Assembly (NCBI GenBank): GCA_937941455.1
Contig: CALDHM010000033.1
Span: 1-64,000 of the forward strand
Reading direction: 5' to 3'
Length of the DNA: 64,000 nucleotides
Origin: an uncultured Pirellulaceae bacterium
Lineage (GTDB): Bacteria > Planctomycetota > Planctomycetia > Pirellulales > Pirellulaceae
The notes beneath the pieces are model-generated. The model was not told the origin of the DNA, did no database searches, and saw nothing but the letters and a program-made list of their open reading frames with translations. Positions 1 through 64,000 of the stretch are shown one piece after another (within the stretch, counting starts at the first letter, position 1; every line of letters begins with the position of its first letter). Made by a program: the position numbers and the translations under genes.

Positions 1-1
1 C

Positions 2-469
2 AATCTTCCTGTGAGGCCAACAAATGATATGGTCGCGCGTTCGAGCATCCCGCCATCTACCGATTCACCTGTCATCGAAATCGGTAAAGACCAGGCCTCG
101 GAAGATCCAAACTCAGCGCTCAACGCCTCCCCGATTCAACCAAGACCATTATCCGATGTTGTAGAGGCGGTCGACCTAAAATCGGTTCCGAAACCATCAA
201 TCATTCTCAACTTGTGGCAACAGATTCTGTTGGGTGTGAGCGAAGAGACATCGAGGCCCATCCGAAGGAGTGTTCTGCTCAGTTCTGGTTCTTTGACCCA
301 CACCGATCTGTGGCAGTTTGTGGGATCCGACGACCCATTTGAGTTTTTAGATCATCAGAGTTTATTCGGCACAAATTATGTCTCTATCGACATGTCAAGC
401 GCTCTGAATCAACCACCTCTGAAGTTTGGCCCGATTACTAGCGAGCTGATAAAACAGTTTTCCGAGTAG
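2..469 (+). CDS. Hypothetical protein, C-terminal part (5' end outside window)
   Basis: The frame is open from the first bases of the window to a TAG at 467-469, so this is probably the last 155 or so codons of a longer gene; a GTG at 11 could be read as a start but has no ribosome-binding site in view. The visible part is hydrophilic and rich in Ser, Pro and Asp, with no membrane segment and no motif I recognise. It is followed after 52 bases by a secreted protein on the same strand. The function is unknown. Confidence 0.5.
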   Translation, partial: NLPVRPTNDMVARSSIPPSTDSPVIEIGKDQASEDPNSALNASPIQPRPLSDVVEAVDLKSVPKPSIILNLWQQILLGVSEETSRPIRRSVLLSSGSLTHTDLWQFVGSDDPFEFLDHQSLFGTNYVSIDMSSALNQPPLKFGPITSELIKQFSE

Positions 470-521
470 TTGGAAGCCAAATCAACGAGCATTTTGGACC
501 GACAAATGGGAGTAATAGTGG

Positions 522-2042
522 ATGAATAGATCCATTTTCAAGATCGCTTGTTTTTCAAGCTTTGCAATCTTCCTTGCCAGCGGAGCGATCGCGCAAGAAC
601 AACTGGGATCAACAGCTACACTGGAGCAACTTCGTTCGAAAGCGCCGCCGATCAACGACGAGGCTCGCCCCGCAATCGCCGTTATTTCGCTCCCCAAAAT
701 TCCAGTTGCCCAGGCCAGGCCCGCAGATGCCGCCTCGATGCGGCTACAGTTGGGACCCAACTACTTGCGGCTGAAACCGGGCTCTGGCCAACTTTATTTC
801 GCCCGGGCGATCATCGATATGATGAGCCAACCTGCCGAAGTGAAAAAACAACTGGGTGAATTTTTGCAAATAGATTTTAACGTGGAAATTCCGACCGAGG
901 ACGAACTTTCCCGCTTTCTCGCTGCGTATGCGAGCGTCATCGATCAATTGAAAAAGATGGCCGATTGCGAAGACCTGGTTTGGGATTTGCGGCTCAGAGA
1001 CTACCCGACAGGCGAACAGTACAGCGCCATGCTGTACGAAGTTCAACCAGCTCGCAGCTTGGCCCGAGTTTTGAATCTCGATATTTTGCGCCAACTGCAG
1101 CGTGGGGATTTCGAGTCAGCCATGGAGTCCATTCGGGCCGGGTTTCGGGTAGCGCACCTGGTGCGAACCGGCGAGACATTGGTTCATCAAATGACCGCAG
1201 TCGCCATCGAGGGAATGATGGATGAGTGTGTGCGGCGAGCCATTACCACTTCGGGCTGCCCGAATCTTTATTTTGCGGTGGCCTCCCTTCCCGACCAACG
1301 AGAGAATTTGATTCGTGCCATCCAGATGGAACAGCGTTTCGGTCTCAATACGTTGCCAGCGATTGCCCATGCCGAAAACGGGATTTGGTCAAAAGAACTA
1401 GGGCAACAGTTTTGGCGTGAATCAGTGGCGACTCTCCAGGAAAATTCTGGCAGCTCTCAAAATGCAACCGGCATGTTGTTCTGGATTCAAACGGTCACAA
1501 CTGCTAATTCAAACGAATTCAGGGATCAACTGGTAAACGACGGCTATCCCCGCGACAAACTCGAAAAAATGACGTGGGAGCAGATTGGGGCGATTACCGT
1601 TAGGCGAGAACTTGTCCGGCATTATCAAACTTTCAACGCAGCTTGTCTACTTGAATACCCGGCGGCAAGAAATTTGATCGCTGAAGAAGAACGAAAATTC
1701 AAAGAGGCCAAGTCACGCCGGGAACTGGGAACCATTTTGTCTGATTTGCTTTTGCCTGCCGTCCAACAAGTTCACGAATCCCATCTGCGTTCCAAGGCCC
1801 GTCGCGAACTGCTGCTCACCGTGGAAGCGGTCCGCGACTTCGTGGCGAGCCATAACGGCCGGTTGCCGCAATCTCTCGACGAGTTGAAAAGGCTACCACC
1901 TGGAATCGATCCATTCACCGGCCAGCCGGTGAGCTATTCCATCACGGAAGAAAATGGTGCCCAAGTTGCCACATTTTCATTAAATATCGGAGAACATTAT
2001 CCTCTCACCATTCGACAATTCAAATTGATCATTCAACCGTGA
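522..2042 (+). CDS. Secreted hypothetical protein, planctomycete type
   Basis: This 506-residue protein begins with a clear signal peptide: Asn-Arg-Ser-Ile-Phe-Lys, a hydrophobic core to about residue 20, and an Ala-x-Ala cleavage site near residue 24 (GAIAQEQ). The remainder is mostly helical and charged. Near the C-terminus, at about residues 430-490, is a stretch of the kind SHNGRLPQSLDELKRLPPG followed by DPFTGQPVSY. That pattern recurs in planctomycete secreted proteins of unknown function and resembles the part of pilin-like proteins that follows the N-terminal helix. No catalytic motif is visible. It lies just ahead of a DUF1559 protein on the same strand, 97 bases away, and may be co-transcribed with it. 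I cannot give a function. Confidence 0.8.
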   Translation: MNRSIFKIACFSSFAIFLASGAIAQEQLGSTATLEQLRSKAPPINDEARPAIAVISLPKIPVAQARPADAASMRLQLGPNYLRLKPGSGQLYFARAIIDMMSQPAEVKKQLGEFLQIDFNVEIPTEDELSRFLAAYASVIDQLKKMADCEDLVWDLRLRDYPTGEQYSAMLYEVQPARSLARVLNLDILRQLQRGDFESAMESIRAGFRVAHLVRTGETLVHQMTAVAIEGMMDECVRRAITTSGCPNLYFAVASLPDQRENLIRAIQMEQRFGLNTLPAIAHAENGIWSKELGQQFWRESVATLQENSGSSQNATGMLFWIQTVTTANSNEFRDQLVNDGYPRDKLEKMTWEQIGAITVRRELVRHYQTFNAACLLEYPAARNLIAEEERKFKEAKSRRELGTILSDLLLPAVQQVHESHLRSKARRELLLTVEAVRDFVASHNGRLPQSLDELKRLPPGIDPFTGQPVSYSITEENGAQVATFSLNIGEHYPLTIRQFKLIIQP

Positions 2043-2139
2043 TCGATTCCTGACCAGCTATCGGAATCGTTTCGCGAACAACGTGTACTATTGGCGTAAC
2101 AAAATTTATAATCACGCGATACTTATCACGGAGCAATCA

Positions 2140-3690
2140 ATGATGAAACACTCAAAGTCGACATCCATGGTCGTCGCGGCAACCGGCTGCTGGTTGTGCC
2201 TGATTTTAGTTTCTGGCCATCCGCTAGCCGAGATTACCGGGCCCGATGATAATCACAACAGAATCGCGCCGGAGGTAGCGCCAGCCGACCAAGACAATCA
2301 TCCGGCAATTCGCCCATTTCTCAATCAGGAGACTGAATTCGTCATCTGGATCGACCCGCAGATGGTCTCCCCGGGAGAACTTGCGGTAGTCGAAACGCTT
2401 CCTGGCACGGCCCCCGATTCAGGCAGTTTAAGCTCAATACTCGACCTTTTTCGCAAACATTCGGTCAATCGAATTTACATCGTGGGTGGGGTGTTGGGTG
2501 TTTTTACACAACAGCAGCTGCCGGTTGGCATCGTAGTCGGTGGTGACTTGTCGACGCTGGCCAAGGAGCTCCGCGAACATCCCCTTTTTTCAGACTTAGC
2601 GATCCAGGTGGAGGACGGCATGTTGGTCATCGCCGCCAACGAGATGTCGATCCAAGCTGCCAAGCAAGCTCGCGGGGAACCGCATGCCGATTTGCTGACA
2701 AGTCTCGCCGAGTGCGCCGGCAATCACGGCTTGGCGGTCACGATATCGCCTCAGGTTCAATCGCTACTGGAGCTTACTCCCGAATCTGGGGAGATGCTTC
2801 GTTTGGCCTCTGGCTTGAAACGCATTTCCCTTAGTCAAAATCCGTCCACGCGTCTACTAACGGGTGGGCTCTATTTCGAAAACGCCGAGCAAAGCCGCCA
2901 GTTTTGTGACGGACTCAATCAGGATATTTCCCGGTTTTTGAATCTGGACGGCACCGATTCAACTATCCTCACCACGGATGGCAACCGCGTGACCATGACC
3001 GATGAGGCGCAACGCGAATTCATTCCCCGGTTGATCGCCAAAATGCGGGAGTCCGCCGCGGAAGTTTCCCGCATGAACAATCTGCGGCAAATTGTGATCG
3101 CAATCCACAACTTCCACGATGTTTACGGAAAATTTCCCCCGCAAGCGTTGACAGATGCTGCCGGACAACGACTTTTGAGTTGGCGTGTCTTGATCCTGCC
3201 GTATATCGGAGAGATGGAGTTGTACGATGCGTTCCGACTTGATGAGCCGTGGGATAGCGAACATAACATCAAATTGCTGAAGAAAATGCCCCAGGTCTAC
3301 GCCTCGGGGGATGCGGCGGAAAGCACCGCGCAGCTCCGCCCTGGTGTAACCTGTTATGTCGCCCCGATGACTGCCAAATCGATCTTCGGTCGCCAAGGTC
3401 CACTTTTGAGATTCCCCGATATTACCGACGGATTATCGAATACAATCATGCTGGTCGAATGCAACCCAGAAAACGCGGTCCCCTGGTCCAAACCTGAGGA
3501 CGTCGTCATCGACTCAGCGAATCCACTCGTGAAACTCAATCGAGCTGGACAAGACTACTTCATCATTGCTATTGCGGACGGTGCCATTCAAAAACTGCCG
3601 GCGGATGTAGCCCCTGAATTTTTTCAGGCCCTGTTAACCATCAACGGTGGCGAAGTGATTAATTGGAACGAACTTCGGGATAAGAAATGA
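2140..3690 (+). CDS. DUF1559 domain protein with signal peptide
   Basis: I start the protein at the ATG at 2140, where a GGAG lies 6 bases upstream and a signal peptide begins (MMKHSKSTSMVVAATG, then a hydrophobic core), rather than at the earlier ATG at 2083. The C-terminal 200 residues carry the DUF1559 signature: NNLRQIVIAIHNFHD followed by KFPPQA, the SWRVLILPYIGE segment, the DGLSNTIMLVE segment and a terminal IADGAIQKLP. This domain is greatly expanded in planctomycetes. Its usual pilin-like N-terminal helix is absent; instead about 300 residues of unknown fold come first. The protein is probably exported and attached or periplasmic. Its role is unknown. Confidence 0.85.
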   Translation: MMKHSKSTSMVVAATGCWLCLILVSGHPLAEITGPDDNHNRIAPEVAPADQDNHPAIRPFLNQETEFVIWIDPQMVSPGELAVVETLPGTAPDSGSLSSILDLFRKHSVNRIYIVGGVLGVFTQQQLPVGIVVGGDLSTLAKELREHPLFSDLAIQVEDGMLVIAANEMSIQAAKQARGEPHADLLTSLAECAGNHGLAVTISPQVQSLLELTPESGEMLRLASGLKRISLSQNPSTRLLTGGLYFENAEQSRQFCDGLNQDISRFLNLDGTDSTILTTDGNRVTMTDEAQREFIPRLIAKMRESAAEVSRMNNLRQIVIAIHNFHDVYGKFPPQALTDAAGQRLLSWRVLILPYIGEMELYDAFRLDEPWDSEHNIKLLKKMPQVYASGDAAESTAQLRPGVTCYVAPMTAKSIFGRQGPLLRFPDITDGLSNTIMLVECNPENAVPWSKPEDVVIDSANPLVKLNRAGQDYFIIAIADGAIQKLPADVAPEFFQALLTINGGEVINWNELRDKK

Positions 3691-3824
3691 TAGGAGTAAT
3701 CGCGTACTGGCACCTTGCTGCAATCGTATCCGCGATCGTGCGATGTAAGAGCACCTCCGCGAACCAATCGGACGATCCCTCAGCCTTCTGTTCTGTCTCA
3801 TTTGCAAGGCATTGATCGTTTCGA

Positions 3825-4313
3825 ATGGCCCCGACTCCGACCAATCGTTTGCAAGGTTTTAGTCCCAGCTCTCTGCCGGGACCACTGATCGTCGACATTG
3901 GGGGTGAAGGTCGATATCCGCAAGCTTGGAATATCAATCCGCGCGAACTCAAAACTTTGGGGCCGCAGCGCGGTCAACCGATCCCGCGTCATATTCGCGG
4001 TCGGGCCGACCGTCTGCCGTTGCCTAGCGGCAGTGTCGATCTGGTGATTGTCGAGCGCACTCCGCTGAGCCGCAACGCTCTCCATGAAATCGTGCGAGTC
4101 GTTTCGCCAGATGGCTTTGTCATCTTGCGTCATGCACCGACTCCCAATGGAGATAGTCACGAGTTGGCCAAGCAGATCATCCCCGGTTTCGTATCGCAAC
4201 AAATCGTCCGTCTTGGCAACCAATCCGTTCAAGAGTCCGTGTTCTGCCAAAACTTCGAACGGCTGGACCAGCTCCAGACGTTGCTGCTGCTGGCATCCGA
4301 GGACAGATCATGA
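3825..4313 (+). CDS. Methyltransferase-like protein, class I fold, degenerate
   Basis: This 162-residue protein contains a shortened Rossmann-like methyltransferase core. LIVDIGGEGRYPQAWNIN resembles motif I and the acidic loop, RADRLPLPSGSVDLVIVERT resembles the post-motif region of Methyltransf_11 proteins, and EIVRVVSPDGFVILRH resembles the strand 5 region. The glycine-rich motif is atypical, so SAM binding is uncertain. No ribosome-binding site is obvious before the ATG at 3825. The stop overlaps the ATG of the following ACR3/BASS-family permease by four bases (ATGA), which implies translational coupling and a shared role. It is not an ArsM-type arsenite methyltransferase: it is far too short and lacks the cysteines. 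Confidence 0.7.
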   Translation: MAPTPTNRLQGFSPSSLPGPLIVDIGGEGRYPQAWNINPRELKTLGPQRGQPIPRHIRGRADRLPLPSGSVDLVIVERTPLSRNALHEIVRVVSPDGFVILRHAPTPNGDSHELAKQIIPGFVSQQIVRLGNQSVQESVFCQNFERLDQLQTLLLLASEDRS

Positions 4314-5287
4314 CGGAGCTTGAACGACATCAAGTCCCGATCTACTTTGCCGCCGTCATCCTAGGTTCGGCGATTGGATTGCTGCTACCTGATTTCGCAT
4401 CGTCGCTCGAGGTGTTGATTTGGCCGGTGGTGGGATTGCTGTTGTACTTCACTTTTTTGCAAGTCCCACTGCTTCAGTTTCGACAGGCGCTGACCGACGG
4501 GCGATTTTTGGCCGCCATGTTGACGGCCAACTTTATCTTCGTGCCGGTGGTTGTCTGGCTATTGCTAAAATTCTTGCCCGCGTCGCCGCCAATCCAGCTT
4601 GGTGTCGCACTGGTTCTGTTGACGCCTTGCACCGACTGGATGAACACGTTTACGTTGCTGGGCAAGGGGGACGCGCATCGTACGCTCGCCGCCACGCCGC
4701 TGCTGTTGATCACACAGATCCTGTTGCTGCCATGGTTTCTGTGGCTCATGTTGGAGGCTGACACAAGCCGCATGGTAGCGACTTGGCCATTTGTGCAGGC
4801 GTTTCTGGGATTGATCATGCTGCCCCTCTTGCTGGCTTGGCTGACCGAATGGCACGGCCAACGGAACCCGCGAGTCGCAATCGCTATGAAACGTGCCCGT
4901 TCAATGCCCATCGTGCTGCTGGCGTTGACGGTGTTGGTAATCGCGGCATCGCAAAATCAACAAGTGTTCGAACATTCGCGACAATTGATGCTGGTGACCA
5001 TTATCTTTGCCGTCTACGTGATCGTGTCAGCTGGCGTAGGCCGAATCACCGTCGCGATATTTCGCCTGCCGCCAAGGTCAGGCCGAGGCGTGATTTTTAG
5101 CACTGGCACCCGAAACTCTTTTGTTGTTCTGCCGCTGGTGTTGGCCTTGCCGCCCGAATGGAAACTGGCCATCGCCGTGATTGTGATTCAAGCGTTCGTC
5201 GAGATGTTGGGGATGTTGGCTTTTATTCGTCTCGTGCCGGGATGGCTGCTGCAAGATGCGGGGGGTGAGAAGGGCGAAGTCCGTTGA
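4310..5287 (+). CDS. ACR3 / bile acid:sodium symporter family permease (arsenic-resistance type)
   Basis: A 325-residue inner-membrane protein with about ten hydrophobic segments. The family mark is the LLTPCTDWMNTFTLLGKGD segment in the fourth to fifth membrane spans. It carries the conserved Cys of ACR3-type arsenite exporters (here TPCTDW) and is usually annotated as an arsenic resistance or bile-acid symporter protein. A second conserved stretch, FSTGTRNSFVVLPLVLALP, sits near the end. The gene overlaps the preceding methyltransferase-like gene by four bases. About 600 bases downstream begins a Cys-rich exporter-like cluster ending in an arsR-family gene, which fits metalloid export. Transport of another anion cannot be excluded from sequence alone. 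Confidence 0.8.
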   Translation: MTELERHQVPIYFAAVILGSAIGLLLPDFASSLEVLIWPVVGLLLYFTFLQVPLLQFRQALTDGRFLAAMLTANFIFVPVVVWLLLKFLPASPPIQLGVALVLLTPCTDWMNTFTLLGKGDAHRTLAATPLLLITQILLLPWFLWLMLEADTSRMVATWPFVQAFLGLIMLPLLLAWLTEWHGQRNPRVAIAMKRARSMPIVLLALTVLVIAASQNQQVFEHSRQLMLVTIIFAVYVIVSAGVGRITVAIFRLPPRSGRGVIFSTGTRNSFVVLPLVLALPPEWKLAIAVIVIQAFVEMLGMLAFIRLVPGWLLQDAGGEKGEVR

Positions 5288-5421
5288 ACCTCGCCCGGCG
5301 TTTATTCTAACGGTTTTTCCATTAAGAAGCTTCAAACTTCATCGGCCACTGAAACACTGTCGCGGAATCAAGCCACCGCAGGTCGCCAATCAACTCTCAA
5401 AACAAAAACAAAAAAAGCCAT

Positions 5422-5531
5422 AAAAAGACAGGCATTTTATTTAGGTCTGCGACCTTCCTAGCCTAAATCCCTGTTTTCTACGGCTACCCAAAGCCTCTTT
5501 GGTAGCCCAACTTGAATATGCCTGTCTTTTT
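5422..5531. repeat. Inverted-repeat element C1 with nested hairpins, in a 617-base gap
   Basis: The gap from 5288 to 5904 holds no convincing gene. Within it a perfect 14-base inverted repeat, AAAAAGACAGGCAT at 5422-5435 and its complement at 5518-5531, encloses two further hairpins: ATTTAGG/CCTAAAT at 5439-5468, and a 12-base stem with one bulge at 5482-5507. The whole could fold as a branched cruciform or RNA. A related element lies at 9646-9708. The final run of T could also make the outer stem act as a terminator. Confidence 0.7.
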
Positions 5532-5904
5532 TTCCTCACCCAGCGCCTTGAAGAGCTCTGCACCAAACAAATCGTCAATAGATCCGCAGCACCGAAGGGT
5601 TTCGTGGGGTTTCACAGTGGCTCCATTCGTTAATTTGTTTTGCAGACTTGTGTCAACATGCAAGTTCAACCGCGATTTGGCATTCAAGCAACCGCCTGGG
5701 TTTCCTAGCTCACGGCCCTATCGCCGCATCGTGAGAATTCCTCCTGGCCGGTCCGCGTCCGGATGTCGCAGCCTTAAAATCCCATTTAGCTTTAGTTGGC
5801 ATATGCGTTTAGACGAATATGAGTTAAAAGTGATAGAACGAGGTCGAACCAACTGCGAGCCATGACCAGTAAACGGGCTTGCACACTCAATTAGGATACC
5901 AGAA

Positions 5905-6726
5905 ATGAAATTTTGCATTCAGTTTCGCCAACTCTTCAGTAACGCCTGCATGCTTGCTCTCGTAGTGACGGCGGCTATGAACTCGCCACTACAGGCCCAG
6001 CAATCTTCCTTAACCATTGCTGAGGCACAAGCAGACAGCAACCAGCCGCTGACCTTTCAGTATTTGTTCTTTTGGAAAGAGAACGACACGAAGACTCAAT
6101 CTGTTCTCGATGCAACTCAAAAAGAGCTCGCGAAGCTAGGTGCCAACGTATCTATCAAGCAGATTGGCATTAAGGATCCCGCCAATGCTGAGCTGGTTGA
6201 GCACTACGGTGTAAGCCGCGCTCCGATGCCTCTGGTCGTTTGTACTGCAAGCAACGGCGCGGTAACAAAGGCATTCGTTAGTCCTTTTCCAGCCGCACAG
6301 TTGCAAGAAGGGATCGTAAGTCGCGGTACAGCAGAGAGCCTCAAAGCGCTTCAGGAAAACAAGCTAGTCGTGCTCTGCGCCCTCAATGGTGCCACCGGGA
6401 ACAACAAAACGACGTTGATCAATGCGAGAGCGTTAAAGGCAGACCAACGCTTCGCTCAGTCGGTCGAAGTGATCGCTGTGGACGTTCGCGATCCGAATGA
6501 AGCCTCGCTTTTAGCTTTCTTCAAGTTGAACGCCAACACGGCTGAGCCTACGACCGTCATTCTGGCACCTCCCGGAAAACAACTTGCGAGTTTTTCCGGT
6601 GCGGTCACATCAGCTCAAATCGCTGAGAAGTTAGTGGCTGCCCAAAGTGCATGTTGTCCCGGCGGACAGTGCGGCCCGGGAGCCCAATGCTGCCCAGGTG
6701 GTAATTGTGCACCACAAAAGAAATAG
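5905..6726 (+). CDS. Secreted tandem thioredoxin-like protein with Cys-Pro-Gly tail
   Basis: The 273-residue protein has a signal peptide ending near Ala-Gln-Gln (residue 32). It then has two thioredoxin-like halves, at about residues 45-140 and 150-245. Each has the beta-alpha-beta pattern, and the first has a candidate cis-proline at RAPMPLVV; neither has a CXXC active site, so disulphide chemistry is unlikely. The last 25 residues are a tail with six cysteines in CCPGGQC and CCPGGNC modules, which looks like a soft-metal-binding sequence. It is followed by an ABC permease, an ATPase and an ArsR-family regulator, so I infer a periplasmic or outer-surface metal(loid)-binding partner of that transporter. 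The exact ligand is unknown. Confidence 0.8.
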   Translation: MKFCIQFRQLFSNACMLALVVTAAMNSPLQAQQSSLTIAEAQADSNQPLTFQYLFFWKENDTKTQSVLDATQKELAKLGANVSIKQIGIKDPANAELVEHYGVSRAPMPLVVCTASNGAVTKAFVSPFPAAQLQEGIVSRGTAESLKALQENKLVVLCALNGATGNNKTTLINARALKADQRFAQSVEVIAVDVRDPNEASLLAFFKLNANTAEPTTVILAPPGKQLASFSGAVTSAQIAEKLVAAQSACCPGGQCGPGAQCCPGGNCAPQKK

Positions 6727-6761
6727 TCGCAGCGGAAACACATTGGCAAGGGAGCAATAAG

Positions 6762-7979
6762 ATGAATCTAAAGACATTGATTTGGCGAGAGCTGTTTGAG
6801 CGAAAAACTCAGATGATCACGATCGTCTTCGGCATTTTCCTCGGCATCACCACCGTGGTCGCGATCAAAACCATTTCCCACTACTCCGAGAAGGCCGTCG
6901 CGCGTGAGTTGGATACGCTGGGCGCGAACATCTTGGTGTTGCCGAAATCTGCGACTCTGCAAGATTACTACACCGCAGATATGCAAGATGATGTGATACC
7001 TGAGGAGTACGTGCTGCGATTGACGATGTCGGACGCACAGGGTGTCGACAATCTTTCGCCCAAGCTGAGCATGCCGATTGAATTGCAAGGACGAAAGTTC
7101 ACGCTCACAGGAATTCTCCCTAAGAGTGAATTTACCGCGAAAGCAGCATGGGCCGGAGCTGGAATATTCTCGCAGCACATTGGATGTGGGGCCATCGAAT
7201 TGGCTGGCGAGAAAAAGGACGAAGACAAGCAGGCTCTGGTGCGGAAGCGAGTGATCGAAACGCTTGAACCAAACGAAGCCCTGGTAGGCCACGACACGGC
7301 GACCATTCTGGGTATCAAGGACGGCGACAAGCTGCAACTGAAAGGCGAAGAGTTCAACGTCGTCGCAGTTTTACCCGAGACGGGCACAGTGGACGACTCG
7401 CGAATCTTCGCGCACTTGCACAAGGTTCAAGAGATGTCAGGCAAGGGCGAGGTGGTCAACTGCATCGAAATCATCGGCTGCTGCAAAGAGATTTCCGCTG
7501 GCCTGGTCGGCAAGATCAACGAGCTGCTGCCCGATGCCAAAGTGGTGACGGTAACTCAAGTGGTTGCCACGCAGGCCAAGATTAACTCGATGATGGAGAG
7601 TCTCTCACTGGTCTTCCTTGCGATCATCGTTGTTGTCGGTGGCGCCGGCGTCGCGAATTACATGTACGCTAACGTCAACGAACGGCGACGCGAAATCGGT
7701 ACGCTCATGGCACTCGGGGCCGAATCCAACTTCATCATCAAGTTGTTCCTGACCAAAGCAGCCTTGCTTGGTATCGTTGGCGGCGCAACTGGGTTCATAG
7801 CAGGTACGATCTTCGCGATCACACTGGGGCCAAGACTAGCTGGCGTAGCTGTCTTTCCCATGCCCATCCTCGCTCCGATTGCTGTTGCCATCGCAGTCGC
7901 CATAGCACTCGTTGCAAGCTACTTCCCTGCGCGGCGTGCCGCAACACTTGATCCTTGTGCAACGCTGCAAGAGATTTAG
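6762..7979 (+). CDS. ABC transporter permease, MacB/FtsX family
   Basis: I start at the ATG at 6762, preceded by GGGAGC nine bases upstream, not at the earlier ATG inside the previous gene. The 405-residue protein has the classic layout: one N-terminal membrane helix (residues 18-38), a large extracytoplasmic domain of about 220 residues, and three C-terminal helices of the FtsX type, with NERRREIGTLMALGA after the first and YFPARRAATLDPCATL at the end. The extracytoplasmic domain contains several cysteines (IGCG, VVNC, IIGCC), unusual for this family and in keeping with the Cys-rich secreted protein just upstream. It pairs with the ATPase at 8098. The family normally moves lipids, lipoproteins or peptides, or drives mechanical work; metal(loid) export is an inference from context. 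Confidence 0.9.
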   Translation: MNLKTLIWRELFERKTQMITIVFGIFLGITTVVAIKTISHYSEKAVARELDTLGANILVLPKSATLQDYYTADMQDDVIPEEYVLRLTMSDAQGVDNLSPKLSMPIELQGRKFTLTGILPKSEFTAKAAWAGAGIFSQHIGCGAIELAGEKKDEDKQALVRKRVIETLEPNEALVGHDTATILGIKDGDKLQLKGEEFNVVAVLPETGTVDDSRIFAHLHKVQEMSGKGEVVNCIEIIGCCKEISAGLVGKINELLPDAKVVTVTQVVATQAKINSMMESLSLVFLAIIVVVGGAGVANYMYANVNERRREIGTLMALGAESNFIIKLFLTKAALLGIVGGATGFIAGTIFAITLGPRLAGVAVFPMPILAPIAVAIAVAIALVASYFPARRAATLDPCATLQEI

Positions 7980-7999
7980 GGGCGGTGAATGAGGGTCGC

Positions 8000-8048
8000 C
8001 TTTCGCTACGCGAAAGATCGCAATGAACGCCCTTTCGCTCCGCGAAAG
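8000..8048. repeat. Two identical-stem hairpins between permease and ATPase genes
   Basis: CTTTCGC with a 3-base loop and GCGAAAG occurs at 8000-8016 and again at 8032-8048, with loops TAC and TCC. The copies lie in the 118-base gap between the permease stop and the ATPase start, so they probably form two stem-loops in the transcript. They may tune relative expression or protect the message, or be copies of an interspersed repeat. Confidence 0.6.
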
Positions 8049-8097
8049 ACGACCAAATCCGACTACACCACGAAAGAAATGACCAAGGGCTTAAATC

Positions 8098-8793
8098 ATG
8101 TTAACAATGGAAAATGTCACGAAACGCTACAAGCACCGACGCAGCGATGTCTACGCGCTTCAGGATGCGAATGTTGAAATCGGTACGGGCGAGTTTGTCT
8201 CGATCGTTGGTCCCAGTGGCAGCGGCAAGAGCACGTTGTTATTAATGCTCGGTGGAATGCTGTCGCCTTCGTCCGGCAAAGTCACCTTGCAGGGAACCTC
8301 CCTTTACGACCTATCACCAAACGAACGCGCAAGAATGCGAAAGCAGCATGTGGGATTCGTCTTTCAATCCTTTAATCTTGTGCCTTATTTGACGGCGCTC
8401 GAGAACGTCATGATCCCGCTGTTTTTGTCGGGTGCCGCTAAAGAAGTACAAGAATCGCGAGCCAAAGACCTGCTCGAGCGGGTCGGCTTGGGCGAACGAC
8501 TGGATCACAAGCCCACTGAGCTCAGCATCGGACAGCAGCAACGAGTCGCCCTGGCCAGAATGTTGGCCAACGATCCTCAGCTCATCTTGGCAGACGAGCC
8601 GACAGGAAATCTCGATCCCGATACGAGTGCCATGATACTCGATTTCTTCGAGCAATTTGTGAGCGAAGGGCGAACGATTGTCATGGTGACCCACGACCCG
8701 CGTGCTGCCGAACGAGCTCGCCGCAAACTGCGAATCGATGGAGGTCGCATTGTCGAGGATAAGCAAGACATCAAAACACGAGTTGTTGCGTAA
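8098..8793 (+). CDS. ABC transporter ATP-binding protein, LolD/MacB type
   Basis: A complete 231-residue nucleotide-binding subunit. It has Walker A GPSGSGKST (about residues 38-46), the Q-loop FVFQSFNLVP, the signature LSIGQQQRVALARM (canonical LSGGQ replaced by LSIGQ), Walker B LILADEPTGNLD, and the switch histidine in MVTHDP. This subtype partners FtsX-like permeases, here the gene at 6762. The start at 8098 has no strong ribosome-binding site; the GGGC of AAGGGCTTAAATC is the nearest. The last gene of the cluster, an ArsR-family repressor, follows after a palindromic repeat. Confidence 0.92.
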   Translation: MLTMENVTKRYKHRRSDVYALQDANVEIGTGEFVSIVGPSGSGKSTLLLMLGGMLSPSSGKVTLQGTSLYDLSPNERARMRKQHVGFVFQSFNLVPYLTALENVMIPLFLSGAAKEVQESRAKDLLERVGLGERLDHKPTELSIGQQQRVALARMLANDPQLILADEPTGNLDPDTSAMILDFFEQFVSEGRTIVMVTHDPRAAERARRKLRIDGGRIVEDKQDIKTRVVA

Positions 8794-8810
8794 GAGTTTA
8801 CGAATTCAAA

Positions 8811-8882
8811 ATCAGCCGGTACGCGTTAGCGTCCGGTTATGAATAGGATAGTGCAACCGGGTGCTAACGCACTGCGGCTGAT
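8811..8882. repeat. Family A palindromic repeat, copy A1
   Basis: A 72-base imperfect inverted repeat with ends ATCAGCCG and CGGCTGAT, inner arms ACGCGTTAGCGTCCGGTT and AACCGGGTGCTAACGCACTG. It sits between the ATPase and arsR-family genes. Related copies lie at 9339-9410, 18083-18142 and 19574-19640. Confidence 0.75.
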
Positions 8883-8924
8883 CCAGTAAACAACAAGTGA
8901 CGGAACAACAAGCGAACCTGACGA

Positions 8925-9329
8925 ATGCCAACTACCACAAAAACACTTGTCGACATCGATTTAATGTTTCGGGCTTTTTCCGATCCAACTCGATTACGCT
9001 TGCTGCACCTACTGCACATCCACTCCGAATTGTGTGTCTGCGACTTGGTTTTCGTGCTAGAGCTGCCTCAGCCGTTGGTGTCGAGACATCTCGCTTACCT
9101 GAAGCGTGCTGGCTTGGTGCAAGACAGGCGAGTTGGGCCATGGAAACACTACTCGCTGACAACTGCGGAATGCAGCTTCCACAACAACCTTTTGCGTTGC
9201 ATTTCGACGTGTTTCGGCGAAGTACCGGAATTTGTAGAAGACTCAAAACGGGCCTCGAAGGCGTTGATCGCCAAGAGGTGCGGCATTCTATCAGTCAAGG
9301 CAAAACCAGCGGCGGCCGCACGGGAATAG
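8925..9329 (+). CDS. ArsR/SmtB-family transcriptional regulator
   Basis: A 134-residue winged-helix repressor of the ArsR family. FRAFSDPTRLRLLHLLH is the typical N-terminal helix, and ELCVCDLVFVLELPQPLVSR contains both the ELCVCDL metal-site motif on helix 3 and the recognition helix, followed by HLAYLKRAGLVQDRRVGPW of the wing. The CVC pair is the site that binds As(III), Sb(III) or similar thiophilic ions in ArsR itself. The gene ends the permease-ATPase unit and so probably regulates it in response to metal(loid). No operator of the usual ArsR type was found next to it; it is flanked on both sides by family A palindromes. Confidence 0.92.
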   Translation: MPTTTKTLVDIDLMFRAFSDPTRLRLLHLLHIHSELCVCDLVFVLELPQPLVSRHLAYLKRAGLVQDRRVGPWKHYSLTTAECSFHNNLLRCISTCFGEVPEFVEDSKRASKALIAKRCGILSVKAKPAAAARE

Positions 9330-9338
9330 CAACGCTAT

Positions 9339-9410
9339 ATCAGCCGAAACGCGTGAGCGTCTGGTTATGTTGATGACAATGAAACCGGGGACTAATGCCC
9401 TGCGTCTAAT
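9339..9410. repeat. Family A palindromic repeat, copy A2 (diverged)
   Basis: A second copy of the family A repeat, with ATCAGCCG at its left end, the same ACGCGTxAGCGTCxGGTTATG left arm and an AACCGGGG right arm, but with a decayed right end (CGTCTAAT). It begins ten bases after the arsR-family stop, so copies A1 and A2 bracket that gene in the same orientation. It may serve as a transcript-end structure. Confidence 0.65.
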
Positions 9411-9645
9411 GTGTTCGCTTGCGTCAGAATGCAAGTGTAACGTCTACCTTGATTTCATTGCTAATGGCAACTTGAATGTTTTCAGCCCGGTTGGTGGTCT
9501 CTTGGTCGGCGTTAATGCTTGATGACTTAAGCTATAAAACCGGATTCGCGTGTCACGGACTACCAGTCATGAAATTCCACGTTATGTCAAAATGGTTAGA
9601 TTGTCACTCGAGCGTTTCGCACGGTAAGGAAAATGTAAAAGAAGT

Positions 9646-9708
9646 AAAAGAACAGGCATTATTCAGGCCTTGTTTCTACTTACAGGCCGGATTATGCCTG
9701 TCCTTTTT
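9646..9708. repeat. Inverted-repeat element C2, in the gap after arsR
   Basis: The gap 9411-9848 has no convincing gene. AAAAGAACAGGCAT at 9646-9659 pairs with ATGCCTGTCCTTTT at 9694-9707 with one mismatch, enclosing a short GGCC/GGCC hairpin. The arms match those of element C1 at 5422-5531. A further half-copy, GATGCCTGTCCTTTGTG, follows at about 9730. The run of T after the right arm makes a terminator role possible. Confidence 0.6.
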
Positions 9709-9848
9709 GTGGTGAATTATAGTGCCTTGTGATGCCTGTCCTTTGTGAGGAAGTGCTTTTTGAGGGAGGTGAGGTGGGGGTACTTTAAGAGGTTCCCATT
9801 GGTTTTTGGTTTTTCAAACGGAAAGAGAAAGAGAGGAGCGGGAAGAAA

Positions 9849-10817
9849 TTATCGCCAAGACCCCAGGAGGACTTGTGAGACCTTTTTTCGACGTCGAGGT
9901 GAATCGGCGACGACATGGATTTCGCGATTGGCGAGCAAAGGTTTCACATCGGGTGGGATTTGCTTCTGGATTTCACGCAGACGTTTGATTCGCTCGTCGG
10001 TGCCAGGGTGTGTCCGCAGCCAGGTCGGCTCGCGGAGAATCGTTCGCGGGTCGATTTCGGACTGCCACCAATGGCCGCGGCGGATGGCTGATTCGATTTT
10101 TTGGAGCGCCGACGCCAGGCCGAGCGGGTCGCGCGTGATTTCGGCTGCCGTCAAGTCGGCGTTGAACTCGCGAGCCCGCGACAGTGCCAGTTCGAGCAAT
10201 AGCGCTACGAAGGGGGCTGCCATGAGCAACACTCCGGCCCATAGTAGACCTCTGCCACCGCCCCCCATCAAAAAACTGGGGAGTCCAAAAAACAACACCA
10301 GCAAACCGATGCGGGCCAACAATCCGTTCACGCGGCGAATGACCAGCGCAAGGCTCATGAAGCTCGTATCCCGATTCTTGATATGCGCCAATTCGTGAGC
10401 CAAGATACCTGCCAATTCGCGGGCGGTCATCATTCGCAGGATTCCATCGGAGACGCAAACGGCGGCGTTGGAATCGGTGCCGAAGGCGAAGGCATTGGGG
10501 ACCGACGACGGCAGATAAAATAGCTCGACAACGTGTTTGATGCCGGCCGCTGCGGTCAGCCGTTGGAAAAGTTGCCACAATTCGGGGGCCTCATGCAGAG
10601 AGATTTCCCTAGCCCCATAGGAACGCATCACGGCCTGGGAGGCGATACTGGGGAAGGTCAACAAGCTGAATACCAAGAGACCCGTTGCGAACAACGCACC
10701 GAAATTCCCGAACAAAATCCACCCTACCGCGAGATTTAAGACAAACATGACGGCCAATAAGATTGCGCCGATAAAAAAGTTTGACCAGCGGCTCTTCGTA
10801 AAATACACAGTGGGCAT
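9849..10817 (-). CDS. htpX: M48-family membrane metalloprotease, HtpX-like
   Basis: The start at the ATG complement of 10815-10817 gives MPTVYFTKSRW and a 322-residue protein; the open frame reaches further upstream but that part is not protein-like. Two membrane helices (about residues 15-58) are followed by the zinc-binding HELAH at residues 141-145 and the third ligand region EFNADLTAAEIT. Two more hydrophobic segments lie between these. A GTDERIKRLREI motif near the C-terminus matches the family's TEERIRRL. HtpX enzymes degrade misfolded membrane proteins at the inner membrane. It is transcribed away from rsmH, 147 bases apart. The paralogue YggG/BepA is unlikely because of the membrane helices. 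Confidence 0.88.
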   Translation of the reverse strand: MPTVYFTKSRWSNFFIGAILLAVMFVLNLAVGWILFGNFGALFATGLLVFSLLTFPSIASQAVMRSYGAREISLHEAPELWQLFQRLTAAAGIKHVVELFYLPSSVPNAFAFGTDSNAAVCVSDGILRMMTARELAGILAHELAHIKNRDTSFMSLALVIRRVNGLLARIGLLVLFFGLPSFLMGGGGRGLLWAGVLLMAAPFVALLLELALSRAREFNADLTAAEITRDPLGLASALQKIESAIRRGHWWQSEIDPRTILREPTWLRTHPGTDERIKRLREIQKQIPPDVKPLLANREIHVVADSPRRRKKVSQVLLGSWR

Positions 10818-10964
10818 AACCGAGTTACTCTTGTACTTGTCGGAGATCGCCGAGTATTCTAAGCCATGGCGGCTGTTCCACCGAGTCCGGACGCGGTGGG
10901 GGATTCCGTCCGACATCCAGCGCATCGGCGACCAGCTACGATTTTGTAACCCGAGCAAAAACGC

Positions 10965-11888
10965 GTGACCGAACAGTCGATCCATGTCCCGATCTTGACC
11001 GCAGAAATTATGGATCTGCTCGGCGTTCGCGCGGGCCAGGTGATCGTTGACGGAACCTTTGGGGGGGGAGGCCATGCGGCCGCGTTTTTGGCACGCGTGG
11101 GGCCTGCGGGGCGATTGATCGGCGTCGATCGGGATCCGCAGGCGATTTCCCGAGGTCGCGAAAAGTTCGGGGATCGCATCGATTTGGAATGTGCCAGCTA
11201 CGCGGACTTGCCAAGTATCTTGCGAGAACGTTCCCTTGCTGGCGTCGACAGCATCCTACTGGACCTGGGGCTATCGAGCGATCAACTGGCCGATCACGAG
11301 CGTGGATTCAGCTATTTGGCGGACGGCCCGCTGGACTTGCGGTTCAATCCGACGGAGGGGCGTCCGGCCAGTTGGTATTTGCAGCATCTCGACGAGAAAG
11401 CCTTGGCGGATCTGATCTACCACTTCGGCGAGGAACGTTACAGCCGCGTGATTGCTCGACGAATCTGCGAGCGGCGCAGGGCGGCGCCGATCGCGACGGC
11501 CGCCGAATTATGCGAGCTGGTCAGTCGCTGCGTGCCGCGTTCCCGGAACCACTCGATTCATCCGGCCACGCGGACCTTTCAGGCATTGCGGATTGCCGCC
11601 AATGATGAGTTGGAAAATTTGCGGCAGGCTTTGGAGCAGCTACCGGATTGCCTGCTCCCGGGGGGGCGGTTGGCCATCATCAGTTTTCATTCGCTGGAAG
11701 ATCGGATAGTCAAGCACGCCTTTCGCAACGATCCGCGTTTGCGGGTACTGACCAAAAAGCCGGTCGTTCCCAGCGACGAGGAAATCGCTCGCAACCCACG
11801 CAGTCGCAGCGCGAAACTGCGGATAGCCGAGCGAGTGTCGGAGGACGATCGGGGCGTCGGGAGGCATGCGCGTCGCGAGCGAAACTGA
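10965..11888 (+). CDS. rsmH: 16S rRNA (cytosine1402-N4)-methyltransferase RsmH
   Basis: The 307-residue protein matches RsmH (MraW) along its length: HVPIL at the start, the SAM-binding VDGTFGGGGHAAAFL (about residues 28-42), LLDLGLSSDQLAD with the usual DERGFS-like follow-up HERGFSY, HPATRTFQALRIAANDEL, and ISFHSLEDRIVK near residue 245. It methylates C1402 of 16S rRNA together with RsmI. The start is GTG at 10965; no good ribosome-binding site is visible. In most bacteria rsmH lies in the dcw cluster next to ftsL and ftsI, but here its neighbours are an HtpX-like protease and sixA. Confidence 0.95.
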   Translation: MTEQSIHVPILTAEIMDLLGVRAGQVIVDGTFGGGGHAAAFLARVGPAGRLIGVDRDPQAISRGREKFGDRIDLECASYADLPSILRERSLAGVDSILLDLGLSSDQLADHERGFSYLADGPLDLRFNPTEGRPASWYLQHLDEKALADLIYHFGEERYSRVIARRICERRRAAPIATAAELCELVSRCVPRSRNHSIHPATRTFQALRIAANDELENLRQALEQLPDCLLPGGRLAIISFHSLEDRIVKHAFRNDPRLRVLTKKPVVPSDEEIARNPRSRSAKLRIAERVSEDDRGVGRHARRERN

Positions 11889-12097
11889 GAATCGTCGTCG
11901 CCGCGTCAACCTAAGTTTGCCCACAAAAGCGTGCTCAAAACCGTCGGCGGCAGGGTAAGGGACCGCGGATCCTGTAAAAACTGGACGCTGACGCGTTCGG
12001 GCTGATTTTATGGGGCGAAACCTAATCGCATGCTGACGGGCTTGGGGCGGGCCGGCTCTTTGAATTGCGACGAGTGTAGGTCCGTGTCGGCACACGG

Positions 12098-12601
12098 CTA
12101 TTGAAATCCGAGCTCCTTAGGTTTCAGCAGCTCGACAAACTGCGAATTTTGGAACGACATGCTGATGCGGAGCCAATCGTCCAGGTTTGATTGCAGGTGC
12201 AAGACGGCGGCGGTCGGAAAATGGGGTGCTCCGGACAGATACTCTGCTGCCAACTGGGCCATGCCGGGATTGTGCCCCAAAACCATCACCGTGCGATGTT
12301 CCGCCGTCGCCTCGGAAACAACGCGATAAAATCGGTCAGCCGAGGCGAGATACAGCTCCTTCGAAGAATGCAAAGTGGGACGCGTGCTCCAATGTTCCAG
12401 CATCAGTTCCAGCGTTTTCTGGACCCGCCGCGCCGTTGACGTGAATACGACGTCGGGAACCAACTGGTGATGGGCCAAGTAGATCCCCATCTGCGTTGCC
12501 ACTCGCGTGCCGCGATCGTTCAAGCTGCGGTCGTGATCGGCCAATTGAGGCTCGCCCCAATCCGATTTGGCGTGCCGCATAAATAGCAGATTCCTCAACA
12601 C
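12098..12601 (-). CDS. sixA: Phosphohistidine phosphatase SixA-like
   Basis: A GTG start at 12601 is preceded by a perfect GGAGG five bases away, which decides against the longer ATG start. The resulting 167-residue histidine-phosphatase-fold protein has LLFMRHAKSDW (catalytic RH at residues 9-10, in the SixA variant RHAK), LNDRGTRVA, FTSTARRVQKTLE and the second histidine in VMVLGHNPGM. SixA dephosphorylates phosphohistidine on phosphorelay or phosphotransferase proteins. No histidine kinase or phosphotransferase gene lies nearby, so its target is not shown by context. Confidence 0.88.
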   Translation of the reverse strand: MLRNLLFMRHAKSDWGEPQLADHDRSLNDRGTRVATQMGIYLAHHQLVPDVVFTSTARRVQKTLELMLEHWSTRPTLHSSKELYLASADRFYRVVSEATAEHRTVMVLGHNPGMAQLAAEYLSGAPHFPTAAVLHLQSNLDDWLRISMSFQNSQFVELLKPKELGFQ

Positions 12602-12828
12602 ACAATCCTCCCTGGACTGAAAACAACGATTCCGTTTCACGTACAGGCGTCATCGATGGCCGCCCCGAAACCGCCTAACGGAGATTTAACCCGGGAATTC
12701 ACGGCAAAGTTTCGAAATTCGCCTCGAATTGGCCAAACTTTCACCTACCGTGCTGCCGAGGGATCGTTAAAATCGGAGTGTTTCTCCGCAAATGCCGCCG
12801 TCTTCGCGTCCTATTTCTTCGTAACCCG

Positions 12829-15819
12829 ATGGATCCCAATCGCTCTCGCATCTTGGCAGACCTCGAGGGTGCGATTGACGGCAGCGTCTATTGCGATGAC
12901 CTGACCCTGCAGATGTACGCCACGGATGCGAGTATCCATGAGTTGAAGCCGTTGGCGGTGATCAGCCCCGCATCGACGCGCGACGTCGTCAAGATCGTCA
13001 ATTACGCTCGCGAAAATCAAATTCCCATTCATCCCCGTGGCAGTGGCTCGAACCCGATCGGTGGGTGTCTAGGTCCCGGCATCGTCGTGGACTTTTCGCA
13101 AAATATGCGGCGGTTGATCTCGATCGATCGCGAGGCGGTCACGGTCCAAGCGGGGGCGGTCCTGGCGAACGTCAATCGCGAATTACGCTCCCATCACCGC
13201 TTGATCGGTCCCGATCCGGCGACCCGCCACATCACGACCATCGGCGGCATGCTGGCCCTTAACCTCAGCGGCAGCCACTGGGTCAAATACGGGACGCCAA
13301 GGGACAAAATCTTGAGTTTGCAGGTGGTGTTGGCCTCGGGGGACGTGGTAAACATTGATTCAGCGAAGAATTTAGCGAAGGTCAACCAGGGTGATCCGCT
13401 GGTCGAACAATTGTCGACGCAAGCGCGAGCGGTCGTGGAGTCGCGCGCTGACGAGCTGAAGGCGTGCCGCCCCCAGTCCGCTGTGTTCGAGGCGGGTTAC
13501 CATCTCTGGACCGTGCAGCAACCCGATGGCTCGATCGATTTGACGCGGCTGCTCGTCGGCTCCGAGGGGACGTTGGGGATCATCACCAAGGCGACGTTGG
13601 CGACCGACCCAGCCCCGAAATACCGCGGCGTGGCATTGCTGTTTTTCGAGCGGCTGGATAGTGCCGCGCGGGCGGCGCTGGAGATCGCTTCGCTGGGTGT
13701 GGCTGCCTGCGATTTGCTGGATCGCCGCGTGCTGACGCTGGCCCGTAAAAACGACGATCGCTACACCAAACTGTTGCCGGCCGAGGCTGAGGCGATGTTG
13801 CTGGTGGAATTTCAGGCGGAGGAAGACGCCGCCTTGCGCGAGCGACTGGAAAATCTGATCCAACGCATCGTCCGCCGCAAGAAGCTGGCCTTCGATTTTC
13901 GCTCCACCACGCAGACCGCCGAAAGGAATTTGTACTGGCGGCTGACTCGCCGCGTGACTCCGATTCTTTATCGGTTGCGCGGCAATCGCCGTGCGGTGCC
14001 GTTCATCGAAGGGATTGCGGTCCCTCCGGCCAAGCTGCCGGAGTTTCTCACGGTCCTGCATCAGGTGCTCAACCGCTTCGAGGTGACGGCGTCGGTGTTT
14101 TCGCATACGCCGCAAGGGGTTTTGCAGGTGCACCCGTTCATCGACCTGACGTCCGATGCGCAGGTCGCGGTCCTCGAGTCGCTCACCAACGAACTGCTGA
14201 ATCGCGTGTTGGACTTTGGGGGGACTCTCAGCGGCATGTACGGGGACGGCTTGAGTCGCACGTGGACGCTGCAGCGCCAGTTCGGGTCGGCCATCGCCGC
14301 CTTTGCGGAAGTCAAACAGATATTCGACCCAGGCCATCTGCTCAATCCCGGCAAGGTCGTCGATCAGCCGCAGTATGGACTGACGAGCCAACTGCGCAAA
14401 CTGACGTTGGCCGCTCGCTTGCGCGGCAATCCGCCTGCGGCCGAGCCCAACAGCGATCCCCCCCCACGCAGTTCGGCCTTGCCGATCTTCGAACCGCAAT
14501 TGAGTTGGAGCGCCGAGGATATCAACGTCGCAGCGCGAAACTGTAACGGTTGCGGGCGTTGTCGCACGAGCAATTTGGACCAGCGGATGTGCCCGATTTT
14601 TCGGGTGGACCATCGCGAGGCCGCCTCGCCGCGGGCCAAAGCCAATTTGATGCGGGCCGTCATGACCGGGGACTTGCCGCCGGAGCTCCTCTCGTCCAAC
14701 GAATTCCGCGAGGTGGCCGATCTGTGCTTCAATTGTCATCAATGCCGGCTGGAGTGCCCGGCCAGTGTCGACATCCCGAAGCTGATGGTCGAGGCCAAGG
14801 CCCAACATGTGGAGCACAATGGGCTGGGGGTCAGCGATTGGTTGATGTCGCGGCTTGATCTGCTGTATTGGTTCGCGGGGCGATTCCCCAGCCTGACCAA
14901 CGCGATGATCCAAAACCCGCGGGCACGGTGGTTGCTCGATCGCGTGATGGGTGTTGCCCAGGGGCGCAAGCTGCCGAGGTTTTCGCAAACGAGTTTCTTG
15001 AGCTGGGCCCAGCGCCAAAAGTTGAATCGGATCCCGCGGCAGCATGGCCGCAAGGTCGTCTTTTTCGTCGATGCCTTCGTCAACTGGAACGATCTCGAGC
15101 TCGGCCAAGCCGTTATCAAAATCCTCCAGCACAACAATATCGATGTCGTCGTGCCGCTCAATCAGGCTGTCTCCGGGATGTCCTTGATCTCCGACGGCGT
15201 GCTGGGGCGGGCGAAAAAATTGGTGGCGCGCAACGTGGAGATTCTTGCCGATTATGTTCGCCAAGGGTTTCAAATCGTCACCACGGAACCCTCGGCGGCG
15301 TTGGCCTTGCGGCACGAGTACCTGCACCTGATCAACGATCAGGATTCCCAAGCGGTTGCGGCCAACACGCTCGACGTTTGCGACTACTTGTGGAAACTCC
15401 ACCTCACCGGGGATTTGCAACTGGATTTCAAACCCCAAAACGTCGTGGTCGGCTACCACCAGCCGTGCCACCACAAGGCCTTGGAGATCGGCCAGCCCGG
15501 CGTGTCATTGATGCGGTTGATTCCCGGTGTCCAAGTCGAACCGCTCGAAATGGGGTGCTCTGGAGTGGCCGGAGTTTGGGGGCTGAAGCGAAAGAATTAT
15601 CTGCGCAGCTTGCGGGTCGGCTTCCCGTTGATCAACGCCTTGCGGGCCCCTGAAATCATCGCCGGAACCACCGAATGCACGACGTGTAAAATACAAATGG
15701 AGCATGGCACCAGTAAAATCACGGTGCATCCCATCAAGATTCTCGCCTTGGGCTACGGCTTGATGCCGCAACTGGTGGGTCTATTTTCGCGCAAAAGTGA
15801 GGAACTGCTCCTGTCATGA
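12829..15819 (+). CDS. FAD-linked and Fe-S dehydrogenase, YdiJ/D-2-hydroxyglutarate type fusion
   Basis: The 996-residue protein fuses several modules. Residues 40-180 form an FAD_binding_4 domain (PRGSGSNPIGG, TIGGMLALNLSG). Residues 230-540 form the vanillyl-alcohol-oxidase-type C-terminal domain (LVGSEGTLGIITKATL, GTLSGMYGDGLSR). Two ferredoxin-type sites follow, at about residue 571 (CNGCGRC, then MCP) and about 633 (CFNCHQCRLECP). Two CCG-type cysteine motifs close the protein, at about 870 (HQPCHH) and 947 (TECTTC). This order and length match E. coli YdiJ, a D-2-hydroxyglutarate dehydrogenase, and related D-2-hydroxyacid oxidases. I start at the ATG giving MDPNRSR. Its stop overlaps moaD by four bases, tying it to molybdopterin genes although it has no molybdenum domain itself. 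Confidence 0.88.
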   Translation: MDPNRSRILADLEGAIDGSVYCDDLTLQMYATDASIHELKPLAVISPASTRDVVKIVNYARENQIPIHPRGSGSNPIGGCLGPGIVVDFSQNMRRLISIDREAVTVQAGAVLANVNRELRSHHRLIGPDPATRHITTIGGMLALNLSGSHWVKYGTPRDKILSLQVVLASGDVVNIDSAKNLAKVNQGDPLVEQLSTQARAVVESRADELKACRPQSAVFEAGYHLWTVQQPDGSIDLTRLLVGSEGTLGIITKATLATDPAPKYRGVALLFFERLDSAARAALEIASLGVAACDLLDRRVLTLARKNDDRYTKLLPAEAEAMLLVEFQAEEDAALRERLENLIQRIVRRKKLAFDFRSTTQTAERNLYWRLTRRVTPILYRLRGNRRAVPFIEGIAVPPAKLPEFLTVLHQVLNRFEVTASVFSHTPQGVLQVHPFIDLTSDAQVAVLESLTNELLNRVLDFGGTLSGMYGDGLSRTWTLQRQFGSAIAAFAEVKQIFDPGHLLNPGKVVDQPQYGLTSQLRKLTLAARLRGNPPAAEPNSDPPPRSSALPIFEPQLSWSAEDINVAARNCNGCGRCRTSNLDQRMCPIFRVDHREAASPRAKANLMRAVMTGDLPPELLSSNEFREVADLCFNCHQCRLECPASVDIPKLMVEAKAQHVEHNGLGVSDWLMSRLDLLYWFAGRFPSLTNAMIQNPRARWLLDRVMGVAQGRKLPRFSQTSFLSWAQRQKLNRIPRQHGRKVVFFVDAFVNWNDLELGQAVIKILQHNNIDVVVPLNQAVSGMSLISDGVLGRAKKLVARNVEILADYVRQGFQIVTTEPSAALALRHEYLHLINDQDSQAVAANTLDVCDYLWKLHLTGDLQLDFKPQNVVVGYHQPCHHKALEIGQPGVSLMRLIPGVQVEPLEMGCSGVAGVWGLKRKNYLRSLRVGFPLINALRAPEIIAGTTECTTCKIQMEHGTSKITVHPIKILALGYGLMPQLVGLFSRKSEELLLS

Positions 15820-16061
15820 TCGTGAACGTCCTGTTTTTCGCACAAGCGGCCGAATTCACCGGTTGCCAATGGCACGAGATCGAGTTGTCAACGCCGGCGA
15901 CGGTCGCGGACTGCCGCCGGGCTCTGGCCGGTACCTTCCCGCAACTGGCCGGCGAATTGCCGAGCTATCTGATTGCGGTCAACTGCGACTACGCGGGTGA
16001 CGACGCCGACCTCCGGCATGGAGACGAGGTCGCCGTCATTCCGCCGGTGGGGGGGGGATAA
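15816..16061 (+). CDS. moaD: Molybdopterin synthase sulfur carrier subunit MoaD
   Basis: An 81-residue beta-grasp protein ending in VIPPVGGG, the C-terminal Gly-Gly that is adenylated and thiocarboxylated. The ATG overlaps the preceding dehydrogenase stop (ATGA), and moaE starts five bases after it. It gives its sulfur to precursor Z with MoaE as partner to form molybdopterin. The sequence up to the PPVGGG is typical in length. A ThiS role is less likely given the moaE and moaA neighbours. Confidence 0.93.
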   Translation: MIVNVLFFAQAAEFTGCQWHEIELSTPATVADCRRALAGTFPQLAGELPSYLIAVNCDYAGDDADLRHGDEVAVIPPVGGG

Positions 16062-16066
16062 GACCG

Positions 16067-16507
16067 ATGGCCGGGCTCCGCCATTCCGAACTTGACGAGC
16101 AGCGTTGCTTCGCCGCGGTGCGCAGCCCTGAATGCGGTGCGATGGTCGTTTTCGCGGGCACCGCGCGGCGGCACACGGGGGGACGCGAAGCGGTGCGGCT
16201 CCGCTTTTTCGCTTACGAGCCGATGGCTTTGCGAGAAATGGAGGCGATCGAGCGCGAGGCGATCGAGCGATTCCGCTTGGCGGCCTGCGCGATCGAACAT
16301 CGTTTGGGAGACGTGCTGGTGGGAGAGACTGCGATCGTGGTGGCGGTGTCGAGCCCGCACCGCGCCGCCGCATTGGAGGGAGCCGCTTGGATCATGAACG
16401 AACTCAAACGGCGCGTGCCGATCTGGAAACAAGAGATCGCCCCCGATGGTGCTGCGATATGGGTTCCCAATCAGCTCCAGACCCAGGGGGCCGCGCCGTC
16501 ATGTTGA
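16067..16507 (+). CDS. moaE: Molybdopterin synthase catalytic subunit MoaE
   Basis: This 146-residue protein has the MoaE pattern: AAVRSPECGAMVVFAGTARR, then the HTGGR substrate-site loop, FFAYEPMALREMEAI, IEHRLGDVLVGETAIVVAVS and SPHRAAALEGAAWIM, followed by the catalytic-lysine segment RVPIWKQE. It joins two MoaD-carried sulfurs to precursor Z in the cytoplasm. It is packed between moaD and moaA, with moaA starting seven bases inside its 3' end, so the three form one translationally coupled unit. Confidence 0.95.
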   Translation: MAGLRHSELDEQRCFAAVRSPECGAMVVFAGTARRHTGGREAVRLRFFAYEPMALREMEAIEREAIERFRLAACAIEHRLGDVLVGETAIVVAVSSPHRAAALEGAAWIMNELKRRVPIWKQEIAPDGAAIWVPNQLQTQGAAPSC

Positions 16508-17487
16508 TCGATCGCTTCGGCCGAATCCATCGCAGCCTGCGGGTCAGCGTCACCGACCGCTGCAATATCCGCTGTTTCTATTGCATGCCCCACGAAAGGG
16601 TCGATTTCCTGCCGCGCGACCAGATTCTCACGTTCGAGGAAATCAGCCGCGTGGTCGATGTCGCGTTGGACTTGGGGATTCGCAAGGTGCGGTTGACCGG
16701 CGGGGAACCGCTGGTCCGGCAAGACTTGCCCAAGCTGGTCGAACTGCTCAGTCGCAAGCCGCTACTTGAGGATCTGGCGTTGACCACTAACGGCTTTTTG
16801 CTGCCTGGTTTAAGCCAGGAGTTGTTCGACGCCGGCCTGCGGCGGCTCAACATCAGCCTCGATACGCTCCGCCCGGAAACCTTCCATCGCATCGCGCGGC
16901 GCAACGGACTGCAGTTGACCTTGCAGGGGATCGCCAAGGCGATCGAGGTGGGCTTTACCAACATCCGCATCAATGCGGTTACCATTCGAGGCATTAATGA
17001 GGATGACATCGTACCGCTGGCCCACTTTTGCCGACAGCACGATTTGCTTTTGCGGTTCATCGAGTTCATGCCGCTGGATGCCGAGAATAATTGGGAACAT
17101 CTGCTTGTGTTGTCCGGCGCCGAACTGCGGCGGCGTCTGGAGGCGGAGTTCGGCCCGCTCGTTCCCGTTGATGGGATCGATCCCAGCCAACCGGCCCGCG
17201 ACTTTGCTTATGCGGATGGTCGGCAACGGGTTGGGTTCATCAATTCGGTGACCGAGCCGTTCTGCTCGGCATGCGATCGCTTGCGATTGACCGCCGAAGG
17301 CTGCCTGAGGAATTGCTTGTTTGGTCACGATGAATGGAGCGTTCGCGAAGTGCTGCGCGCCGGCGGCAGCGATGCTGAAATTGCTGAGCAGTTTCGACAA
17401 TGCGTGCAACACAAAAAGCCGGGGCATGGCATCGACCAACCTGATTTTCTACGCCCGCGGCGGGCTATGTACCAAATCGGCGGCTGA
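16501..17487 (+). CDS. moaA: GTP 3',8-cyclase MoaA (radical SAM)
   Basis: The ATG at 16501 gives MLIDRFGRIHRSLRVSVTDR and a 328-residue enzyme. The first [4Fe-4S] cluster site is C21-x3-C25-x2-C28 (RCNIRCFYC) and the C-terminal cluster is C255-x2-C258-x13-C272. VRLTGGEPLVR is the GGEP motif of radical SAM proteins. The protein ends in MYQIGG, the Gly-Gly tail used in catalysis. It turns GTP into 3',8-cyclo-H2GTP, the first step of molybdenum cofactor synthesis; MoaC, which completes precursor Z, is not in this window. The much longer open frame from 16132 is moaE read in another frame. Confidence 0.96.
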   Translation: MLIDRFGRIHRSLRVSVTDRCNIRCFYCMPHERVDFLPRDQILTFEEISRVVDVALDLGIRKVRLTGGEPLVRQDLPKLVELLSRKPLLEDLALTTNGFLLPGLSQELFDAGLRRLNISLDTLRPETFHRIARRNGLQLTLQGIAKAIEVGFTNIRINAVTIRGINEDDIVPLAHFCRQHDLLLRFIEFMPLDAENNWEHLLVLSGAELRRRLEAEFGPLVPVDGIDPSQPARDFAYADGRQRVGFINSVTEPFCSACDRLRLTAEGCLRNCLFGHDEWSVREVLRAGGSDAEIAEQFRQCVQHKKPGHGIDQPDFLRPRRAMYQIGG

Positions 17488-17631
17488 ACCAACCATCGTC
17501 CCCCGATCTGGAACGCGCTGCCGCTGTCTGGTCGAGACGGGTCGAAGCTGGTAAGTTTTTCGATGGATGGCAGGGGCGTTGAGGTCCGAGAGCGCTCCGG
17601 ATTGCGAAGCATGATTTTTTGAGGAAGCACG

Positions 17632-18054
17632 ATGGCAGAAGACGGTCAACCTTGGTACCACGAGGGTCTGCGGTTCTCTTGTACGGAATGCGGGAATTGC
17701 TGCACGGGCTTCTCGGGCTATGTCTGGGTGAATAAGGAAGAGATGTCGGCATTGGCCGAACGTCTAGGAATCGATCTCGACGAATTCGAGCGGCTCTACA
17801 CGCGGAAAATCGGCATTCGCTACAGCTTAAAGGAATTCCCCAACGGCTCCTGCGTTTTTTTCGACGAGGAGCGGCGGAATTGCACCGTTTACGAAGATCG
17901 GCCGCGTCAATGCCGGACCTGGCCCTTCTGGGGGAGCAACCTGCGCACTCCCCAACAGTGGCAAGCCACCTGCGAGGCGTGTCCCGGAGCAGGGCAGGGG
18001 CGGTTGTACCAACTCGAAGAGATTGAGCGGCAACGCGAGGCGTTCCGCATTTAA
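17632..18054 (+). CDS. YkgJ-type cysteine-cluster protein (Fe-S or zinc)
   Basis: A 140-residue protein with the YkgJ pattern: FSCTECGNCCTGFSG near the N-terminus (residues 16-30), then CVFFDE, NCTVYEDRPRQCRTWPFW in the middle, and a late CEACPGAG. The eight or so conserved cysteines probably hold an iron-sulfur cluster or zinc. The family is widespread and without a clear biochemical role. It follows moaA after 144 bases, and a link to molybdopterin metabolism is possible but unproven. Confidence 0.85.
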   Translation: MAEDGQPWYHEGLRFSCTECGNCCTGFSGYVWVNKEEMSALAERLGIDLDEFERLYTRKIGIRYSLKEFPNGSCVFFDEERRNCTVYEDRPRQCRTWPFWGSNLRTPQQWQATCEACPGAGQGRLYQLEEIERQREAFRI

Positions 18055-18082
18055 TCTGGGTTTTGTCCGCAAACCATTAATG

Positions 18083-18142
18083 GGAACGCGTTGGCTTCCG
18101 ATTTTCGCGAGACCCGCGGGCTAGCGCCCCGCAGCTGACGGG
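18083..18142. repeat. Family A palindromic repeat, copy A3 (inverted relative to A4)
   Basis: The bases TCGCGAGACCCGCGGGCTAG and those following, at 18105-18142, match the reverse complement of 19574-19611 at 35 of 38 positions by hand count. The left arm GAACGCGTTGGC begins at about 18086. The gap 18055-18361 holds nothing else I can name, apart from a GGAG upstream of galE. Confidence 0.7.
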
Positions 18143-18361
18143 CCTTGTGACAACACGTGGCGATCGGCGGACGATGCCGGGTGTGCTGGCATCCGACGGG
18201 TCGGGTTTTCAGTTTCGCCTTGGTCGTCTAAAACATTGATCCAAAGGACGGCGAGGGAATTTGGCCACACCAGTCCCACACACTGCTGCGGCCCGCATGA
18301 TCGGGGGCCACGCGGTGTTTTCTTGCCTGTCGGGCGAGCCAGTTAGGAGAACGGGTTAAGC

Positions 18362-19363
18362 ATGAACGTATTAGTCATCGGCGGTGCGGGCTATATCGGC
18401 TCGCACATGGTAAGGCTACTGCAAGAAAACGGCCATTTGGCCATCGTTCTCGATAACCTTTCCACTGGATTCGCCGACTCCGTACGGGGAGCGAAGTTGT
18501 ATCGGGGCAACCTGGACGACCGCCAACTGGTGGAGCAAATCTTGAAAACCCACCGCATCGAGGCGGTGATGCACTACGCGGCGTGCGCGCTTGTGGGTGA
18601 GTCGGTGGTCGATCCAGCCAAGTATTATCGCAACAATGTCGTGGCGACTCTCAGTTTGCTCGATACAATGCGGGCCTGCGACGTCCGCAAATTGGTGTTT
18701 TCCAGCACCTGTGCGACGTACGGGATTCCCACGAAGGTGCCGATCGATGAAACCGAAAAACAAGATCCGGTGAATCCGTACGGCTTTACGAAACTCGTCA
18801 TCGAGCGGGCCCTTGCGGATTACTCGGCGGCCTATGGTTTCGGCTACGCGACGCTCCGCTACTTCAATGCGTCTGGGGCAAGCCCGGCAGGAGATATCGG
18901 CGAGGATCACGATCCAGAGACCCATTTGATTCCCCTGGTGTTGCAGGTCGCCCTTGGGCAGCGGCCGCACATTACGGTCTTCGGCGATGATTGGCCGACT
19001 CCCGATGGAACTTGTATCCGCGATTACATCCACGTCGACGATTTGGCCACCGCCCATTTGGCGGCGCTGGAGCGGCTCGATCTCGGTTCGGAGATCCAGC
19101 TGAATTTGGGTACCGGAGTCGGCAACAGCGTCCGCGAGGTGATCGACGCTTGTCGCGAAGTGACCGGGCATGACATTCCCGAGGTGATCGGCTCGCGCCG
19201 CGCAGGGGATCCGCCTGAGTTGGTGGCCGACTCGCGGAGGGCCCAGTGCGAATTGGCTTGGACACCCAAATACACCGACATCCGGGAGATCGTCCGGACG
19301 GCATGGAAATGGCACCAGAGCCATCCGACAGGTTATCCCAAAGAAAAGGCGTCCTGTGTTTGA
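18362..19363 (+). CDS. galE: UDP-glucose 4-epimerase GalE
   Basis: A 333-residue short-chain dehydrogenase of the extended type. The NAD site is VIGGAGYIGSH (residues 5-15), the catalytic set is the SSTCATYG serine or threonine region with Y140 and K144 in NPYGFTK, and the PEVIGSRRAGDPPELVADS segment in the C-terminal part is typical of GalE. It interconverts UDP-glucose and UDP-galactose for envelope polysaccharide. A GGAG lies eleven bases before the ATG. No galactose-utilisation genes are next to it; two inverted copies of repeat A flank it. Confidence 0.94.
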   Translation: MNVLVIGGAGYIGSHMVRLLQENGHLAIVLDNLSTGFADSVRGAKLYRGNLDDRQLVEQILKTHRIEAVMHYAACALVGESVVDPAKYYRNNVVATLSLLDTMRACDVRKLVFSSTCATYGIPTKVPIDETEKQDPVNPYGFTKLVIERALADYSAAYGFGYATLRYFNASGASPAGDIGEDHDPETHLIPLVLQVALGQRPHITVFGDDWPTPDGTCIRDYIHVDDLATAHLAALERLDLGSEIQLNLGTGVGNSVREVIDACREVTGHDIPEVIGSRRAGDPPELVADSRRAQCELAWTPKYTDIREIVRTAWKWHQSHPTGYPKEKASCV

Positions 19364-19573
19364 TCATGATGGGCACCCGGAGTTCGCATCGCTGCTTCGC
19401 CAGCATGGTAGCGGAACCGACTCCGGTTGCTCGCGCTTGCACCAGCCAAGGATCTTGGCCAAGGCCAGTCGTCGGTCGATCGCCACAAAGGAGAGAGCGA
19501 GAGAGGGGGGGAGGGGCAGGCTCACTTCCAGTTTTGAATTCTTTCGTCTCAAGCCGTAGGCTTTGCCTCCCAA

Positions 19574-19640
19574 CCCGTCAGCCGCAGGGCGCTAGCCCGC
19601 AGGTCTCGCGATAATTAAATGCTAACGCGCGCCGGCTGAT
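19574..19640. repeat. Family A palindromic repeat, copy A4
   Basis: An inverted repeat with left end GTCAGCCGCAGGGCGCTAGC and right end GCTAACGCGCGCCGGCTGAT. It lies between galE and the convergent oxidoreductase gene, in the opposite orientation to copy A3, so galE is enclosed by inverted copies. The rest of the gap 19364-19665 has no convincing gene. Confidence 0.75.
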
Positions 19641-19665
19641 CGTTCAGGGACCAAGCCTGATACGG

Positions 19666-20679
19666 TCACTCGAGTCGTTGACGCTGGCCAGATCGAGCGG
19701 CTTGGTCGGCCGCAATGACGACACGCATTGCGTGATAGGTATCCGCTAAGTCCGATGAGCGGCGGACCAGACTCGTGACAGAGCGAAAGAAATACTCGAG
19801 CATCCGTTCGCCGACCGGGCGTTCGGATTCGAGCGACTCCAGATGCTGTCCCGAATTGTCGAACCATGTCAGGCTGGAGGGGAGATCGACGAACGCCATC
19901 CCCCTCTCGCAGCAGATCTGCATCGACGCGGGCCGACGAAAGCTGAGCGCCTCGGCCCAGCGCTCGGGGACGTAATGCCCCACGCTCATCTGGGCCATGA
20001 TGGGGGTCGCGGCTGGCGAACTGGCAGGATACTCCAAATTGACCATTTGATAAAAAGCGTTTCTCGTCTCCGATTGTTCGTGATGGATCGCGCTGGCAAC
20101 GGAGCAAGGGCGACTCCCCACTACGTAGGAAATCCAGTCGATGACCTCCATCAAATGCCGCCACGACAGAGGACAGTATTTCCCGCGGCGCAAACGATTC
20201 GATTGAGCCTCGGCGGGTAGCCGCTCGTGGCAGAAGATCAGCCTGGGCGGACCCAATTTGGTGGCGATCAACTCTTTCAGCCGAATCGTGGCGGGGGCGA
20301 AACGCCGCGGCAGTTCCGCCATGAACGCCACGCCGGAGCGATCGATCCGCTCGCGCACATCATCCATTTGTTCTGGAGTGATGTCCAAGGCCGCCGCACT
20401 GAATACCGCCTTGCCTGCCTCGCAAGCCGCGATCATGGGGAGCGGACCGATCCAATCGGGAGACAATGCCAACACCGCGTCGATGTCATCGCGCTCCATC
20501 AACGCCCGGAATCCATCCATCGGCAACGCGTTGAATTCCTTGGCGGCCTGTTCGGACTTCTTGGCAATTTCGCAACAGACCGCCTTGACCTCAAAACGGT
20601 TGGCCAAGGCTAACAGGGCAGGACGATGCCGGGTTTGCCAATGGTCACCAAGACCAATCAGGCCGACACGTAACTTCAT
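19666..20679 (-). CDS. Gfo/Idh/MocA-family oxidoreductase
   Basis: I start at the ATG complement of 20677-20679, behind an AAGGA, giving MKLRVGLIGLGDHWQTRHRP and 337 residues. The N-terminal Rossmann part (GLIGLGDHW, then VCCEIAKKSEQAAKEFN) and the VLALSPDWIGPLPMIAACEAGKAVF segment are those of the Gfo/Idh/MocA family, which oxidises or reduces sugars and cyclitols with NAD(P). The canonical EKP triad (Glu-Lys-Pro) is replaced here by CEAGKAVFS, so lysine placement is atypical. The protein has an extra C-terminal domain of unknown substrate. It is convergent with galE. The substrate cannot be named. Confidence 0.8.
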   Translation of the reverse strand: MKLRVGLIGLGDHWQTRHRPALLALANRFEVKAVCCEIAKKSEQAAKEFNALPMDGFRALMERDDIDAVLALSPDWIGPLPMIAACEAGKAVFSAAALDITPEQMDDVRERIDRSGVAFMAELPRRFAPATIRLKELIATKLGPPRLIFCHERLPAEAQSNRLRRGKYCPLSWRHLMEVIDWISYVVGSRPCSVASAIHHEQSETRNAFYQMVNLEYPASSPAATPIMAQMSVGHYVPERWAEALSFRRPASMQICCERGMAFVDLPSSLTWFDNSGQHLESLESERPVGERMLEYFFRSVTSLVRRSSDLADTYHAMRVVIAADQAARSGQRQRLE

Positions 20680-21375
20680 ACATTTTTCCTTTTGCCTGGC
20701 CCGATTTTCATGAAAGCCAATGTGCCACACGGAACCCGATGATCTCTCGACGGATCGTGACGTTGATGATTTTGTCAAATTGCATGGTTCGGGGATCGAC
20801 TTGTGCGGTCGCTCATTCGAGATGCGGTCAAAACCAGGAGTTTACCGGAACCAACTACCACCCTAGAGATATCGGCCAATGCTCGGATCCAACTCGCCGT
20901 TCTTGGCAACTTATTTAAATTTTCGGCGTATCCGTAGTGAAATCAACCAGCCCGCGTGGGGAAGTTCCCTCAATTTTTGTATCGCGAGCCTCAATTTCGG
21001 CCCCAACTCGCCATCAACGAAGCGCCGGTCAGCGATCGTGAAATTGCGGATGGAGCAACCACAACGGGCAGGAAAATCAGCGCTCCAATCCTTTGACAGA
21101 CGTCTCATCATCGGCGGGGCCGCTTGCGGCAAATCCGTTCCGCATTCGTGCGCGAAGGATTGGTTGCGACCGCTCGACCGATTATGCTGAGTTTTGGACT
21201 CAGGCGATGCACCTTGTTACTTGCGTCAAGTAGTTTTAAGTCGGGCAAATACCTCGACCGGAAACCATTTTGCTCCAACGGCTTCGGTTGCCGGTCCATC
21301 GGATTGGCCAACATTTTGCAACGGATTCGCTCGGCCGCCCTGCTGACGGCTTCGTCCGAACTAGGCGTTACATCG
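20680..21375. other. Intergenic region of about 700 bases, nothing identified
   Basis: Frames of 70-100 codons exist on both strands here, but none has a ribosome-binding site, a motif or protein-like composition. The frame of the downstream membrane protein stays open back to 21124, so its true start could lie in this region. No repeat or hairpin was seen. Confidence 0.4.
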
Positions 21376-22836
21376 ATGACCCATTCATCACCGGAAACCA
21401 GAAGATTGAAGTTAACGGGCTGGGCTGACGATCATGCGCGGTCGGGGGTTTGGCAATGGTTTTTGCTGTCGTGGGCCGTGCTCGGCCTTGCGACGGCCCT
21501 CTGGTGGAGTCGAGGCGAAGAAGCGTTGACCGACTGGCCCCAACGACATGGTGACGATGTATTCTTCGAAAATATCGCCTGGAATTTCTGGCAGTACGGA
21601 TTTGTATCGGTTGATTTTTCGTCCGCCGCCTGGCGGGAACCCTACGAACAAGCGAATGGCGACGGTCGCTACGATTGGTTCCTGGGGTGGCGGCATCGCG
21701 GATTGACGACGTCGCGAGCCCCGGGCTTTCCGGTCTTTGCGGGAATCGTGTACCAAATCGCCGGCAGGAATCCTGCGGCCGTGCGCGTGGGTTCGGCCTT
21801 GGTTGGTCTGAGCGGACTGGCATTCCTGTTGGCCGTGGTGCGAATTGTGTGCGGTTGGCAGGTAGCGGCTGTCGCTCTCGCTACCTTGTCCGCCGATTTT
21901 TTCGTATTGCGGGCCTTACCGCAGTTCATGTCCGAGGGGCTAGGGATCGGCTTGCTCAGCCTACTTGTCGGCGGCAGTCTCGCCGCGCCCCATCGAGATT
22001 GGGAACGGCGTGGATGGTTAACCGTCACCTACTTGGGTCTCGGGGTCGTCTTTGCGGCGGCGATGTTGGTCCGATCCAATTTGAATTTTTGGTATTTGTT
22101 ATTGGCAGTGGGTGGAGCGTTGTACGGTTGGTACTCACGGTTTATGAAGGGTCGATTTCCAAGTTGGTGGGGTTGCTGGTTTTGGTTTTTGCTCGCGGCG
22201 ACAGCGGTTTCGCTCCCTTGGTGGATTCGAAACTGTCGGATTTCTCACGGGTTTGCACCATTCGGCACCTCCGGAACCTACGGTTTGTCCGGTGCCTACT
22301 GCGACGAGTCCTACCGACAATTCGGTAATTGGAGTTTGGAAACGGCCGTAGCGACGAGTCAACAAGCAGTTCAAAGCCCCGGATTTGGTCAACTTGATCT
22401 GCCACGGCAAGAATTTGTCTTGGGCCAATACAGTTTAAGACAGGCGGCAAGTTGGATCATGGCCAATTTCGAAAAATTGCCAGCACTCATGGCGATGCGG
22501 ATGGCAAGTCATTTGGGGTTTTATGGGCAACCGCTATGGCTGATGCTGCTCAACGGGGGCCTGTTGGTTGGTGCCTTGATTGGGGCTTGGAGGTTTAGGA
22601 GTTCAGTTGGCGTTTGGATCTTTTTGGGCTCGAGCTTGAGCCTTGTGACCGTTGCCCTGACCTGGGAGCACTTTGGCCGGTACTCTTTGCCGATTCGTCC
22701 GATGATTCACGTCGGTTTCGGCATGTCGGTGTTTTTTCTCCCTTTAGTCGATGATTCAACTGAGGGTTGGCGAGAAGAGCTCCGAATACATCCTCCCCAA
22801 AAGTGGTGCAAGCGAGGCCGCGGCGATGGCACCTAA
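21376..22836 (+). CDS. Polytopic membrane protein, GT-C/ArnT-like glycosyltransferase candidate
   Basis: From the ATG at 21376 the 486-residue protein has an N-terminal cytoplasmic stretch, then about nine hydrophobic helices. A soluble loop after the first helix contains QRHGDDVFFENIAWNFWQYG and TSRAPGFPVFAG; the aspartate and the RAPGFP motif resemble the active-site loop and the Y-x-P-x-Y-P-like loop of PMT/ArnT-type glycosyltransferases using polyprenyl-linked sugars. The last 60 residues are hydrophobic and then charged. No catalytic proof exists. The frame is open back to 21124, but the added residues do not look like a signal or membrane sequence. It is not clearly in an operon. Confidence 0.65.
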   Translation: MTHSSPETRRLKLTGWADDHARSGVWQWFLLSWAVLGLATALWWSRGEEALTDWPQRHGDDVFFENIAWNFWQYGFVSVDFSSAAWREPYEQANGDGRYDWFLGWRHRGLTTSRAPGFPVFAGIVYQIAGRNPAAVRVGSALVGLSGLAFLLAVVRIVCGWQVAAVALATLSADFFVLRALPQFMSEGLGIGLLSLLVGGSLAAPHRDWERRGWLTVTYLGLGVVFAAAMLVRSNLNFWYLLLAVGGALYGWYSRFMKGRFPSWWGCWFWFLLAATAVSLPWWIRNCRISHGFAPFGTSGTYGLSGAYCDESYRQFGNWSLETAVATSQQAVQSPGFGQLDLPRQEFVLGQYSLRQAASWIMANFEKLPALMAMRMASHLGFYGQPLWLMLLNGGLLVGALIGAWRFRSSVGVWIFLGSSLSLVTVALTWEHFGRYSLPIRPMIHVGFGMSVFFLPLVDDSTEGWREELRIHPPQKWCKRGRGDGT

Positions 22837-22885
22837 GGACGAATTTGACGTCATTAACGGATAATTCGATTATGAAAGAAAAGTT

Positions 22886-22948
22886 GTGAAAAAATTTGTT
22901 AATTTTTCACTTTAGGTGATTGACATCGACCAATCGGGTGTTTATTCT
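22886..22948 (+). promoter_or_regulatory. Candidate sigma-70-type promoter with upstream inverted repeat
   Basis: TTGACA at 22920-22925 and TATTCT at 22943-22948 are separated by exactly 17 bases, a close match to the housekeeping consensus. Just upstream, GTGAAAAA and TTTTTCAC at 22886-22910 form a perfect 8-base inverted repeat that could be a protein-binding site or an end-of-transcript hairpin of the previous gene. The next gene, the PEP-CTERM protein, starts at 23076 behind a strong AGGAGG, leaving a leader of about 120 bases. Confidence 0.6.
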
Positions 22949-23075
22949 GAAGAAGTTTTGGCAGGATGGGTAAACATTTCCACTCATTCTTACGGAATGC
23001 CTGCCTTGTTCGCTTCGTAGTTTTTGTCCACCGCAAATACAGCAAACTCGTCTTTAGGCTGAGGAGGAAAAATCA

Positions 23076-23897
23076 ATGAAACATTTCCTTTTATCGTTAA
23101 TCGCGCTTGCAGTGATCTTCACCGCTTCCGCGCGAGGGGACATCGGCAACATCGATGGCACCTATTTTTTGGGTACCATGCAGTTGGATGCCAATGGAAA
23201 CCTGACCCCGGTTAACTCGCTTCACAACGGAGTCACTTGGTTCCGCTCGGAAAATTTTGCTTTGTCTTACTTTAATATCGGTACCACCAGTACTACTGGC
23301 AGCGCGATGAACGAGTACGTCTCGCACGGCCAAGGAAATGCTGGTGGCCCTGTTACAGTGACTGGTTTCACTCTTTGGTACGCCTCGAACCAAGCCGACG
23401 GCACGCTGCAAGCTGGGTTAAATTATTACAACGGTCGCGATTTAACAAATACAACGACTCCTGCCGCGGCTAGCTTTGCTATTAATCTTCCCACGCCTGG
23501 AGGTACCGGTGGTACATTTTTGTACAATGCCACTGTGATTCTGCCGTCCTCCCTATGGTTCAGCTTGACCGACGCCAATGGTGACTTCGAGTACGGTTTG
23601 CGGATGTTGGCGGGTGTCGGCAACTTTGGTCCGATTCTCCAGGTAAATATTCCGGGTCAAACATTTTACCAAGCCGACTCTTCGGTTAATGCAACCGTAG
23701 GTACTACCTACAACGCATTCGAACGTTGGAACACTCTGACTCAGACCTCTGGCGCTCAAACTGGGGTTTTCTGGTTCGGAGCGACTGGTCCCTGGGCAGG
23801 TGCCGCGCACAGGGTTTACTTAGTTCCTGAACCCGGTACCGGCTTGGCATTGGCATTCATTGGTGCCATGGGCTTGGTTGTCCGTCGCCGACGATAA
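23076..23897 (+). CDS. Secreted PEP-CTERM protein, unknown function
   Basis: A 273-residue protein with a signal peptide (MKHFLLSLIALAVIFTASARG) and a C-terminal sorting tail: VPEPGTG, then a hydrophobic helix, then VVRRRR. Such tails are recognised by exosortase, which cleaves and anchors the protein in Gram-negative bacteria making exopolysaccharide. The middle is a beta-rich, Thr/Gly/Asn-rich module, probably an extracellular beta-sandwich. A very strong AGGAGG lies eight bases before the ATG, and a close consensus promoter is at 22920. The second PEP-CTERM protein follows on the same strand. No exosortase gene is in this window. Confidence 0.9.
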   Translation: MKHFLLSLIALAVIFTASARGDIGNIDGTYFLGTMQLDANGNLTPVNSLHNGVTWFRSENFALSYFNIGTTSTTGSAMNEYVSHGQGNAGGPVTVTGFTLWYASNQADGTLQAGLNYYNGRDLTNTTTPAAASFAINLPTPGGTGGTFLYNATVILPSSLWFSLTDANGDFEYGLRMLAGVGNFGPILQVNIPGQTFYQADSSVNATVGTTYNAFERWNTLTQTSGAQTGVFWFGATGPWAGAAHRVYLVPEPGTGLALAFIGAMGLVVRRRR

Positions 23898-23965
23898 TTT
23901 TGCCGAATTTTAAGCGAACCTGCCGCCAACCGGCGGATCGGTTCCACTGATTAGCAAAACAAAAT

Positions 23966-23994
23966 CCGACCCGGGTCTTGTGTCGGCTTTTTTT
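23966..23994 (+). terminator. Possible rho-independent terminator after PEP-CTERM gene
   Basis: CCGAC at 23966-23970 pairs with GTCGG at 23982-23986, followed by seven T. The stem is only five pairs, with an 11-base loop, so strength is doubtful, but it lies 69 bases after the stop and ends in a clean T run. Confidence 0.45.
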
Positions 23995-24028
23995 GTCACA
24001 GCCACCGGGCGTAGTACCAAAACGTGTC

Positions 24029-24091
24029 TGCCGCAGGGCGCTTGTTCGCGGTTCTCTCGAAAACTCGACACTAAGGCGTTCGTTTCGGCCT
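24029..24091. repeat. Degenerate family A repeat in a 514-base gap
   Basis: CTGCCGCAGGGCGCTTGTTC and, 40 bases on, AAGGCGTTCGTTTCGGC resemble the two halves of the family A palindrome, but the pairing is poor. The rest of 23898-24411 holds a weak terminator and a 19-base tandem repeat, and no gene. Confidence 0.35.
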
Positions 24092-24362
24092 ATAATTTCT
24101 GGACAAAGCCTGACATTCCGAAGACCGCCGTTTTCGACAGACTTGTAGGAGGCCGTCCTCGGCATGCAAATTAAAATAAAAAATTAAAACCGGCTGTCGA
24201 TCACCGAGAACACGAGTATCGTGCGTGTCGATCAATGAGGAACTTTGTTTGACTTCACACCTCATAGACAACGCGTACCGCACTGTGATTTTGGTGATTT
24301 TGCGATGCTGGTTGAGAATTATTGGTAAGTTGATTTCGTGGATGGAGCAGGCTCGGTTTTTT

Positions 24363-24400
24363 CGGGTCAGACATTCAAAAACGGGTCAGACATTCAAAAA
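24363..24400 (+). repeat. Perfect 19-base tandem repeat in leader of subtilase gene
   Basis: CGGGTCAGACATTCAAAAA occurs twice in a row at 24363-24381 and 24382-24400. The second copy ends 11 bases before the subtilase ATG, where a ribosome-binding site would be; no purine-rich site is visible there. Confidence 0.85.
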
Positions 24401-24411
24401 GTGGTGTATCG

Positions 24412-26169
24412 ATGAATCTCAAGGGAACGCAGCTGACAAAAGTAACTTTTTTGGCAGCTTTGACAACCATTGGAGTAATGCTTGCTGGCCCGCTGGTGGC
24501 TCAGAGCATTCCCGTCACGAACTCGAATTCTTCGGAACATGACCGCGTAAGTCTGATCTCTGGGTCCAACGGCGGTGGGCCATTCGCCGGATTGAACATC
24601 AACGCATTTCTCGGGGCCGAACGGTTTTACAACGCCGGATTCACCGGCACAACGGCGCGGGTAGGCAACATCGAGGCTGGTCATGTGTCGAACGCCCACC
24701 AAACGCTCGGGCATGTAACGACCTTCGTGACGGGAACTGGGGCTGCAGGCAGCATCGACAATCACGCGACGGGGGTCACGCATATGATGTCCGGCCGTTT
24801 ATCTCCCACAAATTACCCGACAAACTACTTCGGCTATGGGATCGCCTATGGTGCCACAACGTGGTCGGGCGCGATTGCAACGTCGTTCGGTGGCGGGGGC
24901 TCATTCAGTGCTACGGACGCTTCCACGGCCAGTGTTTACAGCACGATGCTGATCTCCGGCGTCTCGGGACAAACGGTTGACGTTTTCAACAGCAGCTGGG
25001 GTTTCGGTGGAACATCAGCGGGAAACAACACGACAACGATTGGTATCGATGGGATGTTGCATCAAAGCCGCAAGGTCGGAGTTTTTTCGGCTGGTAACAG
25101 TGGTCCGCTGGGAGACACTGTTTCTTCGCCTGCCCTTGGTTTCAATTCAATAGCCGTGGGCGCTTTGGGGCCTGACACCGGTGCCAATCCGTACGACACT
25201 GTTTCGAGCTTTTCGAGCCGAGGGCCAAGCAGCTTTTTCCATGCTGGTACGAATCAGATTATTGCTAATGTTCGTGCCAGTGTGGATATCATGGCACCGG
25301 GGCAGAACTTGACGACGGCCAGTTCCTCGGGGCCGACGACCTACAATGTGAATAACGCCGGAACGAGCTTTTCCGCTCCGATGGTCGCCGGCGGCGCAGC
25401 GCTGGTGGTTGATGCCGGTCGGCAATTGTACGGCGGAGGCAACTCCATCGATGGCCGGGTGATCAAATCGGTACTGCTCAATAGCGCCACTAAAACAACG
25501 GGTTGGAATAACGGCCAAACCCTGTCCGGAGGCATTATCACGACAAACCAGAGTCTCGACTATGTTCGCGGAGCGGGACGGATGAATCTCGACCGCACGT
25601 TCGATCAGTACGTGCGCAAAGCGAACGGTGGAGAAGCAGGTACCACGGACGTAGCAGGCCTTGGTAGTGGCGACCTCGGCAACGTAGGCAATGTCGGCTG
25701 GGATTTCGGCGAAGTCCAGCAAGGAGGAGCCAATCAATACTTCATGGAGTACGAGGTTCTGGCTGGTTCGACGCTCAATGCTACGTTGGCATGGTTTGCC
25801 GACAACAACCCCGGCAACTTGGGGAACTTCAGCGGCCGCGCTTACCAACGCTATGCCGACCTGAATCTTCGCATTTTCCAGTTCGACAATTTGACGAATC
25901 GGAATATCATCGCGACGATCGCCCGCTCGATCAGCCTGTACAATTCTGTTGAACATTTGTCGTTTGTCGTGGCCACGCAGGGCTACTATGGCATTGAAGT
26001 GATCCACAATGGCAACCACTGGAATTTCAACGGGAATCTGACTGGGGAGCGCTATGGCATTTCGTGGTACTCGATCGCGGCGGTTCCCGAACCGGGGACA
26101 GCAATGGCCCTGGTGTGCCTGTTCAGTGTTAGTCTGATTCGCTTCCGCCGGCGAAAGTCTGTCGATTGA
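24412..26169 (+). CDS. Subtilase-family (S8) protein with PEP-CTERM tail
   Basis: This 585-residue exported protein has a signal peptide (to about residue 31), a peptidase S8 domain (residues 60-390) and a C-terminal VPEPGTA, hydrophobic helix and RFRRRK tail that marks it for exosortase. The catalytic serine is S319 in AGTSFSAPMVAG, the oxyanion Asn is N229 in FSAGNSGP, and the histidine is probably H118 in NHATGVTH. At the expected catalytic aspartate the motif reads VGNIEAGHV, with E88 in place of Asp, so activity is uncertain. A beta-rich domain lies at about 400-550. It is probably cell-surface or matrix-attached. There is no clear ribosome-binding site. Confidence 0.88.
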   Translation: MNLKGTQLTKVTFLAALTTIGVMLAGPLVAQSIPVTNSNSSEHDRVSLISGSNGGGPFAGLNINAFLGAERFYNAGFTGTTARVGNIEAGHVSNAHQTLGHVTTFVTGTGAAGSIDNHATGVTHMMSGRLSPTNYPTNYFGYGIAYGATTWSGAIATSFGGGGSFSATDASTASVYSTMLISGVSGQTVDVFNSSWGFGGTSAGNNTTTIGIDGMLHQSRKVGVFSAGNSGPLGDTVSSPALGFNSIAVGALGPDTGANPYDTVSSFSSRGPSSFFHAGTNQIIANVRASVDIMAPGQNLTTASSSGPTTYNVNNAGTSFSAPMVAGGAALVVDAGRQLYGGGNSIDGRVIKSVLLNSATKTTGWNNGQTLSGGIITTNQSLDYVRGAGRMNLDRTFDQYVRKANGGEAGTTDVAGLGSGDLGNVGNVGWDFGEVQQGGANQYFMEYEVLAGSTLNATLAWFADNNPGNLGNFSGRAYQRYADLNLRIFQFDNLTNRNIIATIARSISLYNSVEHLSFVVATQGYYGIEVIHNGNHWNFNGNLTGERYGISWYSIAAVPEPGTAMALVCLFSVSLIRFRRRKSVD

Positions 26170-26235
26170 AAAACGGCTGGGCGTATCGCCACGTCACCTG
26201 GTGATGGTCGGTTCAACAGGACCAAGGTCGGCCGA

Positions 26236-28077
26236 CTATTTGGCGGTGCCGCTCGAATCGCTCGCGGCAGACTTCCCCAAGGCGATAACGACATACGTGG
26301 TACGCTGGGCGGAATCGCCGGGGTAGACGCATGGCAGTGAACTGGAATTGGCGATTCGCTCCCAATGCCGCTGCGGCATGATCAGGTAATTTGCACCGAA
26401 TTCACGGGCTAAATCCAGTAGTTGCGTGTCGCTGAACGAGGCCAGACCCAACGGATGGGAACGTTCTACGAGCGTAACTTGTTGCACCCTCCGCCACCAT
26501 TCCACGAGCGACGCGGCATCCTGCGGCATGTCTTTCCAGCAGACCACTTCGGAGCGTTCGGCATACCATTTGAAAGTTTGTTGCTCCGCTGGCGTCAGGA
26601 ACATATCCGTGGGCTTGGTATGCGTTCGCACCCAAGTACACACCTGCCGCCAATTCTCGAAGGTCTTGCGGGTGCGACGGCCATCCTCGGGATAACTCGG
26701 CAAGGACTGCCGATCGGCGGGTGGTCGCGGATCGAACGAACCCTCCATCCCCCGCAGGCCGAACGCAAGCGCGATCAAGGCCAGAGAAATCGCTAGCGGC
26801 ATGCGCTGCAGGCCTGGGCTGCTCCAGCGGGACGTCAAGCTTGCGCCGAGGCCGACGGCAAAGTAAGTCGGCACCGCGAAGTCGGCCAAGCGGAACCAGT
26901 ACAGTCGCAATAACCCTGTCGCGTGTCGAGCCACCTCATCGGCCCCACTTGCAAGTGCGGACAGCACTAACCCCACCAAGCCGAACCACAAACTGAGGAT
27001 CGCCAATCGTCGCCAAATCTTTAGTTCCGGCGCTGGACCGTGTCCCTTCATCACCAGCAGATTGGCGGCGACCAACACAGCGAATGCGGCTACTCGCTTG
27101 GTGTCAAACGCATCAAACCACAAATGATGACTCAGGCGATGTTTGACTTGGATCTCGGCCGCCAGTTGTCGCACAGCCGGCGAGGCTGCAAGTTCATGCA
27201 GCAGCGTGGGAACAGCCGCAGCGAGGACCAGCAGCAACACAAAACCACCTGTCAACATAACCTGGCGAGACTCGGGATGCATGAGCCGACCTGGCCCTCC
27301 CCTCGAAAATCGTTTGACGAAATTCGGCAGTGTACTTGGCGGCAAAGCGTTGTCCGTCTCGCCGTGCGCTTGAGCTGCCGCGGTTCGCTGTATCCCTGAT
27401 GTGTTCCCCGACGACGGTGGGCACAAGCTTAAGTTCTTGAGATAGACATTCGTACCTAAGCAACTCCTCCAGCTCACCAACAACATCGCCACGAGCACCC
27501 AGCCACCGACAAGGAGATGAAAAAAGGTTGCCAAGCCGAACAGTCGCCAAGCCGCCGCGATGTCTCTGCGGCTCCAGGCGGCGAGTCCATTGAGGATGAG
27601 CGCGTAGCTAACGGACTTGGCCTCGAATCCACCCACCACCCATTCCCCTGCCAAATGGCCATACTCGAGGAACAGCAACCAGGCCATCGCGAGTAACGGG
27701 ATCAGCCACCGAGAAATGCGCGCACTGGCGAGGCAATTCACCCAGCCCCAAGCGGCGATTGCCCACACGAGCAGGCGACCAACCCAGGCAGTCGCATCGA
27801 GCGAAAAAAACCGCGTCAGCCAACCGAAGACTGCGTAAAATCCCCAGTGGGCCGCATGCGATTCGAGAAACAAGTCGCCAGGGCACCAACTCGGATCCCA
27901 AAAATGCTTGGCCTTTGTCAGGTAGTGACTTTCGTTCACGCCCGGCGGCAATTGCCAACCGTAAGCCGCGAACACCATTAAGGTAGCTGCGGCGGTCAGC
28001 AATCGGCTTACGTTCGCGGAACGGTCGGACGACTCGCGGCCAGTCGGTTGAATCGAGCGATCTGAGGGTTCGGTCAT
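26236..28077 (-). CDS. Large polytopic membrane protein of unknown function
   Basis: The ATG complement of 28075-28077 gives MTEPSDRS and 613 residues; an ATG 48 bases further upstream is an alternative, and neither has a clear ribosome-binding site. About ten hydrophobic helices are visible. A segment before the first external loop, GVNESHYLTKAKHFWDPSWC followed by PGDLFLES, resembles the active-site loop of GT-C-type polyprenyl sugar transferases or related planctomycete membrane families. A hydrophilic stretch of about 60 residues (roughly 215-275) interrupts the membrane part and looks like an insert. The last 130 residues are soluble. The function is not known. Confidence 0.7.
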   Translation of the reverse strand: MTEPSDRSIQPTGRESSDRSANVSRLLTAAATLMVFAAYGWQLPPGVNESHYLTKAKHFWDPSWCPGDLFLESHAAHWGFYAVFGWLTRFFSLDATAWVGRLLVWAIAAWGWVNCLASARISRWLIPLLAMAWLLFLEYGHLAGEWVVGGFEAKSVSYALILNGLAAWSRRDIAAAWRLFGLATFFHLLVGGWVLVAMLLVSWRSCLGTNVYLKNLSLCPPSSGNTSGIQRTAAAQAHGETDNALPPSTLPNFVKRFSRGGPGRLMHPESRQVMLTGGFVLLLVLAAAVPTLLHELAASPAVRQLAAEIQVKHRLSHHLWFDAFDTKRVAAFAVLVAANLLVMKGHGPAPELKIWRRLAILSLWFGLVGLVLSALASGADEVARHATGLLRLYWFRLADFAVPTYFAVGLGASLTSRWSSPGLQRMPLAISLALIALAFGLRGMEGSFDPRPPADRQSLPSYPEDGRRTRKTFENWRQVCTWVRTHTKPTDMFLTPAEQQTFKWYAERSEVVCWKDMPQDAASLVEWWRRVQQVTLVERSHPLGLASFSDTQLLDLAREFGANYLIMPQRHWERIANSSSLPCVYPGDSAQRTTYVVIALGKSAASDSSGTAK

Positions 28078-28272
28078 TTCGTCGGCCGGCCATTGGGGAC
28101 AGATGGGGTCACGTTCACCGATCAAGCTCGATCGATCGCCCCGCTCCTGCCGCTAATTCTAACGAAACGAAGGCCGCTGGCGATGTTCAGGATGGCCCGA
28201 GCGAATAAAACTTCGAGCGGTTAAAACTTCGCGGCCGCAGCCTCAACCCTTTCGAAACCTGGCAAGGCTCCA

Positions 28273-28911
28273 TCAATTCGAACCGACTTCGGCCAATTTT
28301 GCATCGCGTTCGCCAAACACGTGGCTCTTGATGAACTCCACGTCGTCACGATTCTCAAAACTCAGCAGCCGCGGATTTCCGGATTCATCGACATCGATCA
28401 CCATCCCCGTGATGCGCCAGATCGTTTCGTCGCGCCGCAGGATCCAGCTGATGGTAGACGTTTCTAGCTTGCCATCGATTTTCTCATTGACTTGGCACTC
28501 AATCATGGCGATCCGTTGCTGGTTGGTTGCGTAGCGGGGGAGCGCAAATTGATACTCCGCGTCGGCACTGCCGGGGGATTGCATCGACAGTCCCGATTGT
28601 AAGAAATTTATTTTGGCAACCTGCGACAGATGTTTTTCCGCTTCCGCCCGTTGATCTCGGCGAAGGAGTTCCAGGTAATCCCGCACCACATTTTGGGGAT
28701 TGGTGAAATCCTTTGAATCGACCGGCTCGTTGACGACAAGCTCGGTTTCAGTGGCAGCTTGCGCAAGTGATCCATTGGCTTGGCCAACTACCGACTCCAG
28801 CTTGGCCGAGGATTCCGCATCGGACATGGTCGTCGAGGGCGAACATCCACAAGTGAAAAAGCTGACGAGGCTCAAAATAGCCAAGCAACAATGGTTGAAG
28901 CGGACCGACAT
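28273..28911 (-). CDS. Hypothetical lipoprotein
   Basis: A 212-residue protein with a lipoprotein signal ending in SFFTCGCS, where either cysteine could be lipidated. The mature part has an alpha-plus-beta region, NVVRDYLELLRRDQRAEAEK and TISWILRRDETIWRITGM, of the kind found in small NTF2-like or DUF4878-type domains. It probably sits in the periplasm or outer membrane. Its neighbours are a convergent-facing membrane protein and a repeat-rich gap, which give no clue to function. Confidence 0.75.
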   Translation of the reverse strand: MSVRFNHCCLAILSLVSFFTCGCSPSTTMSDAESSAKLESVVGQANGSLAQAATETELVVNEPVDSKDFTNPQNVVRDYLELLRRDQRAEAEKHLSQVAKINFLQSGLSMQSPGSADAEYQFALPRYATNQQRIAMIECQVNEKIDGKLETSTISWILRRDETIWRITGMVIDVDESGNPRLLSFENRDDVEFIKSHVFGERDAKLAEVGSN

Positions 28912-29024
28912 GGCATTCCCTTTTTGCGTTGTTGCAATTCCTCAGGCTTTATCCCAAACTCGCCAACCGCGGCGGACTAGCCCACGCTTCTGGCGACAAC
29001 CGGACGCAAAGGCGTTCCGGCTAA

Positions 29025-29093
29025 GAGCCTATCCCAAAACCGACAGCACCCGCAACCCGAAGCCTAAGCGAGGGCTGGTTTTGGGACGAGCTC
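29025..29093. repeat. Family B inverted-repeat element, copy B1
   Basis: This 69-base element begins GAGCCTATCCCAAAACCGAC and ends GGCTGGTTTTGGGACGAGCT(C), so its ends can pair through TCCCAAAACC and GGTTTTGGGA. Its core reads CGAAGCCTAAGCGAGG. Two diverged copies lie in the opposite orientation at 50476 and 57204. A degenerate family A half precedes it at about 28965-29020. The gap 28912-29518 otherwise shows only an alternative frame of the next gene. Confidence 0.75.
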
Positions 29094-29518
29094 TAATTGT
29101 TTTCGAACAAAGCCTAATCGTTTTCGATAAGAGCTTGGTCTTGTTGGCGAGGCAGTTTCTAGAAATCAGCGCTGGCCGTCAAGATCGTCCCGCTGCCGCC
29201 CGCTCATTCGCCAGCTAGCATTGGCCGGAATGAATTTGGCGTAACGAAATTTGTATTGCCGTGGTATGCTCAGCCTCGACCGCCATCGATCACTCAGGCC
29301 AGGCTGGACCATCGACCGGCCGGCAAAGAGGTCCCTGTTTTTTCCGGCTGAGGCCTGTGGCTAGTACATCGCACGATCAATTTCGAGCAGCGAGAAGAGA
29401 TAAGTCGCGGTGTGGCCCTCTTCCCGAGGTCAGGCGCGCGCGTTGTCGGCGCAGCCACGTAACGACTCTACGGCGACTTGGCACTTGCCATGCTTGGCCG
29501 ACTTTCGGAGGTTCCTGG

Positions 29519-30316
29519 TTGACGTTCGGCGTTTGGTTGCTGCTTGGCCTGCTGCTCTCCGGTTGCCAAGCGATCGTTAAACAGCGGGACGCGCGGCTGC
29601 CCAGTAAGTTGACTCTGGAACGGCGTCACTTCACGATTCGCAGTGATTTTCGCCTGCCGAAAAAGCATCGCTTGTTCGAGGACCTCGACGCGCTCCGCGA
29701 GCAGATGCGGAACGATTTGAAGATGCCGGAGTCCGATGAACTGGTCGAAATCTATTTGTTTGCCGAGCCCGACGAGTTTCGCCGCTACGCCACTAAAGTT
29801 GCTCCCGAATTGAAGGAGCGGCGGGCTTTCTTTCTCAAGACTGATACCCAGTTGCGGGTTTTCAGCTATTGGGGCGATCAGCTTGCCGAGGATTTGCGGC
29901 ACGAGGCGTGCCATGCCTACTTACATGCCGTGATCGGCAATGTCCCGCTCTGGATCGATGAGGGAATCGCCGAGTATTACGAAGTCGATCGCGGCGAGCC
30001 TCAGCGGGTTCATCGGTCCCACGTCTACTTGTTGTCGAACGCGTTCCGCGCCAACGAGTGGCTGCCCAATCCCGGTCGCTTGGAATTGCTCATGCAACCG
30101 GAACAGTTATCGCAACGGGATTACGCCGAAGCTTGGCTCTGGGTCCATTTTTTGTTGCATCACGATCTGGAAACCAATCGACTGCTACAAAATTATCTCG
30201 GCCGTTTGCGAATCGGAGGAACCACGCGGCCGCTGACGCAAGAGATCGAAGAAAAGTTTCCCGATGCACCGATCATGGTGCTGGAGCATTTGAAAAAAAT
30301 GTCGGATTTCTTGTAG
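29519..30316 (+). CDS. Lipoprotein with HEXXH motif, putative metallopeptidase
   Basis: A TTG at 29519 behind a perfect GGAGG with 7-base spacing starts a short signal with the lipobox LLLSGC; the frame is open from 29261 and an earlier ATG start is possible. The 265-residue product carries H128-E-A-C-H132 (RHEACHAYLH) followed by LWIDEGIAEYYE. This is the HEXXH plus downstream glutamate pattern of gluzincin-type zinc peptidases, as in DUF1570 proteins of planctomycetes. It is predicted to sit in the outer membrane or periplasm. The substrate is not known. fdhD follows on the same strand after 172 bases. Confidence 0.75.
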   Translation: MTFGVWLLLGLLLSGCQAIVKQRDARLPSKLTLERRHFTIRSDFRLPKKHRLFEDLDALREQMRNDLKMPESDELVEIYLFAEPDEFRRYATKVAPELKERRAFFLKTDTQLRVFSYWGDQLAEDLRHEACHAYLHAVIGNVPLWIDEGIAEYYEVDRGEPQRVHRSHVYLLSNAFRANEWLPNPGRLELLMQPEQLSQRDYAEAWLWVHFLLHHDLETNRLLQNYLGRLRIGGTTRPLTQEIEEKFPDAPIMVLEHLKKMSDFL

Positions 30317-30488
30317 ACCCAAGTCGCTGGGCGATCGACAACATGGCGGGCGACATCGGGCGACCTGGCAATAAAGCGCTATCGCCAGCCCCCCCCGTTC
30401 GATGGCGCGGCAAGCTAAAATTAGAAAATTGGCAAAAATGCCGTTCACTCAATTTCCATCGAACATCGACCTGTGAAAAATTATTGTG

Positions 30489-31328
30489 ATGTCGCGAGAG
30501 AAAATTGTAAACATAGTAGCTTTTCGCGACGGAGAGCGAACGGTTCGCGATGATTGCATCGCTCTCGAAGAGCCGATGGAGATCCGTTTGATCTGCGGCC
30601 CGACGCCTAAACGCGCGATGCGCAGCCTGACGGTAACGATGCGGACCCCTGGCGACGACGAGGACTTGGCCTTCGGATTTTTGTACTCGGAGCGAATCAT
30701 TGCCGACGTCGGCGACATCGAGGGGATCGAATTCACGGGGGTTGATTTGCAGGGGCAATCCCATCGAAATACGTGCCGCGTTTTTCTCAAACCGGACGTG
30801 TCCGTGGACTTTGCCAAGCTGCGGAGAAATTTTCTGTCGAACAGCAGTTGCGGCGTTTGTGGCAAGTCGTCGATCGAATCGCTGGCGCAACACGGTTGCC
30901 CGCAGGTTGTCCCCGAGCTGCGCATCGACGCCCGTGTAATCTGCGAGCTTCCTGATCTCCTCCGCCGATCTCAGCCCGCCTTCTCGAATACCGGCGGGAT
31001 TCATGCGGCTGGCTTTATGGACGGAACAGGGCATGTTCATTTGGTCCGTGAAGACATCGGCCGACACAATGCCGTCGACAAACTGATCGGAGCCGCATTA
31101 CGCGACGATCGCTTGCCCGCGCGGTCGCTGGCGATGGTGGTCAGTGGCCGGGCCAGCTTCGAAATCGTGCAAAAGGCGATCGTGGCTGGTATTCCCTTGA
31201 TGGTCGCGATTGGCGCTCCATCGAGCCTCGCCGTTGAGATGGCCCGACGCTATGGAATGGCCTTGGTTGGCTTCGCTTCCTCGCGCCGATTCAATCTCTA
31301 TTGCGATCCGCATGGGGTGATTGGCTGA
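30489..31328 (+). CDS. fdhD: Formate dehydrogenase accessory sulfurtransferase FdhD
   Basis: A 279-residue protein starting at the ATG at 30489. It has C121-x2-C124 in SSCGVCGKSS, the cysteine pair that carries sulfur from the desulfurase IscS to the molybdenum cofactor. It also has NTGGIHAAGF, EDIGRHNAVDKLIG and VVSGRASFEIVQKA, all diagnostic of FdhD. It activates formate dehydrogenases in the cytoplasm. No formate dehydrogenase gene is in this window, but molybdopterin genes moaD, moaE and moaA are 14 kb to the left, which suggests molybdoenzymes elsewhere in the genome. Confidence 0.95.
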   Translation: MSREKIVNIVAFRDGERTVRDDCIALEEPMEIRLICGPTPKRAMRSLTVTMRTPGDDEDLAFGFLYSERIIADVGDIEGIEFTGVDLQGQSHRNTCRVFLKPDVSVDFAKLRRNFLSNSSCGVCGKSSIESLAQHGCPQVVPELRIDARVICELPDLLRRSQPAFSNTGGIHAAGFMDGTGHVHLVREDIGRHNAVDKLIGAALRDDRLPARSLAMVVSGRASFEIVQKAIVAGIPLMVAIGAPSSLAVEMARRYGMALVGFASSRRFNLYCDPHGVIG

Positions 31329-31525
31329 CGAGGCTTGCCTCGAACTGCTAGCGTGCCCGATAGCAATGCGGTTCTCCGTTGGCGAATGACAGAGCTCGCA
31401 GCGCCGCGCTGTTGCCAACTCCGGCCTACATGATCATGGCGACATCATGGCGACGACCCTCTGTCGGACGTCGATCGATAGGAAAAGGCATTTTTCACGG
31501 TTCGTTTTGAAAGGCCGATGACTGC

Positions 31526-31560
31526 AGGGGTCGCTGGATTGACGAGCAAGCCCCTTTTTT
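31526..31560 (+). terminator. Possible rho-independent terminator between fdhD and lipase
   Basis: AGGGG at 31526-31530 pairs with CCCCT, and an inner GCT pairs with AGC, with small internal bulges; six T follow. It lies 200 bases after the fdhD stop, in an otherwise empty 299-base gap, so it may end that transcript. Confidence 0.45.
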
Positions 31561-31627
31561 GGTATTAACCCCGCCGTAAAGAGGTCGCCTGCGTCTGTCG
31601 TTCGCCGCTGAATCGAGCGGCTATTCC

Positions 31628-33688
31628 ATGAATTCAGCCGTTTTTAGCCAGTCAAATTCCGAGTTCCCTGCCGCGACGTTGGGGAGGCATCGTTATGCGT
31701 TCTGCTTGCTGATCGGCGTTTTGTTGTTTTCGCTCAGCGCCTGTGCGACATCATCGCTGCAAACCGCTCGTCGCACGGCGACCTTGTTGTCACTGACCAC
31801 GCGTAAGACCCTTGGGACACGACCGGTCAAACGCCAACAACGGCTGGGCGTCTTGTGTCGGCCGTTCGCCAAGCCGGAGTCGCCCAGCGAGCGAACCGAG
31901 CAGGTGTTGCGTAGCTATGGCGTTCACGAAAAGTACGCCAAGGATCCTGATCAAACGATACGCACGCTCCAAGCGCAGGCCGAGCAGCGGCCCCGCTTGG
32001 AAACTTTTCATGCTGTCGCCGAGTTGGCGTTCATTCAAGGTCATTGGTCGCGGCTCACAGGCAAGACCGAACGGGCGAGCCAACTTTTCGCTACGGCTTT
32101 GCTTAGCTCTTATCGTTTTTTGTTTGATCCCCACTTGGACATCTCGCGCAATGCCTACGATCCGCAATTCCGCAGCATTGCCGACATTTACAACAAGTCG
32201 TTGGAGGAATCGCTGCGAATTCTGGAAGAGCAGGGCTCACTCAAGCGTGGCGAGGTGATTCGTCTCAAGTCACTCGATAATGAAATCGCCTTTCAAATCG
32301 ACATTCCCGGCCGCTGGCGAGACGAATCGATTGAGAAATTTGTCTTCGCCAGGGATCGGCAGCCGATCGGCATGACCAATTTGCACCGGACCTTTGGTTT
32401 GGGAGTTCCGCTCATCGGCGTTCGTGAACGGACCAGCGAGGAAACGATGGAGGAGCATTACCCGCCGGGCTTGACCCTATCGCTGACCGCGTTTCTCGAT
32501 CTTCAGTGCGGTTTGGGCAAGACACCAGCCGGAGGGGAAATCCCCGGGAAATTGATGTTGCTCGATCCCTTGGAGCAAAATTTGGTGAGCCTGCGCGACC
32601 GCGTGGTACCGCTGGAGAGCGACATCACGACGCCGATGGCTTATTACATGGATGATCCGTTGCTGCAGACCAATGTCTTGGCCACATTCGCGCTACTCAA
32701 CGCGAATTTCGCCAGCCAATTTCAAAGCATCTACATGTTGGAACCGTTCAATCCGGACAAGATCCCGGTCGTGATGATCCACGGCTTGTGGTCCAGTCCG
32801 GTGACCTGGCTGCAGATGGTTAACGACTTACGCGCCGATCGCGACATTCACGAACAATACCAGTTTTGGTTTTGTTTGTATCCGACGGGGCAACCGTTTT
32901 GGGAAAGTGCTCGACAAGTCCGCGAAGACTTGGCGAATCTCGATCGCAAGCTGGCCGAGCAGCATCCGGGCTATCAACGGCGAGGCATGATCTTGATTGG
33001 GCACAGCATGGGAGGATTGGTCGCTCGCATGCTGACGATCCATAGCCGCAATGAGCTATGGCGTGTTGTCAGCGATCATCCGATCGAAAGTTTTGAAGGA
33101 AATCCAGAGACCTTGAAACGGATTCAGTCGACATTTCAATTCGAGCCTCTTCCCAATGTGGATCGGGTGATCACGATCGGTACGCCTCATCGCGGGAGTT
33201 CCTACGCCTCGAACACCGCGCGATGGGTAGGGGATAAACTGATCACGTTGCCGAAAGTAGTCGCCAATGACTACACCAAAATTGCGATGGCCAATAATCA
33301 TCGGCTCAACAACTCGGCTCCCTTGATTGTGGCGACAAGCCTCGATTCCCTGTCGCCGAAAAATCCTTTATTCCCGCAACTATTGATTGCCGAGGCGGCT
33401 CAAGGAGTCGAGTACCACAACATCATCGGCAATTTGCAAAAGCAATCGCTGGTCAATCGGTTAAGTTCGCAAGGCCCTGGCGACGGAGTCGTTTCCGTTG
33501 AGAGTGCGCGGGTGGCCTACGCGAAAAGCGAGATTGAAATCGACGAAGAACACAGCCGCTTGCACCAGAATCCCCACGCGATTTTCGAGGTTCGGCGAAT
33601 CTTGTTGGCCGACATCGAGAAACGTTTGAGCCGCGTGCGGATCGCGGACGATCCTCGACCGCTAGAGCCGATCATCAATCTTCGCTGA
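31628..33688 (+). CDS. Lipoprotein alpha/beta hydrolase (lipase/esterase-like)
   Basis: A 686-residue protein with a lipoprotein-like signal ending LFSLSACATSS, which places it on a membrane, and a long N-terminal region of unknown fold. From about residue 375 it has the alpha/beta-hydrolase pattern: IPVVMIHGLWSSPVTW, the nucleophile elbow GHSMGG with S460, TIGTPHRGSSYASNTARWVG, and a late HSRLHQNP carrying a likely catalytic His. This layout fits a lipase or esterase of the PGAP1/DUF676 type. Its 3' end overlaps the convergent apbE-like gene by 14 bases. The natural ester substrate is not known. Confidence 0.85.
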   Translation: MNSAVFSQSNSEFPAATLGRHRYAFCLLIGVLLFSLSACATSSLQTARRTATLLSLTTRKTLGTRPVKRQQRLGVLCRPFAKPESPSERTEQVLRSYGVHEKYAKDPDQTIRTLQAQAEQRPRLETFHAVAELAFIQGHWSRLTGKTERASQLFATALLSSYRFLFDPHLDISRNAYDPQFRSIADIYNKSLEESLRILEEQGSLKRGEVIRLKSLDNEIAFQIDIPGRWRDESIEKFVFARDRQPIGMTNLHRTFGLGVPLIGVRERTSEETMEEHYPPGLTLSLTAFLDLQCGLGKTPAGGEIPGKLMLLDPLEQNLVSLRDRVVPLESDITTPMAYYMDDPLLQTNVLATFALLNANFASQFQSIYMLEPFNPDKIPVVMIHGLWSSPVTWLQMVNDLRADRDIHEQYQFWFCLYPTGQPFWESARQVREDLANLDRKLAEQHPGYQRRGMILIGHSMGGLVARMLTIHSRNELWRVVSDHPIESFEGNPETLKRIQSTFQFEPLPNVDRVITIGTPHRGSSYASNTARWVGDKLITLPKVVANDYTKIAMANNHRLNNSAPLIVATSLDSLSPKNPLFPQLLIAEAAQGVEYHNIIGNLQKQSLVNRLSSQGPGDGVVSVESARVAYAKSEIEIDEEHSRLHQNPHAIFEVRRILLADIEKRLSRVRIADDPRPLEPIINLR

Positions 33689-34736
33689 TGTACTGGTCGA
33701 AATTCGGAGAGGCCATGATTTGCAACTCAGGCGACGCCATACCGGCTCGGCGGACGATCCGATAGGCGATCCCGTCAAACTCAGCAGCATGCGCGGCAAT
33801 CTCATCCGGGCGCAATACTGAAAAGGCCGTGGCTAGGGCGTCGGCCGTCGTGCCGTCGCTGGCGATCACCGTGGTGTAATGGCTGGTGGTGGTCGCCCGG
33901 CCCGTGCGGGGATCGATCATGTGCGAATAGGGAATTCCCTCAACGACGAGCCGTTGCACGGTATCGCCCGAGGTGGCGACGCTCCCCGATTTCAACCTCA
34001 ACATCAAGGGCCTATCGCCAGCGGGGGCATCGAGTCGCACTTGCCAGGAATCGCGGCCCGGCGGAACGCCCAACACCGTGACATCCCCCCCCACATCGAG
34101 CAAAGCGGCGGTAACTCCCAGCTCATCAAGCCGCGCGAGAATCACGTCTGCGGCATAGCCCTTGGCGATCCCACCGAAGTCGAGTTGCATGTTGTTTGCC
34201 AGCAACTTGATGCGCTGTGCCGGCAACACCTGCAGCTTGCGATAGCCCACCGACTTGAGCGCCGCCGCGACTTGGTCTTGGCGGGGCAACCGCTGCCGCT
34301 TGATCGCACTTCGCCAGAGATGACTCACGGGACCTACAGTCACATCGAATGCTCCAGCGGTTCGCTCCGATAGCTCGAGCGATCGCCGGCAGAGTTCCCA
34401 CAGAGGTTCACTGACCCTTTGCTCCGAGTCCGGCGTAACGCTGCGACACAAGCGATTGATTTCGCTGTCGCGGCGGTAATCGCTGAAAATATTCTCGAGC
34501 TCCTCAAGGCTCCGGACGATCAATTCCTCGGCCCTTGGCAGGGTTGGCGATTCCCCGTACAGATGGTAAATGACCCGCACACCCATTGCCGGCCGCTCCC
34601 CGCGAAGATGACGAAGAGTCAAACTGCCGTTTTCTGTCGCGTTTTGCAGCGACTGGGCAAATCCTGGGCATTGGCAACCGACCGCGAGATGGAAGATCAA
34701 CGTCGCGATTATCGGGCAGGGATTCTTGTGATACAT
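33675..34736 (-). CDS. apbE: FAD:protein FMN transferase ApbE
   Basis: The start chosen gives MYHKNPCPIIATLIFHLAVG and a signal peptide, with 353 residues in all; a longer frame to 34877 is open but enters the divergent gene's promoter region. The family motifs are MGVRVIYHLYG, GAFDVTVGPVSHLW, MQLDFGGIAKGYAAD, ALLDVGGDVTVLG, HMIDPRTGRAT and SDGTTADALATAFSVL. ApbE links FMN to a Thr or Ser of target redox proteins such as NqrB, NqrC or RnfG, outside the cytoplasm and with Mg2+. No such partner is in view. Confidence 0.92.
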   Translation of the reverse strand: MYHKNPCPIIATLIFHLAVGCQCPGFAQSLQNATENGSLTLRHLRGERPAMGVRVIYHLYGESPTLPRAEELIVRSLEELENIFSDYRRDSEINRLCRSVTPDSEQRVSEPLWELCRRSLELSERTAGAFDVTVGPVSHLWRSAIKRQRLPRQDQVAAALKSVGYRKLQVLPAQRIKLLANNMQLDFGGIAKGYAADVILARLDELGVTAALLDVGGDVTVLGVPPGRDSWQVRLDAPAGDRPLMLRLKSGSVATSGDTVQRLVVEGIPYSHMIDPRTGRATTTSHYTTVIASDGTTADALATAFSVLRPDEIAAHAAEFDGIAYRIVRRAGMASPELQIMASPNFDQYISED

Positions 34737-34802
34737 TAGAGCAGGGGATTTGGGAGATCGGGATTTTTGGTAAGCCATCACGCATTCGGCGAAAAGTTCA
34801 AG

Positions 34803-35285
34803 ATGTCGGCTATTCTGGAGCCTCCTCGCTGGGGCGTCATCAATCGCTGGCCAGATGATCCGAACGATTGGATCCATCCGGAGGATGTCGAAGTCGCCAA
34901 GGAGCTACTTCCCAGTATTCGTGTTTTTCGGCGCGAAGTCCATGACGCCGACTATTTACGCCTCCACTATGGCCAAGTTTCCTTTCGGGCGAAACCGGTG
35001 TTGTGGTTCGAGGTTTGTCGGCCACCGTTCGAAATTGGGGACTTTTTGCGCGTTTCTGGGCTGTTCGGCATCGAATATCCATTGCTGGGAACCGTCTGCG
35101 AGGTGATCTGGAATCCGCTGCGCAATTATTTCGAATTTCAATTGCGAACGTCGGCGGGAAAACAACTCACCAAGTTGTATCGCGAACGGGAACTTGAGCG
35201 TGTCACGAAACTGGACGTGGGAATGTTCCGCCCCGCGGTAATGGGACGGCCAGCGAATCTGATGCAGAAATTAGTCGGTCTGTGA
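34803..35285 (+). CDS. Conserved hypothetical protein, planctomycete type
   Basis: I prefer the ATG at 34803, where the product reads MSAILEPPRWGVINRWPDDP, over the one 12 codons upstream. The 160-residue protein is small, tryptophan-rich and soluble. It has YLRLHYGQVSFRAKPVLWFE in the middle and a basic tail, with no membrane segment and no motif I know. It is transcribed away from apbE, so the two share a promoter region of fewer than 70 bases. No function can be given. Confidence 0.6.
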   Translation: MSAILEPPRWGVINRWPDDPNDWIHPEDVEVAKELLPSIRVFRREVHDADYLRLHYGQVSFRAKPVLWFEVCRPPFEIGDFLRVSGLFGIEYPLLGTVCEVIWNPLRNYFEFQLRTSAGKQLTKLYRERELERVTKLDVGMFRPAVMGRPANLMQKLVGL

Positions 35286-35322
35286 GTGGCTGGATCGCCT
35301 TGTTGGAGGATATCGAGAGGAC

Positions 35323-36393
35323 TCAGACAACATCGCGTAGGCGCATCGTTGGCGCCGTGCCATCGCTCATGTTTTGTACCAGAGTTCGCCAGGCGAAAGG
35401 GCGTCCAGGGACAACCCGGCCAAGCACTCTCTGACTGGCGGCACCCGTCAGTTCCGCCAAATTGCCGGGCATTTGATCGACGAACAGCATGCCCCACATG
35501 GCGGTGGTGACGGCAGCGAGATGATCGGCAGTCGGGAATTTCGTCTCCTCCCGCGCGGGCAGGTCGGCCGCGGCGAGTTCCGAGGCCGACAAGGCGGCGA
35601 TGAGACGTTCCGGCTCAGACATTCCGATCGTGATGATTTCGTCACAAGCCTGTCGTCCGCCGACCTCGGCAAGGAATTTAGCGACGCTCGCCGGCAATTC
35701 CGACTCGGCAGCAACCATGCGGGAACTGATTTCGGGGACGACTTCGTCTGCGCCATCGGACGCCGGCAGCCAGAGCAATTCCAACGGGCGGCGAGCGATC
35801 ACGAGCAACTTTCCACGAGCGTCCCGCTTTTCGCGCTCGCTGAACATCAGCCAGCAGGGCAGGGCATGCAGGCATCTACCGGTCCCACCGGCGGCCAAAT
35901 CGCGATCTAGAATCGCATCGACGATGTTCGCACCCGTTAATTCTGCCAGGCGAATTGCATCGAAGTAGGGCAACACCCCGGCCTTGCCGTCAAAATCCTC
36001 GATGAATCGCGGCGGTCCGTCGATAGACACCGTAACGATGCGATCGAGAAATTTTCCCGCACGGCGTTGGAGTTGCCGGATCATGCAGGCCTGATGCTCC
36101 ACCAAATCCCTGGCGACTCCCTGGCATTGGGCGCCTGTGGGGGCACAGTTCGCAAACAATTGCTGCAACTGCGTTTGCAGTGGAGCGGGTAAATCCAGTT
36201 CCTGGAATTCGCAGTGGTTTAGCTGCAGATACTTGCCGCGTCCCTGCCAGACCGCAATGGCACCGAGCAGGCGAGAAAAACCGTCCTGCAACCAGACCCC
36301 CGCGGACATGCGGAGATTTTGGCGTTGAAAATATCGCTCGATGCGATCATGGGTCCAATCTTGTTCAGACCAGAGAGCGACGTTCCTCGGCAT
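35323..36393 (-). CDS. Anhydro-N-acetylmuramic acid kinase-like protein, degenerate
   Basis: The 356-residue protein keeps the outline of AnmK: an N-terminal strand-loop (AGVWLQDG, residues 31-38), a following ALRLELL-like stretch, and a clearly AnmK-like segment IRLAELTGANIVDAILDRDL then AAGGTG (residues 147-172). In active AnmK the first loop reads GTSxDG and a later DTGPGN supplies the catalytic aspartate. Here the first loop is GVWLQDG and no DTGPGN is present. It is therefore probably not a kinase, and may be a binding or regulatory protein derived from one. It is convergent with the small hypothetical gene at 34803. There is no visible signal peptide. Confidence 0.7.
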   Translation of the reverse strand: MPRNVALWSEQDWTHDRIERYFQRQNLRMSAGVWLQDGFSRLLGAIAVWQGRGKYLQLNHCEFQELDLPAPLQTQLQQLFANCAPTGAQCQGVARDLVEHQACMIRQLQRRAGKFLDRIVTVSIDGPPRFIEDFDGKAGVLPYFDAIRLAELTGANIVDAILDRDLAAGGTGRCLHALPCWLMFSEREKRDARGKLLVIARRPLELLWLPASDGADEVVPEISSRMVAAESELPASVAKFLAEVGGRQACDEIITIGMSEPERLIAALSASELAAADLPAREETKFPTADHLAAVTTAMWGMLFVDQMPGNLAELTGAASQRVLGRVVPGRPFAWRTLVQNMSDGTAPTMRLRDVV

Positions 36394-36620
36394 CCTAGCC
36401 CTTCGAGTTGTTTGTGGTTGTGCTGTTCAGGCCGTGGTGGTCGGACTGGCCGCAACGGACCGAGGTGACCCATCGCTGAGGCTGCAGTTCCTGATCCTCT
36501 AGTCGAGCGCGATTGTCGCCGAAAATCCCCACGCAGGCCGATCCAACAGCATCGAAAATAACTAGGGCTCGGCGAGTGAGCACTCTCGCGGAGCCCCCCG
36601 TTGCTGGAATCGTGCTCCGT

Positions 36621-37370
36621 TTAAGCCACCACGCGCAGTTGCACGGGAGCCTGTTCGCGAACGCCTTCGATGAACTCGTCGAAGATGCGGGCATCCAAGG
36701 CCGAGGCGGCCTCATTTTCAGGATGGAACTGAGTGCCCATCGCGAACCAATTCGGGTTCGTGCTTTCGATCGCCTCGATCACGCCATCGGCACACTTGGC
36801 CGTCACGCGGAATCCAGGAGCCAATTCGTCGATCGCCATGTGGTGGCGACTGCTGACCCGAATTTCTCCGTCGCCGTAAACTTGTTCCATGATCGAGCCG
36901 ACGGCAATGATCAAGCCATGGCGATGATTCGGATCGTTGGGATCCTTGTGGGGCAGTGCATTGGGGAGGTCTTCAGGAATGTGCAGGAACAAGTTGCCGC
37001 CGAGCGTGACATTCAGCAACTGCAATCCCGCACCGATGCCGAATACGGGCATTTTGCGTTGGCAGATCAAACGGCAGAGCAAGCGATCGAACGTCTCGCG
37101 GCGCGGGTCCATCGGTCGTACCGACGGATGCATCATGAATCCGTCGCGTTGCGGATCGAGGTCGGCACCACCAATCAGCAGGAAGCCATCGAGTTGATCA
37201 AGAACAGCATTGATGTCGTCTTCCGAGTCGAGCGGGGGAACAATGATCGGGATCCCTCCAGCGCGCTGAATATTGTCATAATACCCGGCGGTGACAGCCG
37301 AAAACGCGGGTTGACTTCCCTTTGCATCTTTGTAATCCGCGTTCAAACCGATCAATGGCTTCTTCATCAT
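36621..37370 (-). CDS. Class-I glutamine amidotransferase-like protein (PuuD family), nucleophile missing
   Basis: An AAGGAG nine bases upstream selects the ATG at 37370, giving MMKKPLIGLNADYKDAKG and 249 residues. The fold is that of gamma-glutamyl-gamma-aminobutyrate hydrolases (peptidase C26): FLLIGGADLDPQ, then the nucleophile elbow, then FAMGTQFHPEN near residue 215 with the catalytic histidine and glutamate. In PuuD the elbow reads GICRGMQ, but here it is FGIGAGLQLLN, with G113 in place of the catalytic Cys. The protein cannot hydrolyse by the usual route. It is transcribed away from the ketosynthase gene across a 447-base gap. Confidence 0.85.
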   Translation of the reverse strand: MMKKPLIGLNADYKDAKGSQPAFSAVTAGYYDNIQRAGGIPIIVPPLDSEDDINAVLDQLDGFLLIGGADLDPQRDGFMMHPSVRPMDPRRETFDRLLCRLICQRKMPVFGIGAGLQLLNVTLGGNLFLHIPEDLPNALPHKDPNDPNHRHGLIIAVGSIMEQVYGDGEIRVSSRHHMAIDELAPGFRVTAKCADGVIEAIESTNPNWFAMGTQFHPENEAASALDARIFDEFIEGVREQAPVQLRVVA

Positions 37371-37817
37371 CTTGAGAATCTCCTTGCTCTGAAACACTCG
37401 GCGCGACTTGACGTTGCCGATAAAATACAGCCTTGCCTTTTCGGAGCTTGCTTGGCTGTTGCGATAGGAGAGATTCAGATTTAGGAAGCAAGAAGATTCA
37501 CGATGACTCGTTCCGTCGGTTTGCCGAGAAAACTTAGGGCCATGATGATTGCTTGCCTCGACGAATGACGCTCGTCCCAAAGCCTTCGCCAAGTAAAATC
37601 CTAAAATTTCAGGTTGCTGAATTTTGCATCGTGCAACCCCGCACGATGAACTGCTCCGAAATGTAAACGATCGGGACAACAATTCGAATGGACACCATGC
37701 ATTTCGCGACAATAAAACCGAAAAACCCTAGCAATTGTGCCAGCGCTGCTGTCAGCTAGCATTAGGCAATCTTGACACACACCTCGCACACTCTCAATCG
37801 CCGCCGTACGAAGGCCC
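37371..37817. other. Divergent intergenic region, nothing firm identified
   Basis: This 447-base stretch lies between two genes transcribed away from each other and so should hold both promoters. A TTGACA occurs about 45 bases before the ketosynthase ATG, but there is no matching -10 at 17 bases. Frames here are not protein-like. Confidence 0.4.
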
Positions 37818-38924
37818 ATGAAATTCGAAAGCGTCTATCTGGAATCGCTGGGGTACACTGTTCCGCAAGAAATTTGGACATCCGCAGACATCGAGACGCG
37901 GTTGGCTCCGGTTTATGACCGACTAAAATTGCCTGCCGGTCGGCTGGAATTGATGACGGGGATTCGCGAACGACGATTCTGGCCCCCGGGGACATTGCCG
38001 AGCACCCTTAGTGTGGCCAGTTGCCGCCGGGCCTTGTCGGTTTCTGGGGTCACGGCCAGCGCGGTCGGGGCCTTGGTGCATGGCTCGGTTTGCCGAGATT
38101 TTCTCGAGCCGGCTACCGCTTGCGTAGTCCATCATCACGTGGGACTGCCGCCGAGCTGCGTGATTTACGACGTCTCCAACGCCTGCTTGGGAATTATGAA
38201 CGGGATGCTTCAGGTGGCCAGCATGATTGAACTGGGACAAATCGAGGCAGGACTCGTTGTCGGTTCCGAAGGGGGACGGCAACTTGTCGAAACAACGATC
38301 GATGCGCTTAACCATGATCCACGTTGGAATCGTAAAACGATCAAGGAGGCCGTCGCATCCCTGACGATTGGCTCGGCCAGTTGTGCCGTATTGCTCACCA
38401 ACCGCCGGCGTGCCACATCACGAACGCGCTTGCTCGCCGCGGCTTGTCGCGCGAATACCCAGTGGAATGCACTGTGCCAGAGCGAGCATGATCTGGCCGG
38501 AGCCCATTTTCAGCCACTCATGGCGACCGACTCCCAGGAGCTATTGACGCGGGGCGTTGAGACGGGCGTCGCGACCTTTGCTGATTTCTGTCAGATCACC
38601 GGCTGGTCCAGCGAGACGATCGATCGCACGGTTTGCCACCAGGTCGGCATTGCGCACCAAAAAATGATGCTCGAATCGCTTGGGCTCAAGCCAGAAAATG
38701 ATTTCGTGACTTACCCCTGGTTGGGCAATACCGGTTCGGCGGCCTTGCCGATTTCATTGGCCGTCGCGGCCGAGCAGGGGAAGTTCGCGCCGGGCCAGCG
38801 AGTCGCGCTGTTGGGCATCGGCTCGGGAATTAACTCGATCATGATGGCCGTTGACTGGCAAGGAGTGCAGGTGGCCGGCGGTGAATTTCCCGATCGGGAA
38901 GGAACCACGCCGTGGCCGGGCTAA
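37818..38924 (+). CDS. 3-oxoacyl-ACP synthase III family protein, FabH/OleA-like
   Basis: A 368-residue thiolase-fold enzyme with the three active-site residues of FabH: C123 in VSNACLGIMNG, H274 in CHQVGIAH and N304 in WLGNTGSAAL. The surroundings (SNACLGIMNGM, and the long acyl-binding region) are more like the OleA branch, which condenses two long acyl chains, than like the elongating FabH. No oleB, oleC or oleD is in view, so the product is unknown. The next gene, on the other strand, is a glycosyltransferase; the two are convergent and eight bases apart. Confidence 0.82.
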   Translation: MKFESVYLESLGYTVPQEIWTSADIETRLAPVYDRLKLPAGRLELMTGIRERRFWPPGTLPSTLSVASCRRALSVSGVTASAVGALVHGSVCRDFLEPATACVVHHHVGLPPSCVIYDVSNACLGIMNGMLQVASMIELGQIEAGLVVGSEGGRQLVETTIDALNHDPRWNRKTIKEAVASLTIGSASCAVLLTNRRRATSRTRLLAAACRANTQWNALCQSEHDLAGAHFQPLMATDSQELLTRGVETGVATFADFCQITGWSSETIDRTVCHQVGIAHQKMMLESLGLKPENDFVTYPWLGNTGSAALPISLAVAAEQGKFAPGQRVALLGIGSGINSIMMAVDWQGVQVAGGEFPDREGTTPWPG

Positions 38925-38931
38925 GGAAACT

Positions 38932-40725
38932 TTAGGATACATCTTTGGTTTGCAGGGCTGACCGGCTTGTCGACGGCGGTTGCAGCAATTGAGTCGCGGC
39001 CACAAGCGGGGAGCAGCGTTGCTGCCAGCCGACGGCGAATGCGCGTGCGGTCACGCGATAATGCTCGATATGCTCGCAAATTTCCTGGGCGGCTCGCTGC
39101 ACATCGGAATCCTTCGTCACCGCGATTCCCACAGCGCCGATGGGCAGTGTCAGGGCCTCCTCCCCGAGTTGATACACCTTGACCGACTTGACCGACTGCG
39201 TGAGTTTGCCGTAAGGATTCGACAACCGCACGGTCAGGCGTGCGGCTTTCCCCGAAAATCGCAAAAACACGTAATACCGTTGACATTCTGCCGAGTAGGC
39301 GACCAACCGCGGCAATCCAACTGGCATCCCGTCTCCCAACAATTCCCAAAGGCAGTGGCAACCGGGGATTCGAGGCAGATGCCAATCGAATTCGATGAAA
39401 ATCCCACCGGTTTTCGGTCGTCGCGAGAAGGTGGCCTCGAACGGATGCCCCGCTCCGTCGTAGTTCCATACTCCGCCACCTTGCGGGATGTTACGAGTCA
39501 GCCAGGTCATTCCCGAAGGCGTCACTTCTTCGACGATCGAACATTCGCTCAGCATGCGGCGAGCGTGGTCCTGTGTGGCCGAGTCGAGCTGATCCCCTAG
39601 CCAACATCCGGCGGAAACAATGACGGGCTTTTCCGCAGCTAAAAACTCGCCGAGCACTCCAGCGCAGCGCGCGAAGTATCGCTCCCGATCGTACAACAGA
39701 ACGCCGACGTCTGCTCCTTTGATCAGGGCCACATATTCATCTTTGGGCAGCGGATGCGGTACGATTTCGAAAGCGTTGATATTCGGGCCAGCGGGAATTT
39801 TCAACTTGGCACTCTGCCATCGACGCGGGCGAGGCGTTTGAAAAACCCAGCGGATGTTGGCGGTAGATCGCGGTGCAGCCTCGGCGGGGTTTTGGAGTTG
39901 CTCGAGCAGTTGGCGTTGCCCCTTCTCTCGCCGCACTGCACCGGCGACGACAAAGCGTAACTCCATGTGATTTCCAAGAGTCGCCTTAGGCGCAGCCTCA
40001 TGGCCAAAAAACTCTGCAGCAGCCGGATAATGAAATTCCTCGACGGCGGGGAGTCCGAGCCGCTGGTACTGCTCGGCAAGCGCCGCAGTTGTCGCGAAAA
40101 ATTGCAAGCGATGCTCGGGGAATTGCTCGAGAGCCGCATGGATTTTTTCCCGCAGTTCTCCCAGTGCGCGCAGCTGTGCGGCATAATTTTCCGGCCTTCC
40201 CGCGAACACTCCGAAATGAAAGATGAAGCTCCAGCGAGCGACGAGGGCGTCGGGATTGGCCATCAGGTAGTCGAATCCGCCCAACAATTCCAAATCGGTC
40301 GCCGTTGGGACGATGACATGGTCCCCTGGCATCAACGTGTGGCGTTGGAACAAACGCTGGCAGCATGAAGAGAACGCGGCGATATGTTTTTCGACATTGC
40401 GCGACCGGCGCTGCGCATGGTACCAATGACGCCAGCGGGACCACCACGTGCGGTGCGGACCGGGTTCGGCGGGTGCCAGCGGTTCGATCCGCTGCAGGGC
40501 CCGCACACCAGCCAGACTGCTGTAGGGCTGATAAACCGTTTGCGGAAAGATCGCGTCGACGCTGGCGACGGATTCCCACGCGATTGGCGGCACAAAACGT
40601 TGATTGGCGCCAACACGCACTACGAAACCCAACGAGCGAGCGCCACTCGCGAGGCAATGGACAAGGTCAAAGTGATGCGTCCCGTTCGAGACGAGCGAAT
40701 TTTCGAGTAGAAAAACGGTCGACAT
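38932..40725 (-). CDS. Glycosyltransferase-like protein, GT-B fold
   Basis: This 597-residue protein resembles GT-B glycosyltransferases. HFDLVHCLASGARSLGF is in the N-terminal half. In the C-terminal Rossmann half are LRFVVAGAVRREKGQRQLLE and DEYVALIKGADVGVLLYDRE, then VLGEFLAAEKPVIVS, the usual nucleotide-sugar site with the E-x-x-A-x-x-K-P-V pattern. A further 160-residue C-terminal part is of unknown fold. It has no signal or membrane helix and is likely cytoplasmic. The sugar and acceptor are not determined, and I find no neighbouring polysaccharide genes beyond the final gene of the window. Confidence 0.7.
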   Translation of the reverse strand: MSTVFLLENSLVSNGTHHFDLVHCLASGARSLGFVVRVGANQRFVPPIAWESVASVDAIFPQTVYQPYSSLAGVRALQRIEPLAPAEPGPHRTWWSRWRHWYHAQRRSRNVEKHIAAFSSCCQRLFQRHTLMPGDHVIVPTATDLELLGGFDYLMANPDALVARWSFIFHFGVFAGRPENYAAQLRALGELREKIHAALEQFPEHRLQFFATTAALAEQYQRLGLPAVEEFHYPAAAEFFGHEAAPKATLGNHMELRFVVAGAVRREKGQRQLLEQLQNPAEAAPRSTANIRWVFQTPRPRRWQSAKLKIPAGPNINAFEIVPHPLPKDEYVALIKGADVGVLLYDRERYFARCAGVLGEFLAAEKPVIVSAGCWLGDQLDSATQDHARRMLSECSIVEEVTPSGMTWLTRNIPQGGGVWNYDGAGHPFEATFSRRPKTGGIFIEFDWHLPRIPGCHCLWELLGDGMPVGLPRLVAYSAECQRYYVFLRFSGKAARLTVRLSNPYGKLTQSVKSVKVYQLGEEALTLPIGAVGIAVTKDSDVQRAAQEICEHIEHYRVTARAFAVGWQQRCSPLVAATQLLQPPSTSRSALQTKDVS

Positions 40726-41165
40726 GGACGTTCATCGCAGCAATCGGACGTGATTCAGCCTTCCTATGTTATTGCGTGCATTAGTCGACCGCCGGTATTG
40801 TTTCGAAACTGGCTTGACGTTGGTTGGTCGCGATATTTGGTGCATGACCTCGGCGATGGCCGCAACCCGCAAACAGCCGTTGGATCGGATCGATTTTCGT
40901 GAACGATCAGCGGGTGAGTTTGCGGAAATCGGACCACCCAATCACATTGACTGATACGCGACGAATTCCACGGTTTTCGATCTGAAAACCCTAACCGGCC
41001 GGCTCGGGCTTACTCGCGGACCGGGGATTCGGCAAAACCATGCACGGCCCTTTTGCGAGCATGTTAGTTGGACAGCGTTTCCGCAGCAACGCCGATTTTT
41101 CGCTTGACGTCACCTGCCGATGCTGCTAATTACCACGAGCAACTTGGTCGAATCGACTTTTTTGA
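40726..41165. other. Intergenic region with one clean hairpin
   Basis: GGTTTTC at 40972-40978 and GAAAACC at 40984-40990 form a perfect 7-pair hairpin with a 5-base loop and no T run. A 62-codon frame at 40766 has no support. The following gene's GTG start at 41166 is uncertain. Confidence 0.4.
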
Positions 41166-42569
41166 GTGTCGTTCTTGAGCGAATTTTTGCGAAATATCGT
41201 GTTAATCGTTGGCATCGCCGCGTTCTCTCTCGGCGGGCCAGCCGTTGTTTGCTACGCTCAGCGAGCTCGCTGGGAATCGGGAAATGACTACTATGAAATC
41301 CGCCCCAGTCAACCGGCCGTCTTCAACGGAACGACGACTCAAAACTTTCCTGGCCAATCTTTGTATCTGCCTCAGCAGGCGCCCAGCGGCCTGCCTCTTT
41401 CTCCCCCCCCTAGCACGTTTCCACCGCCGGGTTCGGTAATCCTGCCACCGAATTCTCCCGTTTTGCCCGGGCAAGTATTCGATCCGTACACAAGTCAGGG
41501 ATCGTCGCTTCCCAGCCTGCCGACGCCTCCCGTCCAACCGCCTTACAACACCGCGCCGCCGAATTTTAGCGCGCCACCCTCGCAGAGTTTCGGGCAACCC
41601 TACAATATGCCCCAGGTAATGCCACCGGACCTCGGCAGCGGCTATGTTTTCGGACCTACCTCAGCCCCATGGAATTTCGGCCAATCGACATCGTTCTTCA
41701 GCAATGAAAACCAACGCGGTTCGATCAGCCCACACGCCTGGCCTGGCAAGATGTGGTCCGGCTACGGCAAAGAGCCAATGCCGCGTTTGATCGACCACCC
41801 GCGAGCGAGGCACACGTGGATTTCGGGTAAAAGTGGTCATGAGTTGAGTCTGAATGAAACCGAAATCGCCTCCACTGTCTTGATTCCCAATTTCTTGTGG
41901 TCCAATCAGCCATTCCTATTCAGTCCGGGCTTTGCTGTCTCCTGGTGGAGCGGTCCCGATACCGGCGTGACGGGATTCGATATGCCGTCGAAGACCTACA
42001 TGATCTACGCGAATTTTGACACGATGACCGACAGTCGTCGCAACGTCGGTCTCGAATCGAGCGTTTCGGTCGGCTATTATTCGGACTTCGTGAATTGGAG
42101 CAGCGACGGAATTCGAATCACGGGGACGGGATTATTGTGGATTCGAATCAATCCATATACGAGCTTCAAAATCGGTGCAGAATACTTCGATCGGATCAAT
42201 GTGAAACTTCTGCCCGCGTTTGGCTTCTTCATGGAGCCATCGAGTGATTTGAAGATCGATCTCTACTTTCCGCGGCCGCGTTTCAGTCATCGCATGCCCA
42301 AGCTGGGCAATTTCGATGTGTGGGGCTACGTGGCTGCCGACCTTGGAGGCGGCTCCTGGGTCATCGAGCGGATGTCGGGGTTGGACGATCAAGTGGACGT
42401 CAATGAGGTTCGCGCCTATTTCGGTTGGGAATGGCTGGGACCGCGCGGCGTGACTGGCTTTGCCGAAACGGGTTACGTCTTCGAACGCGAAATGTTGTAC
42501 CGCAGTAATCCCGGCGTGAAGTTGGGGTTGCAGGATGCAATCATGGTACGACTTGGGTTCGCGTTCTAG
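41166..42569 (+). CDS. Exported protein, Pro-rich linker plus outer-membrane-barrel-like domain
   Basis: The 467-residue product has a hydrophobic N-terminus ([14 protein letters not shown]). A low-complexity Pro/Ser/Gln region at about residues 45-165 has several PPxxxxPP patterns. From about 220 it has alternating aromatic strands ending in MVRLGFAF, whose terminal phenylalanine and beta pattern suggest an outer-membrane barrel. The start is uncertain: GTG at 41166 is taken as the first candidate, with no good ribosome-binding site. The 3' end overlaps the convergent dapA by four bases. No close family is recognised. Confidence 0.7.
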
Positions 42570-43471
42570 TCGACGGACGCGGTCGCCAGCAAGCCGTAGC
42601 CTTGCAAGGTCTTTCGGAGCGAAGCCCGTTGAGCGTCACCCAACGGCGACATGGGCAGCCTCAACTCTCCCGAATCGCGTCCCAATTCGGCCATGGCAGC
42701 CTTGATGGGAATCGGATTCGTCGCCAAGCCGAGCAAATCGCGGCAAAGGGGGAACAGTTTGTGGTGCAGTTTTTGCGCCAAGGCCAACTCGCCGCGATCG
42801 AAGGCCGCAAGCAATGCCAACATGTCTTGCGGCACGATATTGCCGACCACCGAGACGACCCCTTCTCCGCCGATCGATAGCAGTGGCAGGGTCATACTGT
42901 CGTCGCCACTCAGCACCGTGAGATCCGTAGTGGCGAGGATCTGGGAGGCTTGATCCATCGACCCAGTTGCTTCCTTGACCATCGTGATGTTTGGAATTTC
43001 GGCCAAGCGGCACATGGTTTCCGGTTCGATGTTTCTGGCCGTCCGTCCGGGAATGTTGTAGACGCAGATGGGAATGTCCACCTCCTCAGCGACGGCTTTG
43101 TAGTGCAAAAACAATCCCTCTTGCGTCGGCTTGTTGTAATAGGGAGCGACCATCAGGGCTGCATCCGCCCCCGCCTTGGCCGCCCACTTGGTGAGCCGAA
43201 TTGCCTCCGCTGTGCTGTTGGATCCCGTCCCCGCCATGACTTTGACGCGCCCAGCATTGTGTTCGATCACCGCACTGATGACTCGTTCATGTTCCGCATG
43301 GCTGAGCGTCGGCGATTCACCGGTCGTTCCCACCGGCACCAAACAATGTGTGCCCGCCTCAATTTGGAAGTCGATCTGCTCCTTGAGCAATTCGAAGTCA
43401 ATTTGACTGTTCTTGAATGGGGTCACGATCGCCACCGATAACCCCGCAAATTCTGAACCTTTCCGCGCCAT
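42566..43471 (-). CDS. dapA: 4-hydroxy-tetrahydrodipicolinate synthase DapA
   Basis: The ATG at 43471 lies seven bases behind GGAG and gives [20 protein letters not shown], with 301 residues. This class I aldolase has GTTGESPTL (residues 48-56), the proton-relay Y138 in VYNIPGRT, and the Schiff-base lysine K166 in MVKEATG. It joins pyruvate and aspartate semialdehyde in lysine and meso-diaminopimelate synthesis, which supplies peptidoglycan. The open frame upstream of the chosen start is not conserved-looking. It faces the barrel protein gene tail to tail. Confidence 0.94.
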
Positions 43472-44075
43472 GCTACCGCTCCTGAAATGGCCCTGCCAAA
43501 AATAACCGAGATGCTGTGTGCTGCTTGAAACCAACTGGCGACTTGAATCCCGACGATGCTGTCGCCATCGTGATCCCCAACGACAATGTCCAGCCGATCG
43601 GCACGGAATCACCGAAATTTTGAAGCGGTTAATTCTGCGGCGACTGCACTGGCCCGGATAACAGTCTATCGCCTGCGCAATGGCCTGGCTAGCGTTGCAC
43701 GACGAGGCAAAAGCCGGCAGCTCAAGCAACAATGAAACTTCCGCCGTTAACGTGGTGCCGTTTAGGGGTGTCCGATTGCAACCTCAATCGTCACAGCCCC
43801 GCCCTGATATTGATCTCCGTCGCGCTGCGTGCGCGTGAACCGGGGCGCAAGTGGCGGGAAAGGGAGAAAAAAACTGCCGCGAGTGACGTCTGGTAATTAA
43901 AAGTCAATGCCCAAAATCATTCTCGAAATTCGCGTGGCTTTCCCCCTCTCTGGCCCCATCCGGCCGACTCTACCAAAGCGAAAGTAGCGAAACAAAGCGC
44001 CCGCACCCCAAACACCTCGCAAAAACACGAATGTTCAGCCCGCGCGATTTCGCGAAATGAGGTACCGTTTCCAGT
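43472..44075. other. 604-base intergenic region, nothing identified
   Basis: No open frame with coding character, no hairpin with a T run and no family A, B or C repeat was found between dapA and the next gene on the same strand. Confidence 0.4.
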
Positions 44076-45200
44076 TCAATCGGCCAGCGTTACGACTTCT
44101 CCCCCCTGGCGCGAGCCGAGCGAACGCCAAACGGCCAATTCGATTTGCGATGTAACATTTCGGATGCTGCCGTCGGCCATGGCGACATTGATGATGCCTC
44201 CAGCGTGATAACTGCGTGCCGTGATGGCGGCATAGGTAGGATTGGTCACATGCCGCCCCTCGCGTTGGGAGTTGAAATCGCAATGTTTGTACACGACGCC
44301 TCCGATTGTGACTTTGACATTGCTATTCGGCGTCAAGGCGGTGGTAAAGCCCGCATGATGAGTCGCTCCATCGGGCCATTCGGTATGACCTTTGTTATCG
44401 TTGGTAGAAGTTCCCATTTTTTTATCGGGAGCGGCGATCACGTAATTGGCAACTTCAGCAATTGACGACGGAGGGGATGGGGAGACCCCCGACGTCATAT
44501 TACGCGCATACGGCGTGAAGGTGCGGACCTCGGAAAACAGCAGCGTGTGGCTTAAGCCATCGGTGACGTCGCGCGTGCGGATATTCGAACCAGGGAAAAA
44601 CATGCCGTCACCGCCGCGGCGGGAAACCGGATCCCAGACGAACCACGTTCCAAAATTGCCCACATAATTGGCTGGGTAGGAGCTGGGACTCCCGTCGGGC
44701 TCAAGCCGCAGCGTATCATTAATTTCGGACGCGCACATGAACGAGGGAATCCGAGTGAAGGTGACTCCCGACGTCGAGTTTGGGGGCTGATCGTAGCCAA
44801 CCTCCAGGTTGATCAGGCTCGCTGCATTTTCCTGTTCGATAAACGAAAGGATACGCCCTAAGATTCCCCATGAGCCATTTGTTGTGGGAAACATCTGCCC
44901 GGGAGGCGGAGGAATCATGCTAGGGGGAAATGATTTCCGCGCCGACTCATAGTGCATGGTCGCGATGGTCACCTGGCGAATGTTGTTGCTGCATTGAATG
45001 CGCCGCGCGGCTTCGCGGACCGATTGAACGGCCGGCAGCAAGATTCCCATCAGCACGCCGATGATGGCGATCACCACCAGCAATTCGATCAAGGTGAACC
45101 CGGGCCGCGGGGGCAGTGACGCGTTGCTGCGGGTAACTTTGCGGAAATGTTTTAAACGGGTAGGAATTGACGGAGTGGAGGGTGATTGGAAAGTTTGCAT
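44076..45200 (-). CDS. DUF1559 protein with pilin-like N-terminus
   Basis: At about residue 32 the 374-residue protein has the type IV pilin/pseudopilin motif, RPGFTLIELLVVIAIIGVLM, in which Gly before FTLIE is the prepilin peptidase site. Next comes the DUF1559 signature (VREAARRIQCSNNIRQVTIA, then HYESARKSFPP) and near the C-terminus NVAMADGSIRNVTSQI. Planctomycetes carry many such proteins, thought to be exported by a pilus-like or type II-like system, with unknown structure or function. Its leader is longer than usual, at about 35 residues, and is positively charged. Confidence 0.9.
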   Translation of the reverse strand: MQTFQSPSTPSIPTRLKHFRKVTRSNASLPPRPGFTLIELLVVIAIIGVLMGILLPAVQSVREAARRIQCSNNIRQVTIATMHYESARKSFPPSMIPPPPGQMFPTTNGSWGILGRILSFIEQENAASLINLEVGYDQPPNSTSGVTFTRIPSFMCASEINDTLRLEPDGSPSSYPANYVGNFGTWFVWDPVSRRGGDGMFFPGSNIRTRDVTDGLSHTLLFSEVRTFTPYARNMTSGVSPSPPSSIAEVANYVIAAPDKKMGTSTNDNKGHTEWPDGATHHAGFTTALTPNSNVKVTIGGVVYKHCDFNSQREGRHVTNPTYAAITARSYHAGGIINVAMADGSIRNVTSQIELAVWRSLGSRQGGEVVTLAD

Positions 45201-45565
45201 GGTTCAACACCTTCGATTCTTTGATGTTCGGAATGGCCGTCGGAGGTATTCAGTGAGAGGCTTTGGTGTCGCTGGGTACACTCGATGCGGAAAATGGCGG
45301 GCCAGGCACGACCTTTCGCCAATCCGCATTTTATAAACTACTTCGGGAGCCGCCGCCATTTTTTTGGCTTACGAAATTTCCATCGTTGGCGGACTGGAGC
45401 CAGCGCGGCAGTATTTCCGCTTTTTCGCGGGGCTGTCAAACCGTTGAAAAATCGGCTTATTCTGTTAGAACTATGGGGTATCTGCCTGCACTCTGACCAC
45501 CCGGTGAGTAACGGTAAGATCAAACTTGCATTTTTTTTACTCATACCCCCACAGGAACACTCCCT
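45201..45565. other. Divergent intergenic region, nothing identified
   Basis: It lies between the DUF1559 gene (reading left) and the DUF937 gene (reading right), so both promoters should be here. No consensus promoter or repeat could be picked out. Confidence 0.4.
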
Positions 45566-46237
45566 ATGTCGTCATCGTCCCCTTCCCTTCTCGATATGAT
45601 CCAAGAAAGTCTCGGCAAGGAAGGCATTTCGGAAATCAGTAAACGCATCGGCGCCAGCGAGTCTCAAACGGCGTCGGCCATCGGAGCGGCGCTCCCCGCG
45701 ATGCTCGGCGGATTAACACGCCAGGGCGAATCCAGCGACGGATTGGGAAGCCTGATGGAAATGCTTGAGAAATTGGGAGGGGCTGCCGGAGGAGCGAAGT
45801 CGAGCCAGCCGACCCAGGGAGGTTCGATCGGCGATCTGTTGGGCGATCTCTCCGGCTTATTCGAGGGAGGCAAGAAAGAAGAACCCCGCAGCGCTCCAGC
45901 ACCGTTCGATCCGTCGGACTTGCTCGGCGGGCTGCTTGGCGGCAACCAGAGTCGCGTCGAATCGGGGGTACAGAAGGCGGGGGGATTGAATAGTGCGGCG
46001 ACGAAGAGTCTGCTCGCGTTACTTGCGCCGATCATTCTGGGGGCCTTGTTCAAGACCAAGCAATCGCGTGGATTAGACCGGGACGGTCTGCGTGATTTGC
46101 TGGGTGAGGAAAAAGCGACCGTTGAGAAGAAAACTGGCGGCTTGATCGGCCAGATGTTGGATCAGGATGGGGACGGCGATTTCGATCTTACCGATATCGC
46201 AAAGTTGACCATGGGACAAATCTTCGGTAAACAGTAG
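45566..46237 (+). CDS. DUF937 family protein
   Basis: The N-terminal 60 residues (LLDMIQESLGKEGISEISKR, then GASESQTASAIGAALPAMLG) match DUF937, a helical domain of unknown role found in many bacteria. A low-complexity Gly/Ser region follows, then an alpha-helical part (residues 140-180). The C-terminus has an acidic calcium-loop-like motif, DQDGDGDFDLTDIAKL, of the DxDxDGxxD kind. The 223-residue protein has no signal peptide. It lies just ahead of dxr on the same strand; a functional link is not evident. Confidence 0.8.
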   Translation: MSSSSPSLLDMIQESLGKEGISEISKRIGASESQTASAIGAALPAMLGGLTRQGESSDGLGSLMEMLEKLGGAAGGAKSSQPTQGGSIGDLLGDLSGLFEGGKKEEPRSAPAPFDPSDLLGGLLGGNQSRVESGVQKAGGLNSAATKSLLALLAPIILGALFKTKQSRGLDRDGLRDLLGEEKATVEKKTGGLIGQMLDQDGDGDFDLTDIAKLTMGQIFGKQ

Positions 46238-46291
46238 ACGATAAATTCGTTTCAAAAACATTCCCTTGACGCGTTTGCCAGCAAATAGCCG

Positions 46292-47467
46292 ATGACCCCA
46301 ACCACGAAAAACATCGCCGTGTTGGGGTCGACTGGCAGTATTGGCCGCAACACGTTGGCGGTGGTTCGGCAGCTGCAGGGGTTTCGCATTTGGGGGCTTT
46401 CCGGCCATTCCAATTTGACGCAACTGGCTGATCAGGTCCGGGAGTTTGCCCCTGCGGCGGTCGCGTGCACGGCTCGAACCGATGGTACGGTCCGCGACTT
46501 GTTCGACCGCACAGAGACGCCGATGGCCTGGACGGGCCGCTTGATGTGGGGACCGCAGGGGCTTGTCGAGTTGGCTTCGGCACCCGAGGTCGATATTGTC
46601 GTCGCAGCGATTGTCGGACGTGCCGGCTTGGAAAGCACCTTGGCGGCGGTGCACGCCGGAAAGCGAGTCGCCTTGGCGAACAAGGAGGCTCTTGTCGTCG
46701 GTGGTCAAGTCGTCATCGAGGCCGCCCGTCGCAGCGGAGCCCAACTCGTCCCCGTCGACAGCGAGCACAGTGCAATCTGGCAGTGCCTGGCGGGTGGGCG
46801 TCGCGACGAAGTGCGACGGGTGATTCTCACCGCCAGCGGCGGGCCCTTCCGCAATTGGGATCGCCAGCAGTTGCAGCAGGTCAAAGTCGACGAGGCGTTG
46901 GCTCATCCCAACTGGCGGATGGGGCCGAAGATCACTATCGACTCGGCCACCATGATGAACAAGGCTCTGGAGATGATCGAGGCTCGGTGGCTGTTCGACC
47001 TGGAGCCGCATCAAATCGAAGTGGTAATCCACCCTCAATCGATTGTGCATTCTTTGGTAGAATTCGTCGACGGCTCGGTCCTCGCCCAATGCAGTCCTCC
47101 GGACATGAAGCTGCCGATCCAATATGCCTTGACGTATCCCCAGCGGATGCCGGGGCCCGTGCGAACTCTGGATTGGACTTCTGCTTGGAAGTTGGATCTC
47201 AACCCTCCCAACGCCTGGCAATGCGAGGCATTGGAGTTGGGCAGACTCGTATGCCAGCGCGGAGGAACCAGCGGGGCCGTGCTGAACGCCACCAATGAAG
47301 TGGCGGTACAGGCCTTTTTGGAGGGTCGGATTTCATTTGCAGAAATCGTCCCGAGTTGCCGGGAGATCTTGGAGCAACATCAGACAAACCCCACGCCGAC
47401 CTACCAGCAGCTGATCGAGGCTGACGCTTGGGCTCGGCAGGAGATGAATCAGTGGATTTTAGCTTAA
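46292..47467 (+). CDS. dxr: 1-deoxy-D-xylulose 5-phosphate reductoisomerase
   Basis: A 391-residue enzyme with the NADPH site VLGSTGSIGRNTLAVV at the N-terminus, then ALANKEALVVGG, the substrate and metal loop PVDSEHSAIWQCL, SGGPFRNW, and ATMMNKALEMIEARWLF. It makes 2-C-methyl-D-erythritol 4-phosphate, the committed step of the non-mevalonate isoprenoid pathway. Its last codons overlap the start of rseP by 16 bases, and this dxr-rseP order is widely conserved in bacteria. Confidence 0.95.
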   Translation: MTPTTKNIAVLGSTGSIGRNTLAVVRQLQGFRIWGLSGHSNLTQLADQVREFAPAAVACTARTDGTVRDLFDRTETPMAWTGRLMWGPQGLVELASAPEVDIVVAAIVGRAGLESTLAAVHAGKRVALANKEALVVGGQVVIEAARRSGAQLVPVDSEHSAIWQCLAGGRRDEVRRVILTASGGPFRNWDRQQLQQVKVDEALAHPNWRMGPKITIDSATMMNKALEMIEARWLFDLEPHQIEVVIHPQSIVHSLVEFVDGSVLAQCSPPDMKLPIQYALTYPQRMPGPVRTLDWTSAWKLDLNPPNAWQCEALELGRLVCQRGGTSGAVLNATNEVAVQAFLEGRISFAEIVPSCREILEQHQTNPTPTYQQLIEADAWARQEMNQWILA

Positions 47468-49644
47468 TTGCCGCCGGATGGATTTCGCTGGAGACGATCC
47501 AATCCTTGGCACTGGTCGTGATCGGACTCGGCTTTGTGATTTTCGTTCACGAACTTGGGCATTTTTTGGCCGCGAAAATGTGCGGCGTCAAATGCGAAAA
47601 ATTCTACGTGGGCTTCGACTTTTTCGACGTCAAAATCGGCGACCGCGTGATCATTCCCAAGTCCCTCGTCAAATGGGTTTGGGGCGAAACCGAATACGGA
47701 ATCGGCTCGATTCCGCTGGGTGGTTACGTCAAGATGCTCGGCCAGGAAGACAACCCCGGTGAAATTGCCGAGGAAAATTTACGAGACACTCAGGGAGGGG
47801 GGGCCGCCCAAGCCGGTCCTGTTGATCGCGAACGAATCGATCCGCGCAGCTACCGAGCCAAATCCGTTTTGCAGCGGATGTGGATCATCTCGGCCGGAGT
47901 CATTTTCAACATCATTTTCGCGGTGATTTTTGCTGCAGCGGCCTTCCGCATGGGGGTCAACTACGAACCCGCAACCGTAGGGCAAACCTTGATAGGCTCC
48001 GTGGCTTGGGAAGAAAATCTCGACGGAGCGACGTTCCTGCGCATCAACGATCGGCGGTTCGATCAAGGCTACGCGCCGTTTACCGACATCGTTCAAGAGA
48101 TCGTTTTGTCCGGGGCGGGCGGCGAGGTCGAAATCGAATACCTGCCCGTCGGCGAATCCGCATCGAAAACCCTTCGCGTCAAACCTCGGCCGCGCGAGGT
48201 GATGGGGGGACTCAGCCTCCCCATGGTCGGCGTGCAACCCGAAAATAGTGTGCGGCTCGGGAAGGGAAAGCCGACGCTGACGGGACAAGCGGCCGATCGA
48301 GCCGACCTGCGTGGCGGCGACTTGATCACCCATGTCGATGGTCAACCGATCAAGCAATTTTCTGAACTCAAGCGGCATCTCACCCACCACTTCGATCAGA
48401 CAGTCGAGCTGACCGTACAACGAGCGGGTGATCCCCAGTCCCGCCGCGGCCAAACCGAAACCGCCCAGGTCATGCTGGAGCCCAATCCGATCCGCGAGCT
48501 GGGTTTCGACTTGGAGATCGGGCCCATCGTGGCCTTGCGGAAAAATTCCCCTGCGGCCCAGGCGGGGCTAGCCGTGGGGGATCGCTTAGTAGCCCTCAAC
48601 GGCCAACCGCTTGGCAATCCGCTTACTCTCGATCAGCGGCTCATCAAGTTGCATCGCGATGGCCAGCAGAGCATCGAAGTTACCGTGTCGCGCAAGGTCG
48701 ATGGGCAACTGCAGGAGCTCACTATCGCTGTACCGCTGCGCTTGCCATCGGTTGACGGGAGCTACGACGAAGGCATGTATTCGTTCGAAACTCTAGGCGT
48801 GGCGTGCCGAATTTTGCCGACAGTGGCCGGCCTCGATCCCGGTTCGGCAGTGGCCCGGGCAGGCGTGGCCGTCGGCGACCGTCTGAAAGAGTTTCGCTTC
48901 GAGCTGCCTGAAAGTTTTCTCGACAGCCCTGACCTGCAGACCTATCGCAAACGAAATTCCGGATCGGTCATCGATCCGTCCGGTTTTGCCAGTGCCGATC
49001 AAGCCACAAGGGGAGCCGCGACTGGCCTCTTGGGACCGTCACCCTCGGATGTGACGCCGATCGAATTCGCCCGCCGACTGTTGCAGCAATTACCCGTCGG
49101 CACCAAGTTCCAACTGATATTTGTCAAACCAAGCGGAGAGAAAATCGAGTGCGACGCTGTTTCAACCTTGTCGGCAACCGATTTTCAAACGACGCGCGGC
49201 ATGGCGATGACGCTCTTGAGCAAGGTGTACAACTCTCCCTCGTGGACCGAGGCCCTTGCACTGGGTTTCAAACAGGTCCGGTCCGATTTGACGATGATCC
49301 TCAAATCGCTGCAACGGCTGGCGACAGGACAAATCTCCCCCAAGGCGATCGGCGGGATCGGCACCATCGGGGCTGCGGCCACGGCCGAGGCGGGGCAGGG
49401 GTTTTCGCGGTTGCTGTTGTTCTTGACGATGCTTTCAGCCAATCTCGCGATCATCAATCTCTTGCCGATCCCCGTGCTGGACGGAGGACACCTGATGTTC
49501 CTGGCCTACGAAGGTATCTTCCGACGCCCCGTTACCGAGCGCGTGCAAGTCGCCTTGTCTTGGATGGGACTGATTCTCTTGCTCGGCTTGATGTCCTTCG
49601 CCATTTTCATGGACATCACGAGATTTATCGAGTGGCTGCGCTGA
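47452..49644 (+). CDS. rseP: Site-2 zinc protease RseP
   Basis: An AGGAG eight bases before the GTG at 47452 marks this start, inside the end of dxr, and gives 730 residues. The first membrane helix carries HEXXH at residues 33-37 (FVHELGHFL). Several PDZ domains follow in the periplasmic part (for example DRADLRGGDLITHVDGQP and NSPAAQAGLAVGDRLVALNG). The final helices contain the third zinc ligand, LLPIPVLDGGHL, at about residue 676. The protein is larger than the usual 450 residues, mainly through extra periplasmic segments. RseP cuts membrane-bound anti-sigma factors and leftover signal peptides. It is followed by a methyltransferase gene on the same strand. Confidence 0.94.
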   Translation: MDFSLIAAGWISLETIQSLALVVIGLGFVIFVHELGHFLAAKMCGVKCEKFYVGFDFFDVKIGDRVIIPKSLVKWVWGETEYGIGSIPLGGYVKMLGQEDNPGEIAEENLRDTQGGGAAQAGPVDRERIDPRSYRAKSVLQRMWIISAGVIFNIIFAVIFAAAAFRMGVNYEPATVGQTLIGSVAWEENLDGATFLRINDRRFDQGYAPFTDIVQEIVLSGAGGEVEIEYLPVGESASKTLRVKPRPREVMGGLSLPMVGVQPENSVRLGKGKPTLTGQAADRADLRGGDLITHVDGQPIKQFSELKRHLTHHFDQTVELTVQRAGDPQSRRGQTETAQVMLEPNPIRELGFDLEIGPIVALRKNSPAAQAGLAVGDRLVALNGQPLGNPLTLDQRLIKLHRDGQQSIEVTVSRKVDGQLQELTIAVPLRLPSVDGSYDEGMYSFETLGVACRILPTVAGLDPGSAVARAGVAVGDRLKEFRFELPESFLDSPDLQTYRKRNSGSVIDPSGFASADQATRGAATGLLGPSPSDVTPIEFARRLLQQLPVGTKFQLIFVKPSGEKIECDAVSTLSATDFQTTRGMAMTLLSKVYNSPSWTEALALGFKQVRSDLTMILKSLQRLATGQISPKAIGGIGTIGAAATAEAGQGFSRLLLFLTMLSANLAIINLLPIPVLDGGHLMFLAYEGIFRRPVTERVQVALSWMGLILLLGLMSFAIFMDITRFIEWLR

Positions 49645-49647
49645 TCA

Positions 49648-50154
49648 ATGAGTGAGGATGCACCAGAACATGTGCGGCACCGCCCTCCCCAAGTACTGGC
49701 CGAGCCAAGGCCGGTGATTGTGGCTTGCCCACAATTCAAAAGTGCGATCAACCTGTCACGCATCGTCCGTTTGGCCGGATGCTGTGGCGTCAATCACGTC
49801 ATCGCTTGTGGGAACAACAAGGTCGATGCGGACGTCGCTAGGGATGCCGCCAGCAGTGTCCGCATCGAACGGCGGCGATCGCTACCGCGCCGGCTCGAGG
49901 AACTGAAGGCCGAGGGGTATCGGCTGGTGGGGCTCGAGCAGACGACTCACTCCCAATCGTTGCATCATTACACCTTTCCCCGTCGCATGGTTTTGATCGT
50001 CGGCCATGAGCGACTCGGTATCGATGCCGAGGTGATGCCCTTACTGGACGATGTCGTCGAAATTCCCGTGTACGGGTTGCCCTTCAGTTACAACGTGGCA
50101 ACCGCCACCACCATGGCCTTGTACGAGTATTGCAGACAGTATCCCCAAGGCTGA
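49648..50154 (+). CDS. SpoU/TrmH-family RNA 2'-O-methyltransferase
   Basis: A 168-residue SPOUT-fold enzyme, the small single-domain type. Motif 1 is in SAINLSRIVRLAGCCGV, motif 2 is LIVGHERLGI and motif 3 is IPVYGLPFSYNVATATTMAL, the knot that binds SAM. It methylates ribose 2'-OH of tRNA or rRNA; the substrate (Gm18 or another) cannot be read from sequence. The gene starts three bases after rseP and so is probably in the same transcript. Confidence 0.9.
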   Translation: MSEDAPEHVRHRPPQVLAEPRPVIVACPQFKSAINLSRIVRLAGCCGVNHVIACGNNKVDADVARDAASSVRIERRRSLPRRLEELKAEGYRLVGLEQTTHSQSLHHYTFPRRMVLIVGHERLGIDAEVMPLLDDVVEIPVYGLPFSYNVATATTMALYEYCRQYPQG

Positions 50155-50188
50155 AACGGGTCGGGCAGGTCGGCAGGTGAAAGCCTGA

Positions 50189-50233
50189 AACATCAAACGC
50201 GCAACTCGGACGAACATCAAACGCGTAACCCGG
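50189..50233. repeat. Imperfect 21-base direct repeat
   Basis: AACATCAAACGCGCAACTCGG at 50189 and AACATCAAACGCGTAACCCG(G) at 50213 are the same sequence with two changes, three bases apart. They lie in the 435-base gap 50155-50589, after the methyltransferase gene. Confidence 0.7.
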
Positions 50234-50363
50234 TGGTGAAACAATTTTCCTCTCCGGTCCCGCGGGCCGACTCGCGCAAAGAAAGAGTAAAAAAACAAGT
50301 CTGCCTCGGGGAACGTGGAGCCAAAAAAACCCGCATTTTTTCGGGCTGGGACATTTTGGTCGT

Positions 50364-50417
50364 TTGACAAACGGCGACTTGCGGCATATACGTTTTTTAG
50401 CGGACGGACCAGTCCGT
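50364..50417 (+). promoter_or_regulatory. Promoter with TetR-type operator before RND operon 1
   Basis: TTGACA at 50364-50369 and TATACG at 50387-50392 are 17 bases apart. Just downstream, at 50404-50417, ACGGAC-CA-GTCCGT is a perfect inverted repeat with a 2-base centre, the form of TetR/AcrR operators. It would cover the start of transcription. The regulated genes would be tetR, adaptor and pump, starting at 50590. Confidence 0.65.
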
Positions 50418-50475
50418 TAATTAGCTGTCGGCTTTGCCGGTCAGCCTATCAGCAGGAATTAGGTCGGCCACTAAA

Positions 50476-50540
50476 GAGCCAACCTAGAAACCAGCCTCGC
50501 TTACCCTTCAGGTTGCGGTGCTGTCGGTTTTGGATAGCCG
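50476..50540. repeat. Family B inverted-repeat element, copy B2
   Basis: In the reverse orientation to copy B1, the reverse complement of this stretch reads CGGCTATCCAAAACCGACAG, then CACCGCAACCTGAAGG and TAAGCGAGGCTGG. The core and flanks match B1 with few differences. It lies between the operator and the start of the tetR gene, in the leader of the RND operon. Confidence 0.65.
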
Positions 50541-50589
50541 TCAACAGGCCGAGCCGTCAAGTCTTTGGGAAATGCAAAGGAACCGGACC

Positions 50590-51315
50590 ATGACCAGCCA
50601 AATCACCCCTCTCTCGGGCCAAGTTCCTGTGCTCGACACGGTCGAGGCAAACCAAAAAATATCCGAGCCGTCGCGAGCAGCGGGGAGGCGGCCCAATCAA
50701 GAACACAAACAAAAACGCCGCTCGGAGATCATCGAGGTGGCGACGCGCATCTTCGCAGAAAACGGTTTTGCAGCCACCGACGTGCAAATGATTGCCGACG
50801 AATGCGGCGTAGGAAAAGGGACGGTTTATCGCTACTTCCCGACCAAAGAGGAACTATTCCTCGCGACGGTTGACGATGGCATGCAGCGATTGAGCAAGGC
50901 GGTCGAGTCGGCTGCCGCAGCTCACGCGAATGACCCGCTGGAATTGATAGCCGCTACGGTCAGAGCCTATTTGAACTTTTTCGACTCTCATCGCGATGTC
51001 GTGGAACTGCTGATTCACGAACGGGCCCACTTCCGTGATCGCAAGGCGTCAACGTATTTCGTGCATCGCCAAGCCAACATCGGTCCTTGGCGCGAATTGT
51101 GCCAAGGGTTGATCGATGCCGGCGTGTTGCGCGATCGCCCGGTGGACGATGTCCTGGATGTCATCTCGGATTTGCTGTACGGAACGATGTTCACAAACCA
51201 TTTTTCGGGTCGGCGCAGAAATCTCGCCGATCAAGCTGGACGAATTTTGTCGATCATCTTCGACGGAATTTTGGCCCAGCCTCGAATCGACGACCGTCAA
51301 TGGGAGCAAGGCTGA
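50590..51315 (+). CDS. TetR-family transcriptional regulator (RND operon 1)
   Basis: The ATG at 50590, preceded by AAGGA, gives MTSQITPLSGQVP and 241 residues, with a 40-residue N-terminal tail ahead of the DNA-binding domain. The helix-turn-helix is ADECGVGKGTVYRYFPTKEELF (about residues 68-89), typical of TetR. The remainder is the helical ligand-binding domain. The stop TGA overlaps the ATG of the following adaptor gene. A consensus-like promoter and a palindromic operator are found 170-230 bases upstream, so it is probably autoregulated and controls the pump. Confidence 0.9.
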   Translation: MTSQITPLSGQVPVLDTVEANQKISEPSRAAGRRPNQEHKQKRRSEIIEVATRIFAENGFAATDVQMIADECGVGKGTVYRYFPTKEELFLATVDDGMQRLSKAVESAAAAHANDPLELIAATVRAYLNFFDSHRDVVELLIHERAHFRDRKASTYFVHRQANIGPWRELCQGLIDAGVLRDRPVDDVLDVISDLLYGTMFTNHFSGRRRNLADQAGRILSIIFDGILAQPRIDDRQWEQG

Positions 51316-52751
51316 TGTGGCAATCAACCGTTCGAGGCCGAGCTGTTCCGCAGGCTTGTGCTGCGCACCCTGGATTCGTCGCGCGAGACCGGCTCGCCAC
51401 GCTATTGGCTGTCGTATTCGTGGCTGGCTGGACGCTGACCGTGACGGGCTGCCACGGCGACAAGACTCAAGCCCAATCGCTCTCCGCGGGGGATTCGCCG
51501 CGCCGCTTGGCGATGAAGGTCCAAGTGGCTCCGATTAGCCGCGGCAGTATCACAACCGACCTGGAGCTGACCGGAAATATCCTGCCGCTGCGGCGGACTT
51601 TGATCGTCTCCCAAGTGGATGGCGTGATCCAATCGATTCCCGCGTCGGGGCGAAAGATTGAGGCCGAAATCGATGGCCGCCGCTACTCGGAGATGCTCAG
51701 CTTGAATTTGGGGCACGAGGTCAATGAAGGGGACGTGCTCGTTGTTCTCGATCCCACAGAATACGAGCTGCAACTGGCGGCGGCGAAGGCGCGGCTGGAG
51801 CAAGCGAACAAACAACTGGAGGATCTCCTTGCCTGGCGGCGCCCCGAGACCGTGCGGCGCGCTGCGGCGATGCGAGCAGAGGCGGCGGCCCGCCTCGAAC
51901 GTGCCAAGACCGAATTTGAGCGGGTCCAGACATTGGTCAATCAGCGAGCCGGCGCCCAGCAAGAGTATGATCACGCGATGGCCGAGTTGAAGTTCGCCGA
52001 GGCGGGTCTCGAACGGGCCGAGGCGGAATACCAAGAGGTCACGGCTGGTCCGACCGAATCGCAAGTCGGAATCGCTCGGGCCCAGGTCGCTCAAGCCGCG
52101 GCGGAGGTGGCAATTCACCAGGACCGCCTGAATCGCACCATCATCCGCGCACCCTATTCCGGCATCATCACGGAGCGATACGTCTACGAGGGGGAACGAC
52201 TCACCATGATGCCCCGCGTCGAGCTGATGGAGTTGATCGATGTCAGCTTGCTGCTGGTCCAAGTCTCGGTTCCCGAGCGTTACTTGGGGCTGGTGCAACT
52301 CGGCGATTGGGTTCGGGTGCAAGCCGCAGGTCGTGACCAGGCGGTGCCAGGGATGATTGTGTTGGTCAACGAAAAAGTTGATTACGAAACCCGATCATTT
52401 CGGGTTCGCGTGGCGATCGAGAATCACGAGCGAAGGCTCAAAGCCGGCCAGTTCGCCAAAGTTGCTTTCCCCATTTCCGCAGCCAGTGACACCCTACTGA
52501 TTCCTGCCGCCGCTGTCGTCTTTTCTAGCGGCCAACCCCTGGCATTCGTCTATGAACCGACGACGGGAACCGTTGTGCAGCGTCAGCTCGAATTGGGGCT
52601 ACAAGGCCAATCGACCTATGAGGTCCGATGCGGTTTGGCTGAGGGGGACCAGGTCGTGGTGCATGACCCGGCGGTGCTCGCCGATGGCATGTCGGTCGAG
52701 GTGACTAGCGCGGCGCCGGACCAGCCAAAGTCCGCCGAGGGAGCGAACTGA
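51315..52751 (+). CDS. RND efflux periplasmic adaptor subunit (pump 1)
   Basis: The ATG at 51315 overlaps the tetR stop (TGATG). The 478-residue protein has a lipoprotein signal ending in LTVTGCHGD, so it is likely anchored in the inner membrane. A lipoyl-like half (TGNILPLRRTLIVSQVDG), a long coiled coil (about residues 140-250), and RAPYSGIITERYVYEGER and VNEKVDYETRSFRVRVAIE follow, the pattern of HlyD/AcrA adaptors. It bridges the pump to an outer-membrane channel. The next gene, the pump, starts within the stop codon, again as TGATG. No outer-membrane channel gene is in this operon. Confidence 0.92.
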   Translation: MWQSTVRGRAVPQACAAHPGFVARDRLATLLAVVFVAGWTLTVTGCHGDKTQAQSLSAGDSPRRLAMKVQVAPISRGSITTDLELTGNILPLRRTLIVSQVDGVIQSIPASGRKIEAEIDGRRYSEMLSLNLGHEVNEGDVLVVLDPTEYELQLAAAKARLEQANKQLEDLLAWRRPETVRRAAAMRAEAAARLERAKTEFERVQTLVNQRAGAQQEYDHAMAELKFAEAGLERAEAEYQEVTAGPTESQVGIARAQVAQAAAEVAIHQDRLNRTIIRAPYSGIITERYVYEGERLTMMPRVELMELIDVSLLLVQVSVPERYLGLVQLGDWVRVQAAGRDQAVPGMIVLVNEKVDYETRSFRVRVAIENHERRLKAGQFAKVAFPISAASDTLLIPAAAVVFSSGQPLAFVYEPTTGTVVQRQLELGLQGQSTYEVRCGLAEGDQVVVHDPAVLADGMSVEVTSAAPDQPKSAEGAN

Positions 52752-55700
52752 TGCGAATTTCCGCGATTGCCATTTCGCGTCCAGTGCTCGCGACGATGGT
52801 CGTCATGGCGATGATCGTCTTCGGCGTAGTCGCGTACCAACGGATCGGCGTCGACTTGTTTCCAGCCGTCGAGTTTCCCGTCGTAACGATCAGTGTGATC
52901 TACGAAGGTGCCGATCCGGAAACGATGGAAACCGATGTCGCTGAGCCGATCGAAGAGGCGGTCAACACGATCAGTGGCATCAAGTCGCTGCGATCGGAAA
53001 GCTCGACCGGGATGACGTTGGTCTTGGTCGAATTTCAACTGAGCCGCAATATCGACGTAGCCACCCAGGATGTGCGCGACAAGGTTACCTCAATCCGGGC
53101 AAACTTGCCGCTTGGGATCGAGCAGCCGATCATTGAAAAATTCGATCCCGATTCGGCGCCGATCATGGCCGTTTCCCTGTCCGGCCCCGTATCGATCCGC
53201 GAGTTGACGCGGTATGCCGACGATGTCGTCAAGCCACTGATCGAAGGGGTCAATGGCGTCGGCTCGGTGGCCATTGTCGGGGGCCGCGAGCGAGAGATTC
53301 GTATCTGGTTGCGGGCTGACGACCTGCGGCGTTATCACGTGACGGCCGACGAAGTGATTCGGGCCATCGAGCGGGAAAATTTGGAATTCCCCGGTGGTCG
53401 GATCGAAACTAGCGACCGCGAGCTGGTAGTCAAAACTAAGGGGAAGCTGCGCCGAGCCGCGGACTTCAGCGGCGTTGTCGTGGCGACCAGCGGCCTTGTC
53501 CCGGTGCGGCTGGGGGATGTCGCTCGCGTCGAGGATGGCATGGAGGATTTTCGCACCCTCTCGCGATTGAACGGAGAGCGGGCCGTTTCCCTCGAAATCC
53601 GGCGGCAATCGGGTGAAAACATGCTGGCGGTGGCTCAAGGGGTCAAACAACGACTCGAGCGCCTGCGGGGTGACCTGCCGGAGGGCTTTAATCTGACGAT
53701 CACGCAGGATCTGTCCCGTTTCGTTACCGCCAGCGTCAACGAAACACAAACGGGCTTGATTCTCGGCGGCATCTTGGCAGTACTCGTCATCCTCGCCTTT
53801 CTCCGCAGTTGGCGCGGAGCCTTGGTGGCTGCCGTGACGATTCCGACAACGGTCATCGCGACCTATGCACTAATGTGGGCAAGTGGATTTACACTGAACA
53901 TCATGTCGCTGCTCGCCCTCAGTATCTCGGTGGGCATGGTCATTGACGATTCGATCGTCGTTCTCGAAAACGCCTATCGGCAGATGGAGCAAGGCAAAAG
54001 TCGCCGCCAGGCGGCACTCGATGGTATGGCCGAAATCGGCTTCGCCGTGATCGCAACATCGTTGGCGATCATCGCGGTGTTTGTACCCGTCGCCTTCATG
54101 GACGGTTTGATCGGCCGTTTTTTTGTCGAGTTCGGCTTGACGGTGACCTTTGCCGTGATCGTGTCGACATTCGTCGCCGTCTGGCTGTCGCCGATGCTGT
54201 GCTCGAGAGTTTTGGAAATTGTGCCGCAACACGGCTGGCTGTTCAATGTCGTTGAGCGACTGTTCGTCGCGGTCGAATCTGTGTATGGCCGCGTCATTCG
54301 CTGGGCGCTCCGCCGTCGCTGGACGGTGACCGCTCTGGCGTTGGGGAGCTTCCTTGGCAGCCTGGCGTTGCTCCCCTTCGTCGGCACCGAGTTCGTACCA
54401 GAACAAGACGAAGCTCAATTCAGGGTTCAACTGGAAGCCCCATTGGGATCGTCGATCGATCGCACCAGCCGCATCGTGGCCGAGGTCGAGCGTCGGTTGC
54501 GAGCCTTGCCCTACGTCACCAATTTGTACACCACGATTGGCTCCAGCCAGCAAGATCGCGTCAACTATGCCGCGACGCTGGTGCAGTTGCCCGACAAATC
54601 GCAACGTGACCTGACACAACATCAAATCATGGCTCTGGCCCGCGCAGCGGTTGCGGATCTGACTCATACCAAAATCAGCGTCGAATACATCCCGCGGGTC
54701 TCTGGGGGGGGCTTCCGCGCCGCACCGATCCAGTACAACCTCCGCGGTGGTGACATCGCCCTACTGGAGCGGATCGGCCAGCAAATGGTCGAGCGACTGC
54801 GGGCGATCCCGGGGATCGTCGACGTCAATCTGACCTACGACTCGAGCAAACCAGAGATCGAAATTCTGCCCAATCGGGACCGGGCCGCCGATTTGGGAAT
54901 CGACATCGAATCGATGGGCAAGACGGTGCAATCGCTCATCGGCGGGCGGCGGATCAGCACCTTCGAGGATGGTGGCAAAAGCTACGACGTCCGCATCCGT
55001 CTCGCAGAGATCGATCGTGGCCGAAGCGAGGCAGTGGCCGCGCTGCCGGTGCGCGCTCGGTCGGGCGAGTTGGTCGAGTTTCGCAGCCTGGCCGAGGTCC
55101 GCGAGGGGACTGGGCCCGTGCAGATCGATCGTGAAAATCGGATGCGACAGGTCACCATCATGGCGAACCTGGAGAAAACCAAACCGCTCGGAGCAGCGCT
55201 CAACGAAGTTCTCGCCATCGAACGAGAAATCGGCTTACCCCCCGGTGTTCGCAGCGCATTTACCGGCGCGGCCGACTTGATGGCGGAAACGTTCAGCAGC
55301 ATGATTTTCGCGTTAGTATTGGCGCTGGTTCTGATCTACATGGTGCTCGCCTCGCAATTCGAGAGTTTTATCCATCCCTTCACGATCATGGTTTCCGTGC
55401 CACTGTCAGTCGGTGGGGCCCTCGGCGCCTTGGCGTTAACCGGGCTAACCCTGAATATTTTCAGCATGATCGGGATGGTGATGTTGTTGGGCTTGGTCAC
55501 CAAAAATGCGATCTTGTTGGTCGACTATACGAACTTTTTGCGGCGCGAGCGCGGCCTGGCCATGACCGATGCCTTGCTGGTGGCGGGGCCGATTCGGCTT
55601 CGTCCGATTTTGATGACGACGTTGTCAACCGTCGCGGGCATGCTTCCCATCGCGGTGGGCATGGGGGCAGGTTCGGAAAGTCGCCAACCGATGGGGGCTT

Positions 55701-55945
55701 GTGTCATTGGCGGCATGCTGACATCGACCTTGCTGACGCTGGTCGTCATTCCCGTCGTGTATAGTTTGCTGGACGATCTAAGCGGCTGGCTGCTGCGAGG
55801 CAAGGAAGTCAAATCAAACCAATCGGCGGCGCTGCCAGAGCCAAAACGCGCTGCCCGCTCGGAACAGAACGGCGACGGCCATTTGCCCAAGGCGTCCGAG
55901 TCTCCCGCCGTCGACCGTCCGGCTGCCGAAGTTGTCCATCCCTGA
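52751..55945 (+). CDS. RND efflux pump, HAE1/AcrB-like inner-membrane subunit (pump 1)
   Basis: A 1064-residue RND protein with twelve membrane helices and two large periplasmic loops. The proton-relay residues are present: D399-D400 in SVGMVIDDSIVVLEN and K918 in GLVTKNAILLVDY. Marker motifs include NAYRQMEQGKSRRQAALDGM and the AGMLPIAVGMGAGSESRQPM of the C-terminal half. Such pumps export drugs, detergents, lipids or other hydrophobic compounds with proton influx. The substrate is not determined. The C-terminal tail is about 50 residues long and Ser/Ala-rich. Confidence 0.95.
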   Translation: MRISAIAISRPVLATMVVMAMIVFGVVAYQRIGVDLFPAVEFPVVTISVIYEGADPETMETDVAEPIEEAVNTISGIKSLRSESSTGMTLVLVEFQLSRNIDVATQDVRDKVTSIRANLPLGIEQPIIEKFDPDSAPIMAVSLSGPVSIRELTRYADDVVKPLIEGVNGVGSVAIVGGREREIRIWLRADDLRRYHVTADEVIRAIERENLEFPGGRIETSDRELVVKTKGKLRRAADFSGVVVATSGLVPVRLGDVARVEDGMEDFRTLSRLNGERAVSLEIRRQSGENMLAVAQGVKQRLERLRGDLPEGFNLTITQDLSRFVTASVNETQTGLILGGILAVLVILAFLRSWRGALVAAVTIPTTVIATYALMWASGFTLNIMSLLALSISVGMVIDDSIVVLENAYRQMEQGKSRRQAALDGMAEIGFAVIATSLAIIAVFVPVAFMDGLIGRFFVEFGLTVTFAVIVSTFVAVWLSPMLCSRVLEIVPQHGWLFNVVERLFVAVESVYGRVIRWALRRRWTVTALALGSFLGSLALLPFVGTEFVPEQDEAQFRVQLEAPLGSSIDRTSRIVAEVERRLRALPYVTNLYTTIGSSQQDRVNYAATLVQLPDKSQRDLTQHQIMALARAAVADLTHTKISVEYIPRVSGGGFRAAPIQYNLRGGDIALLERIGQQMVERLRAIPGIVDVNLTYDSSKPEIEILPNRDRAADLGIDIESMGKTVQSLIGGRRISTFEDGGKSYDVRIRLAEIDRGRSEAVAALPVRARSGELVEFRSLAEVREGTGPVQIDRENRMRQVTIMANLEKTKPLGAALNEVLAIEREIGLPPGVRSAFTGAADLMAETFSSMIFALVLALVLIYMVLASQFESFIHPFTIMVSVPLSVGGALGALALTGLTLNIFSMIGMVMLLGLVTKNAILLVDYTNFLRRERGLAMTDALLVAGPIRLRPILMTTLSTVAGMLPIAVGMGAGSESRQPMGACVIGGMLTSTLLTLVVIPVVYSLLDDLSGWLLRGKEVKSNQSAALPEPKRAARSEQNGDGHLPKASESPAVDRPAAEVVHP

Positions 55946-56109
55946 GCTGGATCACGTCCGTTCGATGATGGTGATTGTCGAAACGTTGAGCCGAATCGAT
56001 CCTGATCGGCGATCAGCGTCGCATTCTGCCTTGCGAATTGGATGAAAAACCGCGAACATAGAGCAGCGTTGACAGGATGATCGTTTAAGCTGCGGCGGCA
56101 GGTAACGGC

Positions 56110-56802
56110 GTGAGTAACGTAGAGCACACTCGATTTGATGGATCACGGCGGTCTTTTTCTTCATCGCCGTTGGTTATTGGCCTGACGGGTGGCATCGCTT
56201 TGTGCGTCGCAGGTTTTGCGATGTTTCCTTGGGACTTTATCTTGTCCGATTGGTTGTCCCTGGAATATCTGCCGGGGGACTTAGCGCGCTGCATCGAGCT
56301 TTCGGAGTTCTTCGCCCACGGGTTCGGCATTGCAGTGATTCTCATCACCGCTTGGCTGTTGGACCCCGCCTCGCGTGGTCGCCTCAGGCGCGTTGTCGCA
56401 GCAATGATCCTGACCACGATGGTGATTCACGTCATCAAGTTTTCAGTCGTGCGGGTGAGACCAGTGGAATTGCGCGATCGAGGTATGGTGGTCCAGTCGT
56501 CATTTTTACTGGCAGATGATGCCGACGAACAATCGCGAATTCGCGACGAATGGATCGATACCGCGCTGCAGTCGTTTCCGTCGGGACATAGTGGAGCGGC
56601 GGCTGCCTTGGCCGTTGGTTTAGCCTTCCTGTATCCGCGCGGCAGATGGTGGTTTCTGATTTTAGCGAACCTCGCTTGTTTTCAGCGCGTCGCTGTATTT
56701 GCCCATTGGCCCAGTGATGTGTTGGTCGGGGCAGGAATTGGGGTCGCGATCGGTTATTTGGTAATGAGTTATCAGTCCGCTGGCAAATCGCTCAATCGGT
56801 AG
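56110..56802 (+). CDS. PAP2-family phosphatase
   Basis: A 230-residue membrane protein with the three PAP2 motifs: KFSVVRVRP (KxxxxxxRP), FPSGHSGAAAA (PSGH) and FQRVAVFAHWPSDVLVGAG (the RxxxxxHxxxD site). Five or six hydrophobic helices surround them. It dephosphorylates lipid phosphates such as undecaprenyl pyrophosphate or phosphatidate on the periplasmic side. The start is GTG at 56110. It is the last coding gene before a tRNA and between the two RND operons; a link to either is not shown. Confidence 0.9.
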   Translation: MSNVEHTRFDGSRRSFSSSPLVIGLTGGIALCVAGFAMFPWDFILSDWLSLEYLPGDLARCIELSEFFAHGFGIAVILITAWLLDPASRGRLRRVVAAMILTTMVIHVIKFSVVRVRPVELRDRGMVVQSSFLLADDADEQSRIRDEWIDTALQSFPSGHSGAAAALAVGLAFLYPRGRWWFLILANLACFQRVAVFAHWPSDVLVGAGIGVAIGYLVMSYQSAGKSLNR

Positions 56803-56946
56803 CCAATCGGCTCGAGCTCGATCACATCTAAACGATAAACAAATCTTGTTCATGAATAGTGGCGTTTGGCAAGGCGCTTTCGCTTGCCACTCCCCGCTGT
56901 GGCATTGCAAGAAAATGGCTGCTTGGTAAAATTCGGCGACTTACAG

Positions 56947-57021
56947 CGGGGCGTAGCGCAGTCTGGCTAGCGCACCTGGTTTGGGACCAGGGGGTCGGGG
57001 GTTCAAATCCCTCCGCCCCGA
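56947..57021 (+). tRNA. tRNA-Pro (anticodon TGG)
   Basis: CGGGGCG at 56947-56953 pairs with CGCCCCG at 57014-57020, with A57021 as discriminator. The anticodon stem is CCTGG (56975-56979) and CCAGG (56987-56991), loop TTTGGGA, anticodon TGG at 56982-56984. The T-loop GTTCAAATCC is standard. The CCA end is not encoded. Confidence 0.95.
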
Positions 57022-57034
57022 CTGTTTCAAAGCA

Positions 57035-57072
57035 AATCCTGCCGGCTCTCGCATGGGCGGCAGGATTTTTTT
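57035..57072 (+). terminator. Rho-independent terminator after tRNA-Pro
   Basis: AATCCTGCCG at 57035-57044 pairs perfectly with CGGCAGGATT at 57058-57067, followed by a run of T to 57072. It begins 13 bases after the tRNA and so ends that transcript. Confidence 0.9.
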
Positions 57073-57203
57073 GCTGATGTCGTAAACTTCGCGAAAAAGT
57101 CGTCGCGTCAGAACGCGGACACATCGGGACGGGATGATAAAACTGGAGCCCCGCCATGCGGCAGCACCGATGCGTTGTGAGGTTTCTGCTTGCTGTTTTC
57201 AAT

Positions 57204-57281
57204 GAGATCCTAACCCACAACCAGTCCTCGCTTACGCTTCGGGCTACGGTTGCTCACCGATTTTGGATAGGCTTTTAGCTC
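57204..57281. repeat. Family B inverted-repeat element, copy B3
   Basis: The reverse complement reads GAGCTAAAAGCCTATCCAAA, then ATCGGTGAGCAACC and CCCGAAGCGTAAGCGAGG, close to copy B1 and in the same orientation as B2. It overlaps the end of the pump gene that reads leftwards and supplies its TAA stop at 57275-57277. Confidence 0.7.
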
Positions 57282-60200
57282 GGTGCCAAGGCTTCCTCCC
57301 GATTCTCGGCTCCCACATGATCCCCCGCAGATAGGGAGTGGTTCGCGACCGATTTGGATCGTCCATTTCGGCTGAGCACATACCCGCAGGGGATGAGTGC
57401 CAAAGCGAGAAATGTTGCCCCCAGAATCCCGCCGGCGATGGCAACGGCAAGCGGGGGCCAAAATCCGCCCCCCCCTAAAATCAACGGCAAGAAGCCGGCG
57501 ATGGTCGTCAGGGTCGTCGCGAGAACATGTCGTGTCGAACGGAGCAACACATTGTGAATCGCCGCGCAATTCCCCGACCGCGCCGCCTTGTCACCCCGAA
57601 TCGCCGCGAGGACGACGATCGAATCGTTGATCGCAACTCCGATCAAACCCATCGTCCCCACGATCGGCATGAAGCCGAAGGGAAATCCGAATATCCACAA
57701 TGAACCCATGCTCAAACCGACCGACAGAACTCCGATGACCGCAATCAAGGCAGCCGAGCGGAACGACTGGAACGACAAGACCAGCGTTGCTAACATCAGG
57801 ACGGCCAAGACGCCGACATTGGCCATCAAATTGCCAATCGCATCATTACGTTTTGCCACCTCGCCGCCGTAACTCAGCGAGTAGCCAGCGGGTAGCACGA
57901 AACCACATTCCTGCAGGCGACGTTCGAAATCGTTCAGAATCGGTGCCGTCAATTCTCCTGAGCGCGTAAAGGCCTGGATTTCGTTCATTCTTCGACCGTC
58001 AAGGCGAGCGATTCCAGCGGGCTCGGGGAGGAGTTTCATCGAGCCCAGCGTCGAGAGGGGAATCCCCACGAATTCCGGCCGGTTCGAATTGATTTTGCCA
58101 GGCGTTTGACCGCTGCCAGAACTGGCTGCCGATAGCGATAATAGATTCAACGAAGAGATCAGATGAATGTCCGCTCGTTCCTGATTACCCACCCGCACTC
58201 GAATCGGGACTTCTTCGATCCCCTCCAAGATCGACCCCGACACAGCCCCCTCAAGCAAACCGTTCAGCTGTCGCGCGACGTGATTGTAATCCAAGCCTAA
58301 GACTCGAGCTTGGGCGTGATCGACATCGAAATTGATCTTGGGGAGCACGTCTTGCAACTCCGCACGCGTCGCGATGACCTTGGGAGTGTCAGCCAAACAG
58401 CACCTAACCTGCTGCCCTAATCGACTTAATTCATCGAGATCGGGACCGAAGATCCTAACCTCGATCGGCGCGTAAAACGAAGGCCCCTGTTCCAGTAGTC
58501 GCACGAGCGTCAGTGATTGCGGAAATTTCTGTTCGAGGCAGCACTGCAATTCACGAACGAACGCGACACCATTGTCCGCCGCATCGCGCTGAATGATCGC
58601 TTGAGCGTAACGCGATGAATTTTTGCGACTGGGAATCAAGTTGTAGTAGAACACGGGCACACTTTCGCCGACGAACCAATACACACCGCGAATTCCGTCG
58701 ACCTTCTGCAACTCGGCCGTCATTGCCTCGGTGAGACGCTTTGTTTCATCGATGGAGGTGCCGGGGGACAATTCGATTTCAATATGAACTTGATCCCGAT
58801 CGGCTGCCGGAAAAAACTGAATCGGCAGGCGACTCGCGGCGACGAATCCAGCAAGTGGTACAAGCAAGGAAACGGCGATGCCCCAATGAGGACGTTGGAG
58901 CAAAAACATCAAAGTACGACTCCACAGCCGACCCAGTCGGTCGCTGTGAAAACCGGAACGCCACCACGAAGGACGCTCGCAGGGGTCGACTTTGATCCCC
59001 AGGCCGGCGAGTGCCGGAACCACGGTCATACCCAACACGAACGACGAGGCAATGGCCAAAATCACGCTGATGGCGATACTCCCCACGAATTCGCCGGCGG
59101 GGCCTGGCATGAGCGCGATCGGTGCGAAGGCGAAGGCCGTCGTGAGCGTCGACCCCAGTAGCGGAATCGCCAAATGGCGAACGCAACTGCCCACCGCCTG
59201 GAGCGGCGGTTGTCCCCCGCGTAACTCCCGGCCGACTTCGTCCACCATCACGATCGCATTGTCGATCAACAACCCAAGTGCGATGATGAGTCCCGTCACC
59301 GACATCTGGTGAATGGGGACGTCCAAAAATCTCAAACCGGCCAACACCATTAACGACACGATGGGGAGTGCCGAGCCAACGATCAGCGCTGACCGCCAGC
59401 CCATCAAAAACAAAATCACGGCGAAAACTGCGACGCCACCGACGATCAGGTTGCCCAACAGCGATGCCAGCCGAGCCTCAACGTAGGGGGATTGGCTGAA
59501 GATCACCTCCAGTTCGACACCTTGCGGAAGTTCTGACGAGAAAGCGGCCAGGATTTTCGCGATTTCTCTCGTCCACAGGTCGATGCGAAAGTCGTTCCGC
59601 ACCAGAGCGCCGACCACGACAGCCCGCGCACCGTTGATGGTGGCCAGCGTCGCTGGCGGCGATACGGCTCCGCGCTCGATGGTGGCGATGTCGGAAAGTT
59701 GCAGCGAGACGCCATCGCGATTGGTTTGAATCGGCGTGGACGCCAAACGGTTGAGCGAATTAATTTCACCGCTTACCTCGAGTAACAAGGCGCCGGCGGG
59801 CCCGCGGGCTTGGCCGGCCGAGACCTTCGAGTCGCTCGCCCCGATCTGCCGCGAGACCTCAATTGCCGACAGGCTCAAAGCCGCAGCCGCTTCCGGATTG
59901 ATCGTGACGGTGATCTCTTCGTGAGGATCACCGAAGAGTTCAGTCTTCTCTGTGCCGGGAACCGATCGCAAACGCTCTTCGAGCACGCGTGCCCACCGCC
60001 GCAACAGTGCTGGACTCTCCTGCGTGCCGCCACGCCACTTGACAGCCAACAGCATCGCAAAGGCCTTGATCTCAATTTGTTCGAATTCGGGACGGGAGGC
60101 TTCGGCGGGCAGTTGGACGATGGCGTCCTCGAGCTTGCCGCGAACTCGCGACCAAATTACGGGAGCTTCGATCGCCGTGACTGAATCCAGCAATTCGATC

Positions 60201-60487
60201 TGGATGAATGAAACGCCCAAGCGACTCGTCGAACGGATTTCTTTGACTTTCTCGATCTTTTTGATCTCGTCCTCGAGTTTCTCGGTCACTAGCGCCTCGA
60301 CAAGTTTCGCATCGGCACCGGGGAGGAGCGTCGTCACACTCGCCGCTCGCGGGGCTAACAGCGGATCCTCCATGCGCGGCATCACCAGCGCCGATGAAAT
60401 TCCTGCCACCACGATCAGGCCCAAGGTCAAACCCAGCAGTCGCGGATCGCGGTAAAACAGAGTTGCCAATCCCCAATCTGAAACCAC
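57275..60487 (-). CDS. RND efflux pump, inner-membrane subunit (pump 2)
   Basis: I use the GTG at 60487, which has AAGGA seven bases upstream and lies 11 bases after the adaptor stop, giving 1070 residues; an ATG 36 bases earlier would overlap the adaptor gene. The fold is RND: twelve helices, two periplasmic loops, NDSIVVLAAIRGDKAA in the C-terminal half. The relay differs from AcrB, with D409 then N410 in GLLIDNAIVMVDE and N954 where the conserved Lys normally sits (GVAINDSIVVL). It is in an operon with an adaptor and a TetR regulator, with no outer-membrane channel. The substrate is unknown. Confidence 0.92.
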   Translation of the reverse strand: MVSDWGLATLFYRDPRLLGLTLGLIVVAGISSALVMPRMEDPLLAPRAASVTTLLPGADAKLVEALVTEKLEDEIKKIEKVKEIRSTSRLGVSFIQIELLDSVTAIEAPVIWSRVRGKLEDAIVQLPAEASRPEFEQIEIKAFAMLLAVKWRGGTQESPALLRRWARVLEERLRSVPGTEKTELFGDPHEEITVTINPEAAAALSLSAIEVSRQIGASDSKVSAGQARGPAGALLLEVSGEINSLNRLASTPIQTNRDGVSLQLSDIATIERGAVSPPATLATINGARAVVVGALVRNDFRIDLWTREIAKILAAFSSELPQGVELEVIFSQSPYVEARLASLLGNLIVGGVAVFAVILFLMGWRSALIVGSALPIVSLMVLAGLRFLDVPIHQMSVTGLIIALGLLIDNAIVMVDEVGRELRGGQPPLQAVGSCVRHLAIPLLGSTLTTAFAFAPIALMPGPAGEFVGSIAISVILAIASSFVLGMTVVPALAGLGIKVDPCERPSWWRSGFHSDRLGRLWSRTLMFLLQRPHWGIAVSLLVPLAGFVAASRLPIQFFPAADRDQVHIEIELSPGTSIDETKRLTEAMTAELQKVDGIRGVYWFVGESVPVFYYNLIPSRKNSSRYAQAIIQRDAADNGVAFVRELQCCLEQKFPQSLTLVRLLEQGPSFYAPIEVRIFGPDLDELSRLGQQVRCCLADTPKVIATRAELQDVLPKINFDVDHAQARVLGLDYNHVARQLNGLLEGAVSGSILEGIEEVPIRVRVGNQERADIHLISSLNLLSLSAASSGSGQTPGKINSNRPEFVGIPLSTLGSMKLLPEPAGIARLDGRRMNEIQAFTRSGELTAPILNDFERRLQECGFVLPAGYSLSYGGEVAKRNDAIGNLMANVGVLAVLMLATLVLSFQSFRSAALIAVIGVLSVGLSMGSLWIFGFPFGFMPIVGTMGLIGVAINDSIVVLAAIRGDKAARSGNCAAIHNVLLRSTRHVLATTLTTIAGFLPLILGGGGFWPPLAVAIAGGILGATFLALALIPCGYVLSRNGRSKSVANHSLSAGDHVGAENREEALAPS

Positions 60488-60497
60488 AGATGATTCC

Positions 60498-61925
60498 TTA
60501 TTCTGGTGGAGCGATACGAACAAGTTGGCCAGGCGTCACGCGATTCACGCCGGTCGCAACGATCAGGTCTCCCGAATTCAGCTCGCCTTGCACCAGCGCA
60601 CGGTCGGTGTCGATTTGTAAGATTTCGACATCGCGACGTTCCAGTCGGAAAAGGCCGACACTTGCAGACCTTCCCGCCGATGAATCGGCCGTTACGACGT
60701 AAACCGACCACAAGCCGCGTTGTCCCCGCGCAAGCGATTTGTAGGGAATCCAAATTCCCGGCTGGCGAATCGATTGTTCCAGGCGAACGCGAATCATCCG
60801 GCCCGGCAAGGGTAGGCAGTCTAGAGCCTTTGCAGTTGCCATGTGGGATCGGTGGACTGGATCGCTTGTCGACGAATCGGCGTCGTCGGGTGATTGAATT
60901 TTGAAACGAGTGGTCACCGTGCGGGTCACCGGATCGATTTCTGGTAAAACCGTTTTTAGTTGGCCCAAAAGTTTGTGCTGATCGACGGTCAAGGGATAGG
61001 TCTTGCCGATTTCCAAGCTCCCGGCGATGCCTGGAGGAATACCGATCCAAGCCTCCAGATCTTGCTGCTCGACGACTCTCAGCACGGGCTGACCCATGTT
61101 CACAATCGACCCCTCATCGAGCAGCCGTTGGGCGATGGTCCCATCAAACGGCGCGCGTAATTGGCTTTCCCGGATGTCGATTTCGATCCGCTGCAACATC
61201 GCGTCCAAGCGTGCGAGCTCGGCCTGTTGTGCCCGAATTCGCTCGACGCGCGTTCCTTCCTCCAACTCAGCCAGCCGATTTTTGGCCGCGTTCAGCCGCT
61301 CGGTGACCGAACGCAATAAGGATCGAGTGTCATCGAATTCTTGTTCTGAAATCGCTCGACCGGCGAGCAAGCGCTGCTTGCGTTGGAACTCGATCTCTGC
61401 GAGTTCGCGTTGCGACTCGAAATCTTCGACCTCAGAGCGAGCCGCCGCGATCGTTTGTTGCCGCGGTCCAGAGATCAGTTCGTCGAGAACAGCTTGAGCC
61501 CCATCTTTTTGGGCTTGTGCCTCTGCCAGCGATGCGCGTAGCGACCCGGTGTCTAATTCAGCCAAGACCTGTCCCGCCGCGACGGATGCCCCTTGCTCAA
61601 CGTAGACGGTTTCGAGAATGCCGGTCCGTTTGAAGCCTAGTTCGCTGGTGCGGGCCGCCTTGATGGTGCCGCTGTATTCGCGCGGCATGTTGATGGAATC
61701 GACGCGGATCGCCTCGGCAACCTCGACGGTAGGATAGCTGCGAAAGTCTGTAATATCACTCTCCCTACCGAGCGCGGTCGATTTTTTTGTTCCTAGGTTT
61801 GGCAGCGCCAAGCACAGAGCCGTCAGTGCCAGTCCGACCGTGACCACGCTGCCAAAGTATCGTCCCGTCAAAAATTGACGAATAGTCAATAACAGAGCAG
61901 ACGGTGCGGCTTTGGTCTTTGTCAT
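60498..61925 (-). CDS. RND efflux periplasmic adaptor subunit (pump 2)
   Basis: The ATG at 61925 gives MTKTKAAPSALLLTIRQFLT and a membrane anchor helix to about residue 40, with 475 residues in all. The adaptor pattern is clear: YSGTIKAARTSELGFKRTGI, VEQGASVAAGQVLAELDTGS for the lipoyl domain, a long coiled coil at about 125-240, and LRAPFDGTIAQRLLDEGSIV for the second lipoyl half. It links the pump at 57275 to an outer-membrane partner that is not present here. It lies 11 bases after the regulator stop. Confidence 0.92.
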   Translation of the reverse strand: MTKTKAAPSALLLTIRQFLTGRYFGSVVTVGLALTALCLALPNLGTKKSTALGRESDITDFRSYPTVEVAEAIRVDSINMPREYSGTIKAARTSELGFKRTGILETVYVEQGASVAAGQVLAELDTGSLRASLAEAQAQKDGAQAVLDELISGPRQQTIAAARSEVEDFESQRELAEIEFQRKQRLLAGRAISEQEFDDTRSLLRSVTERLNAAKNRLAELEEGTRVERIRAQQAELARLDAMLQRIEIDIRESQLRAPFDGTIAQRLLDEGSIVNMGQPVLRVVEQQDLEAWIGIPPGIAGSLEIGKTYPLTVDQHKLLGQLKTVLPEIDPVTRTVTTRFKIQSPDDADSSTSDPVHRSHMATAKALDCLPLPGRMIRVRLEQSIRQPGIWIPYKSLARGQRGLWSVYVVTADSSAGRSASVGLFRLERRDVEILQIDTDRALVQGELNSGDLIVATGVNRVTPGQLVRIAPPE

Positions 61926-61936
61926 GGGGATTTTGC

Positions 61937-62686
61937 CTAGCGTGAAAGGGGGAATTGGAGTTGTTCGAGCCGAGACAGCTCGGGCAGGAACTGAGTGTGC
62001 AGCACTTTTTCCGCAACGATTGAATAATCGTAATCGGTAGACAGAGGTCGCCATTGGAAACCGTCGAGCAGATGATTGGCCAACAGCCTGACCCGGGAAT
62101 AAGGCTCATTTATTCCGAGTTGAGCCAAATTAGGATTACTGGCTGCCAATGAGTAGGCGCCAGAAACGAGGGACCACAGGCCGTAGACAAGATCCTGGGG
62201 CGTGAACCCCTCAGGCAACTTTAAATTGTTTTCAGCCACGCCCGCGGACACGATTTTGGCGACGCTCGCCATGCACTGCATCTCGCACGACTGGAACTGT
62301 TGACGCCGACGCTCACTTGCCTTTTCCCAGATCGAGGAAATACGGATCATTTGTTCCAGAAAAAAGTGGTGGGGATAAAGGCGGGCGAAAATCTCGGAAG
62401 CCACCCCGATTCCTTGCAACCTTTCCCGCGATAACCCGGGAAATTCGCTTCCCCGGCGAAACAGCTCAATGCGACTTTCCATCGTGCGGATCCCCAACGC
62501 CAAAATGATCTCTTCTTTATTTGGGAAATGGTTGTAAATCGTGCCTTTCGAGTATTCCAAAGACTCGGCGATTCGGTCCATGTTGAGGCCGTGATAGCCC
62601 TCGGACAAAATCAGCGATTGGGCGACGCTGAGGATTTTTTCCTCGCGTTGTTGGATTTCGCGTTTTTTTCGTGTGACCTTAGTCAT
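61937..62686 (-). CDS. TetR-family transcriptional regulator (RND operon 2)
   Basis: A 249-residue protein whose N-terminus is strongly basic (MTKVTRKKREIQQREEKIL). The helix-turn-helix region is NMDRIAESLEYSKGTIYNHF, with PNKEEIILALGI following, standard for TetR. The helical remainder should bind the inducer. It heads the operon with adaptor and pump. Two overlapping palindromes right in front of the start are the likely operator, so it probably represses its own operon. Confidence 0.9.
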   Translation of the reverse strand: MTKVTRKKREIQQREEKILSVAQSLILSEGYHGLNMDRIAESLEYSKGTIYNHFPNKEEIILALGIRTMESRIELFRRGSEFPGLSRERLQGIGVASEIFARLYPHHFFLEQMIRISSIWEKASERRRQQFQSCEMQCMASVAKIVSAGVAENNLKLPEGFTPQDLVYGLWSLVSGAYSLAASNPNLAQLGINEPYSRVRLLANHLLDGFQWRPLSTDYDYSIVAEKVLHTQFLPELSRLEQLQFPLSR

Positions 62687-62688
62687 TT

Positions 62689-62712
62689 CGTCAATTATTG
62701 ACGTTTCGTCAA
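62689..62712 (-). promoter_or_regulatory. Double palindrome, candidate TetR operator (RND operon 2)
   Basis: CGTCAATTATTGACG at 62689-62703 and TTGACGTTTCGTCAA at 62698-62712 are palindromes that share six bases, with TGACG/CGTCA half-sites. They lie directly before the regulator's ATG at 62686. Confidence 0.65.
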
Positions 62713-62902
62713 ATCTGTCAAGGGGCGGGAAGGGGATTTTTGAGAATCGTTAGAAATCTCCCAAAAATCCCAAATTTACAAGGTCTCGATCGATTCAGAC
62801 GCCTATTTGAATGCACAAAAACGGCCGAATGTTCCGATAAATCCGAACAGACGACTCGTTTCACGCTTTCCCGCTCCGGTACCGAAGTTGAAGGGTAGCA
62901 AC

Positions 62903-64000
62903 TTGCGAATATTTCCCCGTATCATCCGCTATCCTTTTCGTGTATTTCGCGGCGACGAAACATCAAACGCCGCCAATGACCAGTTGGACCTTTTGCTGGT
63001 GTCCCACGAAGCCTCCCGAACCGGTGCACCCCTGATCGCCTTAAATCTCCTGCGAAATTTTACGGGACGGTTTGGCCTGCAATGCGGCACCCTATTTAAC
63101 GATGGCGGCCCGTTGATTTCCGAGTTCGCACAAATCTCACGAGTCGAATGCCTCAACACGCAACGTTGCGAATCAACAGAATTAACAAGGAAGGTTCAAC
63201 GATTTCTTCATTTATCCGGCGGGCGTCCGCGAGTTGCTGTCTGCAACAGCATGGAGTCACGCTTTATCGCCGCGGAATTGGCCCGAGCCGGGATTCCGGT
63301 GGTCTCCCTCGTTCATGAGATGGCCAGTAGTTATACCGAAAGCGATTTTCATTTGATCAACGCCGCGTCCCAGCTCATCGTGTTCCCTTGTGAGGCGGTC
63401 GCCCAAGCGGCGCAGGACAAAGTGCCGCTTTCACCTGCCAAGATCCGCGTTTATCCCCAAGGATTGCTTCGCAGCGATTTCGGCAACCGAGTGGAGCGTC
63501 AAACGGCTCGGCAAGCGTTGCGAGCGGAACTTGGACTAATGGAAGGCAGCCGCATCGTGCTCGGTTGCGGGACACTCGACATGCGAAAAGGGATCGATCA
63601 TTTCGCTGCCATCGGCCGGGAATACCTGCGTCGGCATCCTGGATCGAATGTCTACTTCGTCTGGATGGGCGATGGACCGACCTGGACGCATTCGGTGTTG
63701 CACTACGTCAAGTTGGACTTGGAACGCAGCGGAGCGGCCGAGAATGTCAAGTTCATCGGCGAGCGGATCGAGGTCGAACAGTACTTCATGGGCGCTGACG
63801 TGTTTCTGCTGAGCTCGCGGGTTGACCCGTTCCCTTGCGTCGTTCACGAGGCGATGGCGGCTGGATTGCCAGTTGTCACCTTCGATGGTAGCGGTGGTGC
63901 GGCCGAAGCCATTGGTGGTGAGGCTGGATTTGCCGTTCCCTTTGGCGATTACTCCGCCGGCGTGAGCGCGATACATCGATTGCTCAACGACAGCCTGTTG
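62903..64000 (+). CDS. Glycosyltransferase family 4-like protein, 3' end outside window
   Basis: The frame is open from well before 62903 to the window end. I take the TTG at 62903, 7 bases after AAGGG, as start, giving 366 codons here. The sequence is GT-B type: VSHEASRTGAPLIALNLL at the N-terminus, RIVLGCGTLDMRKGIDHF, YFVWMGDGP, then the donor-site part VFLLSSRVDPFPCVVHEAMA followed by AGLPVVTF. It transfers an activated sugar, probably in polysaccharide or glycoprotein synthesis. Acceptor and sugar are unknown. The start is uncertain because the upstream frame has no stop in the stretch I could check. Confidence 0.85.
   Translation, partial: MRIFPRIIRYPFRVFRGDETSNAANDQLDLLLVSHEASRTGAPLIALNLLRNFTGRFGLQCGTLFNDGGPLISEFAQISRVECLNTQRCESTELTRKVQRFLHLSGGRPRVAVCNSMESRFIAAELARAGIPVVSLVHEMASSYTESDFHLINAASQLIVFPCEAVAQAAQDKVPLSPAKIRVYPQGLLRSDFGNRVERQTARQALRAELGLMEGSRIVLGCGTLDMRKGIDHFAAIGREYLRRHPGSNVYFVWMGDGPTWTHSVLHYVKLDLERSGAAENVKFIGERIEVEQYFMGADVFLLSSRVDPFPCVVHEAMAAGLPVVTFDGSGGAAEAIGGEAGFAVPFGDYSAGVSAIHRLLNDSLL

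Follow-up and report, generated by a model that had tools for sequence, protein, structure and literature searches.

The locus lies in a window of 64,000 nucleotides (the whole stretch of DNA that was analysed) from a planctomycete, an uncultured Pirellulaceae bacterium. All four genes listed by the initial annotation are present on one strand: those for a predicted secreted thioredoxin-fold protein, which we term TrxC, an ABC permease, a separate ABC ATPase and an ArsR-family repressor. Together with the region immediately upstream, they comprise the following features:

3825..4313, + strand: short methyltransferase-like ORF (PF08241, 24.3 bits, cut-off 21.2), sharing 4 bp with the SBF gene
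4310..5287, + strand: SBF-superfamily arsenic-resistance-like permease (PF01758, 49.1 bits), a possible functional neighbour
5800..5821, no strand assigned: palindrome and candidate operator for ArsR, CATATGCGTTTAGACGAATATG, some 80 bp ahead of the start codon of TrxC
5905..6726, + strand: TrxC, predicted secreted tandem thioredoxin-fold protein with a Cys-rich C-terminal tail, 273 aa
6652..6708, + strand: Cys-rich tail of TrxC, residues 250-268, CCPGGQCGPGAQCCPGGNC (translation; low pLDDT in the last blocks)
6762..7979, + strand: FtsX/MacB-type ABC permease, 405 aa from the ATG where its relatives begin, with FtsX and MacB_PCD domains
7185-7187 (C142) and 7479-7484 (C240-C241), + strand: cysteine trio in the outer domain of the permease
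8098..8793, + strand: LolD/MacB-like ABC ATPase (PF00005, 8e-36)
8925..9329, + strand: ArsR/SmtB-family repressor (HTH_5, 5.1e-16, 58.7 against 22 bits) with a CVC motif

TrxC has the architecture that the annotation had given it: a signal-peptide-like N-terminus, as judged from the sequence, a pair of thioredoxin-like folds in the structure model (pLDDT 85.3; secondary structure and Foldseek), and a tail with six cysteines (C250, C251, C256, C262, C263 and C268), which the model suggests is probably flexible. Its Pfam matches are all sub-threshold, and its fold neighbours in Foldseek are the bb' domains of PDI, calsequestrin and the archaeal PDO. The last 60 residues contain at least three cysteines in 77 of 82 homologues (fewer in the other 5), and a CxxC motif is found in the body of a single one of the 82, the window protein being among those that lack it. 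With this active site missing in 81/82 homologues, TrxC is not a classical thioredoxin oxidoreductase; we propose that it is a periplasmic carrier.

The permease matches both FtsX (PF02687, 4e-18, 66 bits) and MacB_PCD (PF12704, 1.6e-10, 42 bits) above the cut-offs. Its structure model is moderate (pLDDT 76.6, below 50 in the C142 loop at residues 137-164) and is matched in Foldseek by MacB (top, 5gko), LolCDE, HrtBA and YtrEF, with BceAB also among the matches. The cysteines reported in its outer domain are found at residues 142, 234, 240 and 241. Of these, C142 is conserved in 111 of 112 relatives, and C240 and C241 in all 112; none of the control MacB-type permeases has them (39 of the 40 controls had a permease available for this comparison). 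These comparisons show that the permease belongs to the MacB/LolCDE/HrtBA class (type VII, mechanotransmission) and has three invariant extracytoplasmic cysteines, which, together with the tail of TrxC, suggest direct thiol binding. The ATPase scores 230.3 bits against a LolD equivalog cut-off of 307.75 and the lolCE score is 36.2 against 362.45, so that membership of LolCDE is rejected; membership of MacAB is likewise rejected, as the ATPase is a separate ORF and no MFP match lies within 5 kb in the window.

Co-occurrence in other genomes, which the initial annotation had named as a check on its reading, is borne out: the TrxC, permease and ATPase genes are adjacent and co-directional at 73 of 80 loci. 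These are the best 80 of 294 relatives, the named ones closest to a planctomycete alignment, and near relatives dominate among them. They come from 14 named phyla, mostly as MAGs; as 75 of the 80 loci are MAG contigs by their titles, binning errors are possible. Adjacency of this extent, with the near-invariant cysteine trio, is more than chance, and shows at the level of gene order and alignment that the three structural genes are one conserved cassette. TrxC was not found in the four same-genus genomes that were searched.

The window ArsR reaches 84.5 bits with the NCBIfam HTH_metalloreg model (cut-off 55), placing it in the ArsR/SmtB family. The CVC motif ascribed to it, a CxC pair of the kind that serves R773-type ArsRs as a sensor in the DNA-binding region, is present in the window protein, although in 16 of the 18 aligned sequences of its clade the second cysteine is G or N; C37, C92, C96 and C119 are conserved in that alignment. 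Among the 65 nearest ArsRs, 34 have LCxC followed by D/E/Q/N, 13 another CxC and 18 none. The core of the upstream palindrome, ATATnCG-N6-CGnATAT, has this one exact occurrence in the whole assembly of 4.04 Mb. Near-matches to ATATTCG..CGAATAT occur in 22 of 74 upstream regions against 0.5 per shuffled set, a comparison that is not fully independent, the half-site having been picked after inspection of palindromes; the assembly-wide core count and a reversed-pattern control are the cleaner tests. With at most one mismatch, and with the reversed pattern as control, the candidate operator is found at 22 and lacking at 58 of the 80 loci (best 80 of 294 relatives), and where found it precedes the cassette or the cassette's ArsR. 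A scan for sigma-70 promoters gave 0 sites against 3.2 expected in shuffles and is uninformative for Planctomycetota.

The upstream gene at 4310-5287 had been described as ACR3-type. The superfamily stands, as it is an SBF protein with 43-46% identity to its 15 best plasmid matches, of which 8 are named 'arsenic resistance protein', 4 'bile acid:sodium symporter' and 1 'Arsenite efflux pump ACR3', with 2 unnamed. The assignment to ACR3 itself falls: there is no TIGR00832 match at E 1 and only a TIGR00841 match of 30.6 bits (cut-off 326.3), and the sole TIGR00832 match of the genome is on another contig. No homologue of the SBF gene was found at E 1e-20 in 19 other relatives searched. The association of the methyltransferase-like ORF with the unit is uncertain, and by the HMM used it is not ArsM-like, with no match at E 1e-4; the lone ArsM match within 5 kb of the cassette (21 bits, at 10965) resembles a ribosomal-RNA methyltransferase. 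HMM searches within 5 kb of the cassette in the window gave no match for ACR3, ArsC, ArsP, ArsA or ArsF. Two direct repeats of 24 nt, which are 79% alike, lie at 5413 and 9637; these and weak GC differences are too slight for a mobile insertion or island to be claimed.

The neighbourhoods of the relatives are rich in arsenic genes. Within 5 kb of the cassette, among the best 80 of 294 relatives, ArsR is found at 65 loci, ACR3 at 45, ArsC-like proteins at 24, ArsM at 17, ArsP-like proteins at 11, ArsF at 7 and ArsA at 5. Stricter score limits give 65, 45, 23, 17, 8, 7 and 5 in the same order, and under these limits ArsR is on the same strand at 63 loci and ACR3 at 43. Enzyme or transporter markers of ars operons number at least one at 52/80 loci and at least two at 32/80 (52 and 31 under the strict limits). 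The context HMMs were seeded on these same 80 loci; applied to 30 unseeded planctomycete ACR3 loci, they detect ArsR at 17, ArsC-like proteins at 19 and ArsM at 10. Representatives exceed the NCBIfam cut-offs for ACR3 (TIGR00832, 377.6 and 455.1 against 282.8 bits), ArsM (NF008823, 319 against 263) and ArsF (NF040494, 110.9 against 60). The ArsC and ArsP labels are loose: representatives of the ArsC-like group fall short of the ArsC cut-offs, and the ArsP-like representative passes Pfam ArsP_1, its best NCBIfam models being SO_0444 Cu/Zn efflux and SaoE, both sub-cut-off.

As controls we used the first 40 of 118 PF12704 places in 12 planctomycete genomes, having dropped one that belonged to a cassette and four that lay close to a contig start or on contigs of unchecked length. 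These 40 MacB_PCD loci have no ArsR, ACR3, ArsC or ArsP and one weak ArsM; for ArsR linkage the difference from the cassettes has a Fisher p of 1e-19. Inside the same 12 genomes, ars linkage is seen for 6/16 cassettes against 0/40 controls (p 2.5e-4). The control loci rule out chance linkage to ars genes. Gene neighbourhoods hence place the cassette within ars clusters across many phyla, and its link to arsenic is well supported. The earlier view of the four genes as a thiophilic metal(loid) response unit had been drawn from cysteine content and the regulator; it is now supported by independent evidence, namely the ars-gene linkage relative to controls, the permease cysteine trio and the recurring upstream palindrome.

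None of the 30 planctomycete ACR3 loci examined (those of 44 ACR3 matches that had loci) has a cassette within 1.5 kb, and the cassette is thus accessory. One of the other 14 ACR3 matches (G105:C1:2385122-2386123) has a cassette permease some 1.2 kb away. Our permease tree includes 112 of 116 candidates, 107 of them different, with five pairs of identical rows, four of which are the same contig from two collections; L055, whose permease is interrupted by a stop, and L070, L071 and L075, where no permease was found, were left out. One clade of 24 rows holds 12 of the 13 labelled RND (that is, RND or adaptor without ArsR or an ars marker), a representative of its RND pumps being of the CusA/CzcA type, and 7 rows of a long-branched clade of 9 have no marker. 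In the 12 planctomycete genomes, moreover, 10 of the 16 cassettes lack both ArsR and any other ars marker within 5 kb, so that arsenic does not unite the family as a whole. RND genes are near 14 of the 80 loci (best 80 of 294), including some that are ars-labelled. The family touches on the CusCBA and Czc RND systems through one clade encoded beside RND pumps and adaptors; the window differs, as its permease falls in an ArsR-linked clade and neither an RND nor an MFP gene lies within 5 kb of its cassette.

Bacterial arsenic resistance is usually described as combining cytosolic reduction or methylation with efflux by ACR3, ArsB or ArsP, and to our knowledge the fate of arsenicals in the periplasm has been little studied. 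The four-gene unit, found beside arsenic-detoxification genes, points to an unstudied ATP-driven handling of arsenic in the cell envelope. On balance we lean towards an ArsR-controlled arsenic-detoxification module made up of a MacB/LolCDE-type ABC transporter and a Cys-tailed periplasmic carrier. For its mechanism we infer the following: As(III), Sb(III) or trivalent organoarsenicals would release ArsR from the candidate operator, and TrxC would be exported, with its tail thiolates binding the arsenical. The ABC transporter would take no substrate from the cytosol; cytosolic ATP hydrolysis would instead be coupled to movement of the periplasmic domain, and the metalloid would be passed between the tail of TrxC and the cysteine trio of the permease, much as lipoproteins go from LolCDE to LolA. 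ACR3 or similar permeases may deliver the arsenical to the periplasm and work with the ABC-TrxC pair, which would prevent re-entry and the poisoning of periplasmic thiols. LolCDE-LolA serves as the model for this proposed hand-over, having a separate LolD-like ATPase, a related permease fold and a periplasmic carrier; the cassette differs in having one permease gene, not two, and in its unrelated substrate and carrier. More tentatively, we picture a novel ATP-driven metalloid relay on the periplasmic side of the inner membrane, where the ABC transporter might pass As(III) between the tri-Cys site of the permease and the carrier tail (usually three Cys), an energised ars step after efflux to the periplasm, with a sister lineage perhaps serving CusA/CzcA pumps. 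If true, a dedicated ABC and carrier pair in 14 named phyla would represent an unstudied class of arsenic-handling system, and type VII ABC mechanotransmission would extend to a metalloid. C142, C240, C241, the TrxC tail and the candidate operator offer specific sites for testing.

With ars operons (ArsR, ACR3, ArsC, ArsM, ArsP, ArsA) the cassette shares the regulator type and frequent physical linkage. An ars operon survey tabulates 717 transporters, among them 5 ABC transporters of unspecified type, all with ArsY (PMC4435449); among the open-licence PMC papers searched (including PMC4435449 and PMC7438021) we found no prior description of the ABC-TrxC cassette as an ars component.

A different role would be that of a redox helper, in which the ABC transporter and TrxC supply or relay thiol or reducing power and keep periplasmic arsenical-binding thiols reduced, with no arsenic carried. 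The closest parallel is fetMP-fetABCDEF (P19) of Campylobacter jejuni, a Fur-regulated iron-uptake system with two permeases (FetB and FetC, which we take to be FtsX-type) and thioredoxins with CxxC, as against the ArsR, ars genes and CxxC-free tandem fold of the cassette. This metal-handling operon likewise joins an ABC transporter to periplasmic thioredoxin-fold proteins; a redox role of this kind has been proposed for FetBCD with FetEF, and growth suffers when fetA, fetB, fetC or fetD is lost, FetE and FetF being redundant. A Pelobacter permease, 30% identical, lies beside metal genes and a DUF2318 gene, a domain also present in FetA. CcdA/DsbD-like genes are near 13/80 cassettes and small thioredoxin genes near 8/80 (best 80 of 294); yet this is a minority for CcdA, and the near-universal lack of CxxC in the TrxC body argues against a classical oxidoreductase, so we consider a redox helper unlikely.

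Arsenite is a plausible substrate of the favoured module: two reviews (PMC10094684, PMC11253441) link MacAB to arsenite, and deletion of macAB in Agrobacterium is described in a review as raising intracellular arsenite and lowering the arsenite MIC; the statement of the initial annotation that MacB-type pumps were not known as metal(loid) exporters is thereby corrected. The cassette resembles MacAB-TolC in the FtsX and MacB_PCD fold of its permease and differs from it in the outer cysteine trio, which is foreign to the control MacB-type proteins. The arsenite resistance conferred by MacAB, with MacB as the nearest fold, would also fit a MacB-like pump that enlists TolC and a MacA-type adaptor from unlinked genes and drives periplasmic As(III) to the outside, as would the clade linked to RND pumps and adaptors. 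We judge such tripartite efflux quite improbable: MFP adaptor genes are near only 10/80 loci, 9 of these with RND too (best 80 of 294), the ATPase is a protein of its own and not part of the permease as it is in MacB, and the dedicated partner is a Cys-tailed protein instead.

Type VII ABCs are often sensors or extractors, and with BceAB and LolCDE among its fold matches the transporter could conceivably sense or clear arsenic-damaged envelope proteins, the metalloid itself being unhandled; the invariant cysteines and Cys tail, suggestive of direct thiol binding, make this very unlikely. That the cassette is a mere passenger, near ars genes through clustering in resistance islands, would fit its optional and patchy occurrence (0/30 ACR3 loci, no TrxC found in the four same-genus genomes searched) but is scarcely credible, as the same grouping of ArsR, TrxC, permease and ATPase genes is seen across many phyla with, where found, an operator-like palindrome before the cassette or its ArsR.

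The TrxC, permease and ATPase genes of the window constitute a cassette, characterized by a secreted tandem thioredoxin-fold protein with a cysteine tail (TrxC), an FtsX/MacB-type permease and a LolD/MacB-like ATPase; it lies between an SBF gene and an ArsR/SmtB-family repressor gene:

4310-5287, + strand: SBF gene, resembling plasmid 'arsenic resistance protein' genes
5905-6726, + strand: TrxC, an ORF with only sub-threshold thioredoxin matches in Pfam/NCBIfam
6762-7979, + strand: permease, 405 aa, FtsX and MacB_PCD (Pfam/NCBIfam); the start is the ATG at which relatives align, ORF calling extending upstream to a TTG
8098-8793, + strand: ATPase, ABC_tran, LolD-like (Pfam/NCBIfam)
8925-9329, + strand: ArsR, HTH_5 and HTH_metalloreg (Pfam/NCBIfam)

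In the structural model of TrxC (pLDDT 85.3) a pair of thioredoxin folds is followed by a tail predicted with low confidence, and Foldseek relates the model to PDO, PDI bb' and calsequestrin structures. For the permease (model pLDDT 76.6), the fold matches are MacB, LolCDE, HrtBA and YtrEF. At the level of sequence, the established features of the cassette are its family membership, its linkage, the conservation of its cysteines and an upstream palindrome.

The linkage was examined in the best 80 of 294 permease relatives from a scan of genome contigs, 75 of the 80 being MAG contigs as judged by title. These 80 span 14 named phyla, with 43 from Planctomycetota and 15 missing a phylum name; the closest named relatives among them are planctomycetes, and Stieleria tagensis and Adhaeretor mobilis are among the planctomycetes that carry it. 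TrxC and the ATPase are each found near the permease in 78 of the 80 loci: both TrxC misses and one ATPase miss fall at contig ends (L096, L117, L154), and the other ATPase miss (L105) does not. The co-occurrence of the four genes elsewhere, which the initial annotation had put forward for checking, is borne out: the order TrxC-permease-ATPase, adjacent and on the same strand, is seen in 73/80 loci, and an ArsR within 5 kb in 65/80. Identities to the window proteins are 50-74% for the permease (alignment of 37 sequences) and 23-40% for TrxC (alignment of 42). Within the phylum the permease is present at E<=1e-60 in 24/294 genomes, own genome counted. The distribution of the cassette is patchy, because TrxC is found in 8/30 relatives searched (own genome counted) and was not found in the 4 same-genus genomes searched. 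Some loci display variant architectures: a tandem pair of TrxC genes stands upstream of the permease in L077, L081, L085, L089, L093 and L133, both copies in L133 being devoid of the cysteine tail; the TrxC homologues of L141 (4940-5995) and L145 (5059-5967) have a coiled-coil-like end in place of the tail; and in L070, L071 and L075 TrxC genes occur without a permease on the stretches examined, the first two containing ArsR-like ORFs.

HMMs built from the neighbour clusters of the 80 loci were searched against every ORF lying up to 5 kb from a permease. Besides ArsR, these recovered ACR3 (45), ArsC-like (24; 23 with stricter score limits), ArsM (17), ArsP-like (11; 8 with stricter limits), ArsF (7) and ArsA (5); RND (14), adaptor (10; 9 with stricter limits) and P-type ATPase (4); and CcdA-like (13), thioredoxin_3 (12) and small Trx (8). 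Neighbour representatives exceed curated cut-offs for ACR3, ArsM, ArsF and CusA/CzcA; those of the ArsC-like group fall under the ArsC cut-off (142 and 87 versus 174.3 bits). For ArsP, the representative is above the Pfam ArsP_1 cut-off, with below-cut-off likeness to the SO_0444 Cu/Zn efflux and SaoE models. A second recurring neighbour group, in varying subsets, comprises ArsP-like, Trx_3, ArsF-like, a small thioredoxin and a CcdA/DsbD-like membrane protein (upstream in L098, also in L119 and L126). The 40 control MacB_PCD loci from 12 planctomycete genomes yielded no ArsR, ACR3, ArsC or ArsP, and only ArsM 1 (30 bits), RND 1, adaptor 3, P-type ATPase 1 and small Trx 1 (cassette versus control, Fisher p 1e-19 for ArsR and 4e-11 for ACR3). 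Within these same 12 genomes ArsR lies beside 6/16 cassettes versus 0/40 controls (p 2.5e-4), the remaining 10/16 having no ars marker. Conversely, neither permease nor TrxC was found in the 1.5-kb flanks of 30 planctomycete ACR3 loci, a count covering 30 of 44 ACR3 matches; one match outside it, in the planctomycete genome G105, lies ~1.2 kb from a cassette. The absence from 30/30 ACR3 loci, together with the ten markerless cassettes, argues on genomic context that the cassette is an optional component of ars clusters.

A permease tree of 112 rows, built by a quick method, has ars contexts dominating its large groups. The window permease falls in a starred 14-row clade (97*; ArsR-only 8, ars 4, none 2), 12 of 13 RND-labelled rows are in a starred 24-row clade (97*) with 10 rows without marker, and a long-branched starred 9-row clade has 7 such rows. 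A Pelobacter plasmid permease, 30% identical, has P-type ATPase, HMA, DUF2318 and CusA genes as its neighbours. Given the RND-linked clade and this metal-gene setting, the wider permease family looks metal-related, with arsenic as the apparent chief theme on the window's side.

Three outer-domain cysteines mark the permease: C142 is Cys in 111/112 family members (His in the sole exception), and C240 and C241 are each Cys in 112/112. None of 39 control MacB-type permeases has Cys at the aligned columns, which are gaps in all 39 at position 142 and in 10 at positions 240 and 241; their outer regions likewise contain no CC pair at all. The last 60 residues of TrxC hold at least three cysteines in 77/82 proteins, exactly three in 60. 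As(III) prefers coordination by three thiolates, and a ligand could be exchanged between the TrxC tail and the permease trio.

For the substrate, transport direction and TrxC-permease hand-over of the cassette we infer the following: trivalent arsenicals would release ArsR, with consequent production of the cassette; TrxC, exported to the periplasm, would hold the arsenical on its tail; and the ABC, working like MacB/LolCDE through mechanotransmission, would use ATP to shift the ligand between TrxC and the cysteine trio. The main rival gives the cassette the role of a redox helper, a function put forward for Campylobacter FetBCD/FetEF (PMC10783030, PMC6083913); it appears unlikely, being weakened by the near-absence of CxxC from TrxC bodies (1/82 proteins). 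As for arsenical handling by ABC transporters, the available text of a PeerJ ars-operon survey lists 5, type unspecified, among 717 transporters and judges them minor (PMC4435449), and a MacAB-arsenite link is reported in the accessible parts of reviews (PMC10094684, PMC11253441). No earlier description of the cassette was found in the accessible text of open-licence PMC literature, including PMC4435449 and PMC7438021.

The candidate ArsR operator, CATATGCGTTTAGACGAATATG at 5800-5821, lies ~80 bp upstream of TrxC, and ATATnCG-N6-CGnATAT has a single exact occurrence in the 4.04 Mb assembly. Matches of at least 12 of 14 to ATATTCG..CGAATAT occur in 22/74 upstream regions versus a shuffled-set mean of 0.5. 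With at most one mismatch there are 28 matches over 22/80 loci, the other 58 having none; 27 of the 28 are close to where an ArsR or TrxC ORF begins, and the reversed-pattern control gave 1 match across the 80 loci. The nearest ArsRs (n=65) comprise 34 with LCxC(D/E/Q/N), 13 with another CxC and 18 with no CxC. Within the window's clade (n=18), C37 is invariant (18/18), C119 is conserved in 17/18, and C92 and C96 are conserved in 16/18 each. The CVC metal motif of the initial annotation is present in the window ArsR; across the clade its second Cys is G or N in 16/18, the exceptions being the window and one L044 paralogue. The same annotation's upstream 'ACR3-type permease' is retained as an arsenic-resistance-like SBF gene by its plasmid matches, but misses the ACR3 model. 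This gene is 617 bp from TrxC, and a search of 19 other relatives at E<=1e-20 gave no homologue of it. The genome's own ACR3 is on a separate contig (C47), where a 14-kb stretch searched with the ArsR and cassette HMMs gave no match. RND-type efflux genes and one adaptor gene lie far from the cassette, at 51087-55945 (+) and 57275-60523 (-).

Several repeats accompany the locus. The palindrome CTTTCGCTnCGCGAAAG occurs as two exact copies (8000-8016, 8032-8048; shuffled-sequence mean 0) between the permease and ATPase genes, and is a REP-like element within the putative operon. On either side of arsR, at 8823-8870 and 9383-9398, lie further REP-like elements (AACCGG..CTAACGC with no more than 2 mismatches), which may separate this gene from the others at the RNA level. 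A 24-nt repeat containing ACAGGCATT (5413-5436, 9637-9660; 79% alike) brackets the cassette, each copy being followed within ~100 bases by an inverted ATGCCTGT; this may be a small element, either mobile or terminator-like.
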